From positions 17,000,907-17,064,906 of the forward strand of contig NC_049983.1 in assembly GCF_000003815.2 (NCBI RefSeq): a DNA stretch of 64,000 nt, written 5' to 3'. The notes beneath the pieces were generated by a model, which saw only the letters and a program-made list of their open reading frames with translations, had not been told where the DNA came from and searched no databases. Shown piece after piece: positions 1-64,000 of the stretch (position 1 is its first letter; each line of letters starts with the position of its first letter). The stretch comes from Branchiostoma floridae (taxonomy: Eukaryota; Chordata; Leptocardii; Amphioxiformes; Branchiostomatidae). Made by a program: the position numbers and the translations under genes.

Positions 1-355
1 GACTAATGATAAATTCAGCCAACCACAATCAAATATTGCGTCTATCTGACAACTACCTAAGTAAAGTCTACGTCCCCTTCATCAGTCAAAATCTAAGTCT
101 GTTTAATCATAATATCATTAATGATAAGATTACTTTTACAATAACCAAGGAAGTTATGTGATATATAACCTCATTAAAATAATATAGACGTCGACATTTC
201 GAATTTGTTTTCCGGTATCAACAATGCAGCTGTGGAAATAGTGACCTGGTGGCATGGTGACTCCGATTGCCATTGCAGTAACGACTGCATATTTGTACTC
301 AAGTCGTACACTTTGAACAATGTTGCATAAATCATTGTCTTTGGCGCCTTTGCAG
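1..355. other. Intron or upstream DNA of the FN3 gene
   Basis: AT-rich sequence with no recognisable coding exon. It ends in a splice acceptor (tttgcag at 349-355) just before the first FN3 exon. The FN3 exon opens in phase 1, so upstream exons must lie beyond the left edge. Confidence 0.6.
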
Positions 356-3300
356 AGATGATAGACCCACCCGGCAAGCCAGAGGCCTACGATGTCCAGA
401 CAAACGAGATGAAGCTCTGGTGGCACGCGCACGAGAACGGAAGGGACGACAGAGTCGACGGCGTCACTGGATATGACGTCGAGATGAGGCAGGAGGGATC
501 CGACCAATGGCTGTGCGTGGCCAAGAACGTGGATGACACCAAGTGTAAGCTGAAGGGCATGGCTGGGCCGGATAAAAAGTTGTGGTTCCGGGTCAAGGCG
601 TTGAAAAATGACCTCGCCAGTGAACCTGGAGAGGAATCAGACGTCGTCACTATACCAGGTTTGTCATAGTTGGGGGAAACCACTTTCTTCTTTTTCTAAT
701 TTTTGTCAACTTATTTTCATTAGCACATTGCCATTTTTCCAATTTCTCAAGGCCTAGCGTTCATTCTCAGAACACTTATTCTATTTGTCACTTTTCCAAT
801 AGATGGCATTCCTCCAACCGGGAAACCAGAAGCATGGGACGTGGAAGAAACCCAGACGAAACTCCGCTGGCCCGCCCTGGCTGACGGAAGTGACGTCAGG
901 TACGACAACATCACCGGATATGACGTCGAGATGAGAGAAGAGGGAAGCTCAAAGTGGAACGAGGCGGCCAAGGGCGTGAAGAGGAACAAGTGTAAGGTGA
1001 TAGGTCTGGAGCCCGGGAGACACTACTACTTCCGGGTGCAGGCCATGAGAGGGGACGAGGAGAGCGAGCACAGCGAGCCGTCCAACGTCGTCATCACTCC
1101 CGGACAACGGACAGAAACTGGTGCGAATTAATACAGTTACTAATGTTTATGCAAAATATATGCATGCTGTAGTAATAACTATAGATAAATCGCATGCAAA
1201 ATCACTTTCACACCCGCACTCCACTTTACCCGTGCTACTCGTAGTCATAGATGTAGAAGTGGCAACTCAGTTGTGTTCGAACCGTTCAAGTGGCATGATG
1301 ATAATGTACAATAGGCTGCTCTACAGCAAAAAAGTTCCTCTTGTAATGTTTCTGCAAGTGGAGTGAAACAACTTTACAAATCTCGTGTCCAACTGCCCGT
1401 CTTGGAGAATATGTCATGCAATTGTAATCCCCAAACAACCACCTTTTTAAGCTGTTGCAAAAGCTTATCTTTCCATGGATTGGTCTCTTTGTCTCATGTA
1501 AAAAAATGAAAATTTGAAGAAGACAAGCCTGTGCCGCAAGTGATAATCACTACCCTGGACAACGATGTCCTGGTCGGCGGAGCATCGGACGAACCGCCTG
1601 TCAATCAAAACATCGAACCTCCCGGCATGCCGTTCGCCTGGGATGTCGAGGCCGTCACCCTCAAGTTGCGCTGGACACCTCTTTGGAACTGCACCGAGGA
1701 CAGGTACGACCAGATCAACGGTTACGAAATCGAGAAGCAGGAAGCTGGCAGCGAGGAATGGGTACTGTCGGCGTCTAGGTGTGTGAAATCGAAATGCAGG
1801 CTTCGCGGGCTGAAACCAGGGACGCAGTATCGCTTCCGGGTCATAGCTGTGAAGGATGACAGGAAAAGCAAACCTGGGAGACCATCTGAAGTCATCACCA
1901 CACCGCCGCTAGGTAATATGGCATGCCACGAGACAGCAGTGAAACTCGTCCTTATGTGTGACTATGCAACTGTTAAATCTATCTATCAAGCGTAAAATGC
2001 TTTTTAAAATGCATAGAATGTGTCATGTGACATATGATACTGCCAGTTTTGTTTTCTGACCAGACTCATGACGACAACAGATTTTTTGTCCTCTACAAAA
2101 TCTGTCAGTCGACGTCACTGATTTTAAGATGTTGACAACAAATATCTATGCAGGATATGTATAGATGGTGCAGATCTAAACCGGCTCCATCTTCAGAAGT
2201 TATGAGCGCGAGACAAAATCTACAGACGACAGAGGCAAAGACAACTGAGTTGATGTGCAACATGCCCTACCAATGGTTCCATAACTTCCATTTGACCTGA
2301 AGTTGCTGAAGGATCTACCACTGTAATCGTAGCCCCTTCCTGTTGTACAGCCACCCTACCCCTATCGAGATTCATGGATAATTTCATGTTGCATCTATTA
2401 GCATTAGTTTACAAACGAGTAGTATCTACTCTTATCGTCATCTTTATGACTGGGTAATGCTACGTAACCACTCCAGCTAACGTTGCCTAAAATTCAACCG
2501 AATCACACTTATATATAGTCGCACTTTTCATCACATTACATTGGAACCTATGCACTGTCTTATGTTTATCATGAACACAATTTGGTCAGTCAAAGATGTA
2601 GCACCGACTGTACGGTCTGATTTGTTTACTGACTGACTGCACTTTGACACCACAGATGCATGTTTGTGCTTCACACTGCATGGCACTGATGTAGCTGCTT
2701 GTCATGTCGTTGAGGCATAGAATGTTTGTACTCATGATGCTATGACGTAACTACTGTCCGCCATGTTGGATGGTTAAACCAGGAAGTTACCCGGCAAATT
2801 TGACTTTGTATACTTAATTGTAGCCATGTGATCGTGATACAAGCAAGACATTATACACGTACAGGCCTCCAGGTTCAACCAACCATCATGCATGATGGCT
2901 TTTCTTATGACTTCATTTTTTCCGCGCTATGTTGGAACTACATTTTACATGTATAGATACTCAGAATCTAACTTTGCTTTATTTCTAGTCCCTCCACCCG
3001 GTAAACCTGAGTCGTGGGACGTCACAACCACCGAAGCTAAGCTGCAATGGTCTGCCTTGGCCGACGACACGACTAACACTCGGGACGACGGTCTGACCGG
3101 ATATGACGTAGAGATGAAGGAAGAGAGCTGGAGTGAATGGCAGCCCGCCGCCAACGGCGTCAAGAAGAACAAGTGCAAGATCGTCGGGCTGCAGCCAGCG
3201 TCCAATTACTACTTCCGGGTCAGGGCGAACACGACTTCCGGAGTAAGTGACTTCGGAGAAGAGTCGGATGTTGTGGCCACCACAGAGAGAGGGTTCCCCA

Positions 3301-6300
3301 CAGACAACGGTGTCACACTAACTCCGGTTAAGGAAATCAGAGATGGAGAAGTCGACAGTGAGTTTTTTTAAACATTATTTTGCCCTTAAAAGCCCTGTAA
3401 TACGTTCTGTCATGGGGCTGATATACTTATCTTCCAAATAATGTTTAGTAAATAGTACACAGACTCGAGATGAATCTTTGTTCCAACACAGCAAGCAGTC
3501 TCATGTAATTTTCTACTATTCTGTTGCAATCTTCGTCGGGTTTTAAATACCTAGATCACATTACCTTACCAACATATGAAGCCAGCAAGTCAAAAGTGTC
3601 AAAAAATCTATAACGCCCACCGTCTCTGTGAGATGGTTGAAGTATCCTGATGTAGAGGGACTCCTTGATTCTTTTACAGTATAGTGGTTTGCCCTTTGCC
3701 TCGGTAGTAGCCGACGTCTTTCCGACTGTCGACGTCTTTTCGACTGCGATCTCATCATATAAGAAATCATTTATAAGTCACAAAATCACTTAATAATGCA
3801 AAGAGGATTTTTGAGGTTATCTATTCATTGTTCCTATCATATTTTCATTTGATAGACATTCCGCCAACCGGGAAGCCCGAAGCTTGGGACACAGAGGAGA
3901 CCCAGACCAAGCTGCGCTGGCCGGCCCTCGCCGACGGAAGTGACACCAGAAATGACGGCATCACCGGATATGACGTCGAGATGAGGGAGGACGGCAGCTA
4001 CCAATGGCATTCCGCGGCCAAGGGCATCAAGAAGCCGAAGTGCCGGGTGGTGGGGCTGGAGCCGGGGAGACGGTACTACTTCAGGATCCAGGCCATGAAG
4101 GGGGCCGCGGAGAGCGCGCACTCTGAGGTGTCTGACGTCGTCATCACTCCGGGAACGAGAACAGATGTTCAGACACCAGTGGAAGGTATGACACCTCTCC
4201 ATCAATGTCCAGTAATGACTAATTTGTTTCGAGTTGTGATACATTTTTGCAAGACGAAAGGTCTGCAAAGGCACTATTTTGCTTTTGAGTGGGTACAACA
4301 AAAATGCCTGCCATTTTGCATTGCAGGAAGGTATAACGTTCCCCTGTGTTGCAAAGTTTGCCAGCCAACAATTCTGTTTTGGTCTTTACACAGTTGTAAT
4401 CTTTATCATTCCCGTCGTTCTGGGATATTTTGCGCATTTGGATCACGAGTTAAATTTTGTTGTTTTCTACTCTGCAGATATCGTTCGTCCCCCTGGGAAG
4501 CCATCTGCCTACGACGTCGACGAAAGAGAGACAAAACTCCGCTGGCCCGCCTTGGCCGACGGAAGTGACAGCAGGTATGACGACATCACCGGATATGACG
4601 TCGAGATCCTAGAGGACGGCACCCACCAATGGAAGTCACAAGCAAAGGGCGTGAAAGGTACCAAGTGCCGGGTCATCGGACTGGAGCCGGGGACCCTGTA
4701 CTACTTCAGAGTGCAGGCGATGAAAGGACCGAAGGAAAGCGAACCGTCAGAGGTGTCCGACGCCGTGCGCACGCTGGGGCGTAAGAGAAGAGACTCAGAC
4801 GACTTAGAGACATTTGCTGGAGGAGACAGGACCGGGAACCCCCCAAGAATTCAAGATGGTGAGTATAATCTTTATCACAAACACGGTATGACAAAGCTGG
4901 CTACTCCAATGACAAACTGACACAATCTAATGACAAAACATTGAAAACCCAATATCGAAGATCTCAAAAGTCCGTAAAATTTCTCGTATGTCTTGTTTGA
5001 TTGTAGTTCATTAATTTTGCAAATAATGTTTTGATAGACATTCCATGTGTCCTTCATACCCTGTCACTCCACGATGCACTTGACTAGCCTGTTGAAAACA
5101 TACAACAAACGAAAACACAAGTTTACAGCCCAAAATCAAAACCTCCACTCCAGTGACCAAAAAAAAAATTGGAATGTCTGTCAGGGTTGATGAGTGACTC
5201 GTGTAGACCGGAGCTAATTCTACCAACTCTGAACTCCACTTCATGTCTCCACGCAACTCTGACCTTTGCCCTTAACTTCCCGTCCGTAACTCCTTACCTA
5301 TGTAAAGCATATGGAAATACCCGAGAAAATACAGCCGCCGTACATATTCATTTTTCTGCAGCGCAGTGCAGTGCAGGTGGTCGATATAATGTTCGTCTGT
5401 CGCTGTTGACGATGACAAATTTGCTGCAGCTGTAAGACTGTAACTGCGCATGTCTTTTAAATCTCTAAAGACATGGGCATCCAACTGTTGACCTGGACCG
5501 AAAAGGACAGGAGTAACTATTACGAATATGATTTGAATATTCGTCTTTCTTTTATGTTTCAAGTAACATATTTTCTCACAATGCGTTGACTTGATTGACC
5601 CCCCCCCCCCCAAAAAAAAAACAACACACACACACACACACACACACACGTTTTGACGCGTGGCGTCTGTTTCGCTGAACTGTCTGATTTAATTACTCAA
5701 GAAACCAATAAGTGAAGAATAATAGATAAGGAAATCATCGATACCCCATGTTACTTTATCAATTTTAGTACTTTGTTTTGTGTATGATTTCGTGTTTCTG
5801 TACACTAAGCCCCTTTGAAAAACAATTTAACCTAGTTGACTGGGACTACATGTCAATAACTAAATAAACGTATATTGTATATTGTACATCTAGCAAACAG
5901 TATGCCACTATAAAGTGACGGCAATAAAAAAGCCTTCCTGACTGTCTCAGAACAGGATGAAAGCTATTAAAATATGTCCGGAAATGTGCACGGATCAACC
6001 CAGTATGAATAACATACACCGTCAATGTTTATCTTATTCAACAAGTCTTTAATAGTCTGCCCCTAAGCCCAAACTGATGTTTATTCAAAATTTCAACATG
6101 ACAACATGGATTCAGAGTTTAGACTATATTGTAGACACGTTGTGTTCCATAATCTAATCTGTTGGTATATATATGTTTTAGTGGCACATACTGGGCATCT
6201 TCTGTTCTGGATGTGGGCACGGGGTAGGGAATTTTGCTCCAATATTATTCAACTATTTTTTTTTCGATTGAGTAATGAAATTCTTTCTCTCGACGGAAAT

Positions 6301-9300
6301 TGCAGAAGAAAGAAACGGCCAACTTACCATAGGAACGATCGCGATGATGTCACTGTGGCCTACTGCCAGGCAGGAAGCAGGTGGACGATAAATGATAATT
6401 TGCACATCAATTTCTAATTTCATCTGCCAATTTAGAAAATCTGCTGACGTCTTGGTAGGCACCAGTCGTAGAATACCCGGTGTAAATGTCGAGAAGTAGA
6501 CGCGAGGCAGTCCTTCGGCACAGAATGATCACAGACGCAGTAGAGTTGTCGTGACCGAGAAACGATCCTAATTTCATCCTACCTCCTCTCCTCTCTTTGC
6601 TTTTCACCCAACTGACCTGCTTATCTCTAGTCTGCCTTCTTGTTATCTCTTGCTTCCCAGTTTCTGTTGATTTCTCTGAAACCTAGTCGATGGTCATTCT
6701 TACTTCATACGAGGGGGGTTCAATAAGTTCTTTGCCTCACCAAGAAATAACAAGCACAACTCAGATTTTCAGGCACAACTTCATAGTATGAAGTCTTTTA
6801 TCAATATCCTCCAAATTTCAAATCATTGGAGTCATTACTTTCCAGGCATTCGTTTTTCCTAAATTAGAAGGTAAGTGGCGAGAAAAAAGTTGTGTGAATT
6901 GTGATCAGACATGTGTGGGTCTAGTTTCCCATGCCATAAATTAACAAAAGACGTTGTCAAAATGTTTGATAATGATTCTCTTCCTATTTCAAGCAAAAAG
7001 AATTGGGTTTCTAACTTCCAGCAGCGCAAATTGACCCACACACTCAGGTCAGGTCAATTGTCCACGTTTTTTTCCCTCTCCCTCACCTAACGTTACTGGG
7101 TGTCGCCTGCAAAGTAATGATCACACTAATTTGAATTTTGGTACATATTTATATAAGACTTTATACTTGACATCTATGCTTCGAAATCTGAGCTGTGCTT
7201 ATTTTTTCTCGGTAAAGTCGGGGACTTATTGATAACCCCACGTACATGTATAAAGTCTTATATAAATGTGTACCAAAATTCAAATTATTGTGATCATCAT
7301 GTTGCAGGCGACACCCAGTAACGTTAGGTAAGGGATAACGAAAAAAAAAGGTGGACAATTGATCTGCAACCTGAGGTGTGAGGTCAAATTGTCTGATCAC
7401 ACTTCACCCTTCTTTTTCTCCCCACTTACCTTCTAATTTAGAAAAAACGAATGCCTGGAAAGTAATGACTCCAATGATTTGTAATTTGGAGGATAATGAT
7501 AAAAGACTTCATACTATGAAGTTGTGCCTGAAAATCTGAGTTGTGCTTGTTATTTCTTGGTGAGGCAAAGAACTTATTGAACCCCCCTCGTATGATTAAT
7601 GTGTAGCCTCTACCAGGTTCCGCGGATCGCTTGGTCGTGGGTCGCATACTGACTCATACGGACGCCCCTAGCGCACTCTTGACTCGATCTATTTTTCCAA
7701 TTTTATTTACTATTTGATCAGCGATCCGCGGAGCCGGGTAGAGGCTAGTCAATGTGCGCCCTGTACACAAGGTCACAGCAGGTAAATTTTATGGATGGCG
7801 CGACATTAATTTTCGTCCCATTTCAGAATAAAAACAATACATTTTTTTTCGTTTTCATTGATAGTCAACACCACGAGTAACTACCAAAATGGGCAAATAG
7901 TTTGTGTTGTAGCCTAATTATTGTACAACGTTTGTGGTGTCTATTTTTAAAATTTAGCCATCTTCTTTTTTTCACCCATCTAATAATTTTTGCAGTCTGC
8001 AGAGGATTTCATCCATAAAATTTCTACTGTGACCTAAACTAAAACAGCAATCGCTCACATTGTTACTTGTTTGGGGAGTGTCATTTCTGTCTGTGTGCCT
8101 ATGTCTATGTTTCTAGACTTGGGTTTTGTATCTTTTACCATGCCAGGTTTCATGTTTGAATTTTGACGGGAAGATAGCTTTTGAAGAAATGAAGAAGAGT
8201 ATAGACTTGGCCGCCTCGCTTGCTCTGGCTATTGAGAATTAGTCTTTTAACGCTCCTGATGAAATTTGAAACAAGATATTTCCTATTCATTGAAGAGCTG
8301 CGGGATTTGTAATCATAACTACGGGGGGAGGGGGGCATCCATTCATCATACCTCCAGACGTACCACCCAGAATACCACAGAACAGTCAGAAGCTGAGGGG
8401 TTACAACAATTACATTTATTAGGATTCCCAAAACTTGAACATCGAAACATCTAGGTTCTAGTCTGGTGGTGCCAATATCAGTCGTATTTGAGCTATCATC
8501 CAATCCTGTCTGATGTGACTAACGTCGATAAGAAAACCCTTTTTTTGTAGTAATAATCATATTATAAATAGTGACATTACTCATTTTTACATTAACATAA
8601 CAACATTACTCGATGTCTACAATATCACATGTACCAGTTCATATGATTCCTGGTTTTTCAGAACGCTTTGCCTTTGCAAGATTGCTTTTAAATTATTCAA
8701 CATCAAAAGAGCTCACTTCTGCATCTACAACACAGCATATGACACAATATCCATGATATTACAGTGAGCAGTTAATTATTCTTCTACATGTGAGACGTTT
8801 TGCTTCTGTGCCATTTTCGTATAGCAGAGTAGCGCTCAGTATAATCATTTCAAGGTTATATGAGCTCATATAACCGCCTTTATTACATATAACATCCTTG
8901 GTCACACCAACCACGCCTATGCTATATTTCACCCTGGGTGCTGGTACATGTAGCCTGACTAAAATCGCGCTCCTAGTGGCCGGCCTTATAGTATTGCCGC
9001 CGCCCTCGTCATTAACCCCAGCCAGCGAGAGATTGTGTAAACACAGGCTACTGGTACATGTAGTGTTAGGTGTTGATGTGTGTACTTATTAAGAACAGTA
9101 ATATAGCTCGCATTGCCTTGTAGTCGATGCATGGATAATGGAACTGCATATCAAAATGAGAGTGTGAATGGGGGGGGGGGGGGGTCCGACAACGATTTAC
9201 GCTGAATTCAGAAGAACGTTACCCCCTACGTATTACACTAAATCAAGGAAGGCAAGTAAACCGAATTCTGTCTCCTCGCTACGAATTACGTAGATAAGAT

Positions 9301-12300
9301 GGTTTTCCCTACGAATTACGGGAAATAAAAATAGGCTGCCTACGCCTTACGGAAAAGAGCATGCAGACCCTCCAAATGCCGCACAGAACAGAATATTTGG
9401 TTTTCGTGCGCTGACTCCCCATGTATAATGCATATGCCTACACATACATAACGACGGCACAGATTTGTTGCTACAGTGTGTTTACAAGCAGTCACATGTT
9501 CCTTGGTAACGGTGCGGTTACACTCATAGCAGAGCGTCGTACGATGTTCTAAGGCAGCCATTTCGGCAACAAGACAGTTCAGGTTTGCACGACATACGTA
9601 CGACTGTCCAAAGCGTCAGCTCAGTTGGCGATCGCGCGATGATCGCACGATGATTGTGTCTGGACTCTAAGCAAAGCCTACTGGTGATAGCCAGTGCCTT
9701 GACTCTCGCCTGTGTTTACACAAACTCTCGCTGGCTGGAAGTGCTAGAGGCGGTAACTGTCCGGCCGGCCGCTAGGAGCGCGATTAGTCAGGCTAACGCC
9801 TTGACGTGGCATGAATTGGCACTATATCATACTTAGCTTGCTTAATTACAACCCAGTCAGCTTAAACTCGGAACCAATCTGTTTGCTACAGCTCACAAGC
9901 ATACATCGACCATGCAGGATGCCTCTGGATCAGAAGGTCGCGAGTTCAAATCCCAGGCAGATTATTGCGTGCTATAGTGTATTGGAAAGCGTTGTGCAAT
10001 CGCATGATTAATCATGGTCTGCTGTTAATCACACGTCTGGCAAAGAACAGAGAAATATTCCCAGCAGCTACATGTATGCAAACAGTATTTCATACAGCGC
10101 TTATTCTCTTCATTGTGAAACCCATTTAAGTAATTAATTTCAAACTGCTTCTTCTACTAAATGACTCTCCTACAATTATCATTAATTAGTATCACATGAC
10201 AGACAAGCTTGGCACCTCCAGTTTTGTTTTTCTGTCATTAATCACGTATTAACATTTTTCCCAGTTACATGTATTTACAACTGATCACAGTCAAACCAAG
10301 AAGGAGTATATTTAGGTGTGCCTGGATGGCAACTGTCTGTTACAAACTAGACAAGTGGTTGGTAATTTATTTTGATAATCAGGAAAACAGAATTAATCCA
10401 TACAGTAAATCAAAAACTTATACATATTCATAGTTATCCTCCTTCGTGGTTTCCAGAATCCAATGTAATGAAATTACAAATTTTAGAGGACTCAAGAATA
10501 AGATGTTATTGTATACTAGTAACGCATAGATGCACAGATGCTGTTCTTAGAAAAGAAATCTTGGTACCACATTTAAACATAAGAAGAACAGCACCCAGGC
10601 CATATCATTCCAATATGCGATTTTGGTCGACGTAAAAATTACTTTTAGGAACCATAGATTCAATGAGACTTTGGCCTAAACAAAAAGATTTTTTAACTTT
10701 TTTTTTCTACCACGACTGAAACTTCCGTTAAATTTTTCAAATAGACGTTTAGACAGAATTGACAAAACGCAGAACATTTGTCAACCAACCTGAAGATAGC
10801 TTTCATAATGGCCAAAAAGAAATTGCATGAATGGAGCTGATTTCAAAAAGACTTGTACTAAATCAACAAGAGTTTAAAGATCTCATACCTCTGTAAAGTT
10901 TCTTGTTTGGTTTCAGTTCATTGATTATGCAGATTAGGTTTTGATTAACGTTAACATTAAAGATTAAAAAATATGCAAAAACAGACCAAAAATAACACCT
11001 CCACGTGATGTAGCGGCCACTATCATTGACCGATGACATGGAATGTCTGTCAGGGTTGATAAAGGACTATCTTTACCAACTCTGAACTTCAGTTCATGTC
11101 ACTGTATAGTGAGGCGTGCCTACATGTAGCATACAGATATGGAAAATATGGAAATAAGGGCGAAATAGAAGTAGAAAGAAATTACACACACTAGAAAAAG
11201 TAACTCCAAACAAAGAAAAAAAGGAAAAGAAAGTGAAATAGAAAGAAAACAAGTCACCCATACCTGTCGAATGACAAGGTGTATACTATCACATTTAGAG
11301 ATTATCAAGTTGACACATGTTGATGAATGATATTAATAAATAATCTTATAATCAGAATCGACTTTATTTTCCAGTGATTTCTTTTGTTACATGTATCTTT
11401 AAAAAAAAGTCTTGTAACCAATATGGAAATATATTGGAAAGTCAAATGATATTCAGCTTCAGAATTTTTTAGACTACACTCTTTGTTTCCGCATCAATTT
11501 CTTACAAATGATAATAATACCAGAAGCTGTAATTTTTTTTCAATTTGTTACAAAATGTTTTTCTCTTGTATATTGGTATTTTCAAAACATTGATTTTGCT
11601 ACTTTTGGAGTGCCTGATCTTCATGAATGAAATACAAGTGTTTACCAGACCAGTCTAAAGAAAAGAGGTACCTGTGCCTACATTTGTGGACCTCTTAGCA
11701 GTTCACTTTATTTTTGCTAATCTTTTGATGGAATTTGGTTGAAATATTGGTTGAAAAAAACAAAACATGAAACCATCTTTTTGAGGGGAGGGTGGATAGC
11801 CAAAACTCACTTAACTGATGCCGGCGACCAGGACAAATTTCCTTCATCTTTATTCACTGACCAATTCCGTCAGTTGGTGCCGGTTCATAGCTGTTTGTCT
11901 CGGGGGGCTCGGGGGTGTCATTTATTGCCTCCCTACGGTCGTTCTGACCGTAGGTAGCTGCCGGAGACCTGTCAGCACTGGGCGCAGGGGAGGGGCAGAT
12001 GTAACTGCTTCCCCGACCGGTGGCGGCATTGCCACGGCGGCGGTCATCATAGATGGCGGACTGAGTACCTGTCTCACTATTGGGCAATGCAGCAGGCTCG
12101 TAGCTATTGGCCACAGGGGACTCTTTTGTGGAGTCGCTAGGGTCATGCTGGTCATATGTTTTGGGCTGGGTACGCTCTTGGTCAGTGGCCAGGGCAGGGG
12201 CGTTGTAGCAAGGTGCCTTGCGGGAACCCTGAGCGACCTCTCTAGGGTCATTCTGGTCATAAGTGCTGGACAGGGTACGCTCTTGGTCAGTGGCCAGGGC

Positions 12301-15300
12301 AGGGGCGTTGTAGCAAGGAGCCTTACGGGAACCCTGAGCGGCCTCCCTAGGGTCGCGCTGGTCATAAGCGCTGGACAGGGTACGCTGTTGGTCAGTGGCC
12401 AGGGCCGGGGAGTTGTAGCAAGGTGCCTTGCGGGACCCCTGAGCGGCTCTGACATCCTGTTGGTAGGCAGAGGACTGGGTGGCGCCCGGGTTGGGGAGAA
12501 TGGACGGGTGCTGGTAGCATGTTGGACCCGACTTACCACCTTTGGAATCATTGCGACCATAGGATGCCACGACGGCCCCTTCCCTGTTTGGTTTCTGACG
12601 AGGGCGCTCAGCGCTGTAGGGGTGGGACTGCACGGGGTGTGTCTGCGCGCGGGCGCGGCCTGCGTACGCTGCGCAAAGCTTCGCCAGCCCGTACGGGACG
12701 ATTTCTGATTGGGAAGAATAGGCTTTGCACAGATCGGGGTGGTCAGCGAAACCAGCCTCAGCATAAGGGCTGATGACTGATTCTGTATCTTTCAAGCTTT
12801 CGTGATCCTCGAAACGACCCTCAGCGTACGGACTGATCACTGAATCATCTTCAAGAGGCCACACGGAGCAGGCAATGATCTGATTACCAGCACGAGATGG
12901 GCCAGCGTCATTACCCGGGGCTTTGCGCCTGAGCCTTCGCCTGATGCAGTTGGCACACATCCAAACACCTACCGCAGCAAATGGGGACAACAGGCCAATA
13001 GCTGCCCACACGATGTACCACGTTAGATCGTCAGAGCCATCATCGCTCGCGCTGATGGACAGTGGTGTGGTGCTGCTGCCGGTGGGCAACGGTGTTGTGC
13101 TGAAGCCGGTGGTGAATGGTGTCGTGTTTATGAGTGGGAGCTCTGTGGCTTGGGGTGTTATGCCAGAGTGTGCGCGCTCACTCGCCATGAAGACGGCAGT
13201 GTGGGAGCCAGTTTCCGAAGAGGCAGTGCAAGTGGTGTTCCCAAAGGACAAGGGCTGAGCTGTCTCAATCCAAACGGTGAAGCTGGACTTCCCCATGTAG
13301 TTATAACACAGGCTGTGATTTCCAGATTCCCCCAAAAGGCTATCACATTTCACCCAGCCCTCAGCCTTCAGGTCGGTCACCACTCGCACTGTTAGATTGC
13401 CTGTCGGCAGACTAGCGTGTGTGGTCGTGTTTGTGTCGTACGTTATGTCGACTGAGTGTTGTGTGTCGTTGGGGAATGTGCAGGACACCTGGGGCAATTG
13501 CTCCCAATACACGCTGCCAGCGGCTGTGTACACGTACGCAGCATTGTATTCGACGTTCAAGACCTCCACCAATGGTGGCGGGCAGCGCAGGGTGCCGCTG
13601 GGAGGCACAGGCGCGGAGAGGGTTCGCATCAGCGCCGAGGCAGGACAGCCTGCTGCCGAGTACACCCTTACTGCCGACTTGAAAGGCTGTTTGAACTTCG
13701 GGTACTTTCCCGAGGATTCGTACAACCAATCATTGGCACAGGTACAGCGCGGTGGGTTATCCAGTGCCATACGCTTCCACCGAGTAAGCACTCTCCCTTC
13801 CAGCGCAATGGCGGCAATACCATTTCCGCGCACGAAGAGCCAACTAGTAGCTGGTGACTGGAACCAAAGGCCAGACAGGAAGGTCAGCCTATTTCCCGCT
13901 AGGTTTACGTGAGACAACTTCGTGTTTGAGTGGAACGCGCCGGCAGCGATGTGGGAGATTCTGTTACCCTCCAGAATCAGGACTTCCAGCCGCTCAAGAC
14001 CGTGGAACATGCCCGCGCCGATCGCTCGCAGCTTGTTCTCAGCGGCGCGGACATGTTCTACGGACGTGACCGCCTGCAAGGTCCTGGGCGCTACGTTAGA
14101 GATACGATTGGCACTTACGTCAAACCACCGCGGCTGCATTCCCAGGAACGTGTCAGGCGACAGCGTCAGGATCTGGTTGTCCACCAGGATGAGGAAGGAC
14201 AAGCTGGGCAACCCACCAAAGCAGCCATCCTGCGGCAGGACAACATGTGATACAGTATTGAATTAAAAACGATGCATGGCAAAGCGAGTTAAAGTTGCCC
14301 ATACATTAGAACAAGGTGATCAACCTCCCCGACCCGGCGCCCATCTCCGCTTCTATGCCCTGGGCCACACATAGGTGCAAGGACAACAGGGGCAGTTGTG
14401 TTAAGCTTCTACAGTGACTCCTTCTCTTAGCAGACAAATAACTATGTACCGTTTTTAAGAGTCTTTGGTATGACCTGGCTACAGCATCCAGTTTTTCTTG
14501 GTGGTAAAATTAAGGAGTTGAAAATCGGAATACGATATGTAAAAAAAATTCCCGGGGTTAAATCTCACCTCCAGATGTGTCAAGTTGTTCTCCAACAGCA
14601 ACAGGTGCTTGAGACCGTCCATCCCAGCAAACGTGCTGTTCCTCAGAGTCTGGACATTGCTCCGCCAGATGACCAGGGTAGACACCTGTGGCAACTCAGC
14701 AAACGCCCCTCCCTCTATCTCCGTTAGGTTACAACCCACAAACCACAGCCTACAATCGCTACCACAGGGGATCTGAGAGAGGAGGTCTACCTTTTTAGGG
14801 TCAAGCTTACCGACGTCGTTGTCGACGATCATGATGCTGGTCCTGTCTGGCGGGGGAGGGGGGTTCTGAGCGGGACCCCCCTGGGTAGGCATTGTTTCAT
14901 TTGAGCAGACATGACAGGACTGGAACGCCTGAAACAAAGTGATGGTTTGGAAGGGACCTGTGTAGCTGGTTGCTTCATTCGGGTATTTGGTCCACTTGTA
15001 CCGGTACGCTCCGATGTCATACCGGTACTCATGACCATCCCTTGAGCTGTCCCCCACACCACACTTTGCCACGGACACCTAACGGCAGCTCTGCCAGCCA
15101 CCGGCGTCCACACCCGGCACTAGCAGCTGCATAAGCAGCAACAAGGAGACTTCCTTCATCAGCTTTATCGCCATGATAAAACTTCAACACGTACCCCACG
15201 GTTAATAGCAATGAGCTATAAAACAAGGCTATATTACAGCATTTCCCTTATTACCAAAGGAAACGTCAACAATCAAAGGATTTTCCAAAGGCGTTACCGC

Positions 15301-18300
15301 ACCTGTAGGGCAACCGGCCTGGGCAGCTCAGAAACCAGCCGTGCTCTCCGCTGTGGCGCAGCAGCGCTCTGGCCGACCTGATCACGCAGTTTGCGGTTCC
15401 GACTTGATTAAGTCTTCGTTATTTTCAGAGCTTTGGCGTTGTGTAGCAACAGAAGCATTCTTCCACCAAATATATTCACGAGCTGCATGCTTTACCGAGT
15501 TGGTTCGTATTAGTCTGAATCATTGAAACGCGCAACGTGTCAAAGTGAAACCTAGTACGTAAACATACAAGTCTTTGATCAAAATGTGCATAATCATAGC
15601 ACCTACCCTGTCAAAGGTGGTCGTTTCTTCAACATGGGGTTAAATTGTAGTCTTAAGTTAAGATAAAAGGCATTTAAAGCTTCCCTTGTTGACAGGATAT
15701 ATAATTGGTTAACACCAGTCTACGTCATATACGACTTCTTTGCCTGTAGTGGTGTAACAGTCTGGCGGAGACGAGTATGGGCCTAGCTAAAAACCTAAAC
15801 AAGCAGTTTCTTGTCGCTTTCATCAATTATCCTCTTTAAACGATTTTGAAAAAACACCCCTGCAATTCAAGAACAAACTGCTGGGGCCCGAAATCTACAT
15901 CTTTCTTACCTCACATCAGTAGCTTTCTGCCACCAAAAAATAAATCAAGACCATAGCATGTCCACGACAAAGGATACAAAAAAACGTAAATTCTGCTGCG
16001 GTGCTAATGATAGCCAACAGGACAACCAAATTGATTTTGCGCCTTGCATTTGTCTTCCCAAGACCTACCAACAAACCAAATATTTTCGCAATCCATACAG
16101 CATTGCCTCTACTGTTATGCAATGAAAGCATACCCGGAAAACACAAAGGGACCAAAATATACCTCCCTTTTCCAGGAGGTAACAGTCATGCAGGTAACAA
16201 TTTCAACAAGGAATAATGGTAATATGACTGACTTGCCATTTACCTCACGATTGAGACAGACCGAAGCCATCTCTAGGATAATTTAATGGTTCACATTGTT
16301 CACAGTCAAACAAGGTTTCAATTCTGTCAAGTCTAAGAGAAATCAAAGTATGCGGAAGTAAAGGTTCATAACTGAATACTGATGCTGCGTGACGAGTCCG
16401 GGAGAGTCCCTAGCCTCCTCACCGGCCTCTCTGGGGCATTGGCGTAAGTTGTTGGGGATAGGAAAGGGAGTGGGGGGTACAAGCTTCCCGGCGTATATTC
16501 CTTTCCCGGCATTTTTCCTTTCCCGGCATTTTTCCTTTCCCGGCGTATTCCCAGTTAAAAATCATGAATGACTCCTTGAATGTTGCACTGAACGTTTAAC
16601 TGCGATCCCTTCCAGTCAGTGTGCAAGTTTAGGGTTCTGCATCAATAGTATGACTCCTTCTGTGCTAGATAAACGCTTGCAATGAATCCATGCATATTTT
16701 CTTACCTAATATCCTGTGTGTTGTGTCCGAGCAGATTCCCTCCCGTTGCCCGGGCAACCCGAGGCCTTCAACGTGAGTGAGACGGAGACCGAGCTGCAGT
16801 GGCCGCCTCTCGCCAGAAGCTCCCCTGTCCAACACGACCCCATCGACGGGTACTTTGTGGAGGTGCGCAAGTCTGGAGAGCAGCAGTGGAGGGCCTCGAC
16901 GAGACCTTGCAAACTGACCAAGTGCAAGGTCAAGGGCTTGCTTCCGGACACGGCCTACTACTTCCGGGTCAAATCCGCCCGAGGGTCGAGTGAGAGCGGC
17001 GCGAGCGAGACGTCTCATGCCGTGGTCACACCTCGTGCGACAGGTGGGTGCATGCTTGGAGATTTCATCGGTAACAAAGTTTCAAACTCGTGTTAAAAGT
17101 TTCTAACAGAGTCCTTATACCCCTGTCACATTATCCACGACCTTCGGGCGTATCGATAGAAGATCGGCCATATTTAAGACCGACAGAAAGTTGCGCGTTA
17201 AGTTTCACCTGAAAACCGTCACACATAAGCCATACTTTGTACTTTGTACAATTGTTGTGCAATAAAGTGATCATTATTAGCGAGGCTCGGGCGATTGCCG
17301 CAGAATCGTCGTCCGATCGATTTTCGCCAAATGTGACAGGGGTATTATCACGAATCACGTAATTATGGGTAACGCATGAGACAGGCGTTGCCATAGCAAC
17401 GCGTATTGGGCACGTTCGCGCTGCTTTGTCACTACTATGACAATGACTCGCTTGCCCCCTAGCATTACCCACAGTTCTCTATTTAATTCCAATCATGAAA
17501 ATCAATGCGGAATATTATGAACAGTCTGATTCTTAGATATGTGACAAATGTTAGTCGGCGTTGATGAATGAACAAAATACAAGTTGTAATATTACGACAC
17601 TCATATGTGAGATGTACAAACAGGTGGCGTTTTATACTGCTTTTTCCGAATGCTTTCGTTTCTGTTTCTACCTTAGAAGATTATTAGATGAAAAATATCT
17701 AACCCTGTCCCATTTCTGCTTTTATCTGGTTCATTCACGATCAAGCCGGTGGCGATCGGCCAAAATTCAAAGTGTAGCTTTTTCATCACAATTATTATAT
17801 ATTAAGAATGTGCCTAACAACGTTTTGTTATTCCAGACGACAACTGGAAGGAGAGGTTGCGACAGACCCTGGCCAGCGCGGCCGCCCAGCACACCGAGCC
17901 CTGCCCGTTCTGTAACCTCCCCAAGACGGACTCGGAGGACGGCAGGCCACAAGCGGTGGTAAGCTAGCCAGAGTCTATTCCTAGACGCCGTGCGTGTGTT
18001 TGTTGCCATCGTTTACACTTGTTTGAAATCTTTGTATCTATTTGTAAAGTACATTACAAGGTTTCCGAGGATTTCAAAATTAATTTTGTTTACATCATTA
18101 TTCTAGCTTTATTTTTTACCTACAATCTGTATATTTTACAATTGTAAATAAAACGTTAAAACGTACGCGTGTGAAACGAAGAAAAGTGGAATATCAAGTT
18201 TTATGGGTTATCGGTTTTCCTGATCCCATCACGCTCCTAGCGGTACCTCTTCGTACTGATCGGTTCTCTTACAGGAAAGAGACCGTTACAGCCCTGATTA

Positions 18301-18708
18301 TGATTGATTTATAGTAACATTTTATGCCACGCAAACATGGTTAACGCGAAAAATGGTTCTTGAATTAAAAAGAAAAAGAGTACTTAGGATGTACATTGAA
18401 TTGCTGGTATGGTGTTACATTCCAAATGGAAGTAACGTTAACTGTTGAAAAATACAATCAGAACGCTTTTTCTAGGCTTGAAAAATTTGTATCATTTCTG
18501 AACTCTGATGAAGATAGATCGCTGAATTTATACCCGAAACATGTTTTTCATTCACAAGGTGCGACCGATTCAAAATGGCGGAGCAGATTTGGTGGACGAT
18601 GACGTCATCATCTGCGTGTGTGACTGCGACTCCATATCGGTGACGTCATCTTCCCGGGGCAGCAGCCGGCGCGGCAGCGAGGACTCTAAACTTTGTGTTG
18701 TCATGTAA
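356..18708 (+). CDS. Tandem fibronectin type III protein with C-terminal CaaX box (5' end missing)
   Basis: Nine exons can be assembled: 356-658, 803-1120, 1523-1912, 2989-3357, 3856-4185, 4478-4858, 16735-17043, 17837-17958 and 18559-18708. The first seven each encode one complete FN3 domain of about 95 residues (P-x-G-K-P start, LRW/LQW tryptophan, ITGYDVE strand, YYFRV strand, EVSDVV end) and all have phase-1 borders. Exon 8 encodes a short linker with a CPFC motif and ends in phase 0. Exon 9 ends LCVVM-stop, a CaaX prenylation motif with methionine last, as farnesyltransferase prefers. An AATAAA follows at 18842. No signal peptide or membrane segment is visible in this part. FN3 domains are usually extracellular, but a CaaX box implies a cytosolic, membrane-anchored protein. 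The acceptor of exon 3 (1521-1522) has a poor pyrimidine tract. Joining exons 1-6 to 7-9 across 11.9 kb rests on domain similarity and matching phase; two separate genes remain possible. Confidence 0.72.
4955..5250 (+). repeat. Interspersed repeat, copy 1
   Basis: About 300 bp in FN3 intron 6 matches 10860-11110 in the same orientation. Shared segments include ttgtttg...ttcagttcatt, aaacctccac and ggaatgtctgtcagggttga. No coding capacity is seen. Confidence 0.55.
5599..5649 (+). repeat. Poly-C/poly-A/(AC)n simple repeats
   Basis: A homopolymer C run, then an A run, then about 12 AC dinucleotides. Confidence 0.9.
5650..6709. other. Intronic sequence without genes
   Basis: No exon is recognised here. 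The part from about 6290 to 6490 resembles 24500-24680 (shared tctgacg, ggtaggcaccag and cgtagaatacccgg-like blocks), so it is another dispersed repeat. Confidence 0.5.
6710..7590. mobile_element. Large snap-back (foldback) element, mariner-like ends
   Basis: The sequence starts cgaggggggttcaataag at 6710 and ends with its reverse complement at 7590; both ends are flanked by TA, the target of mariner/Tc1 elements. The two arms pair over most of their length. The left arm carries an extra block of about 140 bp (about 6907-7048) that is itself bounded by inverted gtgtgggtc/gacccacac. Near 7190-7235 there is a degenerate internal copy of the right terminus, so the element looks composite. No transposase remains. 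Confidence 0.8.
7603..7747. mobile_element. 145-bp MITE with about 28-bp terminal inverted repeats
   Basis: tagcctctaccaggttccgc at 7603 is mirrored by gcggagccgggtagaggcta ending at 7747. The interior is non-coding. It lies directly beside the snap-back element. Confidence 0.7.
7748..8950. other. Intronic sequence without genes
   Basis: AT-rich sequence of FN3 intron 6. No exon, RNA gene or clear repeat structure is recognised. Confidence 0.4.
8951..9795. mobile_element. 845-bp foldback element
   Basis: The left arm (8951 to about 9052, tagcctgact...acacaggcta) is repeated inverted at about 9706-9795 (cctgtgtttacacaaact...agtcaggcta). The centre contains a G-run at about 9170-9183 and short inverted motifs but no transposase. 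A related terminal segment recurs at about 50283-50368. Confidence 0.7.
9915..9960 (+). repeat. tRNA-derived SINE-like fragment
   Basis: The segment ctctggatcagaaggtcgcg followed by agttcaaatcccag resembles a tRNA anticodon arm plus T-arm/B-box. There is no complete cloverleaf, so it is a SINE head or tRNA relic rather than a functional tRNA. Confidence 0.4.
10860..11110 (+). repeat. Interspersed repeat, copy 2
   Basis: Diverged direct copy of 4955-5250, in the same large intron. The block ggaatgtctgtcagggttga followed by accaactctgaact is shared. Confidence 0.55.
11111..11853. other. Intronic sequence 3' of the LRR gene
   Basis: AT-rich sequence. No exon is seen on either strand. Confidence 0.4.
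11849..11854 (-). terminator. Polyadenylation hexamer overlapping the stop codon of the LRR gene
   Basis: On the minus strand the stop reads TGAATAAAG, so the final A of TGA begins an AATAAA. A very short 3' UTR is possible, but further tttatt (AATAAA on the minus strand) sites lie downstream, for example near 11707. Confidence 0.4.
11854..15174 (-). CDS. LRR transmembrane protein with tyrosine-rich repeated cytoplasmic tail, nested in an FN3 intron
   Basis: Minus-strand exons are 15174-14569 and 14229-11854, joined in phase 0 with the LRR pattern continuing across the junction. From ATG at 15174 a hydrophobic signal peptide is encoded (SLLLLMQLL), then an in-frame TAG at 15081-15079, then a cysteine-containing N-terminal region and several leucine-rich repeats. 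An LRRCT-like cap follows (PPRCTCANDW plus later cysteines), then a Cys-containing ectodomain with NxS/T sites, a Thr/Ser-rich stalk and a membrane segment (WYIVWAAIGLLSPFAAVGVW) followed by RRRLRRK. The roughly 300-residue tail is intracellular by the positive-inside rule. It holds two SVISPYAE motifs and about four 35-residue repeats with AYDQ/TYDQ tyrosines. The role is probably adhesion or signalling; no known orthologue is recognised. Without the TAG the protein would be about 990 residues. Confidence 0.75.
12165..12480 (-). repeat. In-frame tandem repeats of about 105 bp in the LRR gene tail
   Basis: Three close and one diverged copies of a 35-codon unit (protein motif KAPCYN-ALATDQ-RT-S-YDQ-DPRE) within the cytoplasmic-tail coding sequence. 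The high DNA identity between copies suggests recent expansion or homogenisation. Confidence 0.8.
14297..14470 (+). repeat. SINE-like dispersed repeat, copy 1
   Basis: The block cgcccatctccgcttctatg followed by ccctgggccacacatagg matches copies near 38085 and 60220. It lies in the LRR gene intron. Confidence 0.55.
16485..16556 (+). repeat. Short tandem repeat, unit about 18 bp (cctttcccggcatttttc)
   Basis: About four imperfect copies lie 180 bp upstream of FN3 exon 7. Confidence 0.75.
17117..17345. mobile_element. MITE, about 229 bp, family with atacccc-gtcaca ends
   Basis: It begins atacccctgtcaca and ends tgtgacaggggtat. The inner part cgtcgtccgatcgattttcg is shared with the element at 54271-54459, so these are two members of one non-autonomous family. 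It lies in an FN3 intron. Confidence 0.7.
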
Positions 18709-18841
18709 TGATGTGACGTCACGTTGCCTTATATGGGGCGACCTAGGCTGTAGGGCATTCATCACTTGCAACGTCTGACAAGGGCAGATCCAAGACAAAT
18801 TAACGTCCGTGCCGTGAGAAAAAAATGTAAAGCTCAAAGAC

Positions 18842-18847
18842 AATAAA
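18842..18847 (+). terminator. Polyadenylation signal of the FN3 gene
   Basis: An AATAAA hexamer lies about 135 bp after the TAA stop of the CaaX exon. Confidence 0.6.
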
Positions 18848-18849
18848 GT

Positions 18850-19158
18850 ATAGTGAATCCTGACACTATAGTAGGATTGCCGAAAAGGTAAATGATCGTG
18901 TATATTTTGAAAACGGTGTCTCGAGGGAAATGATTTCTAAAATAATACAAAGTTAATGAGCATCTAGAAATCGGGTGTTTCTGAAAAGGTGTATAGTTAA
19001 TATATGTATGTGTAACAAATAGCTCGATGTTGTTATTTATTCAGATCTTGTATCTATCAAAATACTAGTAGTACAGACATTAATAGTTGTTTTGTCTAAG
19101 ATGTCTTGATTTACCACATTTGAAGATTACATACATGAGAGTGTGTTCGCATGCATGT
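18850..19158. other. Intergenic sequence
   Basis: AT-rich. Nothing recognisable lies between the FN3 gene 3' end and the Tc1 relic. Confidence 0.4.
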
Positions 19159-19159
19159 A

Positions 19160-20410
19160 AACTCAGCACAAAAAGTTTGGAATATCAACTTCGGTTGATC
19201 ATATTTTTGCTGTTTCTGCATCAATTTCAATATATTATATATCAATAGAAAGCTTGTATGATTTTCTTTCCAATGGTATGAAACTCATTATCATTGTTAA
19301 CTCACGGAACATACACTAGGCCTGCTAACGTGAGTGGGTCACGAAAAAAAAGTGCCCAAATCCCCCCGTTTTGTCAAAACTGTATCGTCCGGTTGTTATG
19401 GCCGCGGGTGACAATGATTCAATCAATCCCTTTTTCACCTAACGTTTGGTATACAGAACATCCAAGTTTCTTTTTAGCATATCTGAAGAGAGTATCTTAT
19501 GAGTGTAAATTCATGGAATGAGCACCAGACCTGCTTACGTACAGGGGGTCCTAAAGATAAAGTGCCGAAATTACCCCACTAAAGTCAATCACTCCATGCT
19601 GCTCATTTTCTTCCGTCGGTATTGACTTGTGAATAAAGGCAAGTTGAATAAACAGGACATGTCAATCAAAGCTACTGCTACTCTTTATTCAAGCAAAAAA
19701 TCTAAACCATGGCAAGAGGTGATCAATCGAGTGCTAGCCATAAGCCATAGGAAGGCTATTCCCTAAGACTGTACTCCAGCATCCAATGGTCCTTTCTTTG
19801 TGTGGACTGGTGTTGTAATCTTGCAGAATGGCATTTGGTCCAATATTGAAGAGGTAGGATATTGTTACTGGATGGAGGATGGTGTCCCTATATCTCACCA
19901 CATTGAAGGTGCCTGGAATGATGACGAGTCTTGTTTTTCCTATGGCGGTTATACCGCCCCACACCATGACGCTGCCTCCACCACCAAATGCCGAAAGTTA
20001 CTCTTGTCGTGTCAGCGTGCGGTTCTCCTTGCCGCATCCGCGCTTTGATGTCCATCCGACTATCGAAAGGGATATACTCTACTCTAAGTGTGCTAAAACC
20101 TTGTATGTTCCGTATACCAAATGTGAGGTGAAAAAAAGGATTGATTGAACCAGTGACACACGGGCCAATATCAACAGGGCGATACAGTGTTGAACAGAAG
20201 CAGGGGAATTTGGGCACTTTTTTTTCGTGACCCACTCATGTAAGCAGGTCTTGTACTCGTTTCATGTGTTTACAATCAAGATAAGTTTGATACCATAGGA
20301 AAGAAAATCACACAAGCTTTCTATTGATATATAATACATTGAAATTGATGCATAAATAACGGAAATATGACATACCAAAGTTGATATTCCAAACTTTTTG
20401 TGCCGAGTGT
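19160..20410 (-). mobile_element. Degenerate Tc1-like transposon with long inverted repeats
   Basis: Both ends carry ggcacaaaaagtttggaat-type termini (left acactc/aaactc-agcac, right inverted), and the inverted arms extend for about 200-370 bp. In the middle, on the minus strand near 19734-19967, a fragment beginning MVWGGITAIGKT-L and containing a FN-RY-D-IL-P core resembles the DDE catalytic domain of Tc1 transposases. It lacks the N-terminal half and ends early, so the copy is dead. Confidence 0.7.
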
Positions 20411-20419
20411 ATATACGTA

Positions 20420-21425
20420 GAATGGTGTAACGTGATAGACACATGTTGACTCAGAGGCGTTACTGTGATAGTTTATGTTTATTTATACTCTGTGACGCCG
20501 AATTACATTGTTATGTATGTGATACATTTGAGTCTACGTTCCATGTGCAGTTATTAAAAGTAGACAATGATAACTGAAAATATCGTACGGTGTCCAGAGA
20601 AAAGTCATATGATGATGATATAGACATGTATTTGTGTATACGTATGAAACTTGCACCAAATAAAGGTGTTTCTTGATAAAGTGTTTGCTATGAGTGTCTA
20701 TCAAGCAGGTCTACTACGATATAGCCCTATAATATAATCTTCAATTGGCATTATTATTATAACAGTTCATTTGTGTTGGTAAATTACATTATGGAGAAGT
20801 TTGACTGTTCTCAACCCAAAAAAATGGGCTCAGTCGCCGGAACCATCGACTGATTAAATTGCTGTCCTTTTCAGCTTTCTAACTCATTTCTCTTACAGTT
20901 AACAACATGAGCAAATATCATAACATACACTTTGAAAATGTGTATTTTTTCTCAAGCATAGTAAATCTATACCATTTTCTACCAATTCATTTAGTTGTCA
21001 AATGTAAATCAAGACAATTGTGTTCTGGTCTCTTTTGCAAAACTATGACTATAGACTTGAGAAAGGGTATAAATATATATCCCGGTTATGCAATCGTTTG
21101 GAAATGGTGAAAAATAGATCTAGGGACCATATTCATGAAATTTCACAAATCATTTTTTGGAATTATATCTATGAATGTTCTAACTCGCAGCAGTAGTTAA
21201 AAGAAGAACAAGACCACTTACAAAATCGATAATCCATGGAAATATACAAAACTATATATATATATATATACATTGCAACATATTCAGAACATAATTAAAA
21301 TGGTCTAGTGACCCTTAAAAAAAATTCATTTGTCAAAAATTCCTAATTGAATAACTCCCGTGATAGTCAGAAACAAATGACTATGACTATGATAATTATA
21401 CTTACAATCACTGTCGAATCAAAGT
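20420..21425. other. Intergenic AT-rich sequence
   Basis: No gene is seen. It contains a short (TA)n run near 21253-21271. Confidence 0.4.
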
Positions 21426-21605
21426 ACAGTCAAACCTGTCTATAGTGGCCACTCAAGGGACCGGACAAATGTGGCCACTATAGACAGGTGGCCTCTGTAT
21501 AGAGGTGGCAACTTGTAGATAAAATACCCAAGGGACCGAAAAAAAGTGGCCACTATGGACAGGTGGCCCCTCTGTAGAGGTGGCCCCTAATACAGGTTTG
21601 ACTGT
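21426..21605. mobile_element. 180-bp MITE with acagtcaaacctgt terminal inverted repeats
   Basis: The ends acagtcaaacctgtc and acaggtttgactgt are inverted. The interior contains repeated tggccactatagacaggtgg-like units. It has no coding capacity. Confidence 0.75.
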
Positions 21606-21837
21606 AACCTCAAATGTTGCAATTGAGAATGCCGCTTCACATGAGAAATCACACTAACTGGCTCATATCCGTTGTGTTAGGTTAAAAAAATTACGGCTCT
21701 TGGTGGCAAATTTCAGCACATACATGTTGGCACAGTCCGTGTGTGTTTTTGCCACACTTTTGACAGATTAGCCGAGGGGCTTAAAGAGCGTCACTCCACC
21801 GTCAAGCAAAGTCGTGCTAAGTCAATTTAGCGAGTAT

Positions 21838-21905
21838 CGAACCCAGAACCCCTGAGCCGAATTCTCTACCGGTTACGTAACACCGTGCGGACGTTTTAGG
21901 TTTAA
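21838..21905 (-). repeat. tRNA-like / SINE-derived sequence
   Basis: On the minus strand, ccggtagagaattcggctc followed by ggttctgggttcgatactcg resembles D-arm, anticodon arm and B-box of a tRNA. A matching acceptor stem is not evident, so this is probably a tRNA-derived repeat. Confidence 0.35.
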
Positions 21906-22079
21906 GGACATCCTCTCGTGTTAGGCCCGCCGATTTTATATGTCAAATGATATGCAAAAGAGATAGAATAGTCTTCCTCTCTCTAGCTTGCACATTATTT
22001 CATAGTTAGGATTTCTTTAAAAACTGTTCTCCAACTACATTGTGTATATTGAATTCATAGTTAGGGTATAAAAATCTAC

Positions 22080-22192
22080 TCTCGAACGAGATCTCTTTAT
22101 TGTCACTGACGAAAGGTAATGGGTTCTGCCTGAAACGTCTGACCGTTTCCAAACTCATATCCAGTTGCTCGAATAATTGCTATTTGACGCAA
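22080..22192 (-). repeat. Dispersed repeat related to the MITE at 24324-24452
   Basis: The sequence cactgacgaaaggtaatggg ... cctgaaacgtctgacc ... catatccagttgctcgaata is the inverted counterpart of 24330-24452. Confidence 0.5.
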
Positions 22193-22265
22193 GAGGCAAC
22201 GTGATTGGCTGGTAGCGCAGGCCTGGGAAGAGAGGATGCCTTTGCACACTGACACTTATTTATAT

Positions 22266-23684
22266 TTATTTATGCGTGTCGGTGCGTTGTTTTGATTTAG
22301 TCTTTTTTGTTGCAGAATTATTGTGTTTTCTTTTTCTAGCAGCATGCCTTTCCACGTGACGCTTTAGATTATACAATCTTGTTGCAGAGTAATCACATAG
22401 CTCACATTTGTATGGTCTTATACCAGTGTGTTTAAACTTGTGCTGTTTCAAATCGGACATTTCTGCCGCAGCGAAATCACAGACGTCGCACTTGTACGGC
22501 TTCTCGCCAGTGTGTGTGACCATGTGCCTCTTCAGGTGGGACATACGCGTGGCGGAGTGAGCACAGATGCCACACTTGTAAGGTTTCTCTCCGGTGTGCT
22601 TGTACATGTGCTGTCTTAAAGCTGACTTTATCGCTGTAGAGTAGTCGCAAACGTGACACTTGAATGGTCTCTCGCCAGTGTGTTTTACCATGTGTAGCTT
22701 TAAATGGGGCATCTGCGAAGCGGAATAATCGCACAGCCCGCACTTGTAAGCCTTCTCCCCGGTGTGGGTAGTCATGTGGAGTTTCAGACTCGACTTCACT
22801 GCGGCGGAGTAATCACATTGATCACACTTGAATGGTTTCTCGCCAGTGTGTTTCGACATGTGTAACTTTAAGTGAGACATTTGCGTGGCAGAATAATCGC
22901 ACTTGTTACACTTGTATGGTTTGCTTCCCGTGTGCTTTAACATGTGCCTTTTTAGGTTGCACTGCTCTGCGGCGGAATAGTCGCAAATTTTACATTTGTA
23001 CGGTTTCTCACCGGTATGTATGGCCATGTGTTGCTTCAAATGTTGCTTTTGAATGGTGGAGTAGTCGCATATCTTACACTTGTACGGCTTCTCCCCAGTA
23101 TGGTTGGCCATGTGAAATTTGAGATTCTTTTTGCTCACTGACGAAAAGTCGCACTCCGTGCATTTGTGAGGCCGGTGGTTGCTGTGTTTGGCCATGATGT
23201 GGCTCTCTAGGTTACACTTCTTTGCAGCGGAATAGTCACAAATGGCGCACTGATACGGTTTCTCGCCGCCGTGAATCGTCCTCACGTGACTGAGAAGGAC
23301 GTACTTGTCTGCCGTCGCGTACCCGCAGTGTCCGCACACGTACGGTCTCACACCGGAGTGTTTGGCCATGACGTGCCTTTTCAGACACTGCGACTGCACT
23401 GCGGTGTACTCACAGTGTTGGCACCGATGGGGTCTCTCGCCGGTGTGTATCCTGAGGTGCTTGGTCATAGCGGACTTCATGTCCGTTTGGTAGCCACACT
23501 GCGGACACTTGTGTCTCTTACCTCGTGCAGCGAGATCTTTGCGTTTCTTTGCCTTTGGAGCAGCACGTTTACCTTCCCGACGTTGTTGTATGCTTTCAAG
23601 CTTGACGTCCTGTTGTTTTGTCTCTCCATCTTCAGTTTCCGATTTGTGTTCCTCTTGATTTTCATCTATGGCTGCATCTATCAG
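22266..23684 (-). CDS. C2H2 zinc-finger protein, last exon with 14 fingers
   Basis: A single large exon opens after a good acceptor (ttttttctgttattag, ending at 23685) in phase 0; upstream exons were not identified. It encodes an acidic Gln/Glu-rich stretch and a basic segment (KAKKRK, a candidate nuclear localisation signal). Fourteen consecutive C2H2 fingers follow, with TGEKP-type linkers and a recurrent CDYSA core in the finger loops. The C-terminus is basic (KRKHNN...KKTKSKQ) and ends THK-stop. The AAATAAAT at the stop codon contains an overlapping AATAAA. Such poly-fingers normally bind DNA in the nucleus; no KRAB, BTB or SCAN domain is visible in this exon. No one-to-one orthologue is recognised; lineage-specific expansion of such genes is common. 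Confidence 0.88.
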   Translation of the reverse strand: MIDAAIDENQEEHKSETEDGETKQQDVKLESIQQRREGKRAAPKAKKRKDLAARGKRHKCPQCGYQTDMKSAMTKHLRIHTGERPHRCQHCEYTAVQSQCLKRHVMAKHSGVRPYVCGHCGYATADKYVLLSHVRTIHGGEKPYQCAICDYSAAKKCNLESHIMAKHSNHRPHKCTECDFSSVSKKNLKFHMANHTGEKPYKCKICDYSTIQKQHLKQHMAIHTGEKPYKCKICDYSAAEQCNLKRHMLKHTGSKPYKCNKCDYSATQMSHLKLHMSKHTGEKPFKCDQCDYSAAVKSSLKLHMTTHTGEKAYKCGLCDYSASQMPHLKLHMVKHTGERPFKCHVCDYSTAIKSALRQHMYKHTGEKPYKCGICAHSATRMSHLKRHMVTHTGEKPYKCDVCDFAAAEMSDLKQHKFKHTGIRPYKCELCDYSATRLYNLKRHVERHAARKRKHNNSATKKTKSKQRTDTHK

Positions 23685-23699
23685 CTAATAACAGAAAAA

Positions 23700-24323
23700 A
23701 AAACATTGTAACTTTGTTCGATTTTTTCCTAAAACAGTAAAACGTTGCCTGCTGATATGATTACATCAATGAGGTCACAGCTTTTCTTAGTGAACATGGA
23801 CTTCTTTTGCTCATGTTTACACCATCAATAATGTTAAGACATAACACTTTGGGAAATAACACACATAAAAAGGGGGGAATCTACTAAAAATACAGTTGAT
23901 GTGATACGTAAGTAACGGAGGTGACTACACTTTGATAGGAAATACATGTAACCTTGGCCCTGGGAACAAGAAAAAAGTCTATCACGAAACTGAGTGGTAG
24001 CTCGACTCGTCATGCCGACCCCCCACCATATGTGTGGGAACATGGTTGCCTCGGTAACGGCGGTATTTCTTTGTTTACAGTAATTGAATTTAGGTTGCTT
24101 AGAAACTAAGACTTTGTATACAACTAGATGACCATCAGATCAAAGTTCCGAACTGGAATGAACATAATCAACTTATGGGAAAGGTCGCCTGTTTATGCTA
24201 TTCAGATCCCGCTAAATAAACGTTTTGAACGCTGGAAGGCTTGTTGCAACAACCAGTGCAGCACGATATAGTACTGTACGTCGATGAAGGTTTAACGTTA
24301 GACATCCAGGTAATAAGATAAGC
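23700..24323. other. Intron or 5' flank of the zinc-finger gene
   Basis: No further zinc-finger exon is recognised upstream on the minus strand. Confidence 0.4.
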
Positions 24324-24452
24324 CAAATAGCAATTATTCAAGCAACTGGATATGATTTCATACACAGTCAGACGTTTCAGATAACACCAATTACCTTTCG
24401 TCGGTGACACTGAAGTTTAATCATATCCAGTTGCTAGAGTAATTGCTATTTG
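24324..24452. mobile_element. 129-bp MITE
   Basis: Inverted ends caaatagcaattattcaagc (24324) and the mirrored ttgctagagtaattgctattt (to 24452). A related sequence is at 22080-22192. Confidence 0.6.
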
Positions 24453-26205
24453 ACAAAGCATACTTTGTTTCGATAGAACGTAGTGTGCTCTTTTATGTGT
24501 ATCTCGGTTGAAAAGACGATCGTTACGTTTACGAGCGATCGCGATGACGCAGTGGTAGGCAAAAAGCAGCTGTTTTTTTTTAATTTTGGAAAAAATTGAC
24601 CTGCTAATTTGAATATCAATTTTAATCCAATCTACTGACGTTCTGGTAGGCACCAGCCGTCGAATACCCCGGATGTAAACAACAACAACGATCGCTCATA
24701 TTACTATCTCTGTTTCACAATGGTGTCTCCCATAAAAACAATTTCTGTGTCCCTATAACTACTTATAAATCAATTGTCTCAGTGAGAACACGTGATCTCT
24801 AGACATTAGCATGGGGATGATGTAATAACCAGTCCCAGACTCATTTTCCTGTTTGTGTAACTGAATGCCCATATTTGGAAAGCGGCTAATTGGTTCACCG
24901 TAGTCTGATCAAACTTTCTAACTGCAATATTGCAACTCATACAATTTTCCCACAAGGCTCAGGCCTGGAAAAATTTGATAACACTCTTTCACACAAAGGC
25001 CAAATTGTGAAGCGAGCGCGACTAGCTTGGACGCCAGACCGGCCGAGCTACTCGAGTATAGCCCCCCGGCCGGGGAAGCCACACACCCCGCTGAGTCGAT
25101 ACCAAACGTGGCAAACATTAAACAATATATCTATACTCTCCCAGGATCTATTTTAGTCAGGGGTGGCTGTGGTGCAGTTTCGAACTCCTTGGCGGCATGT
25201 TGGCTCTAGAGCCGAAGAGCTGGCCTGTATAGCCTATAGGCATCCAGACTTGATTGAAGACCTTCCAGACACCACCTCTCAATATCGTGACCAGACTGTT
25301 TACATGTATCTGGGTCCTTGGGCGCTAGAGCCAAGGTGTGTGTTGGCTTATACTGCCAACATACTAGTAGTCTTTGGAAACAGTCTGGCTTCCAGGCCAG
25401 CCCAGGCAGACAGTTTGAACGGTGAATGCAGACAAGTTAACGAATTCGAACTTATCCTCTCACCCTCCCTCCTTACAAAATGATACATGTCGGCTGCTGT
25501 AGAATAGCACTATGCGTTGTAACGCCGAGAAAACCTATTGCCTCACCTCTTGGTCGCGATCTTCACAACATGATTTCTCAGACATTGTTCCAGATCTTTG
25601 TGAAATTGACTTCTTAGTGTAAAAGCTGTAGACGCAAGCACCGGCCGTCGGAATCTGAAGAACCAAACACTGGAGGCGTCAAAAGGTCATATAGGTCAAG
25701 GGTCATCATTTGAAGCTTCCGATGCTCCAAATAATAACGCCGTAGGACAAGAGACATTTTAACCCAGTATTCGGGAATATGCCATTGCATGGTGAGAGCT
25801 GAGATATATCCAACTTTGCTAATGGAGTCGAGTCTCTTGAGATGTATTCACCACAATATCCTGTCGTGCTGATTCTAATACATTGCGGATATTGCTGGAA
25901 TCTGCTGTACTAAAGGAAAGAAAGGGGAATAACAAATTTTAATTTTAAAAGTAAGACATATTGTCTTTTCCTGACCTTTCGCTTCCCCTACACCTATGGT
26001 TCAACTTCATAACTATTAAAAACCATCATCTCTTACGTATGGTTGCACAAATATATGTTTCGGACAGTTAGCATGTCACAATATTAACATACTCGTACAG
26101 ATCATACTTCGCCCCTGATGGGGTTATCAGTGGGTAGTGGTGTAGATGGAATCTTAACAGCAATACCGATTAAACTCTACAGATACCAACCACAGCTAGT
26201 ATTGT
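24453..26205. other. Gene-free, repeat-derived intergenic DNA
   Basis: 24500-24680 resembles 6290-6490. 25020-25400 has short inverted motifs around ggctctagagcc and ccagactgtttacatg but no clear element borders. No exon is seen. Confidence 0.4.
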
Positions 26206-26790
26206 ATCAGTTTCTTTTCTAATAGTCGGACCTTGTGAAGTTCGTACGATGTAAAAAAATACATACAGACGAATCGGATTTCACCTCCATGTGAAAATAC
26301 AAACCATTTTACGTAGAATCTCATGGTCTACATCATAACGACAATCACCGGTAAGTCCCGATCGCTGTTGTATTACTGTTATGAGACATTCTTGAATGAC
26401 ATTCTTGACGACAAACGCGATGCAAAAACACGCCGACTTCACCACGACAGTCAGACAAAACTACATAACGCGAATTAAAGATAACGTTACCCACTCTGTA
26501 ACGACAATGCCACGCTCGTTTGAAAGTAACTGCAGGGCGTGAAAAAATACAGACAGATCGGATATCACCTCAGTGTTAAAAGAGGAACTCTTTTACGTCT
26601 AATCTCAGTCAGGGTCCATATCGTAACCTCAATAATCGGAAGGTCCCGACCACTAGTGTTGTACAATTCCGTGTTTAGTCGGACCTTGTGATTTGTACGT
26701 CATAAAAAATACAGACAGATCCGGATAACTAGTACTGTTAGTTATTACCTGACTATGTGAAAAGAGGAACCATTTTACGTCACTTGCAAA
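26206..26790 (+). repeat. Diverged tandem repeats of about 200-250 bp
   Basis: Blocks tcggaccttgtgaagttcgtacg, aatacagacagatcggat and accattttacgt recur about three times in the same order, for example near 26226, 26540 and 26690. Confidence 0.6.
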
Positions 26791-28260
26791 ATTACATAAT
26801 GCTGTCGGGATGTAGGGGTCGTCTGGCATGCTGAGTCATGTTCAAACACCGACTTCTCAGAATTGGTTGGTAATTGATCCGACGGCTGATGGAGCTTACA
26901 GTGAGCCAATCTCCAAGTTAATGAACCGGTTGGGTCATTTTGCTAGTGTGGTCTTTTCTGGCCGTCTCTACGTCAATCTACCTATTGTGGTGCACGCGGT
27001 CTTGCAATTGGGGTTCGCACCTCTCGCTTTATAGATGTCAGCAGAGAGTTGTGATGTTGCGGCACTTCCTCTGTTTCTCAGAATCTGAACTGTTTTACTT
27101 TGGGACTGCTATATGATAGTTGAGACCACTTGTTTAGCGGAAAACTTAAGATTAGCTCGAAAACTAGTGACTTCATCGTCTGAGAATCTGACAGCATATG
27201 AAGAAATGAACCATTCTGTAAACAGGGAAATGAAATGTCACAATTGAAATGTCGCAGCTGGTGAACCTTATTTAACTTAACCCGCGCTGTTTGGCACAGT
27301 TCATACATACTGTTGTGCGAGTGTTGCATGGAAAGGTAAGAGACTTGAAGCTAATATTTGTTTTTATACTGAAACTTTGAAATGTTAGGGTAATGAGGCT
27401 GAAAGCAACAAGCTAGAGTTCAAGGGAGGAGAAGGTTAGGCGTCAAGAAGGACAGGACATTACAATGATGCATATTGACACGGACCTTGATGGTTAAACA
27501 TGTGTGTATCTCCCGAAAACAAATAACTACATCTGCTCTCACCTACTCCGGGGCGCGTGATCTGATGTAAAAACACTTGTTCAGCTAAAAACTTGACATG
27601 ATTTAAAAGACAGCTTCAGAAAGACCACCTTGTCAGGTCCGTGAGATGTGGGTCCCAATGCCTACTGCCTGTCAGCTGGAGGTACCTTTTTAGCCATCCT
27701 GGCCACCATCGTGACGTCACAACCTTTTATAGAGCCACGGCCACACCGACGGGACAAATAGCTTTAGACGTCGAAAATTCGTAGTTGCGATAATGTCGTA
27801 GTTACAATTCACTATTGATCAAAATAGAAGTTACGATTTACTTCGTAATCGCGATGACATTAAGGATATTTTGATTGAACCTTCCTATTAAAATGACTTC
27901 GTTTATTGATGGAATGAATTTAATGTTTTCCACTTGTTCATGTGCTGATGATGCAATAAAATGGTAAACGCATTATTGGCGGTGATTTCCTTGAGTGTGA
28001 AGAACGATACTCTCGTGACCTCAGGGGTGTACGGAGGAGTTATTATCAGCTCGTGTGGCTGTGTGTCTACCTGTCCTCGAGTTTGCAGCTATTCCCATGT
28101 TCCATAGATTGGCACGTTTCGCTTCCCAGTGACAGGAAGTGACTAGCAAAGGTCAGATTTCCGGAGTGACAGGACGTTAAGTTGTTCAACCTGACACATA
28201 TTCTACGTCCTGGGGTCAATACATTGATGAAAGAGGATGCTAATTCCCATGAATAACATT
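26791..28260. other. Intergenic DNA
   Basis: No convincing gene on either strand. A small transcript cannot be excluded. Confidence 0.35.
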
Positions 28261-28269
28261 AAAGGCAAC

Positions 28270-28960
28270 AAAGAAATATCAGTTCTATCATTTAAGTAGA
28301 ATTCTGTATTTAAATTTTACACACAGTCTCAGATACCAAACATTTTGCACTGATATGCTTTGTATTCGTTCGGAAGCTCAACATTATACCTCTAGAGCTC
28401 AAAATCAACACACGAATAAGACGGAATATTTTGCATGGTACACTTGCAATGTGGCTTTAGAATTTAAAAAGAAACACATGTGTAGAGATTGTAGAGACAT
28501 CGTTATATTTCTTTTCACTTGTTACTAATTCTTAGACTTGTACGTAAACTTTAACAGCGACAAACAAATATCAGTTCTATGCTAAGTAGAATTCCGCATT
28601 ATATCATACTTAAATCACAGATCGTGTTCTAACGAAAAAATGCACTAAAATGCTTCTTCGTTCGTAGTATAGCACGAACATTTTGTGGGGGTTTAGGGCC
28701 AGAGCAGAAACAGTTTCCAGTACAGTAGACTATATATCCGTCACTCTATTCAGTTCACGTTATTTTCAGCCTGTCTGTTCTGCAACACATTCCTGATGAG
28801 GGTCGTTATATTTCTTTTCACTTGTTGCAATTTCACAGCATTGAATCTTACATAAATAACAAGTCGTGTGCTACTAAAACTTTAGCTTTTTCGTTCGTAG
28901 GCTTTACATTTTATGGGAGTTTAGGGCCTGAGTAGAAACAACTTCCGGTACAGCAGACTA
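28270..28960. repeat. Tandem duplication 3' of the RING-Rab gene, including a copy of its terminal exon end
   Basis: 28680-28805 (tttagggcc ... cgtcactctattcagtt ... ctgtctgttctgcaacacattcctgatgaggg) repeats 28912-29028 with a spacing of about 230 bp. The block atatcagttctat...agtagaattc also occurs twice (about 28278 and 28568). The upstream copy carries the last coding codons and stop region of the neighbouring gene but then diverges. Confidence 0.75.
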
Positions 28961-28977
28961 CATATCCGTCACCCTAT

Positions 28978-31694
28978 TCAGTTGACGTTATTTTCCGGCT
29001 GTCTGTTCTGCAACACATTCCTGATGAGGGTCTGGAAAGCGAAGTCCAGCACGGAGCGATCCTGACAGTCCGTCTCCAGGTACGGGATACCCTTACTGTC
29101 GCACCACGCCTGCGCCTCTCCGGGCTGAACCTGACATGGACAGGGTTAAAAGATTTCATGAACAAAAAAAATGTGACGTAGCATTTCCTATAATTCACGA
29201 AAATAAAAACGATAAATATAAGTGATAGACACAATGCAATTGTCAAGATGGCTTCAACAAAACAAAGGGGTAGATAGCGTATACTCATAATGGAGCAAAC
29301 AATTCTTTACACCTATGAAAGAAGACACTACTTGAAGCATTATGAATTTTTTTGTACACGGGGTAACACCATTGCGATGATGCTATTTTGGCTAAATTGG
29401 CCGTGGTAGAAAGTGATTATAGATGTATACAAAGCTATAACGTGACATACGAAAATACAAAAAAGGAAAGGTCTGTTATTGTAGAATTATGAATTTGTCC
29501 GAGCTTTTTTAATCACTTTTTACAAATCACGGATAAGGTAACATTTACCTCGTGTGTGTCATCAGAGCTTCTGAACTTGATGTTTCCAATGACGATGAAT
29601 GGCACATCTGTTGTCTCTTGGGTGTCCAAAACCCCTTCATGAGCCTCGGTCTCCATCGTAACATTAGGACCGGCTCTGTCGTCGGTTGCTGTCGTTTCAG
29701 AAGTATCCAGATCTGTGACATCTGTGTCCCTTTTGGCATCTTTACCTGCAGCGTTTCTGTTCGGGTGACTTTGGTCCTCTTCCAAATCGCTAACGCTCGT
29801 CTTGACGAAGTCCACAAACTCGTCAAGAGCTGATGACACCTTCTTGGACGTCTTCTCAGCCGTTGTCTTCAAATCATCGAGGATTTCGTTGAATGGAGAG
29901 GTATCGTCCTTCCCGGTTTCTTTGTTGATATTGTGATCGGCGTCTAAGAACATTTTGTCGGCGTTACTAGCGGCTGTGATGGTAAGAAAGTCGTCTCTCC
30001 ACCATTTGACTTTCTCGAAGGATTCTGGGTGCGATGCGTCATAGACGAGAACCACCGCGTCAGCCTGTCTGAAGTATCGCGAGATGACGGACCGAAATCT
30101 CGCGTCGCCAGAGGTGTCCCATAGCTGCATGCAAAAGAAGGAGACACAAATTCTTAATTTTTTACATTTGAAATGTGTACAAAACATCCATTAATTGACC
30201 ATCCAACCAATCAATCAATCCATCAATCAATCAACCAACAAATAAATCAAACCCACCTGAAGGTTGATTTTTCTCCCATCAACCTCCACCACTTTCCGAC
30301 AGAAGTCGATGGACAGGGTAGAGTCGGGGTCACCGTCCGCTAGGCCGGTGTACTTTCCCATGACGTAAGTCTTGCCACTTCTGCAAGGTCAATATGAAGG
30401 TCAGATGTCAAAAGGCGGTGTTAAAAGAATGTGATTTACCATTATTCCGTAAAATCATTTCCTTGTAAAACGTGGGGAAATATACTAGTAATTAAACATA
30501 TGTATAAGGTGGTTGACAAACAGTTAAACAACGTACGTCAATGAACCTGCTTCTCAGAGATCTACTCACCCTCTGTCTCCAAGTAGTAAGATTCTCACAT
30601 CGTTCGGCGTCTGGGGAAGTATACATGACAACAATATTAATCCTTATGATCTCTAAAATATTAACGTTAAGTCACCTTTTCAGTCAAAACAAATCTTGGT
30701 ACATCGTGAAATGGGATTTGGGTTGGAAGTGACAAGACAAACAGATAATCATATTTTTTTCTTGTTAACAGGCATGGCTGTTTATAACGTAAAAAATAAA
30801 AAATGAATGAAAAATAATGAGTAAAAAATAAATCGACGAATCATTCGATATTGAACTGAACAGTGCGACTTATGAAAACCCTAGCCCCTAACCTTAAACC
30901 AAGGAGGTTAAAAAAGACCTTGTTTAACCTCCTTGCTTAAACAGACAATTTGCAGGCCATTTAATACGCTTAAGAAACATGTCCAGACAACAGTACTGTA
31001 TTTGATATAACAACCAAACCTTGGCCTGTTGCTGATGCTGAGACCCGGGCTCACTTTCCTTCAAATCGTTCTCCTTGAAGATTTTCTCCACCGCCTCCTT
31101 ACCTGCCTGGAGACCATCGGTGACCCGTTTCCCCACGGTGTCGTCCAGATCCTGCAAAAGTTCGGACGTACTCTCCGACGCCTGTTCTCGCCACTTCACC
31201 AGGGTCTTCTGCAGTTCGTGTTTCTTTCGCTTAATGGTGTCGCTGATCGGTGTCGGTCCGTGAGGACACTGCCCTGAGGCCACGCACAGGCTACAGACGA
31301 CCCTGTCGCAGTCTTTGCAGAAGAATGCGCCTCGTCCACCGAAATGGTCAGAACAGACAGTGAAGGCTTGCTCGTCGGTTCCAACCGGATCACCGATCGG
31401 GTTTCCCGAGTCCGTCGGGAGGATCCACAGGTTGTCGGGGAGGTTCACTACACCTCCCGGGGGCAGCGCGGAGGCATCGCCGCAGGTCGGGCAGATTATG
31501 GCGGCCTTACCGTCCGCGTAAGTCTCCAGACAGCTCTCACAGAAGTTATCGGAACAGCGCAGGCTCTTGGACAGCGTCAACACTTTGTGGCAGATGCCGC
31601 ACCTGTTGAGTACGTTGCGTGCCGTGCGGTTGGTGTTTGGGGCGTGCTCCAAAGAGGTGAAGACGGCGTGTCCTGTGCTCTCGTATGCCCCCAT
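28978..31694 (-). CDS. RING / B-box / Rab-like GTPase fusion protein (copy A)
   Basis: Five minus-strand exons with matching phase: 31694-31020, 30610-30570, 30380-30257, 30124-29549 and 29130-28978; predicted length 522 aa. Residues 32-71 form a RING (CGIC ... RCSDNFCESC ... CPTC) with Asp where His is usual. Residues 114-145 form a B-box (CSDH ... CKDC ... CSLC ... CPH). Residues about 152-212 are a likely coiled coil. From residue 226 comes a Rab-type GTPase: P-loop GDRGSGKT, switch-I STLSIDF, switch-II WDTSGDARF (Rab WDTAGQERF), and AVVLVYDASHPESF. An acidic insert of about 110 residues follows, then VIGNIKF where NKxD is expected, and a final helix without cysteines. The start MGAYES fits N-myristoylation. 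By family it should be a ubiquitin ligase with a regulatory GTPase; activity is inferred. The donor AAG|gtttgg of exon 1 is weak, but exon 2 has no Met and copy B uses the same boundary. Confidence 0.8.
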
Positions 31695-31699
31695 CGTCT

Positions 31700-33106
31700 C
31701 GTGAACGTTTCACGTATCTGTAAAACCTTCAACTGCCTGCCCAAAAGATTGATAGACCACGGATAGAACACGTTCGGTCAGGGCAACCACGCCTATTTAG
31801 TCATCACATATTATTACGCACATGTCCTACGAGGTCACTCCAATTGGCTTCGGAAATGTTTACGTCAAGCTGGAAATATGCAAGAAAACACGTGGTAATG
31901 CTAGCCTCAGGCTTCTTTGTGGGGTGGAAACGTCATGCTGTGGTGATTTCGACCCGAATTCCCGATGTTTATAATAGTAATTCATCTGTTGTATTATTTG
32001 CAGCCAGTATGTACCCAATTTTGAGTAATGATGCTGATTTTACGTGCTCGACACACCTCCTCGAACTTTATATACTTATAAGATCACATTCAAAATGTTT
32101 TATATGCCTCTTAAGACATTGGGTGTACCTGGAATCTTGGCTCACTTTTCGCTGAGTTGGTATCCAAAGGAAGCTTCCCGTACTGCTGTTGACTCAGAAA
32201 AATCAGGGCTTGCGAATAAAATTGGACTTTACGTCAACTTTTCTAATGATTTTTCTCTCCGTTGTAATCATCCGTCATGTATGAAAGTATTCAAAACACG
32301 TACACGCACAGGTACGCTCTCACTGATCATTGACCCCTCACGAACTAACACCCGGTTGAACCACCACTCCTGTATACATGTGATAGTGCCTGAAGTGGGA
32401 TGAAACACAATATATCATTCTACGACTAGCTACCTCAATTAACAACTAAGCTAAAGCCCCTGTCACTCATAGCCGACAGCGGTTGGGATCTAGTAGTGCG
32501 CAAGGTCGTTTGGGGTTGGGAGTTAGTCAGCAAGGTTGCCTAACTGTCTTTTTAAAGTAGCCTGCGCAAGCCAACCATGAATTTGAAAAAAAATCTTTCA
32601 AAGTTAGCATCTGCTTGGATGCAATCAGGAGAGCCAACTTGAGCTAAAATGGGATATATTCCATGCTTCTCACAACCCAGCGCCGACATTGGTTGGAGAG
32701 AGGTCATGAGTTAGGTCGTGGGAAAGTCCTGAATGTGTGTGGGCTTTAGGCTTTAGCCTTAGGATAAATCGCACGGCAAATATATAAAGCACATATACAT
32801 GTACTGTGGCATACGTGTACACGCAGTATGTAGTACATGCATCTATGTATGTATGTTTAAACTTTACATTACAATCTCTGTATTATCGTATGTTGTAAGC
32901 CCGGTAAGGGTGGGGTACATAGAAATCGTGAAACATAACAGTCACTGTATAGTTGTAGAAAGAATACTAATCTTTATTGCCATTTCACTTCGGTCGATGT
33001 TTCCGGTATTAGAGCAGGTAAATAAAGAAAACCACCCCTGTCCCTTCTGCTGAATGGTATATCCACCCTTTTAGGCATTCAAAGATACATGTACTAGAAT
33101 CCTTAT
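31700..33106. other. Intergenic region between the two RING-Rab genes
   Basis: 1.4 kb containing the presumed promoter of copy A and the 3' flank of copy B. No additional exon is seen. The part at about 32450-32740 is GC-richer and has repeat-like short motifs. Confidence 0.45.
32973..32978 (-). terminator. Polyadenylation signal of RING-Rab copy B
   Basis: tttatt on the plus strand is AATAAA on the minus strand, about 130 bp after the TAG stop. Confidence 0.5.
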
Positions 33107-35680
33107 CTATTTGGCCAAGACGTCCCTGACCAGACCACGAAAGGCCATGTCCAACTCTGTTGCATGCTGGGAGCTGATCATGTGATACCGGATGTTGTTA
33201 TCACGGCACCACGCCCCTACGTCACTCCCCTGCACCTGTAAAAAATAAGCTTATTGACAGTCATAGTGGCCTTATGGATTGTTAAACTGTCTATTGGGTA
33301 CGTGTACGTAAAGTCTAAAAGTCAGACGCATAATTTTGCATAAATGTGTATAACTGTCACAAATTCAAATTTACTCCTCAGCTTACAAGGTTTAACCATC
33401 CAACATGGCGGACGGTACTTGCGTCATAGTCACATGGGTGTAAACATATTTTACATCTAACGAAGAGGAATTAAGCAGCAAAGCACACCTCAGAGTCGTC
33501 TGTAGACCTTCTGTTCCCGATAACCATGAAGGTCACGTCAGCACGATTCTCGACATCGCCGTCACTCGCTTTTTCATCACCATCCCCCTCATCTCGTCTC
33601 GTCACGCCCTTCTTCACGAATATTTTCACCCTTTGTCCAGCTCGTTCGGCGGCTCCCTGTAAATTGTAACAATCGGAGAATTTAGCCAATAGAATCAATT
33701 CCAGACACAGTAGTGACAGCACATGCAGAAAGAAACTTCTAGAAAAACAGTTTTAAAGGTTCTGGACGGAATTACCAATCTCAACAGTGTAAATAGTATA
33801 TGAAATGATTTTCAGTGAACCGACCTACCTCGAGGACTAGATAATTAAAGAGCTTAGTGTGGACAAAATATTTCTCGCTTACCAATTAAATCATTTTGAA
33901 TAACCACAAATGGTTGCTCACAAATAGTACAATTTAAGTGGTACGTTGACAAGTGTCGTTAAAAATTGCATCTTTAACACATTGAAAATGGGTTTAAGAG
34001 TTCTAACTTAACACTTACGACGATTTTGTCGACAAATAATCTGACCGTCCTGGAAGACTCATGGGCACCCATCTTAAGCCTGGTAATCGTCTTGCTTAAG
34101 AAAGATAAATCTTCCTTCGACTGGGCGTTTTTTATATGAATGAATACAGCTAATGCTTGACTCTGATGTTTGAAGAAGATTTCCCGCCACGCTTTGAGGC
34201 TGTTGACGGATTCCGGATGTGACGTATCGTACACGAGAACCACGGCGTCGGCCTGGCTGAAGTATCGCGAGATCATGGATCGAAATCTCGCGTCTCCGGA
34301 GGTGTCCCAGAACTGCATGAAAGTGAAAACAAGATTTGAAAGAAATATGGAAAAGCTATAAGAAAATATAAAGATTGACAAGATGAAGGAGACAAAGGAG
34401 GCAGTGTCTCTTGTGCATTATGCGTTTTCGCGCAATTATCATTTTATGCAAATTCAGATTTAACCGGTGACTTCTAGGTTTAACCACCCAACATGGCCGA
34501 CAATACTTACCTCATAGTTTTTACTGTCTCTGTTTATTTCTCCATATGATGTATTACACATTATCTCACCTGTAGTTTTACTTCTTTGTCGTCCACTGTC
34601 AAGTCTTTCGTCTTGAAGTCGATGCCCAACGTCGGCCCGGGGTCATCGTCCGATCGGTCAGCGTACTTGTTGAGGAGATAGGTCTTGCCGCTTCTGTAGA
34701 TTTAAAGGAAATACGTGTGTATTCTTATAAACAGCTCGCACATGTATGTATATGGCAAACTTTCCTCTGCCCTGGTATTCATCGTACAACAGACACCATA
34801 CACATTAAAATATTTGATATACTGAAGAAACTTTTTACTCCAAATCTAATGCATCATGTCATACGATGACAAATAAAAACAAATACGCTGTACGACACAA
34901 ACAAACCCTGGACTTACCCACTGTCCCCCAACAAAATGATTTTGATATCTTCAGGCATCTGCTGTGAAAAGAAAATAAAATAAATTGAAGTAAAAAACAC
35001 CTCCACAACGATCAGTCGATCAACGATCAATCAAACAAACAATATTTTTTTGTTGATAAAATTTGGTATGCGTGTACCTTTGAGTCTTTTGTTGATTGTA
35101 TAGTCTTTCTGACTTTCACTGCTTGTTCCTTTACACTTCCTACGATTGCCTGCTTGCCCATGTTGAATCCGTCAACAAGTTTCTGACAAGGGGCACACAG
35201 TAGTCCTCGCTCTCGCCTGGAGCCATGGCTCCCAGACAAGTCTGTCAACATTTGGTGCAGTTCTGATCTTCTCCGCTCGACAGCGCTGTTGTCCTCGGTC
35301 CGACTGCCCCTGACGTCGTTCCCGGACAAATGGTCACAAGAGAAGTACGATTCGTCCCACCTCAATTTGCTCGAAGAAAAACGATTCTTTTGGTCTTTTC
35401 TACAGGATTCTCTTTCCAGATGGATGAAGAAATAGGAGGGTAGACCCTCCACACCCCCATCTGGTAATGTAGTCGTCTGAAAGCACAGTGGGCAGGCGAA
35501 GTTGTCTTTTCCCTTTCTGACACATTTCTCAAGACACGTAACACAGAAGCGATGTTGACACGAGAGAGTCTTGTAAATGCAGAGTTTTTCGCGACAGATC
35601 CCACAAGTATCCATAATCTCGAACACAATGTCGCTCTGGGCCCTCGTAGAAGATTCAGTGTCGGCACAGGTGTCTGTCAT
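33107..35680 (-). CDS. RING / Rab-like GTPase fusion protein (copy B, B-box lost)
   Basis: Six minus-strand exons: 35680-35078, 34958-34918, 34693-34570, 34312-34019, 33656-33489 and 33235-33107, all in phase; 452 aa. The RING is canonical C3HC4 (CGIC ... SCQHRFCVTC ... CPLC). Only a remnant (SCDHLSGN) stands where copy A has its B-box. The GTPase keeps GDSGSGKT, PTLGIDF and FWDTSGDARF followed by ADAVVLVYDTSHPES. The G4 position reads VIGNRRST, and the protein ends RDVLAK without cysteines. Exons 2 and 3 are the same lengths as in copy A (41 and 124 bp); the insert is here split by an extra intron. Exon 2 starts with ATG, so a GTPase-only product from an internal promoter is possible. It lies 1.4 kb upstream of copy A in the same orientation, a tandem duplication. 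Confidence 0.8.
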
Positions 35681-35699
35681 GTTGTCCGATCTTCTTCTC

Positions 35700-37732
35700 T
35701 TGCTCTACTTTTGATCTTCAAGTTTCGGGAAAGATTCCATTCCTTTGCGTTTGTAGACATCAAATGAGAATGAAATCAGCAACATCGACACGAAAACATA
35801 CCAAGAGGAATGTAATCAGACGCAGACATGTCCAAATCGGAACTCCAAAGTAACCAGAGAGGGACAGAACCACAGCCGCCAAGAAATCAGACGGTAAAAT
35901 ACCTCAGGCTTATGGACGGAACCATTAAACAACAGGATTTTTTTTCGGAATTCTTTTTCAACGTATTTACTATCCGATACCTAGAGTAGTATTTTGATGT
36001 TGTTAGAAGTATTTATGTAAAGTAATGGAAACTGACTGAAACAAATGCTGACTGAACGAAAACGAATCATACTTAAAAGGGTGATCATCAGTAAATGTAC
36101 TGGCTCTACCTTGTATACAGTAGTTATGAAACCGTGTCCCTGACTGAAAGTTAAGACGTGTGGCATTTCTCTTTTGTCTCTTGTGGATTATGTTGTCAGG
36201 AAGATATGCAAAATGCCCACAAAACGACAAACAAGCTTGTAGATACCGCGTACCGGAATACCAGCTCTATGATAGCCTATGCCTATGCCAGAAAAGGACA
36301 CGAAACAATGCTTGGGCGGAAGAATGCGTGGCTAACTTATAAGGTGTCACGGATTTTTTTATTTGATTGATGGAACTGGGTCACCGGAAACCGGTGTGTG
36401 ACGTCAATGATGGGGCGGTTATACCGGTTGATGAACACAAATACTGACCCTCTTTCAAACTTTTGTTTTCTAAAAACCGACTTTTGACCCCTTGCCCCTG
36501 AAGATACCCCAACACATCTATGAAGCCTTAATGCGAAAAATCCATCGGGTAAATAATGCAACAGATCTAGATTTCCTTAAGTGACAAACAAAAGACGAGA
36601 GAGGACCACAAGAACAGCGTGTATATCATTTCTATGTCATCTTTTATTGTTTTCGTGAAACAAGAGAAACATGATATTGAATAGATATATAGTTTATGAT
36701 ATAATAGTAGACCCTGTTAAATATGTAGAATGAAATCGTTCGAAAACGATTCATGTCCTCATGCACATGCTGGCCGATACGATCAACTTACTGGCTTTAG
36801 ACAGTCAAACTACAGACTTAGCTTCAAAATATACATGAATAAATTGTATTTTCAAGGAGATTGAATTTCCTAAAGAAAGAATTTCACAGAAATTTTTACT
36901 CGTGTCAGCTCTCTTTGATATATTATATTTAATGCTATATTTACTTTATTTTATGAGTTATACAACTGTGGAACGCACTTCCACCCAATACACGTGGACC
37001 TATTATCTGTGTAGAGCTAAACCGGTAGTACTAAAAGAGGTGGTACTTAAGACGAAATTTATAGCTCAACAGGTAGCATTATGAAAATACCTTGTATCAT
37101 CCTTTGTGTAATTGTATACATGTATGTATCATTGTACCTGACTTGTCATCTAATGTGTATGTATTTCTTATCCAAGGCCAACCCTGTTAGCCATGGCTCT
37201 TTATACCTTGGCTGACTGTAGTATATCAGCTCGTGAATAAATACATGAGAGTTTAGACATTTGTACGTTCACAATTTCTACGTACACAGACGGTAACACA
37301 GTGTCTATCTCAGATAGACGTGCAGTTTATATATCTACATGTCAGATCGCATTCACCGAGCGGACGTTGTGCGATGATCATAAATCAGTAGAATTCTTAT
37401 TAGGACAGTCCTTCGTGTCGTACAAAATCCATCTTTCTGGTGACGAAAAGGATCCTTCAGTAAGCGGTTGGCTCTGCCACAGCCTACTCGTAGTCACTAA
37501 CAGACTCCCGCCTGACCGAATAGAAAAGGGGGACTTTGGCCAAATTATGAATAAAGCCAACGAGGAGTTGATTGGCTTAGGAGTGAAATGACCGGTCGGC
37601 GGAATTCTTATCTTTTGCCATCCAGCTAACACGTCTGCTTGGAGGCTATCAAAATCGTACGTCGGCCCATGATGATGTGGTTGTGTCATATTCACTCATG
37701 CAAAATTTCTAAAACGGTTCACTGTTGTGTCC
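35700..37732. other. Intergenic region, RING-Rab B to IMPA
   Basis: No recognised gene. An open frame at 37301-37591 has no similarity I can name and is probably chance or repeat-derived. Confidence 0.4.
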
Positions 37733-40700
37733 TCAGTCTTTGGCAGATCGAAGGTAAACAGGTTCCTCGGTGTCTGGCTTCTTGTGGTCATGCCTCAGCC
37801 CGGAGGCGACCGTCTGCGCAAGCTCCATACTGGAGGCCGCCAGCATGCACCGTCCCATCAGGTTGAACGGTCCGCCTGTAGAAGCAACATGAAGTTCTTT
37901 ACATAATATTGCTTGTGACACACTCCCCAGCTTGGCACTTAGGAAAATTAGCAATCCGAAAACCAGAAGTAATTTTTAGTACAAAACTGGAGAAGTGTAC
38001 TGATGATTTGAGAGTAAATTTCTGTTACTGTAAATCGCTACATTTACCATGTTAAAGTACTGTATGTCTATATCTCTCCCATCGTTTGGCGTATACGGCC
38101 CATCTCCGTTTCTATAGCCCTTGGGCCACACCGTTGTGCAAGCATTACAAGAAGGGGCTGTAGTGGCCTGTGTTCAAGTTCCACACTCTTTTTCATAAGT
38201 ACGAAGTGTTGACTTAAGCAAGAAAAAGCATACTGTATCATTACTCTTGGTTTGAAGCCGCAACCTTGCTATGAACTGATGGGTAAGGTTAACGTTATTG
38301 ATGCGGACGTCAGAAACTGCAGAGCTTACATGTCTTTATTGTTACTCCCAGGACTCCAACACATGGAATGCCAGCATGGCACTTTCTCAGAATGAGGCTG
38401 TCCCCTGACTATTACACTTCCCCGTTGGGGGGTGGGGTTCTAATACTTGATCATTGTCCGAGTTGTATATTGGTGGATTCATAACAAACCTCTTCAACTT
38501 GAAGACAACAGACAGCTTGGCTCACCTGCCGTATCTAAGACCACTCCCCCGGCCTCCCTGATGATGAGCGCCCCGGACGCCATGTCCCAACAGTGGATGC
38601 CGAACTCGAAGTAGACCTCGGCCGCGCCCTCGGCGATCTGGCACATGTTCAGCGCTGCCGTCCCGAGGTTCCTGATCCCTCGGCCCTGCTCCAGCAGGGA
38701 CCTCAGGTTGTGGAACGTGTTTTCCATCTTTTGTGGCGTCAGCAAACTCTTGGCAGTCGTGACGATGAGGGATTCTTTTATATCCGTCGCCCCGCTGACG
38801 GAGATGCGTTTTCCGTCCCGAAACGCCCCCGTGCCTCGCGCAGCTGAGTACATGACGTCCAGAATGGCGTTGTACGTCACCGCAACCTCTATCTCCCTGT
38901 TCACGGAGAGGGCGATGGCCACGGCCACGAACGGGAAGCTGTGCACGAAGTTGTTGGTGCCGTCGATGGGGTCGATGATCCACGTGGGGTCGTCGGTCAG
39001 CTCGACCGGGACGCCCGCCGCTGTCGTCTCCTCGCCGATGAACCTGTGATACAACAACGTTGCAACTGTGACTGAATGTGGTGTGTTCGGTAATCTGTTA
39101 GATACACAGAGCGTTTTAACTGTGAAAATGCAGTATGTTCTCAGTAACTTGTGAGATACAACAACGTTTCAACAATGAAAATGTAGTATGTTCGGTAATC
39201 TAGATCTGTTCGTTAGATAAACAACGTTTTAACTGTGAAAATGTAGTATTTTATGTAAACTAATGTGGTGTGTTCTATAACCTGTGAGATACAAAAACGC
39301 TTCAACCGTGAAATTGATGAAGTTTATTTTGTGGCCACAAATGGTTTCATGAAAGTCATTATACATGTACTTGTATCTTTATGGCAACTAACTTTAGGAT
39401 TTCATTTAGCGATTTCTTCATCTGCCATGCCATTTGTACATGTACCCGGGTATAATACACTCATCGACAACCCCAAGTTTCTTATCTAACTGATTTTTTT
39501 AGTCTAAACTATCATCTATTCGCATTGCAATATCATTCTGTGATGTTACTGTAGGAAACTGTAATTAAATGTGATCCATGATGTAAAAGTATGAGTGGAA
39601 ACGCAACAAAACAAACACGTTTGTACAAAATTTCGGCATAAATGAAGTTCGTTTCAACTACGTAAACTTCTGGTCGCTGGATTTAGTGAAAGGGAGTTTA
39701 ATTCTTAAACCGCGCCTTAAGGCAAAACCTGTCCAGTTCTGTAGGTATCACGTGAACAGTGCGTGTTGTCAGACAGGTTTGGCATGACTACTGCGTGACA
39801 TCCGTATGGACATGTCGTTTGTTGTTAAGCCATGACAACAGTCGTGTAACCAAGGGGCATGCTTTAAAGTCTTTCGGTGGCTACTCATGTGAGTCAAAAT
39901 ACTATAAACGTAGATATCCTTTCAAACACCTTACTGACATTATTGTAACTTCAATTTTAGACTTGAAAATAACTGAAAAAATGTTATATCGAGTTCCAAC
40001 ATATGAGTGAGGATCGACAAATCTGAGGTCAGGTCATGTCATAGCAAGCTACGGAAATTTCCAGTTGTTAATTTCCCAAATACTGAAAGGTCGATTTCCA
40101 AGAATCTACTTTTTCATGTTTGTAAGTCTATTAATGCAAAAGCTCTAATAGTCTATCCCCGTTCGCAGACTAGATAACGTTAGATATTTCAGACACTCAT
40201 CATAACTAGTGATCACATTTGAATGACGACAATTGGTACATGGTAATTGTGGTTACTTTGGGGGGATCTTCTTTTTCTTGCCTGAGTTTTTTTATGGACG
40301 CCCGCTGTCTACTCCTAGAGTTGTTTTCTTCAAGACACTGGAGTATACCTAGTGGTCACTACATACATGTTCCTCTCTAGCTGCAACATCGTCATTATAA
40401 ATCTGGCTACTATTATATATAATATTTGAATACAAGTTAACATGTAGCGTTAACGTTACTTGTTGAAAATCAGTCCTTACCTGTGTGTAGGGAACTTTCT
40501 TCTGAAGAAAGAGAACACCACCTTCTCGACGTTTTGGTCCGTCTCTGTCACCAGGTCTGCGGGGGAAGACTTCATCGTGACCGTCTTCTCCCTGTAGAAG
40601 GCGGACCGCACCTCTTTCCCGGCCATGCGGGCTGCCTCCTTAGCGGCCCCGAGCCATACCCGCCTCTGTTCGTCGGTAACCTGTACCCTCTCCGATTGCT

Positions 40701-41901
40701 GTTTGGTAACAGTCGTGTCGTCTACGTTGTTGTTGACGTTTGAGGGAGATGACACCATCTCCGGCAACTGATCAATGACAGGGGATCCCTAAAAAATGAA
40801 ACAAAGTTAACGTTTATATTGTATATTGTATACCGCCCCATAGCGCACCAGGCTTGTTTGAAGAGTACAAGCTACATTTATCCAGATAGCATTTTTTATT
40901 TGATCGACCCACTTACACTGGAATGGACCCCTATTATTTTCAAAAGATGTTGTATGTTTTTAAACCGTAAAATAAGCCATTCGGTTACTCCATGCCAAGT
41001 GAGTAAGGCTATATATATTAAATAAACCGTATATGCACAAACGTTTACTTTAGATTATACGAAGTTGTGATCATTATAGCCAATATACCCTATAACAGTG
41101 TCAATAATTATCATAAAAAGCAACAGAATTGTCTTTCTACAAAAAAGTACATACATGTAGAAAGTTTGAGGACTCAAGTCGAGCAGACACAGAATATTAA
41201 ATGTAGAGCAGTATACGTCAGAGAACCGCCCTCTACTGAATTATTCGGGAAAATATTGCTGTTTTCGTTTCTTTAGCTTGATATTGCGGTTTTGGTGTGG
41301 CTGTACTTTTCTATCAAATTTTGTTTATGTTCTGAATGGGTGGTATCCTCTAGACTAATGCCTTTCCACTCTACTTGCTCATGAGACCACACCCATGACC
41401 GAGTATTAACTCACATCAGGACAAGAAGGATTTGAAGCTAACTAGTTGAGGTTTGAAATACTGTCTGGATGTCAAAGAATAAAGAAAGCCTCAAGAAGAC
41501 ATACACACGGATATTATATCATAAGTTTTACGGGATCTGTGATTATTAAACCAGTATAAATCACTTCATCGAATACAACATAATTTGCAGTAATGGTAAA
41601 TTGCCAATGTCAATCTCTCGGGTCAGCAAATTGTCTGTCGCAAGCACGGTGGGTTTTCTCAACAAAAATACAAAGAATTTGTAGACAAATTAATTTTCCG
41701 ACTCGAAATAAAAATTTTCGACTCGAAAAATACCCTCCTTGTGCTACTGTTTCTACAACTTAACAGCCACAATAGCGAAACAAGAAGACAAGAAAGTAGA
41801 AAAATGTGTAACGCTAAAAAAAATTATCTCACCTGGATACTGAATTTGCCCATGGTACTGTACTGAGACGAGCTAGAACTGAGCAGCTCGCAAGTTGCCA
41901 T
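37733..41901 (-). CDS. Inositol monophosphatase family protein
   Basis: Four minus-strand exons: 41901-41833, 40788-40481, 39043-38526 and 37875-37733, all in phase; 345 aa. The family hydrolyses inositol phosphates (Mg-dependent, Li-sensitive) in the cytosol to recycle inositol. Family motifs are present: SSPADLVTETDQ, FIGEE (metal-binding Glu), WIIDPIDGTNNFVHSFP (metal and substrate loop) and WDMASGALIIREAGG (second family signature). The protein is longer than the usual 277 aa because of an N-terminal extension of about 65 residues rich in Ser, Thr, Val and Gln that is not needed for catalysis. The ATG lies in a good context (caccATGG-like, gacaacATGG). It is head to head with the MFSD3-like gene. 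IMPA1 versus IMPA2 cannot be decided here. Confidence 0.9.
38085..38245 (+). repeat. SINE-like dispersed repeat, copy 2
   Basis: ggcccatctccgtttctata followed by gcccttgggccacacc, with gtgttcaagttccacact further on, matches the copies near 14297 and 60220. The ttcaagttcc part is B-box-like. Confidence 0.55.
39050..39312 (+). repeat. Minisatellite abutting an IMPA splice acceptor
   Basis: Four to five imperfect units of about 60-65 bp sharing gatacaacaacgtttcaact, gtgaaaatgtagtatgtt and cggtaatct. It begins at the exon 3 acceptor, and one unit near 39281 repeats the acceptor-like aacctgtga(ga)taca. Confidence 0.7.
39313..40480. other. IMPA intron 2, remainder
   Basis: AT-rich sequence. No further exon or repeat is recognised. 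Confidence 0.4.
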
Positions 41902-43069
41902 GTTGTCACCGGGTCGCCTGTTCTACGTGTCAGCTCAGCCTCTCCGCAACAACGATTTTTTGTCCGTCAACAAATAAACAGATGTCACCACGATCGTTAC
42001 TATTGCGAGCACGATATCCGTGGGGAGGGGGGCACAGCGACGGGAAGACTTCAAAGATATAATTCCAAATGCCAAAAGTTGTCTGGGACAGAAAGTTGTC
42101 GATTAGCAAAGTCACATAGCTGATTAGCATAAAACGAATAATTGTTAAAGGTCACACCAAATTTGGCAACGGTCCATCAGTAGCAGATGATTAGCCGCTG
42201 AACATCTTCTTTTGTGCGTCACCGTGACAGGTAAACCCATCCAAACATTTACCTGTACACGTCACGCCCATTCTGTGGGCGATACTATGATTTATAATTT
42301 CTTTTGTTTAATTTAATAAGTAGGAAGAGTAATTCATTCAATTTTCTTTCAACACGAACAACATAACAACCCTTTCGTATACATGGCGTCGAGATTGACG
42401 TTCTTTGTATTAATGAAAAATAAGCATAAACCTGCAAACGAACGAACAAACCGGGGGATTTAAATACCCTAATCCAAATGGTATGTCCCAAATGCACACC
42501 TGGTCACAAAGCATTGTGGGTGAAATCCAACATGGCGGCGTGCAGACGACACTAGCCGGTGTCTTGCCGGTTTGTTGTTTTTTCGCATTTTGTAGTGGTT
42601 TAGAATGAACACTGAGGCTGTTCCAAAGCACAAACAAGCAGCCAGAAAGATATAGACGGTTTGGGTAATGTTTCTTCCTGAGAACGTTGTAAAATCATGA
42701 GTTTACTTCATGGCATATGTGTCGATACCCTACAAAAGTGAAAGTTAAAGGGTAACATATGGTTGTTCAGGAATCGGTTTGCCGAAAATAATTTTCGTCT
42801 GCGTACACTGTTTGATTTTGAATGTCCTCTCCTGTATTGTTTTAAGGATTTTGACAACTTTTTGTCGTTTTTATATGGGGGGCTTATATCATCATCACCA
42901 TGCAGCTTACTAAAAGGCTGTTTATATAGCAGAACAAATTTGGTACTAAAAACTTCATCAGTTGTTGTAATCACGTAACTGCTGTTTACATTGAAACACT
43001 TGTGAAGGTGAAGGTTGCAATAAGTTTTCTTACTGGTACTTCCCTTTTCTTTTAACTAGATCTCAATTG
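41902..43069. promoter_or_regulatory. Shared upstream region of the divergent IMPA and MFSD3-like genes
   Basis: The two coding starts are 1.17 kb apart and diverge. A YY1-type element (ccaacatggcggcg, about 42528-42541) probably marks the start of MFSD3 transcription. A good acceptor (cttttcttttaactag, ending 43060) just before the MFSD3 ATG suggests a non-coding first exon. Confidence 0.45.
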
Positions 43070-46000
43070 ATGAGCAATGGCGCTGACAAGAAGGTAGCAG
43101 AGGACAAAACCAACATGGGGAACCTCCACTCCTACCTTCATTCATTCACTCATTCCAATATCCCCATTCTCACCACACTCTACTTCGTACAAGGCCTTCC
43201 ATATGGCATCCAGGCCCGCTTTCTACCGATCTACCTACGCGCGAAGAACGTCTCCCTCACCAACCTCGGTTTCATCAAGCTTCTCCTGTTGCCATGGCTA
43301 CTGAAGATCGTTTGGGCGCCACTCCTCGATCGGTACAGCAGCAAACAAACATGGTTGCTCATCAGCATGGCGGGACTGATGCTTGCGAGTCTCGCCGGAG
43401 CTGCGATCGACGAGGAACACTTCCTGAGTCTGTGCGTTGTCGTGTTCTTCATGAACTTTTTCGCCTCCACGCAAGACATCGCGGTGGACGGAATTGCGGT
43501 GGCGATACTGAGTGCAGACGAGCTTGGGAAGGGGAACACAGCACAGGTCGTCGGTTACAAGCTCGGGTCGATCGTTGGTGGGGGTGGACTGGTGTGGCTG
43601 AGTGACTACGTAGCCTGGCATCACTTGTTTCTTTTCTTAAGTGTCACCTACCTTAGCACGATAGTGTTGGTGTGCCAACTATCACAACTTCAGAATACTT
43701 ACCTCAGGAACTATCAGTCTAAGTCTAACAGGGACTGTAAAGATATTGAGACGAAAACAGGAAACAAATGTGAATCAAACATGAATGGATACATCCCTAC
43801 AAGTCACACAAAGGACCTGAAAGAAATGTGCAACAAGGAAACAGAAGGAGCTGATTATCACAGACCTGTTGACAGTACAGATGGAGAGAAGAAAAGAACA
43901 GGAAGAGAAGATGACTGGTGGATGTTGCAGGTGTTGAGGAGCCCTGGGACAGGATGGATGATTGTGTACTGTTTGCTGTACAAGTTAGGTACGTGTCATA
44001 CTGTTACATTGTTTTAATATTAAAGTATCTCTGACTATTAAAAGTAAAATACTTTATGATAGAGTGTGCAATGTATTACAATACAAATATCAGTTAACTT
44101 TGGTAAATGAATTGATTGAACAAATGAATAAATGAATAAAAGAATCGACACTTAAATTGCTTGAATTTCCACACAATCTTATTTATTGAAAGGCAAACTT
44201 GAATGCAATTTGAAATTGAAAGAAGGAATGAACGATTACTGTCTATAAAGGAGAAATGATAAGCATCTCCAAGATTCTTTAAGACCATGTTTTTTTCTCC
44301 ACAGGTGAACAAGGTGCCAACGGGATGTTCCCCCTGTACCTGGTGGACCAAGGTATTCCCAAGGGAGCGGTGGGGATGTGGACAGGGGTGGTGGGACAGG
44401 GACTGTCCATTGTTGGGTCACTCCTGGGGGGATGGCTGCTCACTGGACACTCCAACAGGTATGAAAGGACTAAGGCTATTGGCTCGTCCAGAAAGAAGTG
44501 TTCATCATTTCCTAACGTTATTTGTTGATCTGGGTACCATCCAATTCGTACCGGCCATTAGCAATTGGACGGCACCCAGGCTAGTTGTTTGTAGCCTGAA
44601 TACCATCCTCCATAGTGACCGCTGGCTCAATACTTTCACTTGCTAACCAACGTGGTTGTTTGTAGTCGACCGGTTTTGCAAGAATTAGACATATATTTGT
44701 ATATTTATGTATGACTCTAGAAATACATAGCCTGGTATTCACATTTTTCTTGGCCTGATTTGCTTCTCTGATTGCTTCCATGCTGAGTACTGTAGTCCGG
44801 CTCCCATTGATTAATTATGGGCACACAAAATATAGGCAAACTGTGGCTCTGAGTTACTTTACAGAAAAAGGACTGTGATAACTTGAAAATGTATTTTATG
44901 ACAGTGTATTTCTTTGTTGATTAGGTTTTGAAAATGAAGAATCTTTTTATGTTTCAGAACGCCCCTTGACCTTCTTCACTTGACCTTCACGTTACGCCTG
45001 TTACCCATAATCCTGCAGATGGTGGTTATCTGGGAGGGGAACACGGGGGAGTTGTTGTATTCATATGGTATGTTGAAAATAGTCAGTTTTGAAATGCTCT
45101 TCATGTCAAACTTCTCCCCAGAACTCAAAATGTTTCAGTAAGCCCAAAGTCAATTTTTCTTTCCTGGATAACAATGATGTTGTAAATCTTTGTTGTCTTC
45201 TTGGTACAAAACTTTAACAGTCTGAGAAAATTTAACTTGTTCTCAGAACAAAATGTTCAGGATGTCTGCATGTGTGAGAAAAAAAAAGGCAGCGATTTAT
45301 TTGTTATTAGTAATGATAAGTTCACGTTTCAGTCGTCACTGTCAAAATCGTGAACATAAATATTATTATTAAACTTATTTAAAGCATATTGAAATAATCA
45401 GGAATCACAGTATATTAAACGTAACTGGTACAAAATTGATGACCTGTCACATTCCAGCGAGGGTGAGAATGATAGTTGAGTGACACCTGCATGACAAATG
45501 GATTAACCTTCACAGGTGTAGGCTTCTTGGAATCCAGCACATAGGCAGTGGTTTACAGGTGGTCAGCCAAGCATACAGGAATAATTATCATGGCCTCGGG
45601 TTACTGGACTTTTGTGTAGAAAAGTCTAGTGACACCTACTAGAAAAAAAAAGCATGATTTTGAAAACACACTCACTCTCTCACTATCGATCCGGTTTAGC
45701 GTCCATTGAAAAAGTACCTACTGAAAAATTCAAGTAGTGAAAAATGCATCAAGAAAGAAGTTTACATGATATCATGTGTCTGTTGCTTTCAGGCTCCTTA
45801 TTCATTAGTATCATAATGGTAGTAATTTGTAACAGGACTATGCAGATTTAATGTAGATCACAATTCTTGTATGCTACATATGGTGTGGAGCCTGAATTTA
45901 GCATAAAACGACTTAGCCTGACAAATTTAATGTAATACGTTGTAGTCACTGCCTTTCTTTCTAATTAAAGTGTAGTACTCCTCCAATGTAGACCAAGGAG

Positions 46001-46390
46001 ATTACAGAGGGAGAATTATGTCTGTATAATCTCCTTGAGCAGTCCAAATATTTTTGTACAAGTCATTGCTTGAAATTTTGTATTATTTTTTTTCGAGGTT
46101 TTGCGGTGGCTTCCATGTGCCTGCTACAACTGGTGGGCGGGGTCATCACCACGGCAACGTTCACAACCATGATGCACTGCTCCAGACAAGCTCCCTCTAG
46201 CATCCTGGGCAGTCACTACACCTCTCTCGCCACCTTCGAAGTTATGGGGAAACTTTTGTTTATGACAGTCGCGGGAAGTCTTACTGATTTCTTCGGCTAC
46301 TTTAATATGTACGTCTTCTTCGCATTCCTGAGTGTTGGTGTGATGCCTCTGCTAAAATACTGTCCTATTAACTTTCACAAAAATGAGTAA
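43070..46390 (+). CDS. MFSD3: MFSD3-like major facilitator (acetyl-CoA transporter-like)
   Basis: Exons 43070-43988, 44305-44458, 44958-45067 and 46098-46390, all in phase; 491 aa. The protein is a multi-pass membrane carrier of the major facilitator superfamily. The N-terminal half has TLYFVQGLPYGIQ, LPWLLKIVWAPLLDRY and FFASTQDIAVDGIAVAIL, signatures of the SLC33/AmpG-like branch that includes MFSD3. The second half continues with GANGMFPLYLVDQGIP, a Gly-rich helix and SRQAPSSILGSHYTSLATFEVMGK. The substrate of MFSD3 is not established. A hydrophilic loop of about 75 residues, rich in Lys and Glu, sits between helices 6 and 7, which may explain why it is longer than human MFSD3 (about 412 aa). 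The ATG is preceded by an acceptor, so the 5' UTR is probably spliced. Confidence 0.85.
45068..46097. other. MFSD3-like intron 3
   Basis: AT-rich intron of 1.0 kb. No nested gene is seen. Confidence 0.5.
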
Positions 46391-47031
46391 GCTAATACAA
46401 AAATGAGTAAGCTAATAGGTTAATGGCCTGTTAGTCAATAGGTTACTGAGTCAAGTGACACCTACATGTGCTATGGAGCTGTAACATTATTGAATTGAAA
46501 GATATATTTGTGCTATTCTATTTATTTTGTAACGTTACAGTTAATGTTACAACTGTTAAGGACCAGAACAGAACAACCTAGCCATTATACTGTTTACAAG
46601 TAGTAATTCCGAATGTGTATGAAAATGTACAAAGTTTTATCTTATTTGTTTAAAGTGAGGAAGCTACTGTAGTATCTCTATTACTCTTATTTTCATGGAG
46701 CTTTATTTACTTTATTATGATTATACATATTAGTATATTATTTATCTTTCAGGTAGTCATTCCTGGGTTGAACTATATTATGAAGTGTGGGAAATAATTG
46801 TACCATACATTTAGATGTCTCACTCTTCAGTTATTTTTGAGTAACGTTAACCCTATTCCAGTAAAACTTTTTCTCAAAAAGATCATTGCCTAAAAAATTG
46901 ACACTCTAAAACTTCAGAAGAATTTGAAGGAAAAACATGATTATAATTTTACTCATTTTGCTTTGTGGTTTAGGAATTTTCTAAACATTTTCTGGCTCTG
47001 TACTCATGTGTCTTTCTGAAATAAAATAAAA
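46391..47031 (+). other. 3' untranslated region of the MFSD3-like gene
   Basis: AT-rich sequence ending near an AAATAAAATAAAAG motif at about 47018-47031, a plausible polyadenylation signal. Confidence 0.45.
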
Positions 47032-47344
47032 GATCAACCATTACAATCCAGGTGTCCACTTGCTACATGAGGTGGTGAGTAGGTGTCAACTTTATGACTG
47101 CGCCATCTACTGACGCTTAAGAAAATTGCAGATTACTGAAGCTATGATACAAAAGCTGTAAATTCCTTTACTTACATTCTATATAACTATTGAAGTACGC
47201 TAATACTACCATACTACCTACGAGACATCATTATGACAACAATTTCTATATAGCGTCCTTAACTATAGTAAAATTGCAAACAATTGACTTATATACTGAC
47301 AAATTAACTTTAAAGTCTTTTATTCAGCCACCTTACATAACGAA

Positions 47345-47415
47345 GCAACGTTGGTTCAGTGGTAGAATTCTCGCCTGCCACGCGGGAGGCCCGGGTTCGA
47401 TTCCCGGACGTTGCA
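47345..47415 (+). tRNA. tRNA-Gly (anticodon GCC)
   Basis: A 71-nt cloverleaf. The acceptor stem gcaacgt pairs with acgttgc. Box A is tggttcagtgg, the anticodon arm tcgcctGCCacgcggga carries GCC, and box B is gggttcgattcccg. The sequence matches the canonical animal tRNA-Gly-GCC closely, with compensatory changes in the acceptor stem. It lacks introns, is followed by a T-run terminator and looks functional. Confidence 0.96.
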
Positions 47416-47420
47416 AGTTC

Positions 47421-47433
47421 TTTTGATTTTTTT
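47421..47433 (+). terminator. Pol III terminator of the tRNA-Gly gene
   Basis: ttttgatttttttt follows the tRNA by about 6 bp. Confidence 0.8.
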
Positions 47434-47874
47434 TCGCTGCAATTTGCAGAACTGCTACCACTCCTTTTGCACAATAAAAACATTGTGCATATATGCAACA
47501 TCAAATAGTCATTGGTAATTTGTTCTCGTTGTATTTTCGCAAATTTTGCATTCAATTTTGTTTTCTTGCGTGCACTAATTTCGGTGATCGCAAGAGGTCG
47601 CCATGTGAAATGTGAGCCGCATCACTACTCTAGACAGTTTAGTAGTACGCTTGCTGGAGGTTGAGTTGTGCATGTTTCGGAAAATAGAGTACACTTTAAC
47701 CACTGTTTTATGCATCTTACATATATTTTAAACCCTTCTCACCTAATACTGAGTGATACTTTAGCCACTACAGACAATATCCTCGCTCTTCTTTTAATAC
47801 TTGCACTACTTTTGATTAGCGGATTGATTTCAAATCCGGGCCTTTGAAAGCGATTTTCCCGCTCCGCTGAGTCA

Positions 47875-47886
47875 AAGATGGCGGCG
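47875..47886 (+). promoter_or_regulatory. YY1-type initiator element upstream of RPB3
   Basis: tcaaagatggcggc matches the AAGATGGCGGC core often found just downstream of housekeeping transcription starts. It lies about 190 bp before the RPB3 ATG. Confidence 0.5.
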
Positions 47887-48073
47887 CCCATGTGAAAATT
47901 CTCTGCGCAGTTTTTATTTTGCTGAATTAACCACAACAGCCAACTATCCGCTCTTGTGTGAAGCAACAGGAGCCACGTAAGGTATTTTTGTTTCGTATTT
48001 TTCTCCAGAAGAGTGCATAGATCCTGAATAATTCTGAAGGACTGAGTAGGAACTTGTTGAGAACAAAGCCAAG

Positions 48074-48901
48074 ATGCCGTACGCCAACCAGCCGCAGGTC
48101 CACCTGACCGAACTGAGCGATGAAAATGTCAAATTCGTGATCGAAGACACCGACTTGTCCATGGCCAACGCCGTAAGGAGGATCTTCATCGCCGAGGTGC
48201 CGACTCTAGCCATCGACTGGGTCCAGCTGGAGGCAAACTCGTCGGTTCTCCATGACGAGTTCATAGCCCATCGAGTGGGTCTCATACCGCTGACCAGCGA
48301 TGACATCGTGGACAGGATGCAGTACTCCCGCGACTGCACCTGCGCCGAGTTCTGCGCCGACTGCGCCATCGAGCTGACGCTGGACGTCAAGTGCACGGAC
48401 GACCAGACCCGCCACGTGACCACGCGTGACCTCATCTCCAGTAACCCCCGCGTGGTGCCCGTGACGTCACGAAGAGCAGAGGACGAGACAGCGGGATACG
48501 GCGAAGCCGACGACATCCTCATCGTGAAGCTTCGCAAGGGCCAGGAGCTGAAACTGCGAGCCTTCGCCAAGAAGGGGTTCGCCAAGGAGCACGCCAAGTG
48601 GAACCCCACCGCGGGTGTCGCGTTCGAGTACGATCCTGACAACGCTCTTCGGCACACCCTCTATCCGAAGCCGGAGGAGTGGCCAAAGAGCGAGTACACA
48701 GAGCTAGACGACGAGACAGCGCAGGCACAGTTCAACCCAGACGGCAAGCCCAACAAGTACTACATCAACGTTGAGTCCACGGGGGCGCTGCGGCCAGAGA
48801 ACATCGTTATGACGGGACTGAGTATTCTGAAGAAGAAACTGAGTGACTTACAGACGCAGCATAGTCACGAGATTCAGAGTGATGTCCTGACCATCAGCTA
48901 G
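48074..48901 (+). CDS. POLR2C: RNA polymerase II subunit RPB3 (single exon)
   Basis: 275 codons, the same length as human POLR2C. RPB3 is the alpha-like subunit that pairs with RPB11 to nucleate Pol II assembly in the nucleus. The sequence starts [21 protein letters not shown] and keeps the alpha-motif [18 protein letters not shown], the [11 protein letters not shown] strand and the zinc-binding cysteine cluster ([11 protein letters not shown]). The C-terminal dimerisation region is FNVESTG-like ([16 protein letters not shown]). The ATG context is gccaagATG. The coding region has no intron, although vertebrate POLR2C has several. GC content is well above the flanks. No frameshift or stop is present, so it is very likely functional. 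Confidence 0.97.
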
Positions 48902-49870
48902 ACTTTTGAACTTCCTGATATGACAGTTATGATGACTATATTTTTGCAAGATTGAAGATTTTGTTGTTCTCTTTATTTTGTCAGGTTCCCTTAGAGTTAG
49001 ACTGCCACATGAATGAGACCTCAAGAGTGTCACCTGGATATCTGCAGAGTGCGTAGCTGCAAATTAGTTACAGCAAATTCACTGGTTTATTTTTTCTAAT
49101 GTGGCAGTCCCTCGGGCACTGGTCAGAATTTTCAGTTACTATCCAAGTAGAGGTTAGGCTTTCTTAGTTTCTAGAAAGAAAATCTGATAAACCAGCCCCC
49201 ACCCAAAAGTAAAGGAATGTCATCAAAAGGAGGTCACAAGTCACAACCCAGCCAGAGCCAAACTTCTGCTTAGACAGTGTATGCGTAGGTGACCCATGCT
49301 GGCTTTTTCACATTCCCTGACTTCAGGTCATGTACGTCTTGTTGGTTAAGGGGTAAAATTATCAGGACTGAATGCCATAACAGATAAGTTTTGTCATTTC
49401 TATGACTCTAAGAAATGGTGTGATATCTGATATCACACCATTATTCCATCCTCTGGGGAGGACCCTGTATCAATTATAAATGGCACGTCTCCAATGCAAC
49501 GTCCCATAGCAAATACAAGGTTGTTTTTTTTCAGAAGTGGAAGATGTATATGGAATATTATTATAGTGAAAAAAAAGGCACAAGTTGGATTTGTGAAAAG
49601 CACCATGATTTGGTGAACAGAATGAAAGAGTATGTATTATTGTAACAAGTTGGCTTAGCTTGAAATGTCTGGTCTAGAAAACATACTTTTCTGCTTAACT
49701 AGATAAATATTGTGTAATTTGTGACTTTTAAAGTTAAAAAAAAAGTAACTTTCCGTTTTTTGTTGTTTCAGCAGCAACTTTACTATATGTTAGTCTGACA
49801 GAAAAACTTGAACATGTATTATATTCTTGGCGACCCTCTTGAAAATTATAATAAAATGGCATATTGACCT
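48902..49870 (+). other. Probable 3' UTR of RPB3
   Basis: AT-rich, non-coding, with an aataataaaatgg polyadenylation-like motif near 49848-49857. Confidence 0.4.
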
Positions 49871-50177
49871 ATGTGTGAGCTTGATTGATAAAATCGTTTA
49901 GTTTGCACATTAAATGTATCAAGGAGGTTAACTTTGTTGAAAGTATCTATACAGAGTAGGCCCCAAAATAGCGAGATACTGAAGATGTTTGTGCTCTTTG
50001 ATATCCTGGCTCTTGTAAGTCTCATTTCAGGAACATAATCTAGATCTACATTTGCCTGTCACAAACAGATGCTTATTGGCATGGGATCCACACCTTTTCC
50101 TGAAGTAGTTTAGAACAAATTCTTGAAGCTTTTGTCTTGGAGGTCACGTCCATACTCGGAGATTGATAGGTTCTCAC

Positions 50178-50453
50178 TAATCTCCAAGCAGATCCTATGG
50201 CAGCATATTAAAGATAGTATCAAAAGCTGCCAGAGGAATGAAGCTGGCCTAGAAGTGTGGCTCCCAGAGCATACACACTCCTAGCCTGACTAAAAGCAGG
50301 CCACTAGTGGCTGGCCCTAGAGTCTCCGGGAGGAGGGATTGTGTAAACACAGGCTTAATGCACTCCTGCCTTGCCTTGTAATGCACTCCTAGGCCAGCTT
50401 CACTTTTGATACTACATGTACCTTACGCTTCCATAGGATCTGCATGGAGATTA
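50178..50453. mobile_element. MITE with a nested second element
   Basis: The ends taatctccaagcagatccta and the inverted taggatctgcatggagatta define the host element, with the arms continuing through ggcctag. Inside, about 50283-50368 (tagcctgactaaaagcag ... acacaggctta) resembles the termini of the foldback element at 8951-9795. Confidence 0.65.
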
Positions 50454-50529
50454 GGTTTTTGCCTCACTTTTGCAATTAAGTGTGACATTTGACAAAGATT
50501 AGAAGCACTCAGCAAAGCACAGGACACAA

Positions 50530-53500
50530 AAGTCAGAGTCTAAAATACTGTTACTTTATTTTCTGTAGACAAATAAACAGCAATCATCTGGAAATACAAA
50601 GTCTATTCCAGTCAACATAATCAAGTCGTCATCGCCAGACGTCTTAAGTTTCTTGGGTTCTTACAGAGATATTAAGTAGTTTTTTTGTCAGAGAAGTGAA
50701 ACAATGGAGTAAACAAAACAAAACGTAAGAACTAAAACATTTCTTACATATTTTACATTGCACCAGAGCTCGACTGTTGGCTACTCTCTTTTCTAAAAAG
50801 TAGTTTCTACAATATTACATCAACAGATAGAATACCAAGTATGAAATGGCAACATTGATATCGTTTTTTTTCTACATTTAGGTAAGGTCACACACCACAA
50901 GGTGGTGCGCTTGTTTGTTCTACAGATTAAAACGCGTATTTTGTACAAGCGATAAAAATTGGAGAAAGCTCCTCGAGGAAGGATAAATAAGCCATAATAC
51001 AGTAGTTTACATGAGTTTTCAGTCATGGACAAGGCGATTGCACAATAGTGGCAGTCTGCTTCATGTAATTTAGTCTTGGATATAGGAAAGGTTCATAACC
51101 AATGTTGGGATGTCGAGAAAGATGAGGTGTGTGATTTTGAAAGCAAAATATTTTATTTTTAGTACTTTGGGCTTGAATTTCGGGGTTAATTTTTGGGAAG
51201 ACAATTATGCAATCTTCGTTTTATATTATCGAGAATATGGTGGCCATTCTAACTGCTTGGAATTGAAGAATGCACCTCAGAAAAAGAGCTGGCTTGTCCG
51301 GAGTCATTTTTGTAACATTAAACTTGGGTATACAACAATGGCTTGTATACAGCTGGAAATGAACTAGAGAGAGAGCGTTTACCACAATGTGCACATTTTT
51401 GGCAACAACAGAACATCAAATTACACATTCTTAACACTCAAGACAAAATTTGTTACACAATATAAACAAGAAAAAAATATAGCACCTATAGCTAGTAACA
51501 ACCTCTTGGGCATTTTCTACTTATACTAACCGAAGATGGCAAAAATGTAAGGTGAATGAAGTCTTTATGGACATCGACTACTTATTACCTTTCAATATGC
51601 TGTACAGAAATAAATAAGAACACATGGATGGCACAATATTTGTGTTTGAGTATAATTATGACTGGCTACATGACACTTAAAGTAGACATAACCTATCTCA
51701 TCACAGGCCAGGCAGTCAAGAAATATATGTTTTTCTCTAGCCCCCAAAATGTTAGCGTTTTGTGTAACATCATAATCAACGGCGCTTAATGCTACTCCCT
51801 ATCATTTATTAATTCTACTCTTATATCTTCCCTGGCAGATTATTTCTCATATTTCTCAGTCTTGATTTTACAATCATAATTCTCATATTGTTATATTTTG
51901 CTCAATCTCGTTGTTGGGTTTCTGATTTGTTTGTAGAGCGCATATTTTAAACTCTTTTTTTTAAAAGTTCTTTGTGATGGATTTCAAATTACATTAACTG
52001 ATCAGTAGATGCTACTGATAGTGGTATGAATGTCAGTGATTTACATTGTGTTAAGCCAAAGTGTTCTTAAGTCTCATTGGTCAGTACCCAATCATTGTTA
52101 CGAATCATTTGATTGGTTGAGTCGATGAATTACTTGAAATGGACCAAATTTCCCAAGCTGCTTGTTCTTAGGTCCCGTAACCATATCTACTTTCCCCCCT
52201 TATTGTTTTGAGCTGTTTTTCCAAATTCAGGGTGTTCAAAACACAAGGTGAATAATTTTACTAAATGTACAACCTTTGCAGAGCTTCATGAAAAATGCTG
52301 AAGTAATGGAAAACTTTTGAAGCAAAACTTCCTTTTTTTTCCAAATTGTGTAACACTATTTCCATGTAATTTCTTGGAGAATTTTGTTGAATCTTTCAAT
52401 TTCCTTCCAAGTCAAGGGATACATTTGGCTAGTAACAACCACAACAGTTTCCTATCACTGCCTCACATGTTTACAAAATATGAAAATCATCTTTACCATA
52501 CGTAATATCAAATTGATGGAAACCAATTTTTCGGCCTGGCATTTGATCTGGTAAATGTATGGAGTTGGGCCGAAAAGCTGAGAGATATTGGACCTCTTCT
52601 GACAGTACCATAATATAACTGTAAACCAGTACCAGTAGACTTGCCATACTCTAGTATGAGTGGCTGTCCATCACAAAACTAAAAACTTGTACCGAGCTTC
52701 AAATGTAGTTTGACAAGTATGCGTATATATTTCATGGTAACTGATATGTGTAGGTATAGCCCAATTTTAGTGTACTACCATAGTACAGTAAGTACGATAC
52801 GTTCTCGAAACCAAAATGGTACAACAAAATGGATACCAATAACTTCATTATTCAACTCTATTCAAAATTTCACTGTGAACATCACTGGCTCCAAATATCT
52901 GAGACAAAACCTTATCTAAGCCTTTAACTTCAGTTGAGAAAATTTTCAAATGTGATGGTAACAAAATTGTACATCTAAGCTGGACTTTGTTTAACCCACA
53001 ATGCACCTGTACTCATGCATATTCATATCGCCATGGAGACATCAGTGTCAATGACATGGCGGGGAAAAAAATCATGTACATACTGGTAGCACATTTCATA
53101 CAGAATAAGCATAGCAACTTAACATGCGAGACAGAAGTGGATACCACTTTCAACAGTCCAGAATCTACATGTATGACTGCTTGGTTTGTTTGAAGTATTT
53201 AAAAAACAATGATGTGACAGATTTGAGTTCAACTTTGGCCATTTCTGTTAGGACCAGGTTTTTAATGCAACAAGAGAACAAAGCACCTTGTGGAAACATC
53301 TCTTTTCTGTTACCCTGACAGTTTACAGGTTTTTTTCTGCTTTATTGTAATGCATTGATCACTTAGCAAAACTGGGTCTTGGGTCAAGTACAAAGGTTTA
53401 TTCATCATCATTAACCACACTGAGTCCAAAGAATTTGTTTATTACAAGAAATGAATCAGATGTAATGATGTAATCTGTATTTTTGTTATATTTTGTCTGA

Positions 53501-55312
53501 CCCTTCTGTCATATCTTGACTGAAAAGTGGCCTGCAAGTCAATTTGAGCTTTGCATGAATATTAAACAAAGTTCAAACAAGCGAGTCATACTGTAATTCC
53601 TCTTTCCAGCATATGTTACTTCTTTTAGAAGTGGACTGGATTTTTTTTGTTCCTCCTTTTACTTTCTGTGCCATCAAGCCAACAGGGAATTGGGGGGACC
53701 CTTGAATTGTGCTTTTCATCCAAACTGCTTGGCTTGTACATTGTATGTTATACCAGCACAAAGGTGACCATATATGACAAATGGACAAAGTGATACTGGA
53801 CTTCAATTTAACCCTCAAATCTTTCTGCTGTAATTGCAAAATGGTGGTCTTTGCTTCCTGCATGCTTCAGCAAGGTATTTTGAGGCCCACCCCAGAGGCA
53901 TTGCCAAAAATAAGGAAAGTGGGAGCAAAGACAGCCAGTCACTTTTACAGCAAAAGTAAAGGGTAAAAGAGAAGTCTTGTGTCTCTGCTTGATTTGACTT
54001 CACCAAGAACAAATAGCATATTAATATTCCTCTGAAAAATTGTGAATGACTTTCCTAACTTTTCCTCCTTTATTATACATCAGTAACAGTTGTTAGCTAT
54101 ATCATCTGATGTTGGTAGCCTGGAGGCGGCTTTACATTTTTAGGAGGTTTCCTAGCCTAGTGTTGGCAGACTTTAGACAGAGGCTATTGCTAAGATTGCT
54201 ACCTTACTGTGGCACATCGTACAGGACACATCTCAAGATGCTGGGTTCCTGGCTACCACAAAGTTTGGTAATACCCCGTCACGTGTAGCAAAAATCGATC
54301 GGACGACGAGTCTGCGAGCTCTAAATTACGAGGAGGCATGACCCTGACGGGAAGAGGGGATCTCTGCCATTCTTCGTCGGCATCAGGGTCATGCCTCCTT
54401 GTAATTTAGAGCTCACAGACTCGTCGTCCGATTGATTTTCGCTACATGTGACGGGGTATAAGAAACAGCAGAGACTTCTTACTAGCAGGGGAATTTCAGA
54501 ACCACACCAGCTTAGGACAAAAAGGAGAAATTTCTGAGGAAGTTAGGAGAAATGCTGCAACGGTTTCAAGATTTACATTTTTTCCTGCAAATAGTACTGT
54601 AATGGTATTTTAGTATCACAACAGGATTTATGCCTTTAAGAAAGTAATAAAGTTGACACAAATCAAATACCTGGCTTCTGAAACATCCCAGACTTTTCTG
54701 GACATACACAATTGCAACATGGAAACTATCAATACATCATGCATTGGAGTAACTTAGACATGTATCATGAGATGAGACAAAATATCAATCAATTGAAATA
54801 AAATTTGCTTCATGATGTTCATTGATAAACAAGTTGTTTTCAGTCAGTGACACTTGTTGGATCAAGTTTTTATATCCTAGCTGTGAATTGATTGCAAAAG
54901 TACAGAAATATAAATATCATAACTTTTTTCCTATCCTTAGCAGGTGTGTTTCCCTTCCATACCCACTAGTAGTAAGAACTCAGCGTAATGCAGCACAGTT
55001 GTCTCACACAAGGCCCCTTATTCTACATGTACTTCAGAATGTCACAAAAGAGACTCACTTTTTTTTTCAACATTATACAAAAATACTAACTTTTACCATC
55101 ACAGATAAAGGTACGTGATTTAACCCCCGCCCAAACATGTTACGGAACAAAAAAGAAATTCCATCCAGTTCTGCCTGTCTGTCTTGTCGATCTGCTTCTT
55201 TTGGCTGGTTTCTCCCGTCTGTTTTTCTTTTCCTCAATCTCTCACTCTCTCGTTCTGTCGATCATGATGGCGGGTGATGTGTTGTCAGTCTTTTTTCCCG
55301 GCGTGCGACCCC
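50530..55312 (-). other. Probable long 3' UTR / downstream region of the CDK gene
   Basis: 4.8 kb, AT-rich, without credible exons. tttatt near 50554 (AATAAA on the minus strand) could end the transcript. Apart from a MITE at 54271-54459, no structure is recognised. Confidence 0.35.
54271..54459. mobile_element. 189-bp MITE with near-perfect about 80-bp inverted repeats
   Basis: It starts ataccccgtcacgtgtagc and ends with the mirrored gctacatgtgacggggtat. The arms pair over about 80 bp, with only about 25 bp between them. It is related to the element at 17117-17345. The near-identity of the arms indicates a young insertion. Confidence 0.85.
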
Positions 55313-58300
55313 TCAGAATAGCATGCTTTGTCTCCTGCCCTTGCCCACACCTGAAATACAACAGAATTTCACATTTATCTCAAGAAACTGTATTGCAACT
55401 TGACCATTTATGTCGCACCAATTCTGCATCTTGTTTTTCAATGACATCAGGATGCCGTTACTGTACAGTGTTCTCACCAGGATTTTTTTCACAGCATAGG
55501 GGCATCTTAGTACAGCAAAGCTACTTTCCAAGCAGAGGTTGGTGGGAAAAATTGTGACCTTTTCCTTTCATAATCTTTTTTTCGACCGGCCTTACGGTAA
55601 AGCAAAGCCACATGGTACGCGATGCAGGCGTGAGCATTGTAAGGGGTCTGGCGGGAATCCTCCTGAAAATTTAAAATCTTTAACCCCCTGAAACACTGTT
55701 TGTTGGTTGAAACAAAGCGTAGACCTGGACCCAAATTACAGTATAGGGGATCCAAATCACAGCATAGGGAATCCTAATCACAGCATAGGGGCCCCCTGTG
55801 CTGAAAAGGCCTGGCAAGAACACTGCTGTAGTCTTGTGTAACTAGCAAGAAAGCTGCACAATCAAGGAGTCACCAAAAAATTGGTGCAACCTTCAGTGCT
55901 ACAAAAGGTGCCTGAAAATAAAATCTCTACATCCAACGTGTATAAAACATGCATTTTACAGCTGGAAAAGGTGTTCTTGGTGAAGCTGTTTTCAATGTGC
56001 ATCAAATGGCAGGTGATAGAAGAATTGATTACCCATGAACTACAGGATATAATGAACTTCCTTTGCCTTTCGTTATCCATATACAATTCAACCTCTGCAA
56101 CTAGACAATGGAGAATTACTTCTGGATGTTTTGAGTGACAGTTCATTCTAGTGATGCTGAAGAAAAGTGATTGATGTCAGTTGGGAGTAAATCTCCATTT
56201 TTATCCAGTTGTAGGTATTGATTTGTATTTGAATATTGATTACATTATTTCCATTTCCTAACAAAACAATTCTACATGTAGGTGGTGGCTCTCACAGAAA
56301 AAAAAGAGTGTCTGAATTGAAAGCCATGCCAAAGCGGTCCCTTGTAATGGAAAATTCTGCTGAAATTCAATATGAAATTAAGAATTAGCACATTAAACAA
56401 CGTAGCTTTTTGCTCTTTCAAAATTATTGTTTAAGCATATTTTCAGCTCCTAAGCCCAAAGAATTTATGAAACGTAAAAAGCCTGCGTGTATTTCAACTT
56501 TAAGTCCATCAAATCACATGGCAAATGAAATCATACACAACCACAAACAATACAAGAAAACTTAGCAGCTAAAGCCCTTAAAGCAAGTTTACCAACTGAG
56601 AAAAAGCACATAATGATAAATGATGGCAAATGAGTCAACCTTGGAAGAGAACACTGAATCACCATCTTCTGACCGTCCGCTATACCACTGATCTGGAGAT
56701 AAGTAATGGGAGCTACTTTGCCCTAGCTGTTGTAGATGGAACTGCAGGTAGTTTCCATGCACTTTGTCTAGATCTCTTTATGCTTTATAGAGAAGTAGAT
56801 TGATCTGGACAAATCATGGTAGGCATCGACAGAATCTTTGCCCTAGCTCCTTGCTTTGGCCCTACCAGTTTTTGACAGAACTGCAGTCAGCAGGTGGCTT
56901 TCCATAGACATTGTCTCTTTATGAAAGCAGCCTTGTCTGTATTCCTGCCAGTGGATGTTGTTTTTCCAGGCTGTACTTACATGCAGAATATGCTGCCTGC
57001 TTTAAGAGAAACACTCATCCAGAAATGGCTGCATTGCCAATGGTAGAAGAAACGTCAGGTTGAGTACTTACAGAGTACCGTATCTGCTCGTGTTAGGCCT
57101 TGGAAGCTACCATTTTGCTCTTGTAATTTTGAATGCATTATTATGCTTTCGTGCAGCTGCATGCTGTGAAGTTACAAAGTGTGTGGATGTTACTAGAGCT
57201 ACTTCTAGTGGCAAGACTGTTACATTTAGTGCTGGTTGAAATTGATGCATTCCAAAAAGATCAGGTGGCATCAAAAAAGTGGCAGCACCTCAGCATGCAT
57301 GTGGTTATGCAAGACAAAAGGTGAGAGGAGTTTTGATGTAATTATAAAGCACTATCTACGCTCCAAGGATTGCTCCAGTTAGCAAGCGAGGGAGGGGTAC
57401 AAGGCACTTACTTAGGTGTCTTGTTGTTTCAGGCCGGATTATTTGTTTGTTTGTTTTTCTACGGTAAGAATTCTTCACACATGCCCGGGGGCTCAGAGAT
57501 GGCAGACCGGGAAGTGGGAACACGAGGCATAGTGGCTACAAGGGGGAAACACACACAGGTCAGAGGTTAGGTAGAGGTCAAGGGTTATAGGGCAAAGGGT
57601 AGGATGGGAGGTACATCATCAGGGCCAATCATCAAACAGTATACACAATACAGTCGATGGTAGCCGATCAACATAGATGTAGGTAAGGAATTCTTCGGAC
57701 AAATGACACACGGAGGGACAGGTCAGAGGTGAGTATAGGTCAAAGGTTATAGGTAGAAGGTTAACAGCATGTCATGTATTACACAGAAAGGACAAGAAAA
57801 ACGCAAAACAAAAAGTGTATGAAAATGGGACAAAGAGAGGAAACAAAAAGAACAGGGACAACAGAGAAATTAAGAGTTGTATCAGTTAATATACATAAAA
57901 CTACCAGTAAGAACTTGGGTACCAGAAGTAAACATGTCTAGATGTTAACGTTCACCTGTTTTCTAAGGAGGGCTCGAAATGGCAGGATTCAGTCATTGAC
58001 CATTCTACATGTAGCTTAGTATTAGCAAACTAAGTTTTAAACGGCTTAAATGTACATGTACTTAAGTGTATTTTCTTTAAATATAGTTGAGCTTGATCTT
58101 CAGTTTGTCTGTGTTCACACTGAAAATGTCATTCATACTAACATGGTTCATTTCAGTGGACTTATCCATACTAAAGACATGTTTACTTCTACTGCATGGT
58201 GCAATCAAAACTACATTACATGAATCTGGGCTTGTTGTTCGAAATCATGTTTTTCACAAATTCAGCTATCATTTCATCACTCAACAACCACATGTCGACA

Positions 58301-61300
58301 TCATCAATATAATGATAAAGATAAAGAACACCGGAATACTTGTGACATCAGAAAGAGCTTTCTACTTCATAAGGAGGTGGTCTCTAGCAACATGCCTATC
58401 ACATGTATGGGATGAGAGATCCAAGTGAAATGGAACAGAATTACAATTTCAAGTCATGAAGAGACATTCTCTGTAATCCGACTCAAATTTACATCCCAAA
58501 ATTTTTCCTACCTTGTTTAATCCATAAAATTATGCAATAACACACATGTACATGTCAAGAGGGACTGGCACTCCACGGTTGTCATGGTAACCTACCTGAT
58601 GACCCTACAGATGATGACTTGTACCCAGGATCCTTTGCCAACCTGATCTCGTCCAAAGTGAAGATGGAGGCAGCTGTGAGAAAAAGAATTTGGTGTAAGT
58701 CTGACATTTTAGCAGTCTTTCAAGATTCCTAAATCTAGAGGGAGGAAGACCTCAGGGGCTTCCAGAGTCACTCCTCTGACGTCAAGAGAAAAAGAAGAAA
58801 TCTAGTCTTCCTTTAGACCTTCCCATTACTATTTCTTACAATGACTATTACATTACTCTTGCAAAAGTGGTGTGCAATGCTGCCCTAATGCTGAAGGTTT
58901 TGGTGCTGCTTTAGTCAGGCATTAGTGCCCAGGCCATCGTAATTTTGCAATCATTACCAACTGAAAACACTAATGCTGAAAATGTCAGACTAGTCCTACA
59001 TTGATGCAGCACCTACAGCAAAATAGTTAGTGCCACTCTGAGGTATTGTAAATTTGTTTCTTTTCGTTGGGAAAGGAGGTTTTTGTTGTATCTCATGTTT
59101 CGAAACAATTTGTATAATTGTGATGTCAGGGTTTTGGAGTGGAGAGCTCATCACAGAAATGTTACAACAAAACTCAGTATACCATGTCAAGATAGTGATA
59201 GTAAAATAACAGAAAGGATTTAAGTGATATTTCAGATCTATACCTTTTATAGATATTGTAAGCCCAGGAGCTTTATTTTTCTAAGCTTCAAAGCTATGTT
59301 TGAAATAGCTAAAATTCATATTTTGAAAAAGAAAGCAAATGGATACAGGAGAAACACAATCATCTTCAGAAAAAAAGATTCCGAAATGATTTTCTGCTGC
59401 TGATACTCCTTGTATTCTGGTATTCTGTATATCTGTCATCAAATGTTAAAACGTTAGACTTAAATCTTACATAAGGACTATCCCTATGGACTTGCACACC
59501 AGCTCTAGTGGAGCGATCACTATTTCCCCCCACTAATAAGTAATATCTTCTTCGGATGACAAGACCAAGAAATGATGTTGTTGCGTCTTCAGGGAAATTT
59601 TCCAGAGCAGCATTTTTCCTATTGTGCATCAAACTACGCTTTCTGAATTGAGTTCAGTGGGGGGAAAATGAGTTTTCACCAAGAACTAAATGAAGGGAAT
59701 TAGCAAGGGATCTAATTATGTGTATTTATACTGTTTCTTGGAAATGCCATGATTGTGCTTCAACAACGCAATCTATGTACAATTATCAGCTGTTAAAACT
59801 TTCTTTGGTAATTGGTTTGATTGGATGTTAACCCTTAAACTGCCAGTTTCAGCACTATAAAATGCTATCAGTGCCAGGGTTGGCTGCTGACCTCCAGAAA
59901 GAACCCCCGAACAAGGCCGAAGTCCCTGACTTCCGGGGTTCGTGCGCTACGTGCGCGCAAAGTTTCTACTTCGGGGGAATACGCTATCCCGGATATATCC
60001 GGGTGCGGCACACAGGACATGTATATGTGTGCCGGATATAGCCGGGTTTGGCAGTTTAAGGGTTAAAGTGAACCCTGTACGTACTGTCAGGCAGCTTGTG
60101 AATCCGCGGGCCCAGCGTGTTGAAGTACGGGTGCTTCATGGCTTCTTCTGCTGAAATTCTCCATTTGGCCTCATACTGGAATGGGGGAAGTTAAAAAAAA
60201 AGTTAAACCCTTCCCACGCCAAGATGGCGCATAGGGCGGTGCCCATCTCTGTTTCATTAGCCCTGGGCCACACACAACGCAATCACTACAGCAGGGGGCT
60301 AGTCCACTGGTAGTGGTGTGTGTTCAACTTCCATACTCTTTCCCGAATGCTGAGTGCTAAGCAGAGAAAGCAGCATGTACAGGTAAAAATTCAGATTTAA
60401 GTCTGAACAGAGGTCTATACAAACATAAGTTTTAAAAAGTAAATAGTAGAGCGGACTCATTCCTCAGTTAATCGACATCTGTCACACCACAGTCGTCCCT
60501 CAGTAAAACATCTTGAGCCACAAAGTTCCTATTTAGAATTTCTATTCAGTTTTAAAACGTCATACTCAGAAGACACACACACACACACACACACACATAG
60601 CATTTCAGTTGTTCTTTTTCAAATTTGAAATAAATGCTTAACTGGGTGATCAAAATGAAAGTCTGAAGGGAAAGTCTGTATGTTTGTCAACACAGTTTCA
60701 TAGTCTGATTCAATTTTTCTCATGTTCACTTTTTTTTGCAATTTTCTAGTATTCATGCATTAAGTGACACTTGACTGCCATGTGTGTATTATGTTTAAAA
60801 AAGAGATATAGTGTTATTCAAACCCGAATTGTAAATAATTTGAATGTGGAAAATATGTTTGTTTTTTTACACTGTGTACAGTGAAAGACCATCATTCTAT
60901 CATTAACACTGTAAGAAACTGTACATACCTGTAGCAGCTTTGATGCCAAGTCTTGGCCATCAGCTTCAAGTCTGCAACAACATGGACAAAAGGGTTTCAT
61001 TGTACTTTGTTGATCGCATTGAAATTATTCAATCATATGGTTAATACAATTATCCATGCATCTCTTCAGTAAGGTGAGACAATACAACTGAAACGTACTA
61101 CAGATTACAACAATGAGATAAGGTGTTAAGTGTGTGATCTGTTCCTACATGTGATCGGTGTTCAGCACCAAGGATAACCCTGTTGGTATTGTGTAGAGGG
61201 TGTTCAGCCCCAAGGACAGACCTGTTCCTGTATGTGGATTATGTTCAGAACCAGAGACAGACCTATCCCTAAGTGTTGATGGTGTTCAGCACCAAGGACA

Positions 61301-62569
61301 GACGTGTTCCTTTGAAAGGATAGTGTTCGGGACCGAGGACAGACCTGTACCTATGTGTTGATAGTGTTCAGCACCAAGGACAGACCTGTTTCCATGTGTA
61401 TACTGACATCACAATAAAACTAGCATTTAGTACTTAGTACTAGTGAAAATAAAAGTTCAATGCCTTCCCCCCTCCCCACTGACCTTGGTGCAAGGTTAAC
61501 CAGCGGTTCTGGTTCGTAGTGTGGGAAGTTGAACATGAGGAAGTCTTCATAGAGATGTCACAGTAAAACTAGCATTTAGTACTTAGAACTAGTGAGCATA
61601 AAATTTAAATGACCGCCCTTACCTTGGTGCAAGGTTAACCAGCGGTTCTGGCTCGTAGTGTGGGAAGTTGTACATGAGGAAGTCTTCATTCGTCATGGCG
61701 CCCGGCCACGTCTCTGCTGCTGGCGTGCCCAGCGTCTTGAAGATCAGGTGAAGCTCGTCTTCCACCGTCGACCCCGGGAACAACGGTCGCCCCGCTGACA
61801 TCTCGTAGAATATACACCCTACGCCCCTGGAACAGGAGACAACATTTCCACTGTCAGCTGCTTCTTCATTCATTCATTCACTCAGTCATGCACTCACTCA
61901 TTCTCATTCACTCATGCAATTTCATCATTTATCCATCCATCCTACCATTTATTCATCAATCTTCATCCAATCATATACTAATACATCCTTCCAATCATCC
62001 ATATGCACATCCATCCATCTACCCAACCACCTATCTATCCTATCGTTTTCATGATAATTTCCTTATCATTTTTCACAGCTAGCAAAATGCCTTTCATTTC
62101 TGTCATGTCTGCAAACCCAGACAAAGTGTGTTACCAAAACTCCAACCATGAAGCCTGAGAAGCTATATGGTACCAGTTAATCAGGCTGATAGTGTAATAC
62201 CTAAAGGCAAGACTACTCAAGTTTTACTGCATGGGATCACTCAATGATATAGCTGGGCACCGTCGTGAGCATTTCACTCTTAGCATTTCACTCTTAGCAA
62301 AAACTCAACTTGTAAGGTGCATATTCCATTCATTGATGTTTGCAACCTTACATCTTTACAATCAAACCTTTAGGGAATCTGTTCTTGCAAATATTACCAT
62401 TTCTTGTGCCTTGAAAGTCATGTTATTGAATTTGTTACTTTGATTGTTAATTTGTAAAATTTCCTAGTAGTAGTTTGAGGTCTCAGTTACTGAAAACAAT
62501 ATTACTTACCACATGTCGATAGGGGTGGAGTATTCTGTGGAACCTAACAACACATCAGGAGGTCTATAC
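55313..62569 (-). CDS. CDK17: PCTAIRE-type cyclin-dependent kinase (CDK16/17/18), C-terminal exons
   Basis: Six minus-strand exons join in phase: 62569-62510, 61826-61623, 60971-60929, 60175-60085, 58673-58596 and 55350-55313. They encode the kinase C-lobe: [20 protein letters not shown] (activation-segment end), [20 protein letters not shown], the hinge to [37 protein letters not shown] (subdomain XI arginine) and [17 protein letters not shown]. The protein ends GRRQSMLF-stop. This order and the KLPD-x-SIF-L-EI stretch are typical of PCTAIRE kinases rather than cell-cycle CDKs. The RRQSMLF end resembles vertebrate CDK17 as I remember it; assignment among 16, 17 and 18 is tentative. The family works with cyclin Y in cytoplasmic and neuronal signalling. 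The N-lobe exons lie beyond the right edge. Confidence 0.88.
55351..58595. other. Last intron of the CDK gene
   Basis: 3.2 kb without a recognised exon. About 56690-56900 contains two similar blocks (tttgccctagct...gaactgcag...tctctttatg) and 57560-57770 another pair (ggtcagaggt...ggtcaa(a)gggttatagg), old tandem duplications. Confidence 0.45.
59828..60066. mobile_element. 239-bp MITE with ttaacccttaaactgcca ends
   Basis: Inverted termini of 18 bp or more (ttaacccttaaactgcca and tggcagtttaagggttaa). The interior is GC-rich with ggatatatccggg palindromes. It sits only about 19 bp from the donor of the CDK exon at 60175-60085. Confidence 0.75.
60220..60385 (+). repeat. SINE-like dispersed repeat, copy 3
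   Basis: gcccatctctgtttcattag followed by ccctgggccacacac, then ccactggtagtggtgtg and tgttcaacttccatactc. The tggtagtgg and gttcaacttcc parts look like A-box/B-box relics, suggesting a tRNA-derived SINE. Confidence 0.55.
60573..60597 (+). repeat. (AC)n microsatellite
   Basis: About 12 AC units. Confidence 0.9.
61140..61402 (+). repeat. Minisatellite of about 50-60-bp units in a CDK intron
   Basis: Five diverged units share gtgttcagcaccaaggacag followed by acctgttcct and a tgtgttgat stretch. Confidence 0.85.
61420..61557 (-). pseudogene. Partial tandem duplicate of a CDK exon (3' half only)
   Basis: This block repeats the region about 61558-61690. It contains a near-identical copy of the last roughly 70 bp of the exon at 61826-61623 and its flank (ccttggtgcaaggttaacca ... 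ggaagtcttcat). It lacks the rest of the exon and any acceptor, so it should not be spliced in. Confidence 0.8.
61860..62040 (+). repeat. Imperfect (CATT)n/(CCAT)n simple repeat
   Basis: Runs of attc/actc and catccatcc tetranucleotides in a CDK intron. Confidence 0.7.
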
Positions 62570-64000
62570 CTGGGGGAGGGAGGAAGAAAAAGTCAAAATA
62601 CAAAAGCACTCAAAGAGCAAACCTATACACAGATACATGGACATGTGCATGAAGGTAGGTTCCTGAAATGTTACATGTTCTTTATGAGATCAATTCTCAT
62701 AATATCCCCATGTATACTAGGACTGCCCCACTTAAAGGGTGGACTTGAAGAGGTCTACTAATGCATACTGCAGATATCCAGACATGTTTAAAAAAAGTTG
62801 CAACAAGAAAAATATTTCTTTAAGTGTCAGTGGTGATTCAGGTAATGTTACATTGCCAAGCACAGAAAAAAGAAAAAAAAACACCTTGATTTATTCCAAA
62901 CAAAAAATCTTATGAGGTAATTTGAGGTACAACTGTACTACATAAATGATGTCACATTCTACATGTAGATTGAATAGCACTTACACAAATGTGGAGGCAG
63001 CAATACAGAATTCATTAAAAAACACAGACCTAAGCCTCTTACTAATAGATTTTCTCTTGGAGGATCCTCTCATGTTTTCAGTGATAGGACATTTGATCTA
63101 CTTTTCTCACTTAAGAGGATTAGTAAGATATTTATAGCTTAAGTTTGTCTGTGAATGCTTCTTATTCATGTACAAGTGCCAATTACCTAAAGCACATTCC
63201 CACCATTAAAAAAAAAGATTCCATGGCGCTCAAAGTCCAGGATATTGAATTTTCTATCCTTTAATCCCCTTGGTTGAGAGCTTCAATCCATCCGCTCAAC
63301 ACTTTCTACCTCCTTCTTAATGACTGACAGTTCTCTCACGTACTTCTTGTTTTCCACCGTCCCCCCGTGACCGCCGGCCAACTTCAATGTCTCTCCGTGA
63401 GTGAGCAGCGAAAATTACATGCTTTAGACGTGATACCCGAAGGCTTAGTTTGCGAAGGGCGGCTGCTCAAGGCGTAAGCCTCGCGCCTCTGATCACAGCG
63501 AGTGAGATATCTGTCACTGATATCTTTTCCTACATTAAAGGAATTTCAAACCAGGCTCGCTGTAATTGCAAATCTAAAACCAAGTGGTGAGCGCAGCTTT
63601 CCATGCATACTGTAGTTGTGAAATATTTGCAGTGGGTCTAGTCTGCAAACACATAATATTACTTTGTCATTAGGCGTTTTGATAGGATTTTATTATAGGG
63701 AGTCCAAATTTTTTGGCAAGTCACAGTTAGTCACAGGCACCCATCTTTGATGGTGCAGAGTTTTTTGAGAATTCTAAATTAAAATGGTGCATTCTAAGGT
63801 ATCCTGAGGGGCAAAATTACTGTGACTGTCTTCTACTGTGACCAAAAATTACCTAATGGCATCCTTTGTCAACCAGAATTTCATGCTTGTCAGAGGTTAT
63901 GCTCCCAGTGTAAAGGCGTCTAGTGCGTCCAATTTCTTGTTATTTTGAGAAAAGGGCATCCAGATGACGCTGTGATGCCTGCCTGGCTAAAAGCCTGCTT
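62570..64000. other. CDK intron, right edge of window
   Basis: No upstream kinase exon is visible. The stretch 63283-63405 is unusually GC-rich and open on the minus strand (separate entry). Confidence 0.4.
63283..63405 (-). other. Possible small coding segment of unknown identity
   Basis: On the minus strand an open frame of about 41 codons (THGETLKLAGGHGG ... KKYVRELSVIKKEVESVERMD-stop) has protein-like composition, a heptad-like charged end and local GC enrichment. An in-frame TAA lies just upstream, so it would need a splice acceptor near 63400 or be a retroposed fragment. I do not recognise the family. Confidence 0.3.

Follow-up and report, generated by a model that had tools for sequence, protein, structure and literature searches.

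Two adjacent genes on the minus strand of a 64,000-nucleotide stretch of the Branchiostoma floridae genome (the whole stretch analysed, hereafter the window) are each predicted to join a RING-bearing exon of TRIM2/3 type, in phase, to exons of a small GTPase that is, by sequence and gene structure, Rab7-derived. That the chimeric gene is real we regard as highly probable; the full explanation that we favour, with moderate confidence, is that the two genes are tandem copies of one such chimera, which would encode an E3 equipped with a Rab7-derived recognition domain.

Gene models and the TRIM-like exon

Gene A (31694-28978, minus strand) comprises five exons separated by GT-AG introns, of phases 0, 2, 0 and 0 in this order, and its spliced product of 522 aa is read without a stop or a frameshift across the joined exons. 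Splicing in silico thus supports the model proposed by an earlier reading made from the letters alone (hereafter the sequence-only reading), with its five exons, in-phase joins and 522 aa, and all the motifs named there, i.e. GDRGSGKT, switch I (STLSIDF), WDTSGDARF and YDASHPESF, are found in the product. The parts of gene A are as follows (^ marks a splice site):

31020..31694 (-): exon 1, with the ATG, RING (aa 32-71), B-box (aa 114-145) and a helical/coil segment to aa 225
31482..31601 (-): RING, C3-D-C4, with Asp replacing the His ligand (CSDNFC)
31260..31355 (-): B-box, CSDH...FCKDC..VVCSLC...CPH, final ligands irregular
31020 (-): end of exon 1, phase 0, weak donor AAG^GTTTGG
30570..30610 (-): exon 2, strand 1 and the first half of the P-loop (GDRG^), ending in phase 2
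30257..30380 (-): exon 3, second half of the P-loop (SGKT), switch I, LQ^ end, phase 0
29549..30124 (-): exon 4, aa 281-472 in part, with LWDTSGDARF, YDASHPESF, the insert and strand 5 (N, but no NKxD)
29609..29980 (-): insert between helix 3 and strand 5, ~aa 329-452, ~124 residues, borders set by hand
28978..29130 (-): exon 5, VQPGEAQAWC to the C-terminus ENNVN, C-terminal cysteines absent

Gene B, a second and divergent copy, lies directly upstream on the same strand (35680-33107, minus strand; six exons, 453 aa). It has the same architecture of RING exon, phase-0 join and GTPase exons in a frame without a stop or frameshift, its introns are likewise GT-AG, and it has one intron more than gene A, inside the insert:

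35078..35680 (-): exon 1, with the ATG, a C3HC4 RING with all ligands, B-box lost, helical segment
35078 (-): end of exon 1, phase 0, weak donor AAG^GTACAC
34918..34961 (-): exon 2, QMPEDIKIILLGDSG^, phase 2, its Met aligned with the Thr that opens exon 2 of gene A
34570..34693 (-): exon 3, SGKT, switch I (PTLGIDF), LQ^ end, phase 0
34019..34312 (-): exon 4, FWDTSGDARF, YDTSHPESV and the beginning of the insert
33489..33656 (-): exon 5, remainder of the insert and strand 5 (VIGNRRS)
33107..33235 (-): exon 6, C-terminal part ending VRDVLAK, C-terminal cysteines absent

Exon 1 of gene A matches TRIM3 over residues 31-172 (RING, B-box and into the next helix; E 4.2e-13) and also TRIM2 (E 3.7e-10), and the RING of gene B matches TRIM2 (E 1.8e-10); judged by these matches, the RING/B-box exon is TRIM2/3-like, as the claim of a TRIM-like N-terminus had it. 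In Pfam the RING of gene B passes the zf-C3HC4 cut-off of 21 bits (score 25.6), while in gene A both the RING (14.9 bits) and the B-box (17.9 bits, cut-off 24.1) stay below. No B-box of gene B was found among the Pfam matches listed (25 of 27), and it is absent in the alignments too. Of the eight zinc ligands of the gene A RING seven are kept, the Asp standing at the usual fourth-ligand His position; with this His gone in A and the B-box gone in B, the ligase activity of either protein is uncertain.

Genome profile searches covered 513 Mb in 431 contigs, and with exon 1 of gene A they gave 150 scored TRIM-like places (A and B included) of 408 candidates. Nineteen TRIM loci were fetched and 18 of them aligned; the selection pattern demanded the RING His, so that its constancy among the 18 is no finding. 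In this alignment the RING of gene A retains all ligands but one and its B-box has an irregular end, and gene B has a complete RING and has lost the B-box. A locus dropped by the selection pattern (L046) also carries the RING His. RING, linker and B-box can be aligned both with TRIM2/TRIM3-type proteins (the residues given above for TRIM3) and, over similar spans, with the TRIMs of the same genome. The latter differ in extent: 13 of the 19 fetched loci (A excluded) lie in open frames of at least 600 aa (range 215-716), whereas the exon of gene A ends at 225 aa. In the 1.5-kb flanks of the 19 loci there is no Rab match with E < 0.1 (best 0.71, L047). AlphaFold2 models of A and B, each alone, are poor (mean pLDDT 38.1); with correspondingly low confidence, helices are predicted after the B-box of gene A (150-172 and 178-211), as is a helical first part of its insert, and none of our conclusions depends on these models.

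Over the full alignment the A and B proteins are 37% identical, and among the aligned residues identity reaches 41% in the RING and 46% in the C-terminus. The two first exons yield a local score of 146 (maximum of 500 shuffles: 77), which marks them, taken whole, as homologous. For the part after the RING, similarity is weak, with a score of 45 against shuffles of mean 28.6 (sd 5.3, maximum 57). The start of exon 4 is 79% identical over 146 nt, and gene conversion may be the source of part of the likeness between the genes. The divergence could alternatively be that of decaying chimeras, both copies becoming pseudogenes with complementary losses, namely the RING His in A and the B-box in B. 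Such decay would fit the motif losses in both domains and the poor likeness of coil and insert (identity among aligned residues 19% and 27%, respectively), but neither model contains a stop or a frameshift, differences are most frequent at third codon positions in each of the six segments compared, and the region from the P-loop (G1) to helix 3 is still 62% identical. We consider decay quite improbable.

One gene or two

A more basic question is whether the RING exon and the GTPase exons belong together at all. Each unit might instead hold two genes, one for a short RING/B-box protein whose frame runs slightly beyond exon 1 and another that is Rab7-like, in which case the in-phase join would be a coincidence of their proximity. 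The exon-1 donors are indeed weak: scored with a human weight matrix, they reach 0.32 in A and -0.21 in B, against a background of 8089 GT sites in the window of which 8.3% reach 0.33 and 10.4% reach -0.2. Within exon 1 and intron 1 of gene A the chosen donor ranks last of eight GT sites above 0, and in gene B it is not among the three such sites. The stronger donors of gene A, above all the best GT site (7.5 at 31103, phase 1), remain candidates. Splicing at 31103 would put exon 2 out of frame, and the protein across this site (DGLQAGKEA) corresponds to DGFNMGKQA in B, a sign that the sequence is coding on either side of it.

The two-gene reading also draws on exon 1 staying open past the donor (31 codons in A, 16 in B). 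Between the two genes the read-through peptides show borderline similarity (score reached by 43 of 1000 shuffles) and the first introns a mild one (score 29; shuffle mean 20.3, sd 2.95, maximum 32 in 300 shuffles); this likeness may come from common descent of the intron or be the trace of a RING-only end. A RING-only transcript would find no AATAAA or ATTAAA in intron 1 of B, and the hexamer in intron 1 of A (30965) precedes the read-through stop. On the side of the GTPase exons, a TATAAA at 30786 in intron 1 of A (0.34 expected by chance in that length) could be a promoter mark, and the Met codon opening exon 2 of B could start a GTPase-only protein. In gene A, by contrast, the frame that leads from the upstream stop at 30646 into the P-loop contains no ATG (the only start codon considered); its first Met, residue 246, lies past the P-loop, so the start codon should come from an upstream exon. 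A start codon of their own for the GTPase exons, which the sequence-only reading had named as the kind of evidence that would speak against its fusion, was thus not found before the P-loop of gene A. The codon that opens exon 2 is ACG (Thr) in A and ATG (Met) in B, which would fit the loss of a former Rab7 start codon in A.

Order, phase-0 end of exon 1 and acceptor are moreover conserved in both diverged copies, which speaks against two separate genes. Among the scored places of the genome (150 TRIM-like of 408 and 150 Ras-family of 376, compared without a positive control), only the A and B loci have a TRIM match upstream of a same-strand Ras match within 50 kb. No AATAAA or ATTAAA occurs within 578 nt past the stop of gene A, the nearest being at 27924; this missing near poly(A) signal and the TATA-like site in intron 1 of A lowered our estimate for the chimeric gene, only slightly, and it remains high. 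Two separate genes per unit we judge unlikely, and we retain the single chimeric gene, whose spliced transcript is predicted from the exon models.

Rab7 descent and motif losses of the GTPase domain

Pfam Ras recognizes the GTPase domain with 99.2 bits in gene A (E 2.3e-28) and 102 bits in gene B, far ahead of Arf (40.9 and 56.4 bits, respectively). With the best PDB matches being to Rab7 as well, an ARF-type identity was rejected, and the sequence-only reading, which had called the domain Rab-type and not ARF-type, was right in this respect for both tandem copies. NCBIfam returned three rows for gene A, of which the generic small-GTPase model is barely above its cut-off and the other two are far below theirs. 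In the PDB comparison Rab7 comes top and Rab9 next, ahead of Rab1, Rab8 and others, for both copies (best 60 of 781 and of 784 matches). A GTPase phylogeny of 19 sequences (the human ones entered by hand), the kind of check that the sequence-only reading had proposed, groups A with B at 100/100 and places the pair among the Rabs, together with Rab7/Rab9, at 92/87; the latter fork is not among the 3 of 16 inner branches that reach the star threshold.

The gene structure is better evidence for Rab7 descent than the tree. The canonical Rab7 gene of this genome (contig C350), whose intron positions were read from the genome sequence, is cut at GDSG^VGKT (phase 2), before IWDT (phase 0) and at DNRA^VST (phase 0). 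All three introns recur in A and B with the same position and phase, i.e. GD(S/R)G^xGKT in phase 2, Q^(I/L/F)WDT in phase 0 and before the V of V(S/Q) in phase 0. The P-loop intron alone is not unique, since 6 of the 150 Ras-family places (scored of 376 candidates) start at profile positions 7-9, but of these only Rab7 also ends near 53. We prefer Rab7 over Rab9 because of the shared introns and the PDB scores, as the tree alone does not separate the two. Rab9 as parent was rejected: the Rab9-like gene of the genome (contig C7) is a single open frame of 207 aa without the shared introns. A genome search with the GTPase part of gene A gave 25 matches of 58 candidates, and the best beyond A and B is this Rab9-like gene, with 34% identity; identity of A and B to the genome Rab7 is 34-35%. 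An origin from a RASEF-like gene was also considered, for the likeness of SYFRKAD and RYFRQAD (RASEF, which we take to be Rab45, presumably carries the former), and rejected, because the tree did not group RASEF with A and B; the RASEF fork is itself unresolved.

Both copies keep the G1 P-loop (GxxxxGKT), the switch-I Thr and DTxG and, on the effector side, the residues corresponding to F45, W62 and F77 of Rab7 (the last as Y). In both, Asp stands for the catalytic Gln (Q67) and Ser for the Asp of NKxD (D128; in A the column placement hangs on a three-residue gap), SAK is replaced by DCQ (A) or SSQ (B), C-terminal prenylation cysteines are missing (ends ENNVN and DVLAK) and the insert follows helix 3, before strand 5. 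Read by the roles that these positions have in Rabs generally, both domains look like a pseudo-GTPase without a prenyl anchor. Binding of nucleotide phosphates may still be possible, guanine selection and hydrolysis should be poor, and the usual prenylation should be ruled out.

These losses make a normal membrane-bound switch unlikely and favour use of the domain as a docking surface, and the nucleotide switch on membranes that the sequence-only reading had envisaged is not borne out. Its fuller form would be a TRIM23-like device, in which GTP/GDP cycling of the Rab7-like domain would regulate the RING ligase at a membrane. The P-loop, switch-I Thr, DTxG and effector-side residues kept in both copies would suit such a device, and so would the precedent of TRIM23 itself, in which, according to PMC5794181, ligase and GTPase activity are linked and autophagy induction depends on both. 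Against this, both copies show the substitutions of the catalytic Gln, NKxD and SAK, the missing C-terminal cysteines and the long insert, and we find the device improbable; from the motifs, an address domain is more likely than a switch.

Proposed origin and comparison with known systems

In the explanation that we prefer, a TRIM exon (RING, B-box and helical segment), drawn from the genome's large TRIM2/3-like family, would have landed upstream of an intron-containing Rab7 duplicate, and phase-0 splicing into the Rab7 exon that had held the start codon would have fused it to the GTPase exons, genes A and B being tandem copies of one such chimera. The protein would be a TRIM-type E3, or an E3 scaffold, with the Rab7-derived domain in place of the usual C-terminal recognition domain. 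Having retained phosphate-, magnesium- and effector-side residues but neither the catalytic Gln nor the means to recognize the base or to carry a lipid anchor, this domain could dock on partners of Rab7, i.e. effectors, GEF/GAP, tethers of the late endosome/lysosome, or their imitators or attackers, and docking would bring the ubiquitin ligase to these partners without normal GTP/GDP switching. Granted a real chimeric gene, we advance this mechanism tentatively, as somewhat short of probable: the in-phase gene models, the TRIM and Rab7 kinship, the shared introns and the lost motifs are read off the DNA, and the spliced transcript, ligase activity, docking role and targets are inferred.

The closest parent, Rab7 (and with it Rab9), is the best sequence match and tree neighbour of A and B, and Rab7 in addition has the three introns in common with them. 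Apart from the low identity given above, A and B differ from Rab7 by the loss of the catalytic Gln, NKxD, SAK and prenyl cysteines and by the added N-terminal TRIM exon. Other Rab domains are also found inside larger proteins. Rab40 combines a Rab domain with a SOCS box and so links it to ubiquitination, as A and B would, and Rab44 and Rab45 are further members of this group; A and B differ from all three in having another Rab parent and, as ligase module, a RING in the same chain. A Rab survey lists Rab44 and Rab45, with EF hands, among three Rabs that have an extra domain, and its main text has no word beginning with 'ring' (PMC3425129). Branchiostoma TRIMs with unusual tails have been described, with two MATH domains, in a paper in whose main text no word starts with 'arf', 'rab', 'gtpase' or 'ras' (PMC3503706). 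In the paper listings searched, of partial coverage, no RING/TRIM and Rab fusion protein is named. The suggestion that A represents an undescribed family thus gains weak support.

TRIM23 (ARD1) resembles gene A in the order of RING, B-box, coil (putative in A) and small-GTPase domain. It comprises a RING, two B-boxes, a coil and an ARF domain, the exon-intron structure of the latter being virtually that of Arf1 according to PMC8358228, in which ARF-family domains are also noted as joined with BTB or F-box domains. In TRIM23 as in A and B, the GTPase part retains the exon-intron structure of the parent gene, Arf1 there (PMC8358228) and Rab7 here. A and B differ in that their GTPase is Rab7-derived and not Arf, that they have one B-box or none instead of two, that the base-binding and hydrolysis motifs are lost and that an insert precedes strand 5. 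TRIM23 has been called unique among TRIM proteins in combining E3 ligase and GTPase activity (PMC5794181). The best reading of the A/B architecture, from its sequence, is convergence with TRIM23 (TRIM plus Arf1). We speculate further, as a rather doubtful extension, that TRIM and a small GTPase came together here a second, independent time, with Rab7 instead of Arf1, and that the non-switching, unanchored look-alike may serve as bait or address for the ligase at the late endosome/lysosome, possibly as a built-in decoy for microbial factors that hijack Rab7. A and B would also provide a naturally occurring pseudo-Rab7 in which retained and lost residues alike can be tested directly. A second TRIM-GTPase case, from another GTPase family and by what looks like the same route, with an intron-containing gene duplicated under a TRIM exon, would show the fusion to be repeatable and would tell apart the two things that may count in it, nucleotide cycling and use of the domain as an address.

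Possible alternative signals within gene A

The coil-coding portion of exon 1 of gene A (the TRIM-like exon that precedes the Rab7-like GTPase exons) contains at 31103 a strong donor-like site, CAG/GTAAGG, the use of which would break the frame; judging from this signal, an alternative transcript of gene A that lacks the GTPase is possible. Intron 1 carries the motif TATAAA at 30786, 176 nt ahead of exon 2, which could mark a second promoter.

DNA likeness and repeats in genes A and B

At the start of exon 4, including its acceptor, gene A and its divergent tandem copy, gene B, exhibit 79% DNA identity across 146 nt (29994-30139 vs 34182-34327), the longest direct repeat detected within 28000-36500. 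Gene conversion between the two genes at this position is a possible reading of the sequence.

Just 3' of gene A, a 127-nt direct repeat (90%; 28678-28804 and 28906-29032) was observed, the repeated stretch being the end of the last exon and its 3' flank. Additionally, a 43-nt repeat (86%) is found in two introns of gene B (33388-33430 and 34476-34518).

Other frames in the window and related genes in the genome

Seven open frames of the window were scanned against Pfam:

4240-4917, plus strand
16710-17093, plus strand
11857-14262, minus strand
22266-23684, minus strand
38497-39168, minus strand
42995-44014, plus strand
48050-48898, plus strand

Two of the seven contain fibronectin III; the others correspond to a protein with leucine-rich repeats, a C2H2 zinc-finger protein, an exon of an inositol monophosphatase, an MFS protein resembling acetyl-CoA transporters and an Rpb3-type subunit of RNA polymerase.

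The search of the own genome with gene A exon 1 revealed regions in which TRIM-like open frames lie densely clustered:

TRIM-like clusters (contig, position)
C17, 17.25-17.51 Mb
C12, 19.18-19.29 Mb
C15, 20.69-20.73 Mb

A further Rab-like gene, with WDTGGQERF, is located elsewhere in the genome (contig C10, 8036500-8043500). Its sequence, read for introns, is without the P-loop intron (the phase-2 intron present in genes A and B and in the genome's Rab7), and its apparent last exon bears a CC tail.
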